64,000 nucleotides of DNA from Rhodocollybia butyracea (lineage: Eukaryota; Basidiomycota; Agaricomycetes; Agaricales; Omphalotaceae). Numbering within the stretch: the stretch's first letter is position 1; the number at the start of each line of letters is the position of its first letter. Location of the stretch: assembly GCA_015501585.1 (NCBI GenBank), contig JADNRY010000130.1, positions 109,336 through 173,335 of the forward strand, given 5' to 3'. Shown here one piece after another: positions 1 through 64,000 of this stretch. The notes under the pieces were generated by a model. The model saw nothing but the letters and a program-made list of their open reading frames with translations. It searched no databases and was not told the DNA's origin. A program made the translations under genes and the position numbers.

Positions 1-165
1 TTACTTGTGCTAACAAAGTCTGAAGCTATAGCCTGTGTACTTTGTTAGGTATTTATTAATACAGAGTGTGCTCTTATCTCTGAATGATAGCTTATTGTAT
101 ACTTTGTGAGCTCTTACAGTTTTTTCTGGGACTCAGCTGGTGCTTCTGTGCCTCGAGGCAGAGAA
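1..165. other. Unassigned sequence at window edge
   Basis: AT-rich sequence with no recognisable gene. It precedes the point where similarity to the gypsy LTR copy at 33830 begins. It is either a replaced or truncated portion of that LTR or older flanking DNA. Nothing further can be supported. Confidence 0.3.
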
Positions 166-411
166 GTTTGAAAAAATTTGGACATCAGATGGAAGCATCC
201 TATGGATAGGACCAACACTCACAAACAAAGACTTCAAAGGAACCTTGTAGTATTCGGCAATACATTGGGATTGTACAATAAGATGATCAAGGTGAGAGTA
301 AAAGAAGAAGAGAAGAAGCAAAAGTCAGAGTGTAGCTTTAAATATGTATGTATTTAGAGTAATAACGTGACTAGCATGTGATTGTCAAGTAATCGCGCTA
401 ACGTGTTTACA
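166..411 (-). repeat. Gypsy 3' LTR, partial
   Basis: This is a direct repeat of about 33830-34060. Both copies share the TCCTATGGATAGGA segment, the AGAGTGTAGCTTTAAATATG segment and the end GTGTTTACA. Read on the minus strand the LTR starts TGTAAACACG. Similarity stops near 166, so the copy is truncated or its remainder is replaced. The 412-538 stretch next to it is AT- and purine-rich non-coding sequence of the element. Confidence 0.65.
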
Positions 412-538
412 TCCCTACCCAACTAAAAGCATTATATATATAGGAAGGGGAGAAGAAGAAATGAAAGGGAAAAAAGGGAAGGAATGATTAAAAAAAAGGC
501 ATGAAGCAAAAGCATGAGTTAAACAAAATGAGTGCAGC

Positions 539-690
539 TGTAAGAACCCTGACTCTTAATGCCTCAGACCATGAGCAAGATCTCATTCTATTAGAGAAAT
601 AGACCAAAACGAGTAGGTGGTACAAGGATAAGAGTGAACTAATTATGTAATATCGGCGCTAACGGCAATGAACATGCCGTAGGCGTTACA
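539..690 (-). repeat. Solo LTR of the 152-bp-LTR element family
   Basis: This 152-bp sequence starts TGTAAGAACCC and ends GGCGTTACA. It is nearly identical to the LTRs at 11400-11551 and 15097-15246. Perfect 5-bp direct repeats GCAGC flank it at 534-538 and 691-695, as expected for an LTR left by recombination between the two ends of a full element. It lies just downstream of the gypsy pol stop codon. Confidence 0.85.
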
Positions 691-699
691 GCAGCACAC

Positions 700-1381
700 T
701 CAGTCAACCAAATCAAAGAGCTTATCAGGGCCATCACCACCATGTTGTATCCACTCATCAAGGCAGGAGCAATCCTTCAACAGAGTGTAAGAGATCCAGC
801 AATCTTCACTGGGTGCTTGACTGACCAAGCGGATTAAGAACTGCCAACTGCATTCGCGGCGGTGCGAATCCAGTACACAGTCAATCTCATGTTCAGGGAA
901 CCCATTCACAATAGTAGGATCAGGGCAAACAAGTTCACGACCAGGAAACAGAACAGGGTCATTAGGGACAAAACATTTCAACTGGTCCACATAGAAGGAG
1001 GGGAAAGCACCAGGTTGATTGGGCATGTCAAGTGTGTAGTGAGAGGTCTCGGAATAGGCCTTGATAATTTCGTATGGCCCATCAAACCGTGGAAAGAATT
1101 TTGTAACATGCTTTTTGCCAGTTTTCTTGAAAATGTCTTGACGATTCCAAGTTGAAAGTAAGACAAGATCACCAACCTCAAATAACTTGCAAGGCCCATG
1201 GAACTTGTCAGCATGATAAGCCTGCACAACCTTTGCCAAAGTAAGATTATCCTTAGCCTCAAGTTCAATTAGATTCATCTGGGCAAGGAAGTCCCAAGCA
1301 TCGGCCTCATTGCAAGACAGGTCAGATTTCTCAATGGATTTATCCGTCACTAAATGAGGCAGAACTCTCAGTGCATGGCCG
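700..1381 (-). pseudogene. Gypsy integrase C-terminus with chromodomain (fragment)
   Basis: An open frame of about 216 residues ends at 700. Its first half matches the region after the gypsy integrase core (FEVGDLVLLST motif, residues about 58-68, then a beta-barrel-like stretch ending in VDQLKCF). Its last 60 residues resemble a chromodomain: EIDCVLDSHRR, then WQFLIRL, then SYTLLKDCSCLDEW. Chromodomains of this class target integration to modified histones. The upstream joining sequence is cut by the solo LTR at 1382. No intact start exists, and the fragment depends on the integrase core at 2252-2890 for meaning. Confidence 0.75.
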
Positions 1382-2251
1382 TGTCACAGATGGAACATGG
1401 ATAGTGTAAGGATCTAGGCGGAATCCTTTGAGCCCGGGTTACAAACCTGGAAACCAAAGTGCGGATACGCTCCGTACTGCCGTCGTTCAGCCGAACTGGG
1501 AAAGTTGGTTTGAGATGTGAAAGGATGTGAGTGTAGAGCAGTTCCAAAGTGCCTATGGGATGTAAGACTCGTGTTGGGATTGTCCAAGGGACTAATGCCA
1601 TAAGGACGGCAGGTCCGTACAGGCGATATAATGAACTCGGCGAGTAAGCCTAAGGGTAGATGAGTTTCCGACTCGAAGGGTAGGACCCACTAAGTGCAAG
1701 CGGCTTTGATAGCGATATGAGCGGAAGCGGAAGGTCAAGCGGTAGCTGACCTGATGCGGCGCAAACAGAGCAGAACCAAATAGATGATAGTAGATTGCAG
1801 AGGTTGTGAAAACGATGGAGTGAAGAAACAGAGTTAAAGAAACAGATAAAGCGAGAAACCAGAACACACAAGAGCACACGAGTCAAGGGGTTAAGCAATA
1901 TTTCCAATCTACTGTACTTGACATGGTACGGAACTATATAAAGGGTACTCGAGGACCGGAGTAGCAATAGGTAATAATCTGAGAGTAGAAAAGACAAGAA
2001 TAGCCAAAAGAAGTACAAGGGATGAAAGACAACAATGAACATAAGTGGAAGCGGCGGGATGAGCATAAAGCATATGTATGATTGTAAGAATGATGGAGAA
2101 TGGATCGACGGGATCATAGAAAGTGTACAGTGAAGGAAAAAGTAAAACGGAAGCAAAGTGGAAGTGTATCGGAACCGGAAATGCGGCGGAAGTGGGTTAT
2201 GTAATGGTAAGCAGGAAACGTCGGCAGTCTGTATATGCCTAGGGCATGACA
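1382..2251 (-). repeat. Solo LTR, about 870 bp, inside the gypsy integrase gene
   Basis: Read on the minus strand it begins TGTCATGCCC and ends CTGTGACA, giving the TG...CA ends of an LTR. A TATA-like TTATATAG lies near 1935. It interrupts the gypsy polyprotein between the integrase core and the chromodomain part. I see no matching 5-bp target duplication on the two sides, so the original insertion may have been rearranged. The long frame across it (about 1650-2156) is low-complexity and not credible as a gene. No second copy of this LTR occurs in the window. Confidence 0.6.
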
Positions 2252-2890
2252 GATAGGTCTGTTGTAGCCACCAAGGAATTCATCAAATCAAACTGAATTT
2301 TTGGGAGCCATTTTGACCACCCCTTTTGGTTGCACTCTAGCTACATAGAAACGGATGCATTGGTTAACTGTTTTATTAATACATTCACTGCTTCCATCTG
2401 TTTCAGGATGAAAGGAGGTGGACATCTTCTGTTTGATGTTGGCCAGCTTACACAGAGCCTTCCAGAAAGCAGATACAAAAAGTTTGTCATGGTCAGATAC
2501 CACATCAAGAGGGAGACTGTTATCACAATACCAATGGTCAAAGAAGAGTTGAGCAAAATCCTTAGCCATAATATCCACTCGAGTGGGTACAATTTTAATG
2601 TCAGAATTCATGTGGTCAGTCATGGTTACAATGCAGTCAAAACCATTATCCTCAGGTATAGGACCAATGAAATCAACAGCAACACTATCACAGCGAGAAT
2701 CCGGAACTGGTAAAGGGTGGAGTGGGCCTTTTGGATTTTTCCCAGTGTGTCCCTTGTTGCGTTGGCAGTCTTTGCGGCCTGGGGCATAAGATTTATACAA
2801 GCCTTTATGCATACAGGGCCGAAAGTATGAACCCGCTAGTAGGGCATAAGACTTATCAGCACTGAAATGGCTGCAAGTATCATGGGCCAA
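2252..2890 (-). pseudogene. Gypsy integrase core (zinc finger and catalytic domain)
   Basis: The frame of about 200 residues starts inside the H2C2 zinc-binding region (residues about 4-50, HDTCSHF ... CQRNKGHTGK). It runs into the DDE catalytic core: the first Asp in SVAVDFIGP, the second in VVSDHDKLF, and the Glu in FHPETDGSSECIN. All three catalytic residues are present. Integrase inserts the cDNA into the genome. The frame shifts near its 3' end, where the solo LTR follows. It sits in normal order after RNase H and before the chromodomain. Confidence 0.8.
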
Positions 2891-3973
2891 ATGATATAGC
2901 TCCTCACGGAGTGAACCAAAATTGGGAATGTAGAGACGTCCATCAACATATCAGAGGCCATTTATGTTCTCAATTCCAGGGACAAGGTTACCACCATTTT
3001 CAAGCTTGTGTACAAAAGGATCATTGACATAACCTTGTTTCAAGCTCTGCAGAAAGGACAAATCTGCAGATATGGATAGAACTGATGCACAGGTGAAAGG
3101 GTTGTTTTTCCATTGCTCAACTGTTTCAAATTCAACATCCAAACCAGGAGGTCCACCATCAAATTGGCTTTCAGCATCTGAAAGTAGGCAACCACAAGGA
3201 ATGCGGCTCAAGGCATCAGCAGCACAATTATCTTTGCCACATATATAAGCCACTTCAAGTTCAAACTGACTTGGACTGAGTTCCTCTTGCCAGCAAAGCT
3301 ATTGGCAACTCAAGTCTTTCTGACCATCAAAGTTTACAAATGTACAGTGATCAGTTAGGACATGGACATGCATGCCCAAACAGTTAGCATGCTACTTCCA
3401 TAGTAAGCCTACAATAGCAAGAAGATCTTTTTCATGAACTGGGTAATGAAGCTTAGGACTGGAGAACTGAGCAGAATCAAAGGCAACGGGGCAAGCAGAA
3501 TCCAGGTTAGGACCCCACATAAGAACTGTAGCATGACAAGAGTCGCTTGCGTCAGTCACCAGAAAAATTTTATTATCACCGGGGTTGTCATGGTCAATAG
3601 TACTCAGCACCTTCCTACTGGAAACAAGTGCTTTTATAGAGACAAAGGCATGTTCATATTCCACTGTCCAAAGTGGAAAGTCTTTATTGTATTCACGTTT
3701 TGTCAAAGGTGTAAGCACGTGTGTGAACTCAGCTAGATCAAGTTCTAAGTATCCTGCAATGAAGCGCACCATGCCTAAAAAACGACACACTTCTGAAGTA
3801 GATGTTGGAGTAGGAAAATTCAGAATAGATTCACATTTTGAATCCTGTGCATGGATGCCATCTGCAGAGATGTGGTGACCGAGAAAATCTAAGGAAAGCT
3901 GGTAGAACAAGCATTTCTTAGGATTACAGAACAGTTTGTCTGCTCTGAGTGCATAAAGCACAAGGCGGACATG
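2891..3973 (-). pseudogene. Gypsy RT connection / RNase H region
   Basis: Two open pieces cover this stretch. The first (about 3392-3973) has the thumb/connection motif LDFLGHHIS and then RNase H (VTDASDSC, PVHEKDLLAIV), which degrades RNA in the RNA-DNA hybrid. The second (2951-3253) ends RNase H and enters the linker (VAYICGKDN-like, AADALSRIP). At least one stop or frameshift near 3260-3390 separates them. The piece follows the palm domain after a 170-bp insertion at 3974-4143. Confidence 0.8.
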
Positions 3974-4143
3974 ACAATGGAGTAGGGTACTCCAGTCGGA
4001 CCTGCCCTTAGTCAATCACGTGGTATCATCTCGTAGTAGATCCATTGTCATTAGTAGATCTCAGGTCATACAGTCATGTTCTAGTCACTACGAGCCCAGT
4101 TCCCACTCGCTGTATCCTCAGCGGACCACTCTGGCCCACTCCA
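3974..4143. repeat. 170-bp insertion splitting the gypsy RT
   Basis: Removing this segment joins two RT pieces in frame (EEEHAR to HVRLVLYALR). Its ends are inverted, TGGAGTAGG on the left and CCCACTCCA on the right. Possible 4-bp target copies are ACAA before it and ACGA after it, one transition apart. It has no coding sequence and looks like a very small MITE. The exact boundaries are inferred from the reading frame. Confidence 0.5.
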
Positions 4144-4773
4144 ACGAGCATGTTCTTCCTCAGAAGAAGACCAGATAATGATATCATCAATATAAATGTG
4201 GCAGAATTTTCCAATGTAAGGGTGCAGAGCCTGGGTAACATGTTGTTGTTGAACAGCTGGGGCATTACGAGGGCCCTGAGGCATGACCAACCACTCATAT
4301 TGGCCTAGGGGGGTCTGGACTGAAACTAAAGGAACTGAATCCGGATCCATTTTGCACTGAAAGAATGAGTCAGTCATATCCATCTTGCCAAAAATCTTTC
4401 CTTTGGCACAATTGGCCAGGATTGTATCAATCCTAGGTAAAGGATGACAATCTGGGACAGTGTTTGCATTTAATTTATGGAAATCATTGACCCAATGAGG
4501 AAATGCTGTGCGGTCTGCTTTTGGAACTAGGAAAGCCGGGGAAGAGAACTGTGAGGATGAGGGACAGATACAGCCAGTCTCCAGGTGGCGCTGAATAAGC
4601 GTAGACCAAGCTTCCTTATATTTTCGAGGAGAAGCATTTCCATTTGATTGAATAAGATGGTTTTGGTTTGCTTCCTTGAGTTTGATGCTGCATGTGATAT
4701 CTGAAGCCAATTCATCTATATGCGGAATAGGACCAAAAACATCTGAAACTTTCAATGTGAGCACAGACAGCAC
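4144..4773 (-). pseudogene. Gypsy reverse transcriptase, fingers and palm
   Basis: About 210 residues of reverse transcriptase. Motifs in order are FLVPKADRT, VNDFHKLNANTVPDCHPLP, GKIFGKMDMTDSFFQ (first catalytic Asp), YEWLVMPQGPRNAPA and the catalytic box CHIYIDDIIIWSS (YIDD). It copies the element RNA into DNA. The usual GLKNAPATFQ is diverged here. The C-terminal continuation lies beyond the 170-bp insertion. Upstream it abuts the protease region at about 4790 with a frame change. Confidence 0.85.
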
Positions 4774-5710
4774 CTACAACGTCTACAGGTTTCACGGGTC
4801 AGAATGGCATAACTCAGGGTGTTTATCAAAGTATCGCCCAAGTTCCAGAAGACAGTACTTCATTGATTGGAGGGGACATTTATGAGAAAGAGAGCAACAA
4901 AGTTTGGGAGAAATAGAGTGAACAGGGTTAAGAGAAGCAACATAAGTATTTGGATTAAGAAGATCAAAACCAGACTTTTTATCAGTTACAGTGCAGGCCT
5001 CATAGTTGATAACAAGTGAATTGTGAGTTAGAAAAGGTAAGCCGAAAATAATAGGAGAACAGAGAGATGGAAGGACAAGAGCACAGATGGAATGTGAAGA
5101 CCAGGCCAAGGAAGGATCATCAGCAGAAAGTTTACAATATTCAGTAGCTTGGAAAATTTGTGGTACACTGTTTGAGATAGCAAGGGACATTTCCTGGGGT
5201 ACAGGCATAGTGTGAAGCCTTAAGCCTAACAAATGAACCAAGTCAGCATGAATTAATACAAAAGGACAACCGTCATCAGGCAAGGCATCAATCACAACAG
5301 GCTCAGCCAAATTAGTGCCATTCAAGGAACATTTCCACTTCATATGGGGTAAGGAAAAGGGCATAGGACTCACTTCAGGATCGGCAGATTTGGTACTTGG
5401 ACCTGTGTCAGCCGTGACAACAGGAGCCCAAGTGACAGGGTGCAATCTGGGACAGCAGCGGCATTGGCGCACAAGAGGGAGTGTTGGACATGACACGATG
5501 AGGGGCAGGTGAACAAGAACGAGAGCGGGAGATGGAACGAACATGGCAAGGACAAGGACATTGAACTGGGGAAGGCAAATATTCCTCCGAGCTCAAATCA
5601 TTTCCATAGTTATCAGCCCAGTGCTGACCCAGGCCATCGGGCTGTTGCTGGCAAACCAAAGCAACGGGTCAACCACGAGGAGCAGCAAGGACCACCCTAT
5701 GCTCTACCAA
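4774..5710 (-). pseudogene. Gypsy protease and end of gag
   Basis: The open frame at 4792-5544 holds an aspartic-protease-like region: VVIDALPDDG (active-site Asp in a D-D-G variant), FVLIHADLVHLLGLRL, and further on IIFGLPFLTHNSLVINY. This is typical of the clan AA proteases of fungal gypsy elements, which cleave the polyprotein. Residues upstream are low-complexity (SRSRSCSP) and probably the tail of gag. The sequence is cut at 5711 by the Fb1 foldback element. Gag resumes beyond the far end of Fb1 at 30175. Confidence 0.65.
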
Positions 5711-6342
5711 TAATGCAATGTAGGGTGGATGTGGCCATAGCCTGCATTACAATTTAGGGTGGTCCCAGGCATAACAGCAAAGTGAGCTCACATTGCAATG
5801 TGGCATATGTCACAGCCAGGCTTGTGCAAAATTACTAGATTAGGGAATTTTTTGCTCTGTGTAACATAGAGCTGGGTTTGCATGTCACATCACATCTGTT
5901 TTAGATAAATTTGGAAATAAAAAAGTCGCCATATTGAGCTATAGCTAAAGCGGCAGTGCCGGTGCAGATTGATCCGGTCATGTGACCGGTGGATTGCAGT
6001 TTTGGACAGCTTCGAAAAAATCAGTGATTTATGGGCCCATTTTGGACATTTCTGGAGTGGTAGCAAGCCCAAAAAAGGCTATGGACAATGTATTAATATT
6101 TGAGCAGTGTACCATGAGTTGAAGTTGGGCTCAGTAATGGCATGAATTCTCAAGGGGTAAGGCTTTAAGTGTATACCTGGGTACTGTAGTATGTTAACTA
6201 CATCTGCAGGTTGTTATACTCGCCATTCTGAGTCCAGGAGGTGGAGGATAGAGTGATCAATGGTTAGTAACCATCAAAAATCGCTTTTTTGGGTGATAAA
6301 ATGCTAATAGTGAGTGCTTAAGTGAAGGTAGGCCCTCAAGGC

Positions 6343-6956
6343 TAGTGATGTGCGGGCTGGGGCCGGGCTCAGGAGCCGCGGCCAAGGCCCACTTAGCCCC
6401 GGCCAGGGCTGACAAAAAATCTGAGCCCAGCCCTACCACAGAGCCAAGGCCGGCCAGGGCTGGGCTGAGGCTCAAGCCGCGGCTCAGCACTCTGTAATTT
6501 ATATTGGCATAGAGCACAAAAAAACTTCATTATGGTGTATATTAGTGACCAATTTGTGAGTAATCCTCTCAGTACTCAACAATATACCAGTCAAACACCC
6601 CACAAACATGCAAATAGAGGTTCATGGGATGGTCCACATAGTGATATCCATTCTATTGAGACTCACTATACACTGCCAATTGTCTATATTAAGCTCATGT
6701 ATGACTGGCGCCGTCAAATTGGCCTAAGACTAGTAAAATGAGAAGAAATATGTCCAATCTGACCTTGAATAATCTCTCAACTAACAAATCATTTGCAGTG
6801 CTGAAGGCCGCGGCTCAAGCCCGGGCCGAAGGCTCAGAAAAATCTCAGCCTGCCTTGAGCCCTCTTGAGCCCTTACCAAGGTCAGGCCAGGCTGGGGCTC
6901 AGTAGGGCCGGGCTCAGAGGGCTCAAAGGCTCCGAGCCCTGGCCCGCACATCACTA
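6343..6956. mobile_element. hAT-like MITE, 614 bp
   Basis: The element begins TAGTGATGTGCGGGC and ends GCCCGCACATCACTA. GC-rich subterminal inverted repeats of about 150-200 bp surround an AT-rich core. Perfect 8-bp duplications CTCAAGGC lie at 6335-6342 and 6957-6964, the hAT superfamily signature. The opposite Fb1 arm has a single GCCTTGAG at 28971-28978 and no insertion, giving the empty site. There is no transposase gene. Confidence 0.92.
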
Positions 6957-7149
6957 CTCAAGGCAATGTAGGTATACTGGAATACATGCTAGACCTTCGT
7001 TCCATGTCCAAGAGTGATTAATATGGTACTAGAAGCGATGGTATGGATTGATTTTTCGATATTTTGCCTAAAAAGTCGATTTTTGAGGAATTAACATGGA
7101 ATAGTGAAGCCTTTAGAGTACCTAGGGCACTGAAAGTGCTCATACATAC

Positions 7150-7665
7150 TGTCAAAACAGCGGTCAGTCAACACAAGGTTGACAGCATACTCACCTGAGA
7201 GTGTAAGGATATTACAGGAGTTGTAAGAGTGCTTGTTGAGAGCAGAACAAGTGTCCAGACGAATAGTAGGATTCTTGGTTATTGTTACAGGAAAATATCT
7301 ACAGTATTTATACTACAGAATATAATAAACCCTATAACAATGTATGAGTCTACTTGAGTTGTACTGCTAAACATAGTGCATATACATGTGCATAATGTAC
7401 CCTAAAAGATGGAGTCCGTATGGTAATTCTATAGGTAATGTTCATAGGTACTGCAAGGCAGCGTACAAGCTATGTATCATAAGACTAATAGCGAATGGCA
7501 TAATTGACTAAATCTATACAAACCTGTTTAGAGGCTGCGTCTAGTGTTTGAGGGTGAGTTTCAACATAGCATATATCGACAGTTCATCAATCGTATAGCA
7601 AGTGCGTCTAGTCGACTCACATTACTGATTAGATACGACTCATAAGTGGTAATCTAGTTTCAACA
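7150..7665 (-). repeat. Copia-1 3' LTR
   Basis: This 516-bp LTR has TGTCAAAAC...TTTCAACA ends. Compared with its partner at 17513, some differences are TG or CA here where the partner has CG, the pattern of CpG decay. Confidence 0.92.
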
Positions 7666-7674
7666 CTCCCCCTT
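7666..7674 (-). promoter_or_regulatory. Copia-1 polypurine tract
   Basis: Read on the minus strand, AAGGGGGAG lies directly against the 3' LTR. This is the place and composition of the plus-strand primer of LTR retrotransposons. Confidence 0.8.
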
Positions 7675-7750
7675 GCTAAGAATTGTAGCTAAGAAGTATA
7701 ATTTTTATCGACTTTAAACGGCATTATAGTTTATAGACATATTGCACAGT

Positions 7751-8714
7751 CTATAGCGAATCAATTAAAGAGAATTCCAAGACTGTTGCAGAATTTCTGA
7801 AATTTGACAAGTGCAAGGTTCTTCGTGAGAAGATCTCCAATGTTATCATCAGTAGGAACATAGAAGAGTTCAATTTCCTTTGATTCAATGCGTTCTCTGA
7901 TGTAATGATATTGTATATCAATATGCTTGGTTCTTCTTTCTTGTACAGGATTAGATCCCAGAAAGATTGATCCTTGATTATCACCACATAAGAGCAATAC
8001 AGCAATAGTAATTCCGATCTCAGAAAAAAGAGACTTGAGCCACATAAGTTGTCTACATGAATCAGATAAAGCCATGTATTCAGCTTCAGTCGATGAAAGA
8101 GCAACTGTTTTCTGTTTGTGAGAAGTCCAGCAGATTGGACCTGTGGCAAGTTTGATAATCATCCCAGTATGGGATTTTCAATCATCTGGACCCGAGCCCA
8201 GTCAGAATCACAATAGGCTAAGAAGCCATGGTCAGATTTACCATCAAAGACAAGTACGTAAGCAGAAGTCCCAATCAAGTAGCGCACAATGTAAAGTGCT
8301 TTGGCCAGGTGGTCTGGGTTTGGATTCACCGAATACTGATAACGGCATAAGCAATATCAGGTTGGGTGCCTAACATTAGATACAATAAAGATCCAATTAC
8401 ACTTTGGAAGCCTTGGCTTAGTTTGGCATCTAAACAACCAGTTTTTGCACGAGGAACCCAGGATAAAGGTACTGGGGTTGGGGTAGCTTTGGCATTAGTC
8501 AGTCCAAAATGTTCTATGACCTTTCAAAGATAAGGTTGTTGGTCAAGTGTTAAGATACATTTGGAACGATCCCATGTAATCCGCATTCCAAGGAACTCAG
8601 TTGGTTCTCCTAGATCACGACATTCCCATAATTTCATAAACTTGTTTTTCTTTTTAAGAACAAGATCTTAGTCCTTGCCAAGAAAGAGTGCGTCATCAAC
8701 ATAGATAATGGCAG
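7751..8714 (-). pseudogene. Copia-1 RT C-terminal part and RNase H
   Basis: The best open piece (7761-8162, about 133 residues) is copia RNase H: GPICWTSHKQKTVALSSTEAEYMALSDSCRQ in outline, then DNQGSI, then RTKHIDIQYHYIRE and the C-terminal IGDLLTKNL. Between 8163 and 8714 the palm domain is present only in broken frames, including a YVDDALFLG box (catalytic Asp pair) near 8690 and a GMRITWDRS-like stretch. Several stops interrupt it. It continues the RT fragment at 8715-9314. Confidence 0.8.
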
Positions 8715-9314
8715 TTACGGTTTTGCCATTTGATTTAAAGACATATACACCAGCATCTGAAGAGCAGCGCTTAAATCCCAATTTTCCCATGGAGGTGTAA
8801 CATTCCATAAGCTAGCTTGTTTCAGTCCATATAATGCACAATGTAACTGCCATACTTTTGGTGTGCCTTCTTTGATGAAGTCTTTAGGTTGTTCCATGTA
8901 GATCTCTTCATCTAGCTTGCCATATAGAAAAGCCTGTTTGATGTCAAGAGCCTGGATTTCCCAGTCCTCTAATGTGGATAAAGCTAGGAGAGCTTGTACA
9001 GTTTCAAACCGGGCAACCGGTGAGAACAACTCATTATAATCCACACCTTCTACTTGTGAAAAACCTTTTGCTACAAGTCGGGCTTTATAGAGACCCTCAG
9101 ATTTTTTAGTAAAAAACCATTGACAACGGATAGGTTTGCGACCTTTTGGTAGATCAACTACTTCAAAGACATTTTGTTTCTTCAAACCATCGATCTCATC
9201 TTTGCATGCTTGATCCCATTTCTTTCTTTCAGCAGATGGTAAATGATGATATGATGTTGGAGAAATCCAATTATCAGGATTATTCCTAGCGGCTTTGTGT
9301 TTAGCTGGTATCAT
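8715..9314 (-). pseudogene. Copia-1 reverse transcriptase, N-terminal part
   Basis: About 199 residues of RVT_2-type reverse transcriptase. Visible motifs are KWDQACKDEIDGLKKQNVFE, then RCQWFFTKKSEG, KARLVAKGFSQVEGVDY, and ALDIKQAFLYGKLDEEIYM with the first catalytic Asp, ending at ALYGLKQASL. The catalytic DD pair lies in the next, frame-shifted piece. It overlaps the end of the integrase frame by 4 bases, so the polyprotein is shifted here. Confidence 0.85.
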
Positions 9315-10438
9315 TTCACTGTCAAGATCTGTGATAAAAGATGATTCTTCAGAAGTGCTTCCTCTTCTATGTCAGAATCCGGAGTAGCGCCAGGAGGTGG
9401 CAGTGTGACCATATGGTCATCAGGATTCAATGGACGTGGTGGTGGAACTGGTGGCGGAACTTGATCAGGAACTATATTGCAAGCAGGCACAAGTCCACGT
9501 CTAGCATGTCCAAAGCACTCAGCATGTTCTTCACGATCAGCTTGTCGGCCCCAATTGCCAGGCATGGGTATCATGCCAGGGCGCAAGGGTGCACAGCGTT
9601 CTCTAGTGGGGTTCACACATTTCCATGCTTCAATGTCTTTGGGACGGTAGCTGAATGGATTAGGATCAGGAGCAGGTGGTGAAGGGTCTCTTGCTTGAGG
9701 TGGAGGGGTGGGTGATCGAGCTGGTACCGGAGGATTGGGATTTGGAGCATCATCATCACCAGGCAGATCTGGATCTGGGCCAGCTGGTGGGCTGTGCGGT
9801 CCATTATCTGGTTCAGTAAACGGTTGTGGTTGATCTTCCGGGAATTCCGGATCAAATGGAATGTCTGCACTGTTACCATTTGAAGCTTGTGAAGGTTTCA
9901 CAGGCGTGGGGGCAACAGGTATAGCGGGTTTTACTCCAGAATCAGATTCGGATTTGCACCGTGGAAACCATTTCTCATAGAAAGTTGCTTGTGCAGCATG
10001 CACTACAGAGTTATTGCTACGCATGAATAGATATCCTTTGCTTCCTTGGTCATATCCAATGAAAGTCATCACTTCAGAGTGTGGAGATTGTTTATTTTTT
10101 CGCTTGTCAATAGGAATAAAGACATAAGCACCACAGCCAAAGGTTCTGAAGTACGAGACATCAGGTTTCTTTTTGAGAAAACCTTCAATTGGTGTCTTCC
10201 AGTTCAATCAATGGATTGGTGTGTGGTTGTACACATGTACTCCTGTTGAATATGAAAATTGCCACCAGGACTCCGGGCAGCATGCATGGTGTCACATGGC
10301 TTTGGATTTTTCCATGAGTGTACGGTTGATATGTTCTGCTCTACCATTCTGTTGATGAACATAAGGTTCGGACATTTGAATATCAATACCCTCAGACTTG
10401 AGAAAGGAAGTAAATTCCTTTGAGATAAGTTCTCCCCT
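9311..10438 (-). pseudogene. Copia-1 integrase C-terminal region and linker
   Basis: The long frame (9311-10207, about 298 residues) starts with FGCGAYVFIPIDKR and FIGYDQGSKGYLF, the domain that follows the copia integrase core. It then becomes proline-rich (residues about 100-270) before the RT. Upstream (10208-10438) the end of the core is readable with HQQNGRAEH, which holds the catalytic Glu, but stops interrupt it. A TGA directly after the second catalytic Asp (near 10437) separates it from the N-terminal part. The expected codon there is CGA, so a C-to-T change at CpG would explain it. Confidence 0.75.
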
Positions 10439-11399
10439 TCAATCAATGCAGAAACGCACAAGTTTGTGTCCAGTTTGTTTTTCAGCCAAAGATTTGAAAT
10501 CCTTGAAGGCTTGAAATGCTTCTGATTTTTGTCGCAGCATGATCAAAGTAGCATGAGAAGAGCAGTCATCCAGCAGAGTGACCACAAATTTAAATTTATG
10601 ATAAGAGACAGTTGGAATTTCAACCAAGTCTGTGTGAATTAAATCCATAGGATTGGATGCTCGTTTCTCTGACTTAGGATATGCTTTGGAGGCAGCCTTT
10701 CCAAGCGCGCAACCTTTGCATGGGGATTCTTTATCTGGTATCAACAACTTAGGTAGTCCATTGACATTTCCAGGAGCATTGCATAATACGACATCGCCGG
10801 GATGTGCAAAACGGTTATGCCAGGTGTTAAAATCATTAGGAGATGATATCATGCCTATCTCAGATTTCACTACGTTGGCCTTTAGCCAGTGAATATTATC
10901 CCTGTTGTTATTGGGATATAAGGTCATGATGATTGAGTCATCATCCATCTTACGAATAACTGATTTTTCAATGTTAATAGTTGTGTAACAACCTTGTTGA
11001 TTTAATAAACCAACAGATAGAAGTCGGTGTGTGCAATGCGGTTGGTAAAACACTGGGTGTAACTTAGTCGTGAGGATTTTTCCTTTGCCGTTGTCATGCC
11101 TTATGTAGACTGTTCCAGCACCTTCAATAAAGGTTGATGTATGTTCATCAGCAGTCTGGACAGGTATCAGATGTGTGAATTTTTTATAAGACACAAAGTC
11201 TTGTCGATAAGGGGTAAAATATCCAGATGCACCGGAATCAAGCAGCCATTTGTTGAATATCTGACTAAGGTTCTTATTTGCACCATGCACATCATTAGAA
11301 ACCATTTTATTTAATTTACCCTCACTAGGAGGTACAGAGTTCAAGAAGTGTGGAGAATGTGATACATAAGGTCCATTTGGACCATTCGATATTCCAGCC
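10439..11399 (-). pseudogene. Copia-1 protease, zinc domain and start of integrase
   Basis: The frame of about 301 residues begins with the retropepsin site WLLDSGASGYFTP (residues about 33-45), which cuts the polyprotein. The gag-pre-integrase zinc region follows (TWHNRFAH ... CKGCALGKA), then the integrase core with the first catalytic Asp in LIHTDLVEIP. It ends at FCID with a stop just after the second catalytic Asp. Upstream it is cut at 11399 by the small LTR element. Joining across that element restores the gag-protease reading (NNMAG then ISNGPNG). Confidence 0.85.
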
Positions 11400-11958
11400 T
11401 GTAAGAGCCCTGACTCTTAATGCCTCAGACCATGAGCAAGATCTCGTTCTATTAGAGAAATAGACCAAAACGAGTATGTGGTACGAGGATAAGAGTGAAC
11501 TAATTATGTAATATCGGCGCTAACGGCAATGAACGTGCCGTAGGCGTTACACATGCTCCCTAGAATGACCCCACAGGTCCATCTTACCCAAAAAAAAAAC
11601 AAAAGAGAAAGATGGAAAAGGGAAGACATAACAAAGAGAAACATACAGTCATCTAATAGGTAACGTATGATGTAGTATGCTGGCAATTTCCATAAGTGCA
11701 GAAGAAGAGAAAGTGTCCTGTGAAAATCGCCGGATTCTCTGGATGCTGACACTAAGTCCAGATTGAGATGGTGGTGGCACATTGGAGACAGTATATCTCC
11801 AGCGCCATGAATGGGAGCATTGATTGGGAGCACAAATATGGTGATGGGGAGTTTCAGTGGGTGAAGGTGATGGCATGAGTGTACCAGATTGGGATGGGCA
11901 ACGACTTGAACGAAGCAAGAGCGAACCAAACGCACCATACATGTTGTGTTTGACACGT

Positions 11959-12714
11959 TTACGAAGGCCTGTTGGTGGAACAGCAGTCACAGGGGCAACA
12001 CAAGGCACAGGTGTACACTCGGTTGGAGTGTTTGAGAGATGAACCTGGCGGTGCTCCAGCTGTGTGTTCAAGCCCCGTGACATGTTTATCCATGAATACT
12101 TCGAGTTTCCGGCCTGATTTCCGCAGTTCAGCCACCTCCCGTGCAAACTCTGAGGTTGGTTGGAGTTGAAGTGAAGGGGGAGTGGGTTTGGATGGTGAAA
12201 CCAATGTCAGAGCATGTGGAGATGATTTCGACGTGTCTGACGCATTCGAAGCAAGTGTGGGAGTTGGTGATGAGGCAGGAGGAGCGGTCAAAGGTGATGG
12301 AGAACTCAGAGCAGGAGGTGGTGTTTGAGATTTAGACAGTTCCATCCCAAACTCTTCTCCCAGTCTCTTAATAGACTCTATCATCTGAAAACAGACCTCT
12401 GCCTGGAAACCTTCTTCCTTCACTGCCCAGCAACATCTTAATGTTGAATCCTGCACCACTGCCTCTGCCAAATTCCTACCAGCCACTGAAAGACCATGTT
12501 GTTCCCAGAGCTGCTTAAAGTTGACTAGCAGCTGTTGAATTCCCTGGGAGGAGAAGTCCAGGATCCCAGAGATGTGTGAGAGAGGATCATGAGGGAACAT
12601 AGAAAGGATTTGAGAAAGAAAAGAGTAAGCCAGAGCCATGACAGAGTCATGGCTTGAGTTGTGCTGTTGTGTGGTCATATTGCTGTAATAGTCCGAGGCA
12701 ATGTGGAGCCCATA
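11959..12714 (-). pseudogene. Unrecognised protein of the small LTR element
   Basis: I do not recognise this protein. The likely start is the ATG of MTTQQHNSSHD, about 14 residues into the open frame, because the first residues read from the Fb2 junction. Residues about 25-115 look folded and helical (YSFLSQILSMFPHDPLSHI, NFKQLWEQHG, FQMIESIKRLGEEFG). Next come a Pro/Ser-rich stretch of about 70 residues, a short helix (FAREVAELRKSGRKLEVFM), and a Cys-rich tail (CALCCPCDCC) that may be out of frame. It could be a gag-like particle protein or a captured host fragment. Reading continues in other frames to about 11650, suggesting a frameshift. Confidence 0.4.
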
Positions 12715-15042
12715 ATGCAATGTAAGATGGATGTGGCCACATCCTGCATTGCAATTTAAGATGGTTCTGTCCGCTGCGGCAAATGTGCCTGCATTGCAAT
12801 GTGGTATATGTCACAGCCTGGCCTTTGAAAAATTACTGAATTAGGAAATTTTTCACTGTGTGTAACATGAAGCTTGCATCTGCATGTCACATCACAACTG
12901 TTTTAGCCAAATTTAGAAATATAACAGTTGGCCATATTAAGCTATGGCTAAAGCGGCGGCGCGGGTACACATTTGATGGGGTCATGTGACTCGCCGATTG
13001 CAGGTTTAGATAGCTTCGTTAAAATAGGCAATTTACGAGCCTAATTGGGATGTTTCTGTATGGGTAGCTAGCCCCAAAAAGGCTATGGATAGTGTATTAA
13101 TATTTTAGCACTGTACCTCGATGGATGGGGCACCGTAATGGGTTGGATTGAATGAAAAGATTTAGATTACCTTCGGTCAAAGCTGTACATCACTGCCTAA
13201 TTGGGAATGCCAGCAAAGCGGCCTAAAAGCCTGCTTGTACAGCAGATATCCTTGCTAATGGGGATGTACATAGTGTCTTTAGATATATCAGAGGTCCCTG
13301 AAGCGAAATCACAGCCAGAGCGGCGGTCAAAGCTGTTATATTGGGGCCTTGAGAGTAGCCAAGAGGCTAAAACGTCGTATATAGACTGTACTACATAGTA
13401 CTAGACATCGCCATATGCAAAAAAGATTTATAGAGCACCTGAAGCGATGGTATTCCCTGATCTGTATGGATTCTGCCAAAAAATGCGATTTTCAGGAAAT
13501 AAAACAGGCATAGAGTGTGCTACAAGTCTCAGATCAAACCAAAACTTGGGAAACATGTCTTCGAATCCAATTCAACGATCACCAGGTGTTATATCTACAT
13601 CTGGGTACCTCCATGGAACGATACTGTGGTAAGTGCACACTAGGATACCTCTACTTGGCTCAAAGTTCAGATCGTGACATTGAGATGTATATACTGAAAC
13701 CTTTTAATCTGGCGGGCGTATATATGACTCGAATACATGATTCTCAAAGTTTGAGCATAGTCTGAGGTCCATAGCATACTGGACACGGATCGAGTGTATA
13801 CCATGTAGTACAGTCTACCTACCAAGCTTTGAGGTGCTACCTGCGCTTAGGCACTCATTATTAGTATTTAATTCCTCAAAAATGCGAATTTTGATGGTTA
13901 CTCACCATTGATCACTCCATGTACATCCTCCTGCCCACATATTGGGAAATATAACACCTGGAGGGCGTAGCTAGTATACTACACTACTCAGATATGTATT
14001 CCAAACCTCAGACCTTGAGAGGCTATGCCATTACTGAGCCCAACTTTGACTCAACACCACCTGTATGTAATGATATATTTCCCTATTTGGACATACAGCT
14101 TTGACCTCCTCCGGCCTAGAGCTGGCAATTACAGCTTATTCTCTCCACAGAATGCTCTAATTTCGCTTCAGGTATATATATACTATGTAGAAATCATGCC
14201 TGTACCACTAGTATATCAAACATCCCTACCTTTACTTCGATTTTTTAAAGCACAGCCACAGTCCCAAACCTCGAAGCAGGGCCACTATTACACCACATAC
14301 CAGCTTTAATTTCGCTCTAGGTACCTACTGTGCATCTATAAACACTGCTATTAGGTAGAATACCCATGCATAAACAAGCTTTTAGGCCGCTTTGCTGGCA
14401 TTCTAAATATGGTAATAAAACAGCTTTGACCGCCGCTCTGGCTGTGATTTCGCTTCAGGGACCTCTGATATATCTAAAGACACTATGTACATCCCCATTA
14501 GCAAGGATATCTGCTGTACAAGCAGGCTTTTAGGCCGCTTTGCTGGCATTCCCAATTAGGCAGTGATGTACAGCTTTGACCGAAGGTAATCTAAATCTTT
14601 TCATTCAATCCAACCCATTACGGTGCCCCATCCATCGAGGTACAGTGCTAAAATATTAATACACTATCCATAGCCTTTTTGGGGCTAGCTACCCATACAG
14701 AAACATCCCAATTAGGCTCGTAAATTGCCTATTTTAACGAAGCTATCTAAACCTGCAATCGGCGAGTCACATGACCCCATCAAATGTGTACCCGCGCCGC
14801 CGCTTTAGCCATAGCTTAATATGGCCAACTGTTATATTTCTAAATTTGGCTAAAACAGTTGTGATGTGACATGCAGATGCAAGCTTCATGTTACACACAG
14901 TGAAAAATTTCCTAATTCAGTAATTTTTCAAAGGCCAGGCTGTGACATATACCACATTGCAATGCAGGCACATTTGCCGCAGCGGACAGAACCATCTTAA
15001 AATTGCAATGCAGGATGTGGCCACATCCATCTTACATTGCAA
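12715..15042. mobile_element. Foldback element Fb2, 2328 bp
   Basis: The arms at 12715-13342 and 14415-15042 are inverted, nearly identical repeats of about 628 bp. They end in WTGCAATGTAAGATGG and are flanked by TA at 12713-12714 and 15043-15044. The core of about 1.07 kb is homologous to Fb1 interior sequence (for example 13660-13760 with 28545-28660). A second motif copy TGCAATTTAAGATGG lies just inside each end, separated from the terminal copy by a 16-bp palindrome (12729-12744). No transposase is encoded. Short frames in it are not supported as genes. Confidence 0.88.
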
Positions 15043-15246
15043 TATGGGAACCACATAGGGTGATAGTCCTATTCAGGACAAGGTTGCTCAAAAAAGTGTA
15101 AGAGCCCTGACTCTTAATGCCTCAGACCATGAGCAAGATCTTGTTCTATTAGAGAAATAGACCAAAACAAGTATGTGGTACGAGGATAAGTGAACTAATT
15201 ATGTAATATCGGCGCTAATGGCAATGAACGTGCCGTAGGCGTTACA

Positions 15247-15779
15247 CAGCCATATTATTGAACATCTGTTGTAATGAGTGCAATTGGTCAGTGAATTTTT
15301 CCTTAAAACTATTAAGGGAAGCTTGCCAGAAGATAAGGCGCTTGTCTCCAGAGCCATACATTTCCTTGTAATCATCAATGTCCATGTCGAGTTTGGTCTG
15401 AGGCCAGAGGTGATCAGAGAGATTGACCTCTACTTCCTCAATCTTCATCCTGTCAAGGACGGAGTTGTGGGAGGCTTCACGGAGGAAGCTGTTGTTAATG
15501 CGCAAGGCAAGGCAGGTGGCAAAATTAGAGACATTGGAAGTCTCCACTTCAGCCGATTCATGAGCCTTTTCTTTGCCTTTTCCTCCTTTCTTTCCATGGT
15601 GTGTCTTTTTGTCTTTGTCGGAAGAAGAGGACGAGTCGTTAGAAGGTTTGCTGGCCGGGTAAGGTGCTCCCTTCTTAGTGTCTTTCTTCTTTTTAGACTT
15701 TGAGTCAGATTGACGTTTGATGCCAGAGATGCGTGCCGCAAGCGAGATAGTGTTGGATTGGCAGCGGAGGTACTTGTCC
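15247..15779 (-). pseudogene. Copia-1 gag, C-terminal part
   Basis: About 175 residues continue the gag of copia-1. The stretch begins with DKYLRCQSNTISLAARIS, followed by a very basic and Ser-rich region (SKSKKKKDTKKG, HHGKKGGKGKEK) expected to bind RNA. No CCHC zinc knuckle is visible. It ends in NNMA at the small LTR element, beyond which the frame resumes at the protease. Upstream it is cut by the 364-bp MITE. Confidence 0.65.
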
Positions 15780-15781
15780 TG

Positions 15782-16145
15782 CATCAGGAAAAGGTGTTTT
15801 TGCCTAGGTGACCCCAGAGTGGCCTAAAGCAAACTAGGTGACCTATGAATCCTATGGCATCCTAGGAATTTGGGCTCGTCCCTTGCCAGTCAAGGCTCTT
15901 GAGGATTCCCTAGGGTATCCTAGGCAAACCCAGGGCAAGCCTAGGTTTGCCCAGGTGTTCCCCAGGTGTTCCCCAGGAGCACCTGGGCAAACCTGGGCAG
16001 ACCTAGGCTTGCCTAGGGGATCCTCAAGAGCCTTGACTGGCAAGGGACGAGCCCAAATTCCTAGGATGCCATAGGATTCATAGGTCACCTAGTTTGCTTT
16101 AGGCCACTCTGGGGTCACCTAGGCAAAAAACACCTTTTCCTGATG
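15782..16145. mobile_element. Foldback MITE of the CATCAGG family, copy 1 (364 bp)
   Basis: This is a nearly perfect hairpin with ends CATCAGGAAAAGGTG and CACCTTTTCCTGATG and body CCTAGGTGACCCCAGAGTGG. TG is present on both sides (15780-15781 and 16146-16147). Removing the element plus one TG restores copia-1 gag (NIMPIIQDKYLR), which proves the boundaries. Other copies are at 46055-46395 and 51309-51649, with a partial copy near 62770. Frames in it are shadows of the palindrome. Confidence 0.88.
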
Positions 16146-16147
16146 TG

Positions 16148-16837
16148 TATGATCGGCATGATGTTGGATGGAGTAAGAATAGTAGCATCTTGAGAAAGGA
16201 TTGTCATTGCAAGACTATCCCATTGAGTAGGAAGAGCGGCCAAAAGAATCATAGCTTTTACCGGTTTGGGAAGAATGAGACCAGAGCCATCAAGGCGAGA
16301 GAAGGTGGAAGTTAGTGAAGCCAAGGCTAGAGTAGGATCGGCTCTTCCATCGATTTGGAAGTTAATGGCTTCTTTAAAGATGCCAAAAGTGCCGGCAGAG
16401 CCGGGTTTGCCATAGATCTTTTTGATTTCAGCCCAGGTTTCGTATGCTTCATCCTTCAGAACAGTAGCTCTGATGTTGTCAGGAAGTCAGAGGGTAATTA
16501 AACCCATGGCTTGGTCATCAAGGTTTTCCCAGTCGTTAATCTGTTTCTGTCACTTGGCAGTGGCGGTCTCTACATCTTCACCAGACTTGTAAGTCTTTGC
16601 GGCTATTTCATCAGCAGTGGGTTTGCAAAAGGTTTGTAGTGGACAAGTCGATCGGCCACTAACAACAGACCAACAACAAGAGGCTCTAAGGAGCACAGTC
16701 ATTGAACTAGACCAAGAGGGGTAGTTAGGCCCATTGAGGAGAGGAACACTAGAGAGGTGTGAGAGAGACATGTTTTGATAAGGTTCTAGAAAAAGTAGAG
16801 CAACAGTCAGTGACATGCTTCCACAAGTTATGAACAC
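16148..16837 (-). pseudogene. Copia-1 gag, N-terminal and middle part
   Basis: From about 16790 downward the sequence reads MSLSHLSSVPLLNGPNYPSW, the start typical of copia gag proteins of the UBN2/DUF4219 type. It continues through WAEIKKIYG and FSRLDGSGLILPKPVKAMIL to the MITE at 16145. Stops near 16550 and 16487 break it. The capsid-forming gag would package the element RNA. The upstream 16838-17500 is the element leader, in which I see no gene. Confidence 0.7.
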
Positions 16838-17500
16838 AGATCACAACAACAAAGTCAGAAACCCATGACAAGTGTTTTCAGTGTTGATCGCATATAATTA
16901 TCCATTCATTTTCCATCCACTGATCTGATCATTCCAATTCGGGCTCAGTCACTTAAGTTGATCGGAACACAAATAGGATAACTGAATGCCAAGAATATGT
17001 GTTCTGTCAATGTTCAGATGTGCTTTGCAGCACAATCGAACAGTGTCCTTTCAGCATGTGAAGAACTTAAGGCAAGCAGCAGGTAGGTAATGTGTATGTA
17101 CAATTATTCTACGAAGGCCAAGAAACCAATGATTGTTCGCATTTTGCCAGCGGATGCACATGAACGCTTTTATGGCTATTATAGCGGTGACCCCAAGTCC
17201 ACCTGGCAGGGAATAAAACCCTAAAGGGAATGCCATCACAGCAAAGCCCTTAAACAGTTTGTTCAATCATCAGGTGCCTATGTAAATACATGTGTGTCAG
17301 TGTGCAAAGTCATGTATATTTTTGAACAATGCAGGAATGGAGAGAAATGCAATCCATGAATGTTACCATGTACCACGACCAGCTATGCACAACACACGAA
17401 CTTTGTTCACTCCAGGAATGAGCGTTGGATGTTCATTGAACACTGTCTAACCAAGTGCAGTAAGCACAATGGAGGGCACAACATGTGTTGAAGTGATCCG

Positions 17501-17512
17501 GGGCCCATAACC
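17501..17512 (-). promoter_or_regulatory. Copia-1 primer binding site (half-tRNA iMet type)
   Basis: Read on the minus strand, GGTTATGGGCCC directly follows the 5' LTR. Its complement GGGCCCATAACC contains the CAU anticodon in the context of the initiator tRNA-Met anticodon arm. Priming from an internally cut initiator tRNA is known for Drosophila copia. The second copia element has the same site. Confidence 0.75.
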
Positions 17513-18028
17513 TGTCGAAACAGCGGTCAGTCAACACAAGGTCGACAGCATACTCACCTGAGAGTGTAAGGATATTACAGGAGTTGTAAGAGTGCTTGTT
17601 GAGAGCAGAACAAGTGTCCAGACGAATAGTAGGATTCTTGGTTATTGTTACAGGAAAATATCTACAGTATTTATACTACAGAATATAATAAACCCTATAA
17701 CAATGTATGAGTCTACTTGAGTTGTACTGCTAAACATAGTGCATATACATGTGCATAATGTACCCTAAAAGATGGAGTCCGTATGGTAATTCTATAGGTA
17801 ATGTTCATAGGTACTGCAAGGCAGCGTACAAGCTATGTATCATAAGACTAATAGCGAATGGCATAATTGACTACATCTATACGAACCTGTGTAGAGGCTG
17901 CGTCTACTGTTTGAGGGTGAGTTTCAACATGGCATATATCGACAGTTCATCAATCGTATAGCAAGTGCGTCTAGTCGACTCACATTACTGATTAGATACG
18001 ACTCAAAAGTGGTAATCTAGTTTCAACA
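17513..18028 (-). repeat. Copia-1 5' LTR
   Basis: This 516-bp partner of 7150-7665 begins TGTCGAAAC and ends TTTCAACA. It keeps CpG at several positions changed in the other LTR. Confidence 0.92.
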
Positions 18029-18486
18029 CATACTGTACTATATAGTATCAGCCTGCGCCATACCGACGAACAATTTATATGGCCACAGGAGCGATGGTAT
18101 CTACTGATATTTATGTTATTTTTGAACAAATGCGATTTTCAGTTAGTAAAACATGAATAGGTGACGCTATGCAGCTCTAATAATGCTAAAACTTTGGGAA
18201 TCAAGTCTTCGAATTCTATTAAGTGAGCTCAAGTCCCTACAACAACCCCTCGGTATGTTAATAGCATGCTCATGTTTCAAGTGTTCACATAGATGTTATG
18301 ACCCGGATCTAAATGCTATACACCCAATCTTTTTTCTTCTGTAACCAACTATGAACACTATCATTAATACTTCTACTTAACATTTTACATTCATTAGTTA
18401 TTCAACACCATTTGGGTTAATGCTGCACACATTCTTCCAGAACACCAGAATGATCTTTAACAGTCACTGCACAGTCTGCACAGTCA

Positions 18487-18757
18487 TGACATCATTCTAG
18501 CTCCACAACTATGATGTCATCTTGCTACTCCACAATCATGATGTCATTCCATTGCTCCGCAGTTATGATATCACATCACTGCTCCACAGCTATGACATCA
18601 TTGCATAGCCTCTTTACACCAATGACTCAATATCAGTCATTGCACAGCCAGATATCTGAGTCAACTACGGTTCCGCATACATGACTCAATATTAGTCATT
18701 GCACAGCATTACATAGTCAGACTGACTCATCCGCAGTATTTCCGCAGTTATGACTCA
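18487..18757. promoter_or_regulatory. Array of ten bZIP-like sites in U3
   Basis: TGACATCA (18487), TGATGTCA (18512, 18539), TGATATCA (18566) and TGACATCA (18593) are spaced 25-27 bp apart. TGACTCA or TGAGTCA follows at 18623, 18657, 18682, 18723 and 18751. The first type is the ATF/CREB palindrome TGACGTCA with its central CG changed; the second is the Gcn4/AP-1 site. They lie just upstream of the TATA box. Confidence 0.65.
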
Positions 18758-18803
18758 AATCTAGTCATTCCGCAGCATTTCCTAACTAGTACACATTGCA
18801 CAG

Positions 18804-18848
18804 TATATAAGTAGTCTAGATTTACCAATGTACGTTAGACGTATTATT
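18804..18848 (+). promoter_or_regulatory. LTR promoter: TATA box and predicted start with self-primer
   Basis: TATATAA is at 18804-18810 and AGACGTATTATT starts 33 bp after its first base. The 12-mer reappears reverse-complemented as AATAATACGTCT at 19350-19361, one base after the LTR. In Tf1/sushi elements the first bases of the mRNA pair with such a site to prime reverse transcription. Confidence 0.65.
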
Positions 18849-19378
18849 TTCTTAAATCCAAACCCCCACTTGTTTGCTGTTATCACTTGTGTGAATCACC
18901 AGACCAACTCATTGTATCTTGTTGAGCTATCTCCAAGTATTAGACATTACACTCACTATTACTTGTTGAGCTATCTCCGAGTATTAGACATCACACTCAC
19001 TACTACTTGTTGAGCTATCTCCGAGTATTAGACACCACACTCACTACTACTTGTCGAGCCAACTCCAAGTATTAGTTCTGATTCATATTACTGCTTGTCG
19101 AGCCATCTCCAAGGGTAATCTTATTATTATTTGTCGAGCTATCTCCAAATAATAACTTCTGTGAGTTTTGTATTACAAACTAGTTACTAACTGTACTTGA
19201 GCCTAGTTGTTTGAGTATATATTTTTTGCCTAGCGGTTTCAACAAACGGAAAGGCTTGCTCTATAATCTCATTAATCTCTCTTATCATTTTTACTGCCGA
19301 GTTACGTACTGTGAAGGTTTGGACGAGACTATTGATCGAGTCATAACATAATAATACGTCTCTACCCGCCCCCATTAA

Positions 19379-21805
19379 ATGTCTACACAAACAACTCAAA
19401 CGCGCACCCAAACTGGGTCTCATCACCATCCTGAAACATTTGTTCAAGGATCTAGTAATCAAACTATTCCAACCGGTTTTAATGCTCCAGGATATACACT
19501 GGGACATGACATTTCCAATGTTGGAAATACCAGCAATTGGACACCCACTGATATTTCAGAAGGTGAAGTTGTAGTAATGCGGAGAGTTCATATTGGATCA
19601 AATGGATCAAATTTCAGTGAAACTGTGGTTCAGGAAGTTAGAGTGCCTACTACTGCAGAAATTGCCCAGATCTTTGCTCGTCATGATGACCATTCCACCA
19701 GTCATTCAGTTGAACGTGGTTCGTGAGGACAACAGCAGCAAATTCCTGATTTTGCAACAATTATACCTCTACCTTCTTCATATCATAGTCATTCTGCACA
19801 ATCTGATGCACACAGATCTCAAAGCGGACAACCTCCAAGGCAAAGCAGGGATATAATTCAGCTCTCAGAACCAGAACAAAATCCTTCACCTAGCCACCAT
19901 TCATCACCTGTACCATCAATTAACAGGAATGTATCTCCTCAAGCAATTGCTCACAGATCAGATACACCAATAATTGAATTCTTTGACTCTTTACATGCAC
20001 AATATAGAGCTCAACAGTCAACTGCAAGACCAGGTACATCACCTGTCAGAGGATCACCAAAGTTGTCTGTAGTTCCTGAGGAAAGCCAAGAGCATTTTAT
20101 TGCTCCTAGTAACCCACCTCATGGGTCTACACCTTGGCAATCTCACAATTCTCAGTCAGACCATAATGCTTTAAGTGCCATTAGGAGTTCAAACCAGTCA
20201 CAAGGACATGAACAATTGCCTGTTCAACCACAAGTTTTGCACCCAGTTTTAACTGTCAGGAACATCCCATCACCAGGTGGATCTTCCAAAAGCTCAGTAA
20301 AAAGCTCAGCAAAACAAGGTTCCCATAAGTCAAGCAATAGTGTACCAATTTTGAACCAGCTTCAAAATGAACAAACACAGTTTGACAGACTTAGTCAACA
20401 ATGCCAAAAATTCTTAGAGTCACTAGGCTATAGAAGCAGTAGTGCTCAACCTTGGCAATGGGTTCAGCAGTTGGAAAGACTAGGTCAGAGAGAGCTTGCA
20501 TTACTAAGTCCAAGTCTGTATCAGCGGATATCAGATGAAAGGAATAGTCAAATGTTAACATACCTATATGATGAGACACAAAGGAATGAAGTTCAAGTTC
20601 TATTGAGGGCAAGAAGTAGCACTAGCATGGAATTAGCACCTTCTGTTCATATGAGCCAGATGGCCAAAGTACAGGAAAATCCACCAAGTGTTCACACACC
20701 AGTGCAAACACCACCAAAAGCAGAAGTTCTGCCAAGTGCACATGCCCCCATGCAGAGAAATCAATTTATTGAGAACACAAGAAATGTGGAGGAAACTCAT
20801 GTTCCACTTACAGAAAGGAACTCTAGGCAAAATGAAAGCCCTAACAAGACTGACAGAATTCTTGCCTGGACAAGAAGGGTTCAGCCACCAAGCCCTCAAA
20901 ATGTTGAGATACCAATTATTCAACCCACAACACATATGCCATTAGCAACTAATCCTGTTGAAAAAATTGAGCAAGTAGTGAGAAATGAAAATCAACATGA
21001 TCACTCTAGGACTCAATTCCAACGAGATGAACCACCTCATGCAAGTGGTAGTCATGTGCTATTGGATCAAGGGAAAAGAAATACCAGCCTTATGAGCAGA
21101 AAACAAAATTTTGTAATGTCTACAAAATCTGAACAAGCTCAAGCTACAAGTCAATGTTTATTTCTTGAAACCCAACCAATAGATCCAACGCCACTACCTG
21201 CAGAAAATAATCATGTTCCACAGACTCTCATTCATGAGCCTTTAGGTTTGGACTGGGCTGAGCAAGCACATGATTTTTTGCAAAGCAATAATGATTATTC
21301 TTTTGTCTCACACAAAGGCAGGACACAAAAAGTCTCAAAAGGAGCCTCACCATTGTTCCCACTAGCATATGATCCAGAAATCGATAACTTTGTACAAAAT
21401 GACTGTCATACTGCTCAAAATACAGTTTTGGATCAGGATAGCCCACCAAACAATCATACATCACAAGCTCAACAACAGAGGGCCACCACGCTGACTCCAA
21501 GAGCTTCTAGAATGAATCAAGACAATTCTAGAAATGATAATGTTAATAAGATGTCAGTAGTACTAACCACTTGGGTCACTCCAGAGGAGTATGACCAAAG
21601 ACAAGGAAAAGGGGCTTGTACTTACTGTGAAAAGATAGGCCACTCTGCCCAACACTGCCCACAACAGCATGAACATGTGTCAGGTCAAGCTGCATTTATT
21701 GAAACTTCCAGAAAATTACCCGACAACATTATAATTGAAGTTAAAGATGAAATTTGGGATATTGATGGCACACTCTTGGGAAGGAATGGAAAAGGGGATG
21801 GATAA
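19379..21805 (+). pseudogene. Gag of the gag-only element, copy 1 (retro-gag domain deleted)
   Basis: A single frame of 809 codons starts at MSTQTTQTRTQT and is broken only by a TGA at 19724 (copy 2 has an Arg there, so CGA to TGA is likely). The N-terminal 600 residues are low-complexity, rich in Gln, Ser, Pro and His, with a helical stretch FDRLSQQCQKFLESLGYRS. The retrotransposon gag domain of copy 2 is absent; LGLDWAEQAHDFL passes after a short spacer into NNHTSQAQQQ and the zinc knuckle CTYCEKIGHSAQHC (CX2CX4HX4C). The deletion keeps the frame. Such a protein could bind RNA but should not form a normal capsid. Confidence 0.8.
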
Positions 21806-22021
21806 AAGGACATCGACCAGATAAACATCCTAGCATCTCAATAACCAGATGCTCATAGTCACAATGATTACACCCCAATAACTCTGCTTGCAACTCAAGT
21901 GGAAACACCACCAGAAATTATTTCCATGATTTTAACCCACCTCAATACATCTATCTGCAGAGAAAAATCAATTAACAGGTTTTTGCAGATGTCTAATACT
22001 CGGAGATAGCTCAACAAGTAA
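21806..22021. other. Spacer after gag copy 1
   Basis: Non-coding remnant of the gag-only element. It ends with an inverted monomer of the LTR hairpin repeat (about 21986-22021), which faces the LTR fragment that follows. Confidence 0.5.
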
Positions 22022-22429
22022 TAGACATCACACTCACTATTACTTGTTGAGCTATCTCCGAGTACTAGACACCACACTCACTATTACTTGTTGAGCTATC
22101 TCCGAGTACTAGACACCACACTCACTACTACTTGTTGAGCCATCTCCGAGTACTAGTTCTGATTCATATTACTGCTTGTTGAGCTATCTCCGAGGGTAAT
22201 CATATTATTATTTGTCGAGCTATCTCCAAATAATAACTTCTGTGAGTTTTGTATTACAAACTAGCTACTAACTTTACTTGAGCCTAGTTGTTTGAGTATA
22301 TATTTTTTGCCTAGCGGTTTCAACGAACGGAAAGGCTTGCTCTATAATCTCATTAATTTCTCTTATCATTTTTACTGCCGAGTTACGTACTGTGAAGGTT
22401 TGGACGAGACTATTGATCGAGTTATAACA
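22022..22429 (+). repeat. LTR fragment (hairpin array and U5)
   Basis: Matches the 3' part of the full LTR, with five hairpin units, and ends GAGTTATAACA. AATAATACGTCT follows at 22431-22442, after which the sequence switches strand into U3. Confidence 0.85.
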
Positions 22430-22430
22430 T

Positions 22431-22974
22431 AATAATACGTCTAACGTACATTGGTAAATCTAGACTACTTATATACTGTGCAATGTGTACTAGTTAGGAA
22501 ATGCTGCGGAATGACTAGATTTGAGTCATAACTGCGGAAATACTGCGGATGAGTCAGTCTGACTATGTAATGCTGTGCAATGACTAATATTGAGTCATGT
22601 ATGCGGAACCGTAGTTGACTCAGAGCAATGACTGATATTGAGTCATTGATGTAAAGAGGCTATGCAATGATGTCATAGCTGTGGAGCAGTGATGTGATAT
22701 CATAACTGCGGAGCAATGGAATGACATCATGATTGTGGAGTAGCAAGATGACATCATAGTTGTGGAGCTAGAATGATGTCATGACTGTGCAGACTGTGCA
22801 GTGACTGTTAAAGATCATTCTGGTGTTCTGGAAGAATGTGTGCAGCATTAACCCAAATGGTGTTGAATAACTAATGAATGTAAAATGTTAAGTAGAAGTA
22901 TTAATGATAGTGTTCATAGTTGGTTACAGAAGAAAAAAGATTGGGTGTATAGGATTTAGATCCGGGTCATAACA
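22431..22974 (-). repeat. LTR U3 fragment, inverted
   Basis: This is the reverse complement of LTR positions 18294-18848, from the element end to the predicted transcript start, including the bZIP-site array. It is followed by the polypurine tract of the inverted unit. Confidence 0.85.
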
Positions 22975-22991
22975 GTACTCCCCCCTTAAGG
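22975..22991 (-). promoter_or_regulatory. Polypurine tract of the gag-only element
   Basis: On the minus strand CCTTAAGGGGGGAGTAC lies against the U3 start TGTTATGACCC. This is the expected plus-strand primer and confirms that the unit runs on the minus strand here. Confidence 0.75.
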
Positions 22992-24487
22992 CCGAAACCC
23001 TCTGAGGCCACATATGAGTTAGGGAGTTCAATGTTCATTCATCAAATCAGCAGAGCAAAGGAGTTGACTGGAATCAATTTTTGCCTTTCATCTGTGTCTT
23101 GAGTTTCATTCACATTTTGACTTTAGTTGGTGGTTGTGGAGTGGCCCATTGATTGGTCATTAGTGTCATTGGTGTCGTTAGTGGCCTTGCCTGATACGTG
23201 AATTTTTTTTTGCTCAAGTGCCAGGTAGCGTCAAAACTATCACTAGCAAGTGACATTTTACATCAACATCATGATTCTGATACATCAAAGATTTTGGCAG
23301 TGCATTATGTCCATGGATCTGATTTACGGGAATTCCATCAATCAAAATGATTGTTTGATTGGAGATATGTTTACATACCGATGATATGATGGTCACTCTG
23401 ATGTCAATTGCTGCAAGTTGATTGGCGGTTTAGTTGAAAATAGTTGACATTATTGGCAAAGCTAGGTCTCGAGGTTCTGAGTATAACATTTAGATAGATT
23501 CAGCATATTTCCAGTTAATCAGAGATTTGATTTCATGGGCCTGAAGCTCATGGTTTGTGATATTTGTGCCATTTCGGGCTCAACTGCCGGTGTTTCAGTA
23601 AGCATTAATCTTGACTTGGTAGTTGAATCTCATGTTGATACAAGATTTCCGGAATTGTAGATGTATTTTTTGGTGTAATAGCGGGTATGAATGATTTTCA
23701 TCTTCCGTTAGATTGAAACTCATTAACCTGAGGTGTATCTCAGGTGCGGAAATCTCTCTTCCTTAGTATTTATTCAACTCCTGTTTAGGCTGTTGGTATT
23801 CTCCTTCCTTTCCCCTTGTTATGCGATGCTTCTGCACATCTTTCAAAGCTGCTCTGCTTTCTGGTGTTCTTGCTACAATTTCTGGGCATAATATGTATCA
23901 TAAGTAATCGCATTTGGTTGGAGATCATAGGGTTAATGTGGCGGTAAGTTTTTTGCAACATTTCTGAGTAAGTTCCACAGTTGGTCTGGTTGAATGGTCA
24001 AGAGTTAACGAGCTTGGCATCATTTGTTGCTCCATCCTGCCAGTTTCTTAAGGGCATTCTAGCATGGTTCTAGATTGGTTCTAGACTGCAAAATTTTATT
24101 TCATTTCATTTCTTGGCTTGTGCTCAACTGAAAGTTGAAATTTGAGTGTTGTGGAACATCAAAGCTGATCAGTTCTCTGATGTTTGGGCGTTATATTTGG
24201 GGATCATATGGGTCATGAATAATGGCATCGTAAAATCATTAGGGTGTCGTGGTAGCAGCATTGGTGCTGAGTATGCTCTGGCTTAATCAAGGGTCTTCAG
24301 TAGTGGTTTCTCTTCTGCATATGGGTATCTTGATGAAGGTAGAGCTGAATTGGATTTTATAGGATTTTATAGGTGAATAACTTGGTGCTGATGATAATTG
24401 GTTGAAGAGAAATTAGAGAATTAATGGCTGGTCCTTAGGTTTCCCCTATTCTTCCTCAGCCATGGAAGGTTCTCTTGGTTGTGATTC
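22992..24487 (-). other. Non-coding internal region of the gag-only element
   Basis: About 1.5 kb between gag and the polypurine tract, where protease, RT and integrase would normally be. I see no conserved pol motif on either strand. It is T/G-rich with short frames only. Confidence 0.6.
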
Positions 24488-27400
24488 TTATATTTCCCCT
24501 CCTTCAGGGTCTCCTTCCATGAGTGTGCTGTCAATATCAATGACTTCACCCTCAACTTCAAGTGTAATATTGCTTGGTGTGTCACTGGAAGTGTCCATAA
24601 ATGTGGCTCGATCCGATACATTATTGCGCCGTTGTGGGCAGTTTCTGGTGAAATGGCCCATCTCACCACAGTAAGTGCAAGCCCCTTTTGCTCGTCTTTG
24701 GTCATACTCCTCTTGAGTGACCCAAGCCATTTGTACTACAGCTGAAGCCTCATTGATATAATTGTTTCTAGAACTGTTGTGATTCATTCTAGATGGTCTT
24801 TGAGTCTGTGTGTTAGATGTAGTAGCGTCCTGTGGTTGAACTTGTGTTGTATGATTATTAGGCGGAATATTCTGATTGAAATTTGTGTTTGCAAAGGTGG
24901 AGTAGCTGTTTCCTGACTGGTTGTGGTCAAGGGTTTGATTATTTGTGTTTTCATTTTGGGTATTGTTATTCCCAGTTCTGAAATTATTCCCAAGTCCGGA
25001 ATCATAAAATGCTTCTCGTGCGCCATCAATGTCCAATAGCCTATCAACAACATCCTGATATGTTTCTGGCAAATTGCCAACCATTGTTAGACGGTTGCGC
25101 AGATCTGGCCGGATCTGATTCAGAAGTCTCCATCGCTTAGCAGGATCATTGTAAGTGGTGCGGTTAGCAATGTCTTCAAACTTGACTAAAAAGTCTGCAA
25201 ATGACTCTCTTGAGACTTGTATACATTTATCTAGTTGTGATTGAGCATGCATTTTCTCATCATGGAGACCAAACATGCGTCCAAACAACTTAACAAACTC
25301 TGACCAGATATTCAATGCTGGAGTAAAAGATTCATTTTCTCCATTAGCCTGTTTTTCTACCAGATTATTGTAGTACTTTGCTGCAGCTCCTGTAAGGTAT
25401 GATGCGGCAAATGTAATTTTTGAATTATCTGTAGAGTAAGTCATTGGCTTTGCATTGAACATTATCAGCACTGAATTTAGAAATGCTCTCCATGCGGCTC
25501 TGTTAGATCCATCAAATGGTGTTGGTTTGTTGATGTCAAGTTTTGACTCTCTCGTCAGAGCTCTAGTGGCTTCTTCATTCCTTCTTTTCTGTTCCTCTCT
25601 TTCCGGATTGTGCTCATTGCCATTTCTACCGTCATGTCCATCTCTTCCATCTCTTCCATCTCTTCCGTCTTTACAGCAGCAACAATGAGATCTGCCACAA
25701 GGCTGTTTTGGAGGTTCACCATCATTTGCTGGTGGAGGAGGCTCATTGGAGGAGGCTCATTGGGTCTGCTGTTCCTGTAGGAATTGTTTCCGTTGTTCTC
25801 ACCATTGTTTCTGCTTTGGTCATTCCCTTCACTATGATTTCCAGGGTCATCTGGTGGTGGGGGTGATGGTGGCGCTCCTCCTGATGCTTGGACAGGTGCC
25901 TTGCCTTTGTTTGGGATGAATGGGTAACCATTCATTGGCAAAAATTCATTTGCTTCAACAGCCCAATTCAGACCTAAAGGTGACCTAGGTACAACAGTCT
26001 TATGAGTCTGTGGAACCTGACCATGATGTGTGAGCAAATGTGGTGGCTCTACTAGCTCTACAGGAGATTGGATGGTTATGGGAATGTGAGGGGAGTCAAA
26101 TGTATTTTTTGTAACTTGTGTCTCAGGAAATACCTGCCGACTTGTTGAGGCTTGAGCAGGTTCATATTTTGTAGGCATTGCAAAATCCTGCTTTCTGCTT
26201 CTAAGTCTTGTATTTCTTTTCCCTTGATCAAATAGTGAGTGACTACCACTTGCATGAGGTGGCTCATCTCGTTGAAGTAGAGTTCTGGAGTGATCATGTT
26301 GATTTTCATTTCTCACTACTTGCTCCATTTTTTCAACAGGGTTAGTCACTAATGGCATATGTGTTGTGGGTTGAATAATTGGTATATTAACATTTTGAGG
26401 ACTTGGTGGTTGAACCCTTCTTGTCCAGGCAAGTATTCTGTCAGTCTCATTAGAGCTTTCATTTTGCCTAGAGTTCCTCTCTGTAAGTGGAACATGAGTT
26501 TCTTCCATATTTCTTGTGTTCTCAACTGATTGATTTCTTTGTATGGAGGTTTGTGCACTTGGTGGAACTTCTGCTTTTGATGAGGTTTGCACTGGTGTGT
26601 GAACACTTGGTGCATTTTCCTGTACTTTGGCCATCTGGCTCATATGAACAGAAGGTGCTAATTCTGCACTAGTGCTACTTCTTGCCCTCAATAAAACTTG
26701 AACTCCATTCCTTTGTGTCTCGTTATACAGGTATGTTAACATTTGGCTATTCCTTTTGTCTGATATCCGCTGATACAGACTTGGACTTAACGATGCAAGT
26801 TCTCTCTGACCTAGTCTTGTCAACTGTTGGATCCATTGCCATGGCTGAGCATTACTGCTTCTATAGCCTAATGACTCCAAAAATATTTGGCATTGCTGGC
26901 TGAGTCTGTCAAATTGTATTTGTTCATTTTGAAACTGGTTCAGAACTGGTACAGTATTGTTTGACTTGTATGAGCCTTGTTTTACTGAACTTTGGAAAGA
27001 TCCACTTGGTGATGGATGATTCTGAGCAGATATAGTTGGCTGTAAACCTTGCAATTGAACAGGTGCTTGTTCATGCCCTTGTGAGTGATTTAAACTCCTA
27101 ACAACACTTCCAGCATTGTGATCTGACTGAGAATGGTGAGAGAGAGATTTATGATGTGGATTACTATGAGTCATGGAATGCTCTTGCCCTTCCTCAGGGA
27201 CTAAAGACAATGGAGATCTTCTAATAGGTTCAATTTGTCTTTGACTTGATAGTACAGAAGACATTTGGCCATTAGTTGTTATACTCCCAGTTGCCTATTT
27301 GGCTCTAGTAATTGCTGGTGCAGATGATGAGTGGTAGGTAAGTGAAGGACTTTGTTCTGGTTCTGAGAACTGAACAATGTTCCTGCTTTGCCGTGTAGAT

Positions 27401-27840
27401 TCTCCACTTTGAGATTTGTGTGTATCAAATTGTGCAGAATGGCTATGATGTAAAAAAGGTAGAGGTGCACTTGCTACAAAATTAGGCATTTGCTGCTGTT
27501 GTCCTCGCGAACCATTATCAACTAAATGACTGGTGAAACGGTCATCATGACAAGCAAATATCTGTGCAATTTGTGCAGTAGGTGGCATTCTAACTTCTTG
27601 AACCACAGTTTCCGTTAAATTTGAACCCTTTGATCCAATGTGAATTCTCTGCATTACTACAAATTCACCATTTGGAATAGTAGTGGGTGACCCCCGGTTG
27701 GTATTTCCAACATTAGTATTGTGTTGTCCCAGTGTATATTCTGGAGCATTAAAACCAATTGGAAAGGTGGGGATATTAGATCCTTGAACAAATTGGTGAG
27801 ACCCAATCTGGGTGTATGATCTAGTTGTTTGTGTAGACAT
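24488..27840 (-). pseudogene. Gag of the gag-only element, copy 2 (near complete)
   Basis: About 1,117 codons broken by one TAG (27295-27297) and one frameshift near 25640-25700. The N-terminal part is low-complexity and matches copy 1. From the NKPTPFDGSNRAAW motif (about 25530) it has a retrotransposon gag domain: FAASYLTGAAAKYYNNL, IWSEFVKLFGRMFG, FADFLVKFEDIANRT, LLNQIRPDLRNRL. The zinc knuckle CTYCGEMGHFTRNC follows (CX2CX4HX4C). Gag packages the element RNA into particles. The absence of pol means enzymes must come from another element, perhaps a chromovirus of the Tf1/sushi kind. Confidence 0.85.
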
Positions 27841-27856
27841 TCATGGGGGCGGGTAG

Positions 27857-28526
27857 AGACGTATTATTTTTCTTAAATCCAAACCCCCACTTGTTTGCTG
27901 TTATCACTTGTGTGAATCACCAGACCAACTCATTGTATCTTGTTGAGCTATCTCCAAGCTACAATACACATTTATACATCTTGTTGAGCTAACTCCAAGT
28001 TGTATCCACTAACATTCACCTGTTGAGCTATCTCCTAGTGAATACTTCTTTAATTGCCACTTGTTGAGCTATCTCCGAGTTGCAACTTCCTATTACTTGT
28101 TGAGCTATCTCCAAGTATTAGACATTACACTCACTATTACTTGTTGAGCTATCTCCGAGTATTAGACATCACACTCACTACTACTTGTTGAGCTATCTCC
28201 GAGTATTAGACACCACACTCACTACTACTTGTCGAGCCAACTCCAAGTATTAGTTCTGATTCATATTACTGCTTGTCGAGCCATCTCCAAGGGTAATCTT
28301 ATTATTATTTGTCGAGCTATCTCCAAATAATAACTTCTGTGAGTTTTGTATTACAAACTAGTTACTAACTGTACTTGAGCCTAGTTGTTTGAGTATATAT
28401 TTTTTGCCTAGCGGTTTCAACGAATGGAAAGGCTTGCTCTATAATCTCATTAATTTCTCTTATCATTTTTACTGCCGAGTTACGTACTGTGAAGGTTTGG
28501 ACGAGACTATTGATCGAGTCATAACA
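27857..28526 (+). repeat. R-U5 part of the LTR with ten hairpin units
   Basis: Begins exactly at AGACGTATTATT and ends GTCATAACA. It contains ten hairpin units (about 27932-28333), more than the six of the full LTR at 18294. Several units that are fused or missing elsewhere are complete here. Confidence 0.85.
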
Positions 28527-30172
28527 ATAGATATCTGTAGTTAGCTCAAAGTTCAGATCATAGTATTGAAATGTGTATACCCAGACTTTTGAGTCTAGAG
28601 GGCATCTAAATGATTCGAAGATATGATTCCCAAGTTTTGAGCATTATCTGAGCATGTTCCATTCATGTTTTATTGCCTGAAAATCGAATTTTTTCGAAAA
28701 TAACATAAATATCAGTGAATACCATCGCTCCTGGGGCCATATAAATCGTTCGTCGGTATGGCGCAGGTTGATACTATATAGTCCATTATGTATGAGCACG
28801 TTCAGCGCCCTAGGTACTCTAAAGGCTTCACTATTCCATGTTAATTCCTCAAAAATCGACTTTTTAGGCAAAATATCGAAAGATCAATCCATACTATCGC
28901 TTCTAGTACCATATTAATCACTCTTGGACATGGAACGAAGGTCTAGCATGTATTACAGTATACCTACATTGCCTTGAGGGCATACCTTCACTTAAGCACT
29001 CACTATTATCATTTTATCACCCAAAAAAGCGATTTTTGGTGGTTACTAACCATTGATCACTCTATCCTCCTCCTCCTGGACACAGAATGGTGAGTATAAC
29101 AACCTGCTGTAGTTAACATACTATAGTACCCAGGTATACACTTAAAGCCTTACCCCTTGAGAATTCATGCCATTACTGAGCCCAACTTCAACTCAACACC
29201 ACCTATATATTTCCCTATTTGGACATACAGCTTTGACCTACTCCGACCTATGAGCTGGTAATTACAGCTTATTCCTGCCATGCAATGCCCTAGTTTTACT
29301 TCAGGCACACATATTTTGTGCAGACACTATGCCTGTATCACTAGTATGTAAAATATCCTACTGTTACTTCGACTTTTGACAGCACAGCCACAGGCCAAAA
29401 CCTCGAAGCAGGGCCACTTTTAACCCACATACCTGCCCTAATTTCGCTTCAGGTACCTATTGTACATGTATAATCACTGGTATTAGAGGAAATACCTAGG
29501 CACAAGCACGCTTTTAGGCCGCTTTGCTGGCATTATAAATATGGTAATAAAACAGCTTTGACCGGAGCTATGGCTGTAATTTCGCTTCAGGGACTTATTA
29601 TACATCTAATGACACTATGTACACTCTGATTAGGGAGAATATCAACTGTAGAAGCAGGCTTTTTAGGCGGCTTTGCTGGAATTCCAAATTAGGCAGTGAT
29701 GTACAGCTTTCACCGAAGGTAATCTAAATCTTTTCATTCAATCCAACCCATTACAGCACCCCATGGGCCGAGGTACACTGCTCAAATATTAATACATTGT
29801 CCATAGCCTTTTTTGGGCTTGCTACCACTCCAGAAATGTCCAAAATGGGCCCATAAATCACTGATTTTTTCGAAGCTGTCCAAAACTGCAATCCACCGGT
29901 CACATGACCGGATCAATCTGCACCGGCACTGCCGCTTTAGCTATAGCTCAATATGGCGACTTTTTTATTTCCAAATTTATCTAAAACAGATGTGATGTGA
30001 CATGCAAACCCAGCTCTATGTTACACAGAGCAAAAAATTCCCTAATCTAGTAATTTTGCACAAGTCTGGCTGTGACATATGCCACATTGCAATGTGAGCT
30101 CACTTTGCTGTTATGCCTGGGACTGCCCTAAATTGTAATGCGAGCTCTGGCCACGGCCACCCTACATTGCAA
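28527..30172. repeat. Right arm of foldback element Fb1
   Basis: Pairs with 5713-6342, 6965-7149 and 18034-18293 in inverted orientation. It lacks the MITE and the copia insertion, so it records the original sequence at both sites. Positions 29205-29768 have no partner in the left arm but match Fb2. Confidence 0.85.
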
Positions 30173-30238
30173 TAATGGTACAGCATCGCCTCCAAGGACA
30201 GGAGGGCCAGAGTGTTGACAAAGAGGATGTTCATGATC

Positions 30239-31504
30239 ACTGCGGGGTTTACCCAATAATCCAGCCCAGAATATGTTGAGAAAACCCTGGGATTATTCTC
30301 GGCTATGCCTGAACAGATTTTTCTGTGTAAGTACAAAAGCATTCTGTGATTACTATTCTAGACATAGTTAAGGATTTTTTAAACTAGTTCTTGTACAATC
30401 TTGAGATTTTTATTTTAAACAAGTCTGACTGAAAAACTATGAGTATTCTACCCCCGCAAATCTTGGGAAATCACTTTGTAAAGTAGCATAGAATATAGCA
30501 AGAACATCTAGAATAATCTTTGCATAAATCTAGATTATCACTATGAATATTACCTAGAGCTCATCCAGAGGATACCATGGGATCTTTAAAAAAATTCTTA
30601 TAGTAATAAGGACCGGAAAATTGAAGATATTATTAGAAAAATCCGTGCGTGGAAAACATGAGCTTTTTAGAAATGAACTGGCTCGGATTATATGTACCAG
30701 ATGTCAAGACATCTAGACATCGAGACATTGATGACATCTGGACGTCGGGATGTGTTACCATCGGGACATCTTGGACATTGGGATGTGTGACAGTATGCGG
30801 AGAGTCAGGGTGTCAGGATTGAGGGATTGAGGGACTTTTGCACTGGACCATCAAACAGAAAATAGATAGAGATGTTTCATATGAAACAAGTCTGGTGGTA
30901 TATAATCTATACACAAAGGCCTATCAATCCCGAATTCCCGACATCATGACTCTCCATACACTTACTGTCACACATTCCGATGTCGCAGATGTCCCGACTG
31001 TACCACATCCTGACATCCAGACATCATCGACGTCCGGTACATATAATCCGAGCGAGTTTATTCAAACAAACCTCATGTTTTCCATGTGCGGATTATACCA
31101 ATAAAATCTTTAGTTTTCTGACCTTTATTACTTGATGAATATTTTAACAAATCTCATGGTAGCTTCTAGCTAATCTCTAGGTAAAATTGGCAGAGGTAAT
31201 CTAGCTTTATGCGAAGATTATTGTAACTATGCTTACTATGATCTATGTCATTTTATGAAGAAATTTCACAGTATATTCTGGCATAGGATACTTGCAGTTA
31301 TCCAAAGAGAGTTATTCAAAATAAGAACCTCAAGATTGTGCAAGGACACGTGTAAAAAATCCTTAACTATGCCCATAATAATAATCATTGAATGTGTCCA
31401 TACTTATGCAGAATTTTCTGTCCAGGAATAGCCAAGAATATTGACACCTAATCCTAGCGTTTTCTCATACTTTTTTGGGCCAGATTATTGGGTAAACCCC
31501 ACAG
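30239..31504. repeat. Inverted duplication inside gypsy gag
   Basis: The arms are inverted around about 30867; for example GGGGTTTACCCAATAATC at 30244 pairs with the reverse complement ending near 31500. The right arm contains the gag codons for PLWGLPNN. The arms are visibly diverged. The centre holds degenerate GACATC/GATGTC repeats (30700-31030). There is no gene of its own. It may be a foldback element or a local inverted duplication that copied the edge of gag. Confidence 0.6.
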
Positions 31505-32210
31505 TGGATACATATCCAAGTCATGTTGAATAAATCCAACAGGGAATGATCTGTACGGATTAGCATTAACCAAGGCAGCAGGAGGGGAAACCTCTGTGTT
31601 AGAGAACACTCCACTGAGGTCAGCCAAGGGCAAACCTCTACCAACTACAGTCACTGAGGCCACAGGCGCAGGAAACTGCTTCAAAAGTGCACCATACAAA
31701 ATCGGTTGTTTAGTTTTCTCATGAGCCTTGGTAGCAAAGGCAGCCATTTCAGCAGTCAACGGGCACCATGGAACATCCAACTTGACATTGGGACACACAA
31801 GATTGCCAGAGGTATCAACACCAGAGGATTTGTGACCTTTCAAGGGAGGGAATCGGAAGTTAGATCCAGAAGAACTAGGGCCAGCACGAGAGGACTGGGA
31901 AGATTGGGAGGGTTGGGCAGAACCATTGCATTTCACGGGATGTGTATTATCATAGTGTGACAACACGTCGCTGAGCTTATTTGAGGGAGCAGGATTCTTC
32001 CACTTCTTAGAGTGATGCTCTAGATCATTCACAGCAACTTTCCACTTGCTCAAGACCATGTCAGGCTTGATGTCCTCCTTTTTCTCAAGGAGGTAGTCCT
32101 GAAAGTCCTTAATGAGACCCGGTTAATGATGGCAAGCAGCTGAGCATCAGAGTAATGAAAGTTTGTCCCCTCAAGGCAGTTGTTCAAACTTTCCATACTG
32201 TTGACAATGT
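31454..32210 (-). pseudogene. Gypsy gag, C-terminal part
   Basis: The open frame 31454-32059 reads VLSKWKVAVNDLEHHSKKWK, a Ser-rich stretch (SQPSQSSQSSRAGPSSSG-like), then PWCPLTAEMAAFATKAHEKT and FPVGFIQHDLDMYP. The piece 32060-32210 joins the N-terminal part across the MITE (NIVNSMESLNNCLEG). At least one frameshift near 32120 is present. I call it gag by position between the 5' LTR and protease; no zinc knuckle is visible. Confidence 0.55.
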
Positions 32211-32900
32211 TAAAGATGTCCACAAGTCCGGGTCAAGTAGTACCCGGATCCGTTGCATGGGTACTTGTGGGCCTCAAGGGGCTACCTGTGACCTGTATAT
32301 ATCCATGGGAGACAGATACCCGGATCCGCAGGTAGTTTAACACAAGTACTTGCAGGTACTTGCGGATCCCAGCCAACACAGGTACTCACAAGATACTTGT
32401 GAGTATCTGCAAGTATTTAGTACTTACAATAATAATAAAATGGTTACTACATGCAAGGTATGAGTGTGAGATACTCAGTAGGTGCCTAGTGCATAGAATA
32501 GAGCATGATGTAGGTAGAGAACAGTAGTCCTTGACTGATACAAGTCTAGAAGCTAAAGAGAGACTATATTCATCATAGTGTACTATAGTGCATATAGCAA
32601 CTTATAACTTGCTACATGCTAGGTGGACATATGAGCTGCTCAAACAAGGTCTATTGCATAGAGGAGAGCATATTTCAGCCTTTATTTGTGCGATAAAAAA
32701 ATATTCTTCCCCTCCCACAAGGTGCTTTTGGCTTCTTGCAAGTACCTGCAAGTAGCTTAATTTTTTTGAAGTGATACCCGTGACCCGCTGTAATCCGTGG
32801 GAAACAGAAACCCGGATCCGCAGGTAGTGATACCTGCGAGTATTCCCACGGCTCCTACCTGCGGGTACTTGCGTGGCACTTGGACTCGTGGACATCTTTA
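32211..32900. mobile_element. 690-bp MITE in gypsy gag
   Basis: The ends are TAAAGATGTCCACAAGTCC and GGACTCGTGGACATCTTTA. Subterminal blocks are rich in ACCTGCAGGTA-like and ACCCGGATCCGCAGG motifs. Removing it restores the gag frame (DYVKF then NIVNS) with no clear target duplication. Shorter relatives are at 40403-40738, 57022-57357, about 41331-41403 and 56286-56393. Confidence 0.7.
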
Positions 32901-33493
32901 GAACTTGACATAGTCCAAAAAGGCACCTGCACCAGTACTCTTCATCATCAGTTTATCACATTGATCAGCAGCGATGCAGGGCCAATCTGAACCACAGAAG
33001 TGGGAACAAAGCTCAATGAAATCTTTCAACCAGAGGTCATCATGAGAGACTTTGTTAGACTCCAACCAGTGTGTATCCTTATGCTCACACCAGGTGTCGC
33101 GGTAAAGCTGTTTGATTGCTAGATCATCGGTGAGCTTGAGAAGTTTTGCATGTTTTGAGATTGCACACTGGAGATCATTAAAGTCCTCAACATTGAACCC
33201 AGTTTTATCAACAATGGAAGGGCCAAGGTGTTTGCCATTACCAAAGTCAATATGACATGTCAAATGCAAGTGGACATAACAAATGAAGCAGATGAAGTAG
33301 TGGAAGCGATTGAAGAGGCCGGTGAAGGAGGGTTAAGGACGGGAGGGGAAGGGAGCAGTGAAGGTGAGTTAGGAGTTGGAGTATCAGGTGTAGCGTCGGC
33401 AGCAATAGTCTTGCTGCAAAGGACACAATCCGTTTGGCCAGAAGTGGGTTTAAAAGCCAGGGTTTCCTGTGAAATCAACAGGTTATCAGACAT
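32901..33493 (-). pseudogene. Gypsy gag, N-terminal part
   Basis: The likely start is MSDNLLISQETLAFK at 33493. A zinc-like CVLC pair and a Ser/Pro/Thr linker (residues about 25-75) are followed, after a frame change near 33260, by a helical region: HIDFGNGKHLGPSIVDKTGF, QCAISKHAKLLKL and CSHFCGSDWPCIA. Its position directly after the 5' LTR and leader supports gag. I do not match it to a named family. Confidence 0.5.
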
Positions 33494-33604
33494 CGTAGAA
33501 ATAAAGGACTACACAAGTATAGAGGCAAGGTACAGGATCACACAAGTACAGAAGCAAACAGCGAGACAGTAAAGCTTGACCTTATGCAAGGGTACAAGTG
33601 ACAG

Positions 33605-34060
33605 TGTAAAGATGCCCTAGACACTAGAAGCAACAACGTGGCAAGCGGCGTGGTACTAACAATAGTCACCAACAACAGAGACAGGGATATATTATGTGTG
33701 ATTTATCTTGGTGTATCAAATGAAAAAAAGGCAAGATTGTGATGGCAAGAGAAAAAAAGGAAAAATAGATGTGCTCATAGTCGTTAAGGCAGCAAGCGAG
33801 AGTCAAAACAAGGTGTGTGCTTTGAAAAAAAAAAGTGGAAGCGTCCTATGGATAGGACGAACACTCACAAACAAACACTTCAATGGAACCTTGTAGTATT
33901 CGGTGATACGTTGGGATTGTACAATAAGATTATCAATGTGAGAGTAATTGAAGAAGAAGAGAAGAAGCAAAAGTCAGAGTGTAGCTTTAAATATGTACAT
34001 ATTTAGAGTAATAATGTGATTAGCATGTGATCATCAAGTAATCGTGCTAACGTGTTTACA
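33605..34060 (-). repeat. Gypsy 5' LTR
   Basis: On the minus strand it begins TGTAAACACG. Its inner end is placed at a matching TTTACA, giving 456 bp. The outer 230 bp repeat the sequence at 166-411. The inner boundary is uncertain because the other copy is truncated. The 34061-34211 stretch beyond it is non-coding. Confidence 0.6.
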
Positions 34061-34211
34061 TCAGACTCATAGTAACAGGTGCTGAACAAAAATTAGGTTT
34101 GCACAATTTGTTCCACTGTTGCACCCTGTACAAAGTGATAAATGGCAGTATACAGTACCAGACAACCAACAAAATTGGAAACAAACAATTTGAGCAGAAT
34201 AGGTAAATCAG

Positions 34212-37200
34212 CTATGGAGGAGATCCTTGGTAACATTTGACCCAACCAAAGCCATGTGCAAAATTCTGGAAGTTGAGAGTGGCTAGTTCAGCATTTGAAA
34301 TAACTAACTGCAAAGGGGGTACCAGAAGTGTTTGCCGATATTCAAGAGGAATCCAAAGTAGCAATGAGTTGGAGCCACAAAGCCAACCCTCAGTGGTAAG
34401 GAAGAAGGTTGAGAAGGGGAGTTGGTGGTATGGCAGATAGTGATCAGGGTGAGAGCAGAAAGTAAGGACAGATGGGGAAAGACTCAATGGAGGAGGTTGT
34501 TTTGCTACTGGACCTGGAACCATCAACTGGGTTGTGGGACCAGGAACAGGGGGTGGGGATTCAGAGCTAATCTGTCTATGTGATGTTGCTGACCTGAGAT
34601 AGTGAGTGTGTCCCTTCAAAGGCCTTCCCATTGGTTTCCCACTCTGTGCATCCCAGACCCTCACTGACTTGTCAGAAGAGCCAGACACAATCCTGCTGCC
34701 ATCTGGGGAGAATACAACTGATGTGACAGAGTCAGTGTGTCCCTCCAAAGGCTTTCCCACTGGTTTCCCACTCTCTGCATCCCAGATTCTCACTGACTGG
34801 TCATCAGAACCAGACACAATCCTTCTGCCATCTGGAGAGAATGCAACTGACCATACAGAGTAAGTGTGTCCCTCAAAAGGTTTCCCTACTGGTGTCCCAC
34901 TCTCTATATCCCAAACTCTCACTGACTTGTCAGGAGAGCAAGACACAATTCTTCTTCCATCTGGGGAGAATGCAACTGCCCCAACCCAGTCAGTGTGTCC
35001 CTTAAAGGGCTTTCCAACTAGTTTCCCACTCTCTGCATCCCATACTCTCACTGACTTATCATAAGAACCAGACACAATCCATCGGCCATTTGGGGAGAAT
35101 GCAACAGACGTGACAGAACCAGTGTGCCCCTCAAAACACCTTCCTACTGGTTTGCCACTGTCTGCATTCCAGACCCTCACTGACTTGTCATCAGAGCCAG
35201 ACACAACTCTTCTGCAATCTGGGGAGAATGCAACTGAGCAGACCCAGTGAGTGTGTCCAACTAATGGCTTTCCAACTGGTTTCCTGCTCTCTGCATCCCA
35301 GATTCTCACAGACTTGTCATAGGAGCCAGACACAATCCATCGGCCATCTGAGGAGAATGCAACAGACCGGACAGAGCCAGTGTGCCCCTCCAAAAGCTTT
35401 TCCATGGGTTTGCCACTCTCTGCATCCCAGACTCTCACTGAGTTGTCATCAGAGCCAGACACAATCCTTCTGCCATCTGGCGAGCATGCAACTGATGTGA
35501 CAGAGTCAGTGTGTCCCCCCAAAGGCTTTTCTGTTGGTTCCCCACCCTTGGCATCCCAGACCCTTACTGACTTGTCAGAAGAGCCAGACACAATTCTTTT
35601 TCCATCCAGGGAGAGTGCAACTGACCTGACAGAATCAGTGTGTCCCGTCAAGGGCATTCCCACTGGCTTCCCACTCCTGGCATCCCAGACTTGCACTGAA
35701 CAATCATTGGAGCCAGACACAATTCTTCTGCCATCTGGGGAGAATACAACTGATGTGACCGAGTTTGTGTGTCCCTCAAAGGGCTTTCCAACTGGGTTCC
35801 CACTCTCTGCATACCACACTCTCACTGTCTGGTCATCAGAGCCAGACACAATCCTTCTGCCATCTGGAGAGAATGCAACTGCCCTGACAGAGTCAGTATG
35901 CCTCTGCAAGGGTGGCTTCACTGGTTTCCCGCTCTCCGCATCCCAGAGTCTTACTGACTTGTCGTCAGAGCCAGACACAATCCTTCTGCCATCTGGGGAG
36001 AATGCAACTGACCGGACCCAGTCAGTGTGTCCCTCAAAGGGCTTTCCCACTGGTTTTCCATTCTCTGCACTCCAGACTCTCACTGACTTGTCAGGAGAAC
36101 AAGACACAATCCTTCTACCATCTGGGGAGAATGCAACTGACCAGACCCAGTGAGTGTGTCCCTTCAAGGGCTGTCCTATCGGTTTCCCACTCTCTGCATC
36201 CCAGACTCTCAATGACTTATCATAAGAGCCAGACACAATCCTTCTGCCATCTGGAGAGAATGCAACTGCTGTGACATAGTTAGTGTGTCCCTGCAAGGGT
36301 TTTCCCACTGGTTTCCCACTCTCTGCATCCCAGACTCTCACTGACTTGTCATCAGAGCTAGACACAATCCTTCTTCCATCTGGGGAGAATGCAACTGACC
36401 AGACTAGGCCAGTGTGCCCAAACAGTGCAGTTTGCAAGTTTGACCACCTATCTTTGTGTCCGTTGCATAATGAAACCATTCCATGGCCATGTTGACCATA
36501 AACCTGTTGGAGAATTGACTCCTTTGGCATAAAGGGTATTGCTGACAGATAGAGATGTGGTGTAGAGTCTGTGATAGCCTGTCCAAACACTCTCACAAAC
36601 TGTTGTATCTCATTCAATAATGTTTGAAAACTACTCATTTGTTGATCCTATTATACAGTCATCAGCTCTGGTTACCTAGAGAGAGTCATTAGACTCAACC
36701 TTTAGCAACCAATGTTGTATATTTCCTGCAGGTATAGAAACGCGCTCCATTAGGGTCCGTAACGTTCTTTGCTTTGACTTCATATTCATCAGTCAAAAAT
36801 CCCCTTCAATGCTATATGTTTACATACCTTATTGCCCAACCACATCCACTTCCTTGTATTTTCAATAGCTCGAGACACCACGTGAAGCCTTTGATATACA
36901 CTCAATACCTCGATCCAGAATAAAGAGCACTTGTACCAGAACTCCTTCACTAAGCTCATCACACTATTGTTTGCCTTAATCTCACATAGATGCTCATCCC
37001 AAAAACAGCTTGCATATTCAAGTTCCCGTGGAATCGCCTTTGCTATCCTAGCTTTCATATCTTTCACTTCTGAGTTCAACACATGGGAACTCTTTAAATC
37101 ACACATATTGAAGTGCAAATCCTTAGCCATGAGTTGGAGAGAACCCCGAACCAAGGTGGTGTGCCCTTGAGAAATATTTACTGCAAATTTTCCACTCCGA

Positions 37201-37376
37201 GTTTCATCTAAGAGAAAGTCACGGATCGATGTATGCACAGGCCTTACTGGGGTGTCCAATGTATCAACACCAGTGAAGAGGGATCCCAGAAAACAAATCA
37301 CTTCATCAATGGCACTGGATGCAGGTTCACGTGATTTGCCATGATATATGTTGAACAAATGTGAAAATCTCACCAA
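34212..37376 (-). CDS. NWD-type NACHT-WD40 gene, N-terminally truncated
   Basis: Exon 2 (34212-36647) encodes the linker AITDSTPHLYLSAIPFMPK, then 14 WD40 repeats of 43 residues (GHT..V.SVAFSPDGRRIVSGS.DKSVRVWDAESGKPVGKP), then a C-terminal tail with GWLCGSNSLLLWIPLEYRQ. Exon 1 (36828-37376) has the region after NACHT in these proteins (TPVRPVHTSIRDFL, LEYASCFWDEHL). A 180-bp intron is inferred: donor GTATGT at 36827, acceptor TAG at 36648, frame kept. These are fungal NOD-like receptors; the repeats form a ligand-sensing propeller. The P-loop NACHT part is missing upstream of about 37400, so it is probably a pseudogene fragment unless a distant exon exists. Confidence 0.85.
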
Positions 37377-38407
37377 GTGGGATTCACATATTTTCTAATG
37401 CTTTCATTGAAAACATTGTAAAATCATGTTAAAGCTGAGACATATAGATTTACAATTAAATATGTATAAGGGGCAAAAGTCATCCTGAACATATGGTGGA
37501 AACATAGTGCTTCCAGTCAATATATAATGCTTATATATCCCTCATTCCTGGTGCTACATACAAAAGACATACAGAAACATTATTCAAAACATCTGCTATA
37601 ATTTTGCTGAACTTATGAGAAGCCGCTTTTTGGTTTCTTCTTTATAAGGAGCAAGAATTATGAAATATGTATGCTGAGCAAACATATATAAATAATGCAT
37701 ATATGTTTTCTATTAATTGTAAGATGTATGGAAAAGTTCTGCTATAAATTTTGCTGAACTTATGAGAAGTAGATTTTTGATTTTTTACATATAATGTGCC
37801 ATAATTGTGAGATATATATGTTTAGCAAATGTAGATATCTAGCTCCTATATGTCATTCATTGCTTGTAATATATATAAGCAACATGCAAAAAAGTAATGG
37901 TATATATATGCTATAATTTTGCTCAAGTTATACTCCAGTTTTTTACCTATAATGAGCCATAATCATGCAAACACATCTTCATTATTAATTGCAGAACATG
38001 GAGAATATATGCTGGAATTACACTAAAGATAAATAATGTTTCACATAATTTTATGAATCTTCAGTAATGCAATGCTGATACTACGGAATGCTGGTTTATG
38101 TAAGTTATGCTATGAATAATATAACTATAATGAGTATATGAAAAGTGAATGTCCCTGTTTAGTAAAGATATATAGAAAGTATGAGGTATGTCATTAGCAT
38201 AATATGAATGTCATGATTACTGACATAGAGTGAATAAATGTATGAACTATTGTACCTATTTAGTGCCTATAAGTTTCTTATCTGTTTGGAATGAAGATGC
38301 ACCATTATTGAAAAAACATGCAGCTCAAACACTAAAAATAGTGAAAGAGTTATGTTAAGCTATGGTATAGGTCAGCACAAAGGCATCAAGATGATTTTGA
38401 TGGATTA
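37312..38407. repeat. NWD exon edge and flank, duplicated at 59340
   Basis: The sequence from ACTGGATGCAGGTTCACGTG onward recurs in the same orientation from 59340, at clearly lower identity. The first 70 bases are NWD exon (SHLFNIYHGKSREPASS on the minus strand). The rest is AT-rich and non-coding with TATATA-rich runs. I see no gene in 37400-38407. Confidence 0.75.
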
Positions 38408-38759
38408 TGACAACTGCACTTTCAGGTGTATTGATCATTATTTCATGACATTTGAATGAACAGACAGAAAACATACAAAGAGCAAATGTGGATGTTATGA
38501 GAAGTTTGAATAGCTAATGATGTCAAGATTGTTCACCTGGGGTCTAATATTGGAGAAGTAAGACTTATGGAAACAAGAGGGATATATCATGGAGAATATT
38601 TAAAGGCATATCAAAATAATAAGAAAGAGCATGTATAGAAAATGGGAAATGAATGTGAAAAGTTTGAGAAGATAAATAGAAATAGGATGGTTATAAGATT
38701 GAAGTGAAACAAGAATATTATGTTGAAGTAAAATATAGTCAAGACTACAAAGAGGGTAC

Positions 38760-41640
38760 AGATAGTCTATTGATAGGCTACACAAAGGGCACAGAGAGGC
38801 AATGCTGAGGCTACAAATAGGCTACAGCCTATAGGCAACACTAAGGCTATGAGTAGGGTATGGATAGGCTACATGAAGGGTACAGATAGGCTACAAATAG
38901 AGTACAAGTAGGCAACATCAGGGGTACAGATCATAGGCCATGGAAGGGATACAGATAGGCTACTCTGAGGCTACAGATAGGTTACATCAAGGGCACAGGT
39001 AGGCTACATATAGGCTACAGATAGATTACAAGTAGGCAACACCAGGGCTACACATAAGCTATGGATGGGTGACAGATAGGCTACTCAAAGGCAACAAATA
39101 TGCAATAGATAGGTGACACCAAGGCTATAAATAGACTATAGATAGGCTACAGATAGGTTACAAGTAGGCATCACCAAGGCTACAAATAGGCTATAGATGG
39201 GCTACAGATATATTACAAGTAGGCAAGACCAGGGGTACATTGAAGTGTGCCATGGATGGGCTACAGGAAAGCTACTCCAAGGCCACAAATAAGCAATAAA
39301 TAGGTTACACCGAGGCTACAAATAGACTATAGATAGGCTACAGATAGATTACAAGGAGGCAACACCAAAGGTACAAATAGTCTATGGAAGGTCTACAGAT
39401 AGGCTACTCTAAGGCTACAAATAGGCTGCAGATAGACTACAGATAGATTACAAGGAGGCAACACCAAAGCTACAAATAGGCTATAGACAGGCTCTGGCAG
39501 ATAGATTCCAAGTAGGCAACACCAGGGCTACACATAATCTATGGATAGGTTTCAGATAGGCTACTCCAAGGCTTTAAATATGCAACAGACAGGTGACACC
39601 AAGGCTACAAATAGACTATAGATAGGCAAGGCTATGAGTAGGGTATAAATAGGCTACATGAAGGGTACAGATAGGCTACTCTGAGGCTACAAATATGTTA
39701 CAGATAGACTACAGATTGATTACCCCCAGGCAATACCAAGGCAATGATTAGACTATAGATAGGCTGCAGATAGATTACAAGTGGGCAACACCAGGGGTAC
39801 AAATAGGCTATGGATGGTCTACAGATAGGCTACTTGGAGGTAACAAATAGGCAACAGATAAGTTACACCAAGGCTATGGATGGTCTACAGATAGCCAATT
39901 GTAGGTGTGACCACTATGAAACTTTGTAGTGCGCCGCAGGTGCTAGAAAATTCTTTTGTACATGTAGCACTGGCAACTCAATTTTTTTTTTGTAAGGTCC
40001 CTCAAATATCTGTGAACAGGTGTGACCTTTCAGACAATCTGGGTCCCTTGTGACCCATGACTTATGAACTGCCTGAAATGGTACAGTAGATTACCAGTAG
40101 GCAATGCAGATAGATTACAACCAGGCACAAATAGATTACATATAGGCAACACCAGGGGTACAAATAGGCTGTGGATGGGCTACAGATAGGCTACAACAAG
40201 GCTACAGATGGACTATAGATAGACTGCAGATAGATTACAAGTAAGCAGCACCAGGGGTGCAGATAGGGTATGGAGGGGCTACAGAGAGGCTACTGATAAA
40301 GGGTTCAAAGACTACAAATAGATTACAAGCAGGAAACACAAGGAGGATGGTCTACAAATAGGCAACAGATAGGTTACACCAAGGCTACAGATAGGCTACT
40401 AGTAGGGATGGACACGAGTCCAGATCCCGGTAAACCTGGACCTGCTGCACAGGTACCTGCACCCAAAAAAACACAACCTGTGACCTGACCCGGACCCATG
40501 GGAAACGGGTATCTGGATCTGCCGGATCCGGGCCATGCAGGTCGACCTGCAGGTATTTGTAGGTATTTGTACTTAAAATATACTTTATAGGTCTGAAAAT
40601 CCCCAAGGGCTGACCTGTGACCTGACCCGCACCTGTGGGAACAGGTACCTGGATCAGCCGGATCCAGGTCAGGCGGGTATTTCCACAGGTTAAACCAAGT
40701 GGGTCACCTGTAAAGAGCTGGACTTGTGTCCATCTTTATAGGCTACAGATAGATTAAAAGTAGGCAACACCCGGGGCACAGATAGGCTATGGATGGGCTA
40801 CAGATATGCTACTCGGAGGCTACAAATAGGCTACAGATAGATTCCATCAAGGGTACAGCTAGGCTACAGATAGACTACAGATAGATTACAAGCTGCTGCA
40901 ACAAGCAGGCAACACAAAGGCTACAGATAGGTTACAAGTAGGCAACTCCAAGGCTACAAATAGATAGATTACAAGCAGGCAACACCAAGGCTATAAATAT
41001 GCTATAGATAGGCTACAAGTAGGCAACACCAAAGGTACATATAGGCTATGCATGGTCTACAGATATGCTACTCCAAGGTGACAAATAGGCAACAAATAGG
41101 TTGCACCAAGGCTAAACATATACTACAGATAGGCTACAGATAGATTACAAGTAGGCAACACCAGGGGCACAGATAGGCTATGGATGGGCTACAGATAGGC
41201 TACAGATAGGTTACATCAAGGGTACAGATAGGCTACAGATAGACTACAGATAGATTACAAGCAGGCAACACAAAAGCTACAGATAGGTTACAAGTAGGCA
41301 ACATCAGGGCTACAAATAGGCTACATGGGAATGGGTACCTGGATCCTGTGTTCCCATGTGTTGAATCCACGGGTCACCTGTTAGGACCTGGACTCATGTC
41401 CATCCTTAGCTATAGATAGGCTACAGATAGGCTACTGTGAGGTTACAAATAGACAACAGATTGGTCACATCAAGGGTACAGACAGGCTACAGATAGATTA
41501 CAAGCAGGCAACACTAAGGCTACAAATAGGCTATAGATAGGCTACAGATAGATTACAAGTAGGCAACACCAGGGCCCAGGGGTACAGACAGGCTACTCCG
41601 AGGCCACAAATAGGCAACAGATAGGTTACAAATAGACTAT
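38760..41640 (+). repeat. Minisatellite A, left arm
   Basis: Degenerate tandem repeats built from GGCTACAGATAGATTACAAG and GTAGGCAACACCAAGGCTAC modules, with sub-periods near 10-12 bp and longer mixed units. The mirror copy is at about 56045-59000, and inner pieces lie at 47337-47910, 48600-49166 and 49400-50029. No gene is present in it. It is interrupted at 39895-40090 by non-repeat sequence and at 40403 by a MITE. Confidence 0.9.
40403..40738. mobile_element. 336-bp MITE in minisatellite A, left arm
   Basis: The ends are TAGGGATGGACACGAGTCC and GGACTTGTGTCCATCTTTA. Subterminal regions carry GGATCTGCCGGATCC-like motifs. TAGGCTAC is found close to both ends and could be an 8-bp hAT-type duplication, but the satellite background contains that word often. 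The mirror copy is 57022-57357. Confidence 0.75.
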
Positions 41641-41649
41641 AGAGCACTC

Positions 41650-41832
41650 ATGGCTGCACATACATCCATGAACCCATTGTTCCGACCTAGTGACAGACAA
41701 CCCTTCACCTGCCACAACTGCGGCAAGCCAGGGGATATGGCAAGGAAGTGGCCAAGGGCAGTGGTATGGAAGGGAAAGGGCAAAAACAGGGCTAACAGAA
41801 CCAGGACTTGCACAGCCTCCTCACATCAATGA
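41650..41832 (+). pseudogene. Gag fragment with degenerate zinc knuckle (left arm)
   Basis: A 60-residue frame has FTCHNCGKPGDMARKW where a CX2CX4HX4C knuckle would read C-C-H-C. The His and last Cys are replaced, so zinc binding is lost. It lies directly before an LTR fragment, and the same lesion occurs in the right-arm copy (55862-56044). It is most likely a remnant of an LTR element gag. Confidence 0.5.
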
Positions 41833-42387
41833 CTCAATATCAGTCATTGCACAGCATTCTGCAGTCAGGCTGACTGATCCACAGCATTTCTGCAGTTATG
41901 ACTCAAAACTATAGTACATATTAAACAGTATATAAGAAGGCTTGATTTACCAATGTAAGGTAGATGTATTATTTTTTTGAATCCAACCCCCACTTGTTTG
42001 CTGTTATCACTTGTGTGAATCACCAGACCAACTCATTGTATCTTGTTGAGCTATCTCCAAGTTGTATCTACTAATATTTACCTGTTGAGCTATCTCCTAG
42101 TGAATACCTCTTTAATTGCCACTTGTTGAGCTATCTCTGAGTATTAGACACCACACTCACTACTACTTGTTGAGCTATCTCCGAGTACTAGACACCACAC
42201 ACACTACTACTTGTTGAGCCATCTCCGAGTATTAGTTCTGATCCATATTACTACTTATTAAGCTATTTCTCAATGTAACCATATTATTATTTGTTGAGCT
42301 ATCTCCAAATAATAACTTCTGTGATTACAAACTAGTTACTGACTGTCCTTGAGCCTAGTTGTTTGAGTATATATTCTTTGCCTAGCG
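41808..42387 (+). repeat. LTR fragment of the gag-only family, left arm
   Basis: Matches the LTR at 18294-19348 from its TGACTCA sites through the TATA region and AGATGTATTATT (the self-primer with one C-to-T) to the hairpin array. It stops at GCCTAGCG, where copia-2 is inserted. The remainder of the LTR is preserved only in the right arm at 50030-50150. Confidence 0.85.
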
Positions 42388-42773
42388 TGTCAAAAGGGGA
42401 GCTACACGCCAAGGAGCTCCCCCCCCCTGCCTTTGCTTCTGGGTCAGATGGGACATGTTTAGGTGTAAGAAGGTTTATCCCTCAGGGGGATCTGATGTTT
42501 TTCCTTTGCTTATTTTGTTTATCCCTCCTCTTCATTTATCCAAGTGCCTAGTATTGACTTGGCAGTTTTGTGTAGTTAGTTATATAGAGGACAAGTCGTC
42601 CTTTGTCCCTCAGTCGTTTGTATACTTCTGAGGGTACGTTGATTTATTTATATGTTTATGGAACTTATACTTACACTTATATATGTAGCTTGTACTTACT
42701 AAGTTCCACAGGTAATTACTTGCAATACAAGTTGTTTGTATACTTCTGAGGCTCGTACTTACTAAGTTCCACA

Positions 42774-42785
42774 GGTTATGGGCCC
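42774..42785 (+). promoter_or_regulatory. Copia-2 primer binding site
   Basis: GGTTATGGGCCC directly follows the LTR, identical to the copia-1 site. It is complementary to the anticodon arm of initiator tRNA-Met. Confidence 0.75.
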
Positions 42786-42855
42786 CGCCTACCACTGGAA
42801 CTAATATACATTCTTGCCTAAAGAATATCAACTTGAACTTGAAATACTTTGACCA

Positions 42856-43704
42856 TTGAACTCAAATAACTTGAACCCAGACATGGCTAGTAATGGTGCA
42901 ATACCGCCTCCCTTCCCAGATATCCCCGAAGACCAGAGATTCAATGGGGGAGTCAGACTAGCTTGGGCTCCAATCAAAAGAAAGATGAAGATTGCGCTCA
43001 AAGCTCAAGGTCTAATCGGGTACATAGATGGTACTATTTCCATCCCCCTTGTTATCCTGCTACCAGCAAATGTTCCTGTCACACCCGTACCTCCTACCCC
43101 AGTATACTCCACAAATCCATCCCAGGATGAGTGGATGTTCCATAATGACCGGGCTAGGGGAATGATTGAAGCGTATGTGTTGGATCTACCTTTGCTCATC
43201 CCTGATGTCGACAAGATGAATGCCATTGATTCCTTCTTCAAAACTTTCCAAGAGCTGCAAAGGGAAGCCATTGAAGGTGGAAATGATGTTACTGACAAAA
43301 TCTTCAAGAGTGTTGTTCTTGCTGCGTTCCCAACACCGTCAATGGATACTATCATCCAGAACATCACGGCAAATCCCATGACTTATCCTACCTCTGCATC
43401 GGTGATACAGCAGATTACCTACCAGTTTTCACATACAGAAACCTGTCCCAATGCTGCAGTATCAGGAAATCGCCTCCAGCAGGCAAATGCTGCTCTCCAG
43501 ACCAGGATAGAGCATCTCGAGCGCCAACTTGCTGCTGTCGCTGTGGGTGGATTGGGAACGAGGGGAAATGGGAATGGAAAGAAGTGTACAAATCCTAATT
43601 GCCTGAGGGAGGGGCATCTGGCAGAAGATTGCTTTAGGCAGGGTGGAGGTAAAGAAGGATGTGCCATCTTTGACCCAAGCTGCAAATACCGCAGTCTCCA
43701 CTAA
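42856..43704 (+). CDS. Copia-2 gag (left arm, frame intact)
   Basis: A frame of 282 residues starts MNSNNLNPDMASN, 83 bases after the LTR. Residues about 25-200 form the gag core (RFNGGVRLAWAPIKRKMKIA, DRARGMIEAYVLDL, QRLQQANAALQTRIEHLERQ coiled coil near 210-230). A zinc knuckle CTNPNCLREGHLAEDC follows (CX4CX4HX4C, an unusual first spacing). Gag would coat the element RNA. Its end overlaps the next frame by 62 bases in a different register, consistent with programmed frameshifting or a broken junction. The right-arm copy is broken by single-base losses. Confidence 0.8.
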   Translation: MNSNNLNPDMASNGAIPPPFPDIPEDQRFNGGVRLAWAPIKRKMKIALKAQGLIGYIDGTISIPLVILLPANVPVTPVPPTPVYSTNPSQDEWMFHNDRARGMIEAYVLDLPLLIPDVDKMNAIDSFFKTFQELQREAIEGGNDVTDKIFKSVVLAAFPTPSMDTIIQNITANPMTYPTSASVIQQITYQFSHTETCPNAAVSGNRLQQANAALQTRIEHLERQLAAVAVGGLGTRGNGNGKKCTNPNCLREGHLAEDCFRQGGGKEGCAIFDPSCKYRSLH

Positions 43705-45352
43705 CTCTTCCATTTCGGTAGGCAAATTAACCCAGCATTACGCCGGTTACAGCGCGTCCATGTTGATATTGGAACTGGAGAATGAGACATTCACTGACTC
43801 AGGAGCTTCAGACCATTTCTTCAGGAAAAGATTGGACTTCCTTACCTATACACCATGCTCACGCTTGAGCAGATCTTCTGAGGAGTCAACTACTCTGAAG
43901 ATTATCGGATATGGGAAGGCCAGAAAATTCTTCACACATGAAGGAAAGGTTATCACTATAACTTTCGAGGAAGCACTTCATTCACCTTCCATAACCTCAG
44001 ACCTCATATCAATCTCCAAACTGTGTGATAAGGGTATGACTGTCATGTTCAAGAAACAAACTGCAAAGTTTCATTCTGCAGGAACGCATATCTTGACTGG
44101 CTTCAGACATGGTGGCCTATACCGTTTGCAGGAGAAGGAGACATCGGCATTGGTGGTTAAGTCGAGAGCCCTGGATAAGCCAGTGGATATCGAGGGATGG
44201 CACCGCCAATTTGGTCACACTGGAGTTACGAGAATCCAAATTGCATTAGAGAAGAACTTGCTAAATGGCCTGAATGTACTTGGAGATCCAAATACTAAAC
44301 CACCTGAATGCAACCCATGCCACATTGGTCAGGCTAAGCGCAGACCGTTTGACAGTAAAACCGAGGTCAAATCGAGGATCCTGGAGAGAGTCCAGATTGA
44401 CCTCACTGGCCCAATGCATACTAGGGCATTAGGAGGGCTCTTCTACTCGATGCCTATAGTCGATGGCTGTTCCGCTATGACCAGGGATTACTACCTGATG
44501 AATAAAGAATCCTCATCTACCTTGGCCGCCTTGGAAAAATATAAGGCATTGGCAGAGAACAAGACTGGGCAGAAGATGCTGTATGTTTGTGTCAATGGAG
44601 GGAAAGAGTTTGGAAGTGAAGCGTGGATGAAGTGGGCTGAGGAGGATGGAATAAAGCTTGAAGTAACCCCGGCATATTTGTCAGCAGCAAATGGCATTGT
44701 AGAAAGAAAGCATGGCGTCACTTTTGACCATGTACATACTATTCTTTACAGAACCGGACTTCCCCCTTTCCTCTGGACTTACGCCTGTGCCTACGTTGTC
44801 TATACCGAAAATCTACTCCCGGCTGCGAGGACTGGCTACAAGATTCCAGCTGAACTCTGGTATAGGAAGAAAATGGATGTTGCTCACCTGCGGCCTTGGG
44901 GTGCTATTGCCTGGGGCACTATTGTCAATGGCAGTCCCGGTAAGCTCAATCCACGAGGATTCTCTGGCCAAATGGTTGGGTATGGAGAGCGAGGTGTGTA
45001 CTTGCTTTATTTGCCGACAGGCCAAATTGTCGCTAGCAGGGATGTTTCCTTCGACGAGAGAGTACAAGTTTCTTTGCCCTCAGTTGTGGGGGAGAGGGGA
45101 GATGAGAGTGACGGAGATGTTGAAGCGGAAAGTCAACATCTTGACGACACAACTGATGCCGGAAAAAACTCTAATATCCCTGAGCCCATGATCTCCAATG
45201 ACTTAAAGGTACCCAAATCACAGCCACTGCAAGTTCACCACTCCTCCCACAATAGAACACCGTCTGCAATTGCAAAAGCTAGCTACAAGTCCGAGAATAG
45301 GGAGAAGGAGAGCAGCAGAGCCCAGCTCGAGTGGGCAACAAACACAAGATGA
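43643..45352 (+). pseudogene. Copia-2 protease and integrase (left arm)
   Basis: The frame of 569 residues has the retropepsin site FTDSGASDHFF (residues about 52-62), then the zinc region HRQFGH ... CNPCHIGQAK and the integrase core. The first catalytic Asp is in VQIDLTGP and the Glu in NGIVERKHG. The second should be Asp before GGKEF but reads CVNGGKEF, so Asp is replaced by Asn. CGTGTCGAT to TGTGTCAAT, two CpG transitions, would explain Cys and Asn together. The integrase is therefore predicted inactive although the frame is open. It ends at 45352, before a damaged RT. Confidence 0.85.
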
Positions 45353-45367
45353 CCTCACACAAACTTC

Positions 45368-46054
45368 ATGACCCTTGCTGCTAACCTACCTTCCAAAGTT
45401 GATGAGATGTTTAATACAGCTCTCTTGGCAGTTGGACTTCCTCCAGTTCCAAAATCATACTCGAAAGCCATGGAAGACCCAACTCGTTGGATGCCAGCCA
45501 TCCAGAAGAAGGGAGAGATTTCTTTGAGGTCTTTGCCACTGTCTTACACTTCGATTCACTTCACATACTCATTGCTGTGTGGATCACCCTGGGTTATTTT
45601 ATCTGGCAGATTGACTTTGCCTCAGCCTATCTCAATGCCGACATGGAGGAAGAGATGTATATCAGACCTCCTGAAGGGTTTGAAGGTAGGGGTACCGGAC
45701 AGGTGATGAGAATGAAGAAGTTGTTATACGGATCCATGCAGGCCGGAAGGAACTGGTGGAAACTCCTCAATGCAACGTACAAAGACCTTGGATACCAGCA
45801 ATCTCAAGCTGACCAATGCGTTTGGACTAGGAGGACAGATATAGGCGAGACAATGACGGGTAGATATACAGATGATACTCTTGGTGGATCGTCGATGAAA
45901 GAGGAGATGGATAGGGCAAAGAGCGAGATCAGGAGTTGCTATCAAATCAAAGAGACCAATACGGTACACTTTGCTCTTGCTATGTGCTTGACTCATGACA
46001 GGGAATCTGGGATGGCAACTCTCTCGATGCCAGCCTATTGGGATCAGCTGTTTA
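45368..46054 (+). pseudogene. Copia-2 reverse transcriptase, internally deleted (left arm)
   Basis: Two overlapping frames cover this stretch. The first (45368 on) starts the RT region with SYSKAMEDPTRWMPA. The second (45487-46052) resumes at FEVFATVLHFDSLHILIAV, WQIDFASAYLNADMEEEMYI (first catalytic Asp) and the box GRYTDDTLGGSS (YTDD). About 60 residues that normally carry W.Y..K and KARLVAQG are missing between them, so the fingers domain is incomplete. A MITE at 46055 cuts the following thumb region. Confidence 0.85.
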
Positions 46055-46395
46055 CATCAGGAAAAGCTGTTTTTGCCTAGGTGACCCCAGAGTGGCCTAA
46101 AGTAAAGTAGGTGACCTATGAATCCTATGGCATCCTAGGAATTTGGGCTTGTCCCTTGCCAGTCAAGGCTCTTGAGGATTCCCTAGGGTATCCTAGGCAA
46201 ACCCATAGCAAGCCTAGGTTTGCCCAGGTTTGCCCAAGTGTTCTCCAGGTGTTCCCCAGGAGCACCTGGGCAAACCTGGGCAAACCTAGGCTTGCCTAGG
46301 GAATCCTCAAGAGCCTTGGCTGGCAAGGGACAAGCCCAAATTCTTTACTTTAGGCCACTCTGGGGTCACCTAGGCAAAAACGGCTTTTCCTGATG
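46055..46395. mobile_element. CATCAGG foldback MITE, copy 2 (341 bp)
   Basis: It is flanked by TA (46053-46054 and 46396-46397). Removing it with one TA restores the RT reading from SMPAYWDQLF to TRFGLQDLKPKATP. The hairpin arms carry CCTAGGTGACCCCAGAGTGG. It is shorter than copy 1 because one arm lost the block around ATCCTATGGCATCC. Confidence 0.9.
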
Positions 46396-47202
46396 TACCA
46401 GGTTTGGCCTCCAGGATCTGAAGCCCAAAGCCACGCCTTATCTGCCTGGACTGAAGCTAACCAAGGATCAATCTCCCAAGACCAAAGCGGAACAATTCTT
46501 CATGAAGGACAAGCTGTATGGGGAGCTTCTTGGTGGGATTCAGTTTGGCCAAGGGGCATGCCACCCTGACTTTGCTTTCGAGACGAATGATCTAGCACAG
46601 TTTGCACAGGATCCCGGCGCAGCTCATTGGAATGGTCTTATTCACCTCTGCTGATACATCATTGGGTCCAAGGAACAAGGAATTGTGTTCAAGAAGTCAG
46701 AATTAGGTCCAATTACTCCAAAGGCCTACTGCGACGCAAATCATGCTGCATGTACTGATACTTGTTGGTCAGTAACAGGAGTTCTCACTATGCTCGCTGG
46801 AGGTCCTGTCTTCTGGATGTCGAAGCGGCAGAATGTTGTTGCTCTATCCACAACAGAATCAGAGTATATCGCGTATGGAGAGGGGGCTCAGCAAGCAAAG
46901 TGGGTACACAACTTCATGTCCAAGATTGGATATCCTTCACCCCTTCCCTCTCAACTCCATGCCGACAATAAGAGCGCCATTGCAATCTCAGAAAATCCGA
47001 AATTTCATCAGCGTGTTAAGCATATTGACATTCGCTTTCATTTTCTTTGAGACTTGGTTGAAGCTGGGGAGATAAAGATCAGCTATGTCCCCTCTGAGGA
47101 CAATCTGGCGGACATCCTTACAAAGCCTTTGGGGGCCACGCTCCATCGTCGCATAGTTGGTCTATTGGGAATGGGGGATGGCAATGGGTGGAACTAGGGG
47201 AG
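46396..47202 (+). pseudogene. Copia-2 RT end and RNase H (left arm)
   Basis: Follows the MITE with LQDLKPKATPYLPGLK, then a stop near 46654. The RNase H frame comes next (46685-47050): AYCDANHAACTDTCWSVTG, FWMSKRQNVVALSTTESEYI, LHADNKSAIAISENP and RVKHIDIRFHFL. A TGA after FHFL (47048-47050) precedes the final DNLADILTKPLG region, readable up to 47150. The polypurine tract ends at 47202. Confidence 0.8.
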
Positions 47203-47336
47203 TGTCAAAAGGGGAGCTACACGCCAAGGAGTTCCCCTCCCCCCCCTGCCTTTGCTTCCGGGTCAGATGGGACATGTTTAGGTGTAAGGAGGTTTATCCC
47301 TCAGGGGGATCCGATGTTTTTCCTTTGCTTATTTTG

Positions 47337-48037
47337 CTATCTGTAGTCTATCTGTACCCTTGATGTAACCTATCTGTGGCCTATTTGTAGCCTTTGAGTA
47401 GCCTATCTGTAGACCATCCATAGCCTATTTGTAGCCTTGGTGCTGCCTCCTTGTAATCTATCTCTAGTCTATCTGTAGCTTATCTGTACCATTGATGTAG
47501 CCTATATATCTGTAGCCCAGAGTGACCATCCATAGTCTAATTGTACCCTTGGTGTTACCCTGTAATCTATCTGTAGCCTATCTATACTCTATTTCTAGCC
47601 TTGGCGTAGCCTATCTACTGCATATTTGTAGCCTTGGAGTAGCTTACCTGTATCCCTTCCATAGCCTATCTGTACCCCTGGTGTTGTCTACTTGTAATCT
47701 ATCTGCAGCCTATCTGTAGCCTTCATGTAGCCTATCCATACCCTACTTGTAGCCTTAGTGTTGCCTATCTGTAGCCTTGGAGTAGTCTATTTGTAGCCTA
47801 GGCATTGCCTATGTTAGGTTTGGTTTAGCGCCCTGGTAATGCCTCCTTGTAATCTATCCTGTAGCCTATCTATAGTCTATTTGGACCCTTGGTGTTGCCT
47901 ACTTGTATCATGGAACTAGACAATTATATCTGGGAATGGGCATTTAAATCCACCATCAGAGTTAGATGCCCCTTCCCTCACATTATGGTGAATTTCTTTC
48001 ATAATGCATATTACATGTGTTGCTTTCAACATTAGAG
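47337..48037. repeat. Inner left arm of the palindrome (minisatellite A and unique part)
   Basis: Pairs with 48465-49166. The first 570 bp are minisatellite A reading TGTAGCCTATCTGTA. The last 120 bp (from about 47916) are non-satellite, with ACATGTAATATGCATTATG in the mirror copy. No gene is supported; the 65-residue frame found in both arms is satellite translation. Confidence 0.85.
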
Positions 48038-48464
48038 AGCTTCTTTGTGAACAAAATGCTCATATATGTCTTGGTCAGGCTTGAAAACATGCCAGTGTAC
48101 AAATTGAGACATACACAGGATTTGACCTACTAGGCCCAGATTCAGTTGTGCAGCAGATGGAAACTGGGGATGAAGGAGATAGAAGTCATGTGTGCAACAG
48201 GTGCATACATATCAAAATATTTGACTGCAGGAACCTGAGAAAACCCTTGAGCAACAAGATGAGCCTTTACCACATTTTCCACCACATCTTTTCTGCCTTG
48301 AAAATATATTCAAGACTACAAAGAGGGTACAGATAGTCAATGAATAGACTATGGATAGGCCAACAAACTGGCTAGGGCTTGGGCCTTACTTTCAGGAGGC
48401 CCTGGCCCGCTAAAGCCTGGCCTGGCCTGTGGGCTTGAGGCCCAGCCCAGCCCCGAAAGAAGCT
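48038..48464. other. Palindrome spacer
   Basis: About 430 bp without an inverted partner. A 62-codon frame (48148-48336) is not recognised. The right end (48370-48460) is GC-rich GGCCTGGCCTGG-type sequence reminiscent of the subterminal parts of the hAT-like MITE at 6343. It would be the loop if the palindrome formed a hairpin. Confidence 0.6.
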
Positions 48465-49166
48465 CTCTAATGTTGAAAGCAACACATGTAATATGCATTA
48501 TGAAAGAAATTCACCATAATGTGAGGGAAGGGGCATCTAACTCTGATGGTGGATTTAAATGCCCATTCCCAGATATAATTGTCTAGTTCCATGATACAAG
48601 TAGGCAACACCAAGGGTCCAAATAGACTATAGATAGGCTACAGGATAGATTACAAGGAGGCATTACCAGGGCGCTAAACCAAACCTAACATAGGCAATGC
48701 CTAGGCTACAAATAGACTACTCCAAGGCTACAGATAGGCAACACTAAGGCTACAAGTAGGGTATGGATAGGCTACATGAAGGCTACAGATAGGCTGCAGA
48801 TAGATTACAAGTAGACAACACCAGGGGTACAGATAGGCTATGGAAGGGATACAGGTAAGCTACTCCAAGGCTACAAATATGCAGTAGATAGGCTACGCCA
48901 AGGCTAGAAATAGAGTATAGATAGGCTACAGATAGATTACAGGGTAACACCAAGGGTACAATTAGACTATGGATGGTCACTCTGGGGCTACAGATATATA
49001 GGCTACATCAACGGTACAGATAAGCTACAGATAGACTAGAGATAGATTACAAGGAGGCAGCACCAAGGCTACAAATAGGCTATGGATGGTCTACAGATAG
49101 GCTACTCAAAGGCTACAAATAGGCCACAGATAGGTTACATCAAGGGTACAGATAGACTACAGATAG

Positions 49167-50029
49167 ATTACAAGGAGGCAACACCAAGGCTATAAATGTT
49201 GGATTAGGATTTGTCATTACAAGCTTGTAATCTAACATAGGTATAAAGCTGTAGTCAGCAGATGCTTCTGCATCTGTTTGTCTCTCTTCTGACTGTCATG
49301 GAGTTGTATCCTCAGAGTAGGTTATCTTTAGACCATCCATAGCCCATTTGATATACTTGCAAGTACCTGCCGGCATCCTGGAGTTGTGGAAATCTTTAAT
49401 TTGTACCCCTGGTGTTACCTACTTGCCATCCATCTGTAGCATATCTATAGCCTATCTGTACCCTTAATGTAACCTATCTGTAGCCCATCCATATCTATAG
49501 TCTATTTGTAACCTTGGTGTAACCTATCTGTTGCCTATTTGTAGCCTTGGAGTAGCCTATCTGTACCCTAGTGTTGCCTACTTGTAATCTATCTGTAGCC
49601 TGTTTGTACCCTTGATGTGACCGATCTGTAGCCTATCTGCAGACCATTCATAGCCTATTTGTATCCCTGGTTTTGCCTACTAGACTATCTGTAGCCTATC
49701 TGTACCCTTGATGTAACCTATCTGTAGCCTATTTGTATGCTCAGAGTACTGTATAATTATGACTGGATGCTCCCATAATGTGTAACAGGACCCCCAAGCA
49801 TGGGGATTTTGCAATGCGTAACACATAACAGGAGGCTCCAAGCATTGAAACATCGCAAATCTTGCTGCCGGGCCTTTGGCCCGCTTATTCATTTACACAT
49901 ATAGCGCTATGGTTGATGCATAATGGTGGCCTCTGAGCATAATGCTCAAGAAAAACAATGCATAACACCTTGACCCCTGCAAGTGTATCATAGAGTAGCC
50001 TATCTGTAGCCTGTCCATATCTATAGTCT
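49167..50029. other. Right-arm-only segment: satellite and dispersed repeats
   Basis: Has no partner in the left arm. It contains minisatellite A pieces. A possible short LTR-like sequence starts TGTTGGATTAGG near 49199. A dispersed repeat at about 49745-49905 (GGACCCCCAAGCATGGGG region) recurs inverted at 61765-61918. No gene is seen. Confidence 0.6.
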
Positions 50030-50150
50030 TGTAACACCTCTGCCTCTCCATAATCACCACTAACTGTATCTCACAGTACGTAACTCAGTGGTAACAATGA
50101 TAAATTAATAGAGACTATAGAGCGAGCCTTTCTGTTTGTTAAAACCGCTA
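50030..50150 (-). repeat. End of the gag-only family LTR, right arm
   Basis: On the minus strand it reads TAGCGGTTTTAACAAACAG...GAGGTGTTACA, matching the last 120 bp of the LTR at 19225-19348 at lower identity. It continues the LTR fragment found on the other side of copia-2. Confidence 0.8.
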
Positions 50151-50511
50151 TGTGGAACATGAGCCTCAGAAGTATACAAATGGCTCGTATTGCAAGTAAT
50201 TACCTGTGGAACTTAGTAAGTACAAGCTACATATAAATAAATCAACATACCCTCAGAAGTATACAAATGACTGAGGGACAAAGGACAACTTGTCCTCTAT
50301 ATAACTAACTACATGAGACTGCCAAGTCAATACTAGGCACTTGGATAAATGAAGAGGAGGGATAAACAAAATAAGCAAAGGAAAAACATCGGATCCCCCT
50401 GAGGGATAAACCTCCTTACACCTAAACATGTCCCATCTGACCCGGAAGCAAAGGCAGGGGGGGGGAGGGGAACTCCTTGGCGTGTAGCTCCCCTTTTGAC
50501 ACTCCCCTAGT

Positions 50512-51308
50512 TCCACCCATTGCCATCCCCCATTCCCAATAGACCAACTATGCGACGATGGAGCGTGGCCCCCAAAGGCTTTGTAAGGATGTCCGCCAGA
50601 TTGTCCTCAGAGGGGACATAGCTGATCTTTATCTCCCCAGCTTCAACCAAGTCTCAAAGAAAATGAAAGCGAATGTCAATATGCTTAACACGCTGATGAA
50701 ATTTCGGATTTTCTGAGATTGCAATGGCGCTCTTATTGTCGGCATGGAGTTGAGAGGGAAGGGGTGAAGGATATCCAATCTTGGACATGAAGTTGTGTAC
50801 CCACTTTGCTTGCTGAGCCCCCTCTCCATACGCGATATACTCTGATTCTGTTGTGGATAGAGCAACAACATTCTGCCGCTTCGACATCCAGAAGACAGGA
50901 CCTCCAGCGAGCATAGTGAGAACTCCTGTTACTGACCAACAAGTATCAGTACATGCAGCATGATTTGCGTCGCAGTAGGCCTTTGGAGTAATTGGACCTA
51001 ATTCTGACTTCTTGAACACAATTCCTTGTTCCTTGGACCCAATGATGTATCAGCAGAGGTGAATAAGACCATTCCAATGAGCTGCGCCGGGATCCTGTGC
51101 AAACTGTGCTAGATCATTCGTCTCGAAAGCAAAGTCAGGGTGGCATGCCCCTTGGCCAAACTGAATCCCACCAAGAAGCTCCCCATACAGCTTGTCCTTC
51201 ATGAAGAATTGTTCCGCTTTGGTCTTGGGAGATTGATCCTTGGTTAGCTTCAGTCCAGGCAGATAAGGCGTGGCTTTGGGCTTCAGATCCTGGAGGCCAA
51301 ACCTGGTA
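50512..51308 (-). pseudogene. Copia-2 RNase H and RT end (right arm)
   Basis: Same content as 46396-47202: RNase H frame 50654-51019 with AYCDANHAAC, ALSTTESEYI and RVKHIDIRFH, plus the same TGA before the C-terminal DNLADILTKPLG region. Confidence 0.8.
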
Positions 51309-51649
51309 CATCAGGAAAAGCCGTTTTTGCCTAGGTGACCCCAGAGTGGCCTAAAGTAAAGAATTTGGGCTTGTCCCTTGCCAGCCAAGGCTCTTGAGGA
51401 TTCCCTAGGCAAGCCTAGGTTTGCCCAGGTTTGCCCAGGTGCTCCTGGGGAACACCTGGAGAACACTTGGGCAAACCTGGGCAAACCTAGGCTTGCTATG
51501 GGTTTGCCTAGGATACCCTAGGGAATCCTCAAGAGCCTTGACTGGCAAGGGACAAGCCCAAATTCCTAGGATGCCATAGGATTCATAGGTCACCTACTTT
51601 ACTTTAGGCCACTCTGGGGTCACCTAGGCAAAAACAGCTTTTCCTGATG
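51309..51649. mobile_element. CATCAGG foldback MITE, copy 3 (right arm)
   Basis: Mirror of 46055-46395 with TA on both sides (51307-51308 and 51650-51651). It is the same insertion event, duplicated with the arm. Confidence 0.9.
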
Positions 51650-51651
51650 TA

Positions 51652-52336
51652 AACAGCTGATCCCAATAGGCTGGCATCGAGAGAGTTGCCATCCCAGATT
51701 CCCTGTCATGAGTCAAGCACATAGCAAGAGCAAAGTGTACCGTATTGGTCTCTTTGATTTGATAGCAACTCCTGATCTCGCTCTTTGCCCTATCCATCTC
51801 CTCTTTCATCGACGATCCACCAAGAGTATCATCTGTATATCTACCCGTCATTGTCTCGCCTATATCTGTCCTCCTAGTCCAAACGCATTGGTCAGCTTGA
51901 GATTGCTGGTATCCAAGGTCTTTGTACGTTGCATTGAGGAGTTTCCACCAGTTCCTTCCGGCCTGCATGGATCCGTATAACAACTTCTTCATTCTCATCA
52001 CCTGTCCGGTACCCCTACCTTCAAACCCTTCAGGAGGTCTGATATACATCTCTTCCTCCATGTCGGCATTGAGATAGGCTGAGGCAAAGTCAATCTGCCA
52101 GATAAAATAACCCAGGGTGATCCACACAGCAATGAGTATGTGAAGTGAATCGAAGTGTAAGACAGTGGCAAAGACCTCAAAGAAATCTCTCCCTTCTTCT
52201 GGATGGCTGGCATCCAACGAGTTGGGTCTTCCATGGCTTTCGAGTATGATTTTGGAACTGGAGGAAGTCCAACTGCCAAGAGAGCTGTATTAAACATCTC
52301 ATCAACTTTGGAAGGTAGGTTAGCAGCAAGGGTCAT
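51652..52336 (-). pseudogene. Copia-2 reverse transcriptase (right arm)
   Basis: Mirror of 45368-46054. It has the same internal deletion before FEVFATVLHFDS and the same YTDD box. Confidence 0.85.
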
Positions 52337-52351
52337 GAAGTTTGTGTGAGG

Positions 52352-54062
52352 TCATCTTGTGTTTGTTGCCCACTCGAGCTGGGCTCTGCTGCTCTCCTTC
52401 TCCCTATTCTCGGACTTGTAGCTAGCTTTTGCAATTGCAGACGGTGTTCTATTGTGGGAGGAGTGGTGAACTTGCAGTGGCTGTGATTTGGGTACCTTTA
52501 AGTCATTGGAGATCATGGGCTCAGGGATATTAGAGTTTTTTTCCGGCATCAGTTGTGTCGTCAAGATGTTGACTTTCCGCTTCAACATCTCCGTCACTCT
52601 CATCTCCCCTCTCCCCCACAACTGAGGGCAAAGAAACTTGTACTCTCTCGTCGAAGGAAACATCCCTGCTAGCGACAATTTGGCCTGTCGGCAAATAAAG
52701 CAAGTACACACCTCGCTCTCCATACCCAACCATTTGGCCAGAGAATCCTCGTGGATTGAGCTTACCGGGACTGCCATTGACAATAGTGCCCCAGGCAATA
52801 GCACCCCAAGGCCGCAGGTGAGCAACATCCATTTTCTTCCTATACCAGAGTTCAGCTGGAATCTTGTAGCCAGTCCTCGCAGCCGGGAGTAGATTTTCGG
52901 TATAGACAACGTAGGCACAGGCGTAAGTCCAGAGGAAAGGGGGAAGTCCGGTTCTGTAAAGAATAGTATGTACATGGTCAAAAGTGACGCCATGCTTTCT
53001 TTCTACAATGCCATTTGCTGCTGACAAATATGCCGGGGTTACTTCAAGCTTTATTCCATCCTCCTCAGCCCACTTCATCCACGCTTCACTTCCAAACTCT
53101 TTCCCTCCATTGACACAAACATACAGCATCTTCTGCCCAGTCTTGTTCTCTGCCAATGCCTTATATTTTTCCAAGGCGGCCAAGGTAGATGAGGATTCTT
53201 TATTCATCAGGTAGTAATCCCTGGTCATAGCGGAACAGCCATCGACTATAGGCATCGAGTAGAAGAGCCCTCCTAATGCCCTAGTATGCATTGGGCCAGT
53301 GAGGTCAATCTGGACTCTCTCCAGGATCCTCGATTTGACCTCGGTTTTACTGTCAAACGGTCTGCGCTTAGCCTGACCAATGTGGCATGGGTTGCATTCA
53401 GGTGGTTTAGTATTTGGATCTCCAAGTACATTCAGGCCATTTAGCAAGTTCTTCTCTAATGCAATTTGGATTCTCGTAACTCCAGTGTGACCAAATTGGC
53501 GGTGCCATCCCTCGATATCCACTGGCTTATCCAGGGCTCTCGACTTAACCACCAATGCCGATGTCTCCTTCTCCTGCAAACGGTATAGGCCACCATGTCT
53601 GAAGCCAGTCAAGATATGCGTTCCTGCAGAATGAAACTTTGCAGTTTGTTTCTTGAACATGACAGTCATACCCTTATCACACAGTTTGGAGATTGATATG
53701 AGGTCTGAGGTTATGGAAGGTGAATGAAGTGCTTCCTCGAAAGTTATAGTGATAACCTTTCCTTCATGTGTGAAGAATTTTCTGGCCTTCCCATATCCGA
53801 TAATCTTCAGAGTAGTTGACTCCTCAGAAGATCTGCTCAAGCGTGAGCATGGTGTATAGGTAAGGAAGTCCAATCTTTTCCTGAAGAAATGGTCTGAAGC
53901 TCCTGAGTCAGTGAATGTCTCATTCTCCAGTTCCAATATCAACATGGACGCGCTGTAACCGGCGTAATGCTGGGTTAATTTGCCTACCGAAATGGAAGAG
54001 TTAGTGGAGACTGCGGTATTTGCAGCTTGGGTCAAAGATGGCACATCCTTCTTTACCTCCAC
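52352..54062 (-). pseudogene. Copia-2 protease and integrase (right arm)
   Basis: Mirror of 43643-45352, with the same DSGASDHFF site and the same VNGGKEF replacement of the second catalytic Asp. An extra A in a run near 52540 truncates the frame to 510 residues (KNSNIPE becomes KKL), so the two arms differ here by a homopolymer length. Confidence 0.85.
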
Positions 54063-54846
54063 CCTGCCTAAAGCAATCTTCTGCCAGATGCCCCTCCCTC
54101 AGGCAATTAGGATTTGTACACTTCTTTCCATTCCCATTTCCCCTCGTTCCCAATCCACCCACAGCGACAGCAGCAAGTTGGCGCTCGAGATGCTCTATCC
54201 TGGTCTGGAGAGCAGCATTTGCCTGCTGGAGGCGATTTCCTGATACTGCAGCATTGGGACAGGTTTCTGTATGTGAAAACTGGTAGGTAATCTGCTGTAT
54301 CACCGATGCAGAGGTAGGATAAGTCATGGGATTTGCCGTGATGTTCTGGATGATAGTATCCATGACGGTGTTGGGAACGCAGCAAGAACAACACTCTTGA
54401 AGATTTTGTCAGTAACATCATTTCCACCTTCAATGGCTTCCCTTTGCAGCTCTTGGAAAGTTTTGAAGAAGGAATCAATGGCATTCATCTTGTCGACATC
54501 AGGGATGAGCAAAGGTAGATCCAACACATACGCTTCAATCATTCCCCTAGCCCGGTCATTATGGAACATCCACTCATCCTGGGATGGATTTGTGGAGTAT
54601 ACTGGGGTAGGAGGTACGGGTGTGACAGGAACATTTGCTGGTAGCAGGATAACAAGGGGGATGGAAATAGTACCATCTATGTACCCGATTAGACCTTGAG
54701 CTTTGAGCGCAATCTTCATCTTTCTTTTGATTGGAGCCCAAGCTAGTCTGACTCCCCCATTGAACTCTGGTCTTTGGGGATATCTGGAAGGGAGGCGGTA
54801 TTGCACCATTACTAGCCATGTCTGGGTTCAAGTTATTTGAGTTCAA
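54001..54846 (-). pseudogene. Copia-2 gag (right arm, frameshifted)
   Basis: Mirror of 42856-43704. Single-base losses relative to the left copy, near 54363, 54766 and 54789, break the 282-residue frame into pieces. The zinc knuckle CTNPNCLREGHLAEDC is retained. The losses could be true decay or sequencing errors at short runs. Confidence 0.8.
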
Positions 54847-55313
54847 CGGTCAAAGTATTTCAAGTTCAAGTTGATATTCTTTAGGCAAGAATGTATATTA
54901 GTTCCAGTGGTAGGCGGGGCCCATAACCTGTGGAACTTAGTAAGTACGAGCCTCAGAAGTATACAAACGACTTGTATTGCAAGTAATTACCTGTGGAACT
55001 TAGTAAGTACGAGCTACATATATAAGCATAAGTATAAGTTCCATAAACATATAAATAAATCAACGTACCCTCAGAAGTATACAAACGACTGAGGGACAAA
55101 GGACGACTTGTCCTCTATATAACTAACTACACAAAACTGCCAAGTCAATACTAGGCACTTGGATAAATGAAGAGGAGGGATAAACAAAATAAGCAAAGGA
55201 AAAACATCAGATCCCCCTGAGGATAAACCTTCTTACACCTAAACATGTCCCATCTGACCCAGAAGCAAAGGCAGGGGGGCGGAACTCCTTGGCGCGTAGC
55301 TCCCCTTTTGACA

Positions 55314-55880
55314 CGCTAGGTAAAGAATATATACTCAAACAACTAGGCTCAAGGACAGTCAGTAACTAGTTTGTAATCACAGAAGTTATTATTTGGAGAT
55401 AGCTCGACAAATAATAATATGGTTACATTGAGAAATAGCTTGATAAGTAGTAATATGGATCAGAAACTAATACTCAGAGATAGCTCAACAAGTAGTAGTG
55501 AGTGTGGTGTCTAATACTCAGAGATAGCTCAACAAGTAATAGGAAGTTACAACTTGGAGATAGCTCAACAAGTGGCAATTAAAGAGGTATTCACTAGGAG
55601 ATAGCTCAACAGGTAAATATTAGTAGATACAACTTGGAGATAGCTCAACAAGATACAATGAGTTGGTCTGGTGATTCACACAAGTGATAACAGCAAACAA
55701 GTGGGGGTTGGATTCAAAAAAATGATACATCTACCTTACATTGGTAAATCAAGCCTTCTTATATACTGTTTAATATGTACTATAGTTTTGAGTCATAACT
55801 GCAGAAATGCTGTGGATCAGTCAGCCTGACTGCAGAATGCTGTGCAATGATTGATATTGAGTCATTGATGTAAGGAGGCT
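55314..55880 (-). repeat. LTR fragment of the gag-only family, right arm
   Basis: Mirror of 41808-42387, including the hairpin array (GGAGATAGCTCAACAAG in this strand) and the TATA region. A few units differ between the arms. Confidence 0.85.
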
Positions 55881-56044
55881 GTGCAAGTTCTGGTTCTGTT
55901 AGCCCTGTTTTTGCCCTTTCCCTTCCATACCACTGCCCTTGGCCACTTCCTTGCCATATCCCCTGGCTTGCCACAGTTGTGGCAGGTGAAGGGTTGTCTG
56001 TCACTAGGTCGGAACAATGGGTTCATGGATGTATGTGCAGCCAT
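55862..56044 (-). pseudogene. Gag fragment with degenerate zinc knuckle (right arm)
   Basis: Mirror of 41650-41832, with the same CHNCGKPGDMARKW lesion and single-base differences. Confidence 0.5.
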
Positions 56045-59000
56045 GAGTGCTCTATAGTCTATTTGTAACCTATCTGTTGCCTATTTGGTGGCCTTGGAGT
56101 AGCCTGTCTGTACCCCTGGGCCCTGGTGTTGCCTACTTGTAATCTATCTGTAGCCTATCTATAGCCTATTTGTAGCCTTAGTGTTGCCTGCTTGTAATCT
56201 ATCTGTAGCCTGTCTGTACCCTTGATGTGACCAATCTGTTGTCTATTTATAACCTCACAGGAGCCTATCTGTAGCCTATCTATAGCTAAGGATGGACATG
56301 AGTCCAGGTCCTAACAGGTGACCCATGGATTCAACACATGGGAATGCCTGTCTGACCTGGATCCACAGGATCCAGGTACCCATTCCCATGTAGCCTATTT
56401 GTAGCCCTGATGTTGCCTACTTGTAACCTATCTGTAGCTTTTGTGTTGCCTGCTTGTAATCTATCTGTAGTCTATCTGTAGTCTATCTGTACCCTTGATG
56501 TAACCTATCTGTAGCCTATTTGTAGCCTATTTGTAGCCTTGGAGTAGCCTATCTGTAGCCCATCCATAGCCTATCTGTGCCCCTGGTGTTGCCTACTTGT
56601 AATCTATCTGTAGCCTATCTGTAGTATATTTTTAGCCTTGGTGCAACCTATTTGTTGCCCTATTTGTCACCTTGGAGTAGCATATCTGTAGACCATGCAT
56701 AGCCTATATGTACCTTTGGTGTTGCCTACTTGTAATTCATCTGTAGCCTATCTATAGCATATTTATAGCCTTGGTGTTGCCTGCTTGTAATCTATCTATT
56801 TGTAGCCTTGGAGTTGCCTACTTGTAAACCTATCTGTAGCCTTTGTGTTGCCTGCTTGTTGCAGCAGCTTGTAATCTATCTGTAGTCTATCTGTAGCCTA
56901 GCTGTACCCTTGACGTAATCTATCTGTAGCCTATTTGTAGCCTCCGAGTAGCATATCTGTAGCCCATCCATAGCCTATCTGTGCCCCGGGTGTTGCCTAC
57001 TTTTAATCTATCTGTAGCCTATAAAGATGGACACAAGTCCAGCTCTTTACAGGTGACTCACTTGGTTTAACCTGTGGAAATACCCGCCTGACCTGGATCC
57101 GGCTGATCCAGGTATCTGTTCCCACAGGTGCGGGTCAGGTCACAGGTCAGCCCTTGGGGATTTTCAGACCTATAAAGTATATTTTAAGTACAAATACCTA
57201 CAAATACCTGCAGGTTGACCTGCATGGCCCGGATCCAGCGGATCCAGATACCCGTTTCCCACGGGTCCGGGTCAGGTCACAGGTTGTGTTTTTTTGGGTG
57301 CAGGTACCTGTGCAGCAGGTCCGGGTTTACCGGGATCTGGACTCGTGTCCATCCCTAGTAGCCTATCTGTAGCCTTGGTGTAACCTATCTGTTGCCTATT
57401 TGTAGACCATCCTCCTTGTGTTTTCCTGCTTGTAATCTATTTGTAGTCTTTGAACCCTTTATCAGTAGCCTCTCTGTAGCCCTCCATACCCTATCTGCAC
57501 CCCTGGTGCTGCCTACTTGTAATCTATCTGCGGTCTATCTATAGTCCATCTGTAGCCTTGTTGTAGCCTATCTGTAGCCCATCCACAGCCTATTTGTACC
57601 CCTGGTGTTGCCTATATGTGATCTATTTGTGCCTGGTTGTAATCTATCTGCATTGCCTACTGGTAATCTACTGCACCATTTCAGGCAGTTCGTAAGTCAT
57701 GGGTCACAAGGGACCCAGATTGTCTGAAAGGTCACACCTGTTCACAGATATTTGAGGGACCTTACAAAAAAAAAATTGAGTTGCCAGTGCTACATGTACA
57801 AAAGAATTTTCTAGCACCTGCGGTGCACTACAAAGTTTCATAGTGGTCACACCTACAATTGGCTATCTGTAGACCATCCATAGCCTTGGTGTAACTTATC
57901 TGTTGCCTATTTGTTACCTCCAAGTAGCCTATCTGTAGACCATCCATAGCCTATTTGTACCCCTGGTGTTGCCCACTTGTAATCTATCTGCAGCCTATCT
58001 ATAGTCTAATCATTGCCTTGGTATTGCCTGGGGGTAATCAATCTGTAGTCTATCTGTAACATATTTGTAGCCTCAGAGTAGCCTATCTGTACCCTTCATG
58101 TAGCCTATTTATACCCTACTCATAGCCTTGCCTATCTATAGTCTATTTGTAGCCTTGGTGTCACCTGTCTGTTGCATATTTTGAAGCCTTGGAGTAGCCT
58201 ATCTGAAACCTATCCATACATTATGTGTAACCCTGGTGTTACCTACTTGGAATCTATCTGCCAGAGCCTGTCTATAGCCTATTTGTAGCTTTGGTGTTGC
58301 CTCCTTGTAATCTATCTGTAGTCTATCTGCAGCCTATTTGTAGCCTTAGAGTAGCCTATCTGTAGACCTTCCATAGACTATTTGTACCCTTGGTGTTGCC
58401 TCCTTGTAATCTATCTGTAGCCTATCTATAGTCTATTTGTAGCCTTGGTGTAACCTATTTATTGCTTATTTGTGGCCTTGGAGTAGCTTTCCTGTAGCCC
58501 AGCCATGGCACACTTCAATGTACCCCTGGTCTTGCCTACTTGTAATCTATCTGTAGCCCATCTATAGCCTATTTGTAGCCTTGGTGATGCCTACTTGTAA
58601 CCTATCTGTAGCCTATCTATAGCCTTGGTGTCACCTATCTGTTGCATATTTGTTGCCTTTGAGTAGCCTATCTGTCACCCATCCATAGCTTATGTGTAGC
58701 CCTGGTGTTGCCTACTTGTAATCTATCTGTAGCCTATCTGTAGCCTACCTGTGCCCTTGATGTAACCTATCTGTAGCCTCAGAGTAGCCTATCTGTATCC
58801 CTTCCATGGCCTATGATCTGTACCCCTGATGTTGCCTACTTGTACTCTATTTGTAGCCTATCTGTACCCTTCATGTAGCCTATCCATACCCTACTCATAG
58901 CCTTAGTGTTGCCTATAGGCTGTAGCCTATTTGTAGCCTCAGCATTGCCTATCTGTGCCCTTTGTGTAGCCTATCCATAGACTATCTGTACCCTCTTTGT
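56045..59000 (-). repeat. Minisatellite A, right arm
   Basis: Mirror of 38760-41640, reading TGTAGCCTATCTGTAG. It includes the mirrored 336-bp MITE at 57022-57357 and the mirrored non-repeat block at about 57670-57860. Confidence 0.9.
57022..57357. mobile_element. 336-bp MITE, right arm
   Basis: Mirror of 40403-40738. The ends are TAAAGATGGACACAAGTCC and GGACTCGTGTCCATCCCTA. Confidence 0.75.
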
Positions 59001-59339
59001 AGTCTTGACTATATTTTACTTCAACATAGTATTCTTGTTTCACTTCAATCTTATAACCATCCTATTTCTATTTATCTTCTCAAACTTTTCACATTCATTT
59101 CCCATTTTCTATACATGCTCTTTCTTATTATTTTGATATGCCTTTAAATATTCTCCATGATATATCCCTCTTGTTTCCATAAGTCTTACTTCTCCAATAT
59201 TAGACCCCAGGTGAACAATCTTGACATCATTAGCTATTCAAACTTCTCATAACATCCACATTTGCTCTTTGTATGTTTTCTGTCTGTTCATTCAAATGTC
59301 ATGAAATAATGATCAATACACCTGAAAGTGCAGTTGTCA

Positions 59340-60620
59340 CTGGATGCAGGTTCACGTGATTTGCCGTGATATATGCTGAACAAATGTGCAAATCTCACCA
59401 AGTGGGAATCACATAATTTTTGATGCTTTTGGTAAAATCATTGTAAAATCATGTTAAAGCTGAGATATATAGATTTGTCATTAGATATTTACAAGGGGCA
59501 GAAGTTATTCTGGAGGTATGATGGAAACATGGTGCTTAAAGTCAATATAAAATGCTTGTATGTCATCTCTTCCTAGTACAATATACCAAAAAGATACAGG
59601 AAAGTTATGCAAAACATCTTCAATAATTTCACCCAACTTATGGGAAGTTGCTTTCTGGTTTTTTACCTATAAGGTGCCAGAGTTGTGAGAAATGTATGTT
59701 GAGAATATGATGATATATAATATTTATATGTCATCCATTCCTTGTACTGTATACAAGAAACATACAGAAAAGTTGTGCAAAACATCTACTATAAAAGTTG
59801 CTTTCTGGGTTTTACCAATAATGAGCCAGAATTGTGAAGGATGTATGCTGAGCATATAAAGATATATAATGCTTATATATCACACATTCTTTGCGCTATA
59901 TATGAAAAACATACAGAAAAGTTTTGCAAAACATCTCCTATAATTCCACTTAACTTACTGGAAGTTGCTTTCTGGGTTTTTACCTATAACAAGCCAGAAT
60001 TGCGAGGGATGTATGCTGAACAAATGAGCACAATTAATACTCAAATGATTCAAATCCATCTTCATAATTAATCACAAGAGCTGGTGATTACAATTTTGAA
60101 AATATGCTAAAGAAAAATGTTAAAGTTATGTCAACACAGGCTCATGTAAGCTGTTTTATGAACAATGAAACTATAATGAACATATGAATGGTTAATATCA
60201 CTGTTAATCCATTGTAAATGTGGCAAGTTTTGGTATAAATGTGGGGGAGCTATGATGTATGTGATTAGCATAACTTCACTGTAATCATTACCACATACAG
60301 GGAATACATCTGTAAACTATTATACCTATTATATCATACACATTTACTATCTGTTCACAATGAGGGTACTGCATTATTAAAAAAACATGGGGTTTAAACA
60401 CAATAAATAATGAGGAAACTATGATAAATTTGACATCTGCACTGATCTATATATTCATCATTACTTTAGCAGATTTGGATGAACTGACAGAAAATGTACA
60501 AAGGACAAGTGTGGATGTTATTGATTTTTGAGTTGCAAGTTGGGGTCTAATGATGTGGCAACATGGGGGATATATGAGTTGTCAATTATATGATAGAATT
60601 ATGTTAAAAAGTACATGAAT
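59340..60620. repeat. Second copy of the NWD exon edge and flank
   Basis: Starts abruptly at the palindrome edge with ACTGGATGCAGGTTCACGTG. On the minus strand the first bases encode HLVRFAHLFSIYHGKSREPA-type sequence as at 37312. The following 1.2 kb are AT-rich and resemble 37380-38600 in the same direction, with many substitutions. There is no complete gene. Confidence 0.7.
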
Positions 60621-60779
60621 GTGACAATGATTTATGCAAACAATTGTGGGCAATGATATAGAAAGAGTGTGCAAAGTATGCAAAAGGTGTAGCAAAGTGA
60701 TACCAAATAAATTTTTGTAAAATTTATACAAAACAAAGAAATAATGTTGAAGAAATGTTAAGTTGTGCACATTGCTGGA

Positions 60780-61600
60780 GTATAATCTGGTATCTAGTGT
60801 TAGCCTGGATATTGCATATCTGGTGGCCATCTGTAGCCATGGTGGAGCATATCTCGCACATGTGTATAGCCACAGCAGTGTATAGTGCTTTGGTGGAACA
60901 TATCCAGTACATGTATGTTGCCTTGGTGTAATTTGACTGGTACATATTTGGTGCCTATCTGTAGCCTTGGTGGAGTGTATCCAGTACATATCTGGTGCCT
61001 TGGTGTAACATGACTGATACCTATTTGTTGCTGCAGTGCTGTATACCTGGTGTGTATCTGGAGCCGTGGTGGGGCATATCTGGAGCCATGGTGGGGCATA
61101 TCTGGTGCCTTGGTGTAACATAACTGGTACCTATGAGTACCCTCAGGCTGGTGGCTATCTGGTGCCTTGGTAGAACATATCCAGTACATGCATGTTGCCT
61201 TGATACTACCTAGAAGTAGCCGAGTGGATCATATACAGTACCTGCATATCTTGCACCATCTGAACTGGTACCTATCGACAGCCTCCATGTTTTGTGCTTG
61301 GTGCCTATCTAGAGCCTTGCAGGACAATATTGGGTACAGATGAGTAACAGGTATGTATCACTGAGGGCTACTCATAAGTACCGGTCATGTTTCACCAAGG
61401 CACCAGATATGTATCAGAAATGGTTTACCAAGGCTACAGATAGATATCAGCCATGTTACACCAAGCGCCAGATATGTACCAGATACACTCCATCAAGACC
61501 CAAGATATGCACCCAGTATATGGAGGGTACAAATAGGTACCTGTTCCATTACACCAAAGCACCAGATATGTACTGAATATATGTCACTAAGGATACAGAT
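60780..61600. repeat. Minisatellite B, inverted halves
   Basis: Degenerate repeats of the type TGGTGCCTTGGTGTAACATG run to about 61300, then the opposite strand form (ACACCAAGGCACCAGATATG) runs to about 61600. Long frames here are repeat translations. The modules share GTTACACCAAGGC with minisatellite A. Confidence 0.75.
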
Positions 61601-61764
61601 AGGCACCATGTATGTAACTGAGGCCACAATTATGTACGTCTTGTACTCCCTTGATAGGTGCGTACATGATTGTTGGCACCCGTGGGTTACAGGTTTCCAG
61701 GTATTCCCATGGGTGTTTCCCACAGGTACTGGAATCTAACCAGGAGTTGTGTCCATCCTTACAA

Positions 61765-61918
61765 ATAAATAGGTGGGCCAAAGGCCTGCCGCAAAAATTT
61801 GTGACATTTTGAGAAATACCATGCTTGGACCCTCCTGTTATGCATTACGGATTGCAAAATGCCCCATGCTTGGGGGTCCCATTATGCATTATGCGGCATC
61901 TGGTCATAATTATACAGT
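61765..61918. repeat. Dispersed repeat, inverted partner of 49745-49905
   Basis: Contains GGCCAAAGGCCTGCCGCAAA and CCCCATGCTTGGGGGTCC and ends at ATAATTATACAGTACTG, matching the reverse complement of the block at 49745. Possibly a small MITE; its ends are not defined. The 62090-62755 stretch after it shows no supported feature. Confidence 0.55.
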
Positions 61919-62767
61919 ACTGAAACATGACTGGTACTTATAAGTAGCCTCAGTGATACATACCTGTTACTCCTATTAATTTGTACCCTCAGTGTTTTAT
62001 ACTGGGTGCATATCTGTGTAACTGTGTATTTGGTACATATCTGGCACTTGGTGTAACATGACTGGTGGGTTGCAGATTGGTCCAGCTCTGCCATTTCCCG
62101 GGTTGATGTGATCAGGCAACCAAAACATAAATAAAGTCATAGTCATCAGTTTGGGATTTTATGGCACCTACCTGAGTGCAGAGCGCCCAACTGCGACTAG
62201 TGCATATCAACTTATGGATCAATTTCCAAATTGATAGTAAATTCTACCCTATTGTTTGAGTTCCTTGTCGATGGCAATGTTTGTATCTCTTTCAGCCAAC
62301 AGGTATAAAACATGAAACATGCTTAGAATCATTTTTTTGAATTAAGTTGAGTATATGAGGGTACAAGTGAAGAATGCATATAAAGTGGCCACCTCTGTGT
62401 GCTGCAGGTTTGCCAGTTGTTGATCGGTTCTCACCTGATTTGGACCAATCAAATGGATGACCGAAGCTGGTATGTGACATGGCAACACGGCGACTTCCCA
62501 GCACTCACACTGTTGTTGGAAAATAGCTCAGAGAAGTTGCAATTGTTTAATAGTAAACATTTTAGGATGCTGTTTGTTCTATTGGCTGAGATCTGCACCA
62601 AAACTCCAGCAAAATTATTCTTTGTTTGACAGCAAAGTGCCCTTCTTGCATCAGGAGCGCCCAATTGATCAATTGATCAGATCTGATGTGGAACTTGGAT
62701 CTGCCATGTTTTGTTGTGACATCGGGCCTGTCCAGCCAATAGCATGGAACCTGGGAAAACCTGCATA

Positions 62768-62870
62768 AACCTGGGCAAGCCTAGGCTTGCCTAGGATACC
62801 GAGGGAATCCTCAAGAGCCTTGACAGGCAAGGGACAAGCCCAAAATCCTAGGATGCCATAGGATTCATAA
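62768..62870. repeat. Half copy of the CATCAGG foldback MITE
   Basis: Has GGCAAGCCTAGGCTTGCCTA, then CCTCAAGAGCCTTGACAGG and ATCCTAGGATGCCATAGG, one arm of the family at 15782. The CATCAGG end is missing. Confidence 0.75.
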
Positions 62871-62879
62871 GGGTTCTAC

Positions 62880-63735
62880 CTGGATGCCTGGTCGAGGATA
62901 AGCTGGTACATATCTGGGATGTTGCTGTTTCATACCTGGTCTGTACCTGTCCTGACTTCTGTCCGTAAATCACACTTTGGTTCTACCTGGATGACTGGTG
63001 GGCATACCTGGTACACAACTGGGCTCTTGCTGCTTCATACCTGTTCTGTACCTGTGGCCTCTGTGGATCAAACCTGGGTTGTATCTGGATGCTTGGTGGA
63101 GCATAGCTGGTACATATCTGGGATCTTGCTGTTCTGTACCTGTCCTCTCCTTAAATCACACCTGGGTCCTACCTGGAGGCATGGGGCATCCGACCTGGTA
63201 TGCAACTGGGGCTTGCTGCTTCATACCTGTTCCGTACCTGTGGCCTCTGTGCATCATACCTGGGTTCTATCCAGATACATGGTGGAGCATAGCTGGTACA
63301 TATCTGGGATTTTCCTGCTCCCTATCTGTTCCATACCTGTCCTGTCCATAGACCACACTCGGCTTCTACCTGGATCCCTGGTGGGGCATACCTGGTACAC
63401 AACTGGGTCTTGCTGCTTTGTTCCGTACCTGTGGCCTCTGTGGATCATACCTGGTTTCTATCTGGATGCATGGAGGAGCATGCCTGGTATGCCACTGGGC
63501 TTCATACCTGTTCTGTTCCTGTCCTGTCTGTAGATCACACCTGTGTTGTACCTGGATGCCTGGTGGGGCATCCCTGGTACACAACTGGGGTCTTGCTGCT
63601 TCATACCTGTTCCATACCTGTGGCCTCTGTGCATCAAACTGGGGTTCTATCTGGATACATGGTGGAGCATAGCTGGTACATATCTGGGATCTTGCTGTTT
63701 CATACCTGGTCCATACCTGTCCTGACTCCTGTCCG
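62880..63735 (+). repeat. Minisatellite C, about 190-bp higher-order unit
   Basis: Two related half-units of about 95 bp alternate: one with CTGGTACACAACTGGG...TTGCTGCTTCATACC, the other with CTGGTACATATCTGGGATCT. Successive copies start about 182-198 bp apart. The long frames on both strands are repeat translations. Confidence 0.85.
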
Positions 63736-63744
63736 TAAATCCCT

Positions 63745-64000
63745 GAGGGCGGTGCATCCAGATAGAAACCGGGTATGATCCACACCACAGATGCTACAGG
63801 TACAGAACAGGGATGAAGCAGCAAGGCTCCCATTGCATACAAGTTATGCCCCACCAAGCATCCAGATAAAAGCCTCGTGTGATCTAAAGACAGGACAGTT
63901 ACAGAACAGATATGAAGCCGCAAGATCCCTGATATGTACCAGCTATGATCCTCCATGCATCCAGATAAGGAAACCAGGTATGATCCACCTGAGAGGCCAC
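63745..64000 (-). repeat. Minisatellite C, inverted continuation
   Basis: The same repeat on the opposite strand (GCATCCAGATAGAAACC, GATATGTACCAGCTATGATC), running to the window end. The switch point is about 63736-63745. Confidence 0.8.

Follow-up and report, generated by a model that had tools for sequence, protein, structure and literature searches.

In the fission yeast retrotransposon Tf1, the primer binding site (PBS) is complementary to the 11 bases with which its own RNA begins, according to the passages of the two papers cited here (PMC7175516, PMC4600332), and self-priming is likewise proposed for Tcn1 in the corresponding passages of PMC7175516 and PMC2864245. A structure of another kind is described for fungal GalEa Copia elements in the part of PMC5445492 cited here, namely the Conserved Hairpin Site, situated close to the 5' LTR. 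We analyzed a window of 64,000 nucleotides of Rhodocollybia butyracea (the whole stretch from 109,336 to 173,335 of contig JADNRY010000130.1), in which a first-pass annotation had described an array of ten hairpins. Our leading reading, held tentatively and with a little less than even confidence, is that the array is part of the R-U5 leader of an element that would self-prime in the manner of Tf1, and that it may serve as a repeated docking site for a protein, with Gag and packaging as the first candidate.

The segment carrying the array (27857-28526, + strand) had been taken for a whole LTR, which is not upheld. The LTR extends from TGTTATGACCCGG to GAGTCATAACA, and the segment, whose end in GAGTCATAACA is the LTR 3' end, is therefore R-U5 alone. 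R starts with AGACGTATTATT (27857-27868, + strand), which is both the predicted transcription start and the predicted self-primer, and folding places the 5' and 3' arms of a predicted long-range R-U5 stem at CCAAACC (27879-27885, + strand) and GGTTTGG (28494-28500, + strand). In 43 of 44 copies measured elsewhere, a TATATAA precedes AGACGTATTATT by 33 nt, and the depletion of ATG begins at the start of R. The claim that the array lies downstream of a promoter is supported in other copies but fails for the copy in the window, where the array (27932-28333) ends a rearranged element, adjoins the 5' end of an antisense gag and has no promoter of its own. The 42 full leaders that could be drawn from 75 loci (the others have no recognizable R start, U5 end or three hairpins) are roughly 510-760 nt long and bear 5 to 12 exact-core hairpin units each. 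They contain a mean of 0.36 ATG in the sense strand versus 10.8 in the antisense strand, with none in 30 of the 42; the window's own leader has 1 sense ATG versus 10.4 expected, and the U3 just upstream has a mean of 14.7 (40 copies). The region thus looks like a transcribed and scanned mRNA leader. When 35 copies were compared with the copy L021, ten were found to have a different U3 (mean identity 70.3%), with R at 98.6% and U5 at 95.0%, the last mean taking in one poor alignment (L030, 69%). The drop in identity between U3 and R-U5 falls at the predicted transcription start. R-U5 is common to subfamilies with different U3. The position of the border would fit a swapping of strong-stop DNA among the subfamilies, a leader kept by selection, or a combination of the two.

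The LTR is immediately followed by TAATAATACGTCT, in which AATAATACGTCT is perfectly complementary to the first 12 nt of R. Because of this complementarity, which was absent from the first-pass annotation, the element looks self-priming, of the Tf1 type. The arrangement is seen in the window in a canonical R-U5 leader (18837-19361, + strand; five exact-core hairpins and a sixth, first unit), with U3 upstream and gag downstream (from 19361 on) on the same strand, and its PBS, AATAATACGTCT (19350-19361, + strand), is complementary to 18837-18848. The minimum free energy fold of 18837-19400 pairs nucleotides 1-12 with the PBS and also forms the R-U5 stem; the arms of this predicted stem hardly vary between copies, and hence it shows no covariation. 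Within 3 mismatches, 55 junctions with a PBS were found, five of which differ inside the 12 nt. We read 13 leaders at both ends, consisting of five chosen for their differing PBS (L098-L102) and eight others. R and PBS match at 12 of 12 positions in seven leaders, L098 and L101 carry compensated double changes at different positions, L099 and L100 pair through G-U, and L021 and L102 have one mismatch each. Since a self-primed element would copy its primer into the new PBS, such matching may be its natural outcome.

To place the family, one linked pol was read. In C481 (L110), the array leader, PBS and gag stand on one strand and are followed by PR, RT, RNase H, integrase, SH3_Tf2-1 and a chromodomain, a predicted domain order that assigns the family, from this one pol, to the Ty3/gypsy chromoviruses; the nearest solved structure to it by sequence is that of Ty3. 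PBS, gag and RT also stand in line, by their coordinates only, in C1012, C591 and C1185. The LTR spacing of about 4.65 kb at C136, C180 and C472 is too short for pol, and from these coordinates the short-spaced copies look like gag-only relatives. The window's own copies have gag, with no pol among the open reading frames of 22976-24487, and the closest relatives with a name among the 14 matches to the nearby gag (11 proteins) come from Tetrapyrgos, Dendrothele and Marasmius, which by itself makes an agaricomycete host very likely. C523 (L103), examined for pol, yielded only a DDE transposase; the remains of this DDE_3 transposase lie within an array-LTR element (C523:91800-95800). C1149 (L108/L109), whose gag is distantly related, has a Ty3/gypsy pol but no array in the 3.7-kb stretch upstream. 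The sequence AATAATACATCTC, which resembles an LTR end plus PBS, also occurs inside elements well downstream of the PBS, at 13 genomic places (for example C472:43065-43085, 2.9 kb downstream of the PBS). In pattern searches of the 95.6-Mb assembly, from which all our genome-wide counts come, the markers flanking the array occur 305 (left) and 322 (right) times, corresponding to about 300 copies, and the hairpin core with at most one mismatch has 3089 matches versus 4 for the reversed control. Nothing informative was obtained from viral contigs, where 19 stretches each have a single 16-mer match.

The array at 27932-28333 belongs to a composite element (18294-28526) that is flanked by ATAGA (18289-18293 and 28527-28531), contains internal inverted matches and bears two gag regions in opposite directions. 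The gag reading frames antisense to the array (24488-27840, - strand) lie at 27295-27840, 25555-27264 and 24488-25471; Retrotrans_gag and a CCHC knuckle are found in the frame at 24488-25471. A second, truncated copy of R-U5 (22003-22442, + strand) meets an inverted U3 (22443-22974) at AATAATACGTCT; at its left end one hairpin unit forms a snapback, as an inverted and then a direct copy (21993-22036). The inverted joints at 27857 and 22442 both fall on the 12-nt R/PBS complement. The joint at 27857 is the sole exact instance in the genome, 46 of the 47 pattern matches being an ordinary PBS read backwards with 3 mismatches, and this junction is a private rearrangement. The end of the strong-stop DNA is letter-identical to the PBS, and its annealing to the complementary strand of a different PBS could produce an inverted join; the composite may be an aberrant product of self-priming. 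An invertible cassette between AGACGTATTATT ends had been suggested by the orientation of the array in the window, on the strand of one gag (from 19361) and opposite to the other (from 27840 downward). It was rejected on the copies fetched, which show the canonical order U3-R-hairpins in 39 of 40 (L044 is rearranged; L019 is without a U5 end) and gag downstream on the same strand as the array in all 8 of the 40 with a located gag start.

Elsewhere in the window, a Copia element from 42387 on has its own LTR starting inside an array leader, and the joint between the two is present at 12 genomic places, so it has been multiplied. The Copia element was rejected as the owner of the array, and the array and the Copia LTR also occur apart. 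The stretches 38408-47336 and 50367-59339 form a nine-kilobase inverted repeat of 98.2% identity, which contains 11-base satellite repeats, an array leader and a Copia element. A reading frame at 34212-36638 (- strand) encodes 14 WD40 repeats with a 129-base period.

All ten hairpins of the array were found at the positions claimed in the first-pass annotation, with a common core U-Y-GAG-CYAW-CUC and stems that differ yet remain self-complementary. By folding, hairpins 1 to 4 lie at 27932-27965, 27974-28005, 28014-28043 and 28054-28085; hairpins 5 to 8, assigned by folding and repeat register, lie at 28090-28121 (the first in a 44-nt register), 28134-28165, 28178-28209 and 28222-28253; and hairpins 9 (with a shifted register in its stem pairing) and 10 are folded at 28265-28297 and 28302-28333, all on the + strand. 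In every unit the upper stem consists of three constant pairs and the 5' side carries a bulge of two bases, whereas the lower stem, about 5-10 pairs long, varies between units. Most lower stems have an internal mismatch, often a single one. The core GAGCYAWCTC has 34 matches in the window versus 0.53 expected, and none of 100 shuffles reached 34. We further collected 599 units, 113 of them distinct, from 77 stretches, excluding three loci (L068 and L078 within the window and, needlessly, L033 outside it). Of the 113 distinct units, 112, 112 and 107 keep Watson-Crick pairing at the three positions of GAG/CTC, bearing out a near-fixed tip on changing stems. The fixed core that had been claimed is confirmed for bulge, upper stem and loop (U-Y-GAG-CYAW-CUC); the CTTG/CAAG step below it varies between units, with a mispaired CCTG/CTAG in unit 3, TTTG/CAAA in unit 10 and CGAG in units 4, 6 and 7. 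Units 5-8 are near-duplicates in a 44-nt tandem register, and the independent lineages are therefore about seven rather than ten. Two unit clusters (7 and 8, with 24 and 12 copies) consist of chimeric hairpins whose left and right arms stem from different units, likely through deletions between units; cluster 7 partly retains pairing via G-U.

Selection on RNA structure, as the first-pass annotation had argued, is favored by several comparisons of the arms. Among the ten window units, hairpins formed by a unit's own arms have a mean energy of -8.9 kcal/mol versus -5.3 for arms taken from different units, and none of 20000 permutations of the arms matched the native stability. Because units 5-8 are near copies, the arm swap was rerun with one representative of each of the seven lineages, and the native assignment was the single most stable of 5040, also when the variable outer parts alone were used. 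Counting pairs in 21 window units (19 distinct), with 500 shuffles and slid registers as controls, we found that 88.7% of pairing cells pair, versus 80.0 ± 1.1 in the shuffled and 34.8-51.0% in the slid controls, and that the covariation score is 0.288, versus 0.146 ± 0.018 for shuffles (0/500 reached it) and at most 0.128 for slid registers. Two of the five measures are weaker: 23 of 500 shuffles equaled the native value for pairs changed on both sides, and 41 of 500 did so for further pair types. The covariation proposed for the lower stems is thus supported by the arm swap, the pair counts and the score, but the APC-corrected column test is only partly clean: its two top cross-arm column pairs are the true pairs 4:4 and 5:5, and six of its ten strongest are not true pairs, as expected for few and related lineages. 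R-U5 is nearly uniform between copies, which are thus not independent witnesses, and the covariation rests on the roughly seven unit lineages. The whole region folds only moderately better than its shuffles (z = -2.5 for the sense and -1.8 for the antisense strand).

To ask which strand is selected, the 599 units (113 distinct) were placed in 23 clusters and their imperfect pairs divided into common and rare within a cluster. The common ones, read on the + strand, are 10 G-T and 1 A-C, versus 6 and 6 among the rare ones. Such mismatches are tolerated as G-U only in RNA of the + strand, and the excess of G-U over A-C therefore points to the sense RNA as the structure under selection. The strands are nearly equal in mean hairpin energy (-7.44 sense and -7.29 antisense over the 113 distinct units), and the region as a whole also folds when taken as antisense. 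A role as DNA, either as transcription factor sites or as a minisatellite maintained by slippage, would accommodate the plain 44-nt tandem repeat of units 5-8, the spread of 5 to 12 exact-core units across the 42 leaders and the presence of chimeric units. We consider it improbable, because the matched changes of the arms and the bias of G-U over A-C favor RNA, the array is located downstream of the TATA box, and slippage by itself would not hold the core fixed while the stems change together.

A constant tip on a drifting stem would be the usual signature of a hairpin recognized by a protein. Retroviral TAR and the coat-protein hairpins of phages are protein-bound and built in this way, the bulge, upper stem and loop being fixed while the stem beneath them need only pair. 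On our leading reading of a repeated docking site, the first 12 nt of the RNA would pair with the PBS just after the 5' LTR and presumably prime there; the array, usually of 9-10 hairpins, would stand between primer and PBS; and with bulge, upper stem and loop near constant and the lower stem required only to pair, several copies of one protein could dock along the leader. To our knowledge, the way LTR retrotransposons outside retroviruses select RNA for packaging is poorly known. As pol-bearing and gag-only subfamilies share the leader, Gag would be the first candidate binder, through its CCHC knuckle, and the array may be a packaging signal repeated in both kinds of copy; naming Gag is a guess. 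More speculatively, and with correspondingly lower confidence, the array may be a multivalent and evolvable packaging code of tandem Gag-binding hairpins, with the tip under selection and the units reshuffled by template switching, so that pol-bearing and gag-only relatives with different promoters would share a leader and hence a particle. A host RNA-binding protein using the array for export, stability or translation of the leader would leave a signature identical to that of Gag, and a leader free of ATG is suggestive of ribosome scanning; Rfam, at its thresholds, yielded no counterpart of the hairpin in the host, and we regard this explanation as unlikely, though worth keeping in view.

Rather than bind a protein, the local hairpins might prevent misfolding of the leader so that its 5' end meets the PBS. 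Primer and PBS stand precisely on either side of the array, folding predicts an R-U5 stem (CCAAACC/GGTTTGG) that would close the leader, and the mean pairing probability of this stem, 0.85-0.99 in 11 leaders, is mostly lower when the array is shuffled (0.67-0.96; higher in L048). However, the stem forms equally well without the array (0.93-1.00), and the pairing probability of primer and PBS (0.83-0.96) is unaffected in each of the 13 leaders by shuffling or removing the array, so that in the folding model the array is not needed to close the leader, a test that is weak as regards compaction, for which the energy model gives no reward. Such a scaffold would also not require a constant loop and bulge, and it seems unlikely to us. 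An IRES or ribosome shunting might be suspected from a long structured leader preceding gag, but upstream ATGs are nearly absent, and on the sense strand only, as expected of plain scanning; this disfavors internal or shunted entry, which we hold to be very improbable. Dimerization, a role raised in the first-pass annotation, is unlikely to occur by loop-loop kissing, as CYAW on direct reading is not self-complementary, and on reasoning alone stems of about ten pairs are unlikely Dicer substrates.

Rfam returned no family at curated thresholds (one irrelevant weak match, E = 0.86), and the open-access literature searched, with subscription papers outside its scope, describes no hairpin array in an LTR leader, in agreement with the earlier statement that no family with this pattern is described. 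Self-priming chromoviruses are already known; a leader array with a constant tip and matched stems, as predicted here, was not found described in these sources. Because one leader can hold as many as twelve natural variants of a single hairpin, alike in the tip and different in the stems, it offers a mutational series from which a binding rule could be worked out. At the sequence level, the family also provides evidence for self-priming in a mushroom lineage, including compensated changes of primer and PBS.

Compared with Tf1/Tf2 and Tj1, the self-priming Ty3/gypsy elements of fission yeasts as portrayed in the cited passages, the family shares a PBS complementary to the 5' end of its own RNA and, in the linked copy C481, a pol of the chromodomain type. 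It differs in that 12 nt are complementary here and 11 bases in Tf1, and in its leader of about 510-760 nt with 5-12 exact-core hairpins, an array that those passages do not mention for these elements. It resembles Tcn1-type chromoviruses as a chromodomain Ty3/gypsy element of fungi and differs from them in its hairpin array, none being mentioned for that type in the cited parts of PMC7175516 and PMC2864245. With GalEa Copia it shares a conserved hairpin structure by the 5' LTR of a fungal retrotransposon; in the portrayal cited above, GalEa has a single hairpin after the LTR and no PBS, whereas the present element is Ty3/gypsy, has a PBS and carries many hairpins within R-U5. Relative to TAR and the phage coat-protein hairpins, the sequence is different and the hairpins form a long tandem array, so that the resemblance is one of design only: a fixed bulge, upper stem and loop carried on a stem that need only pair.
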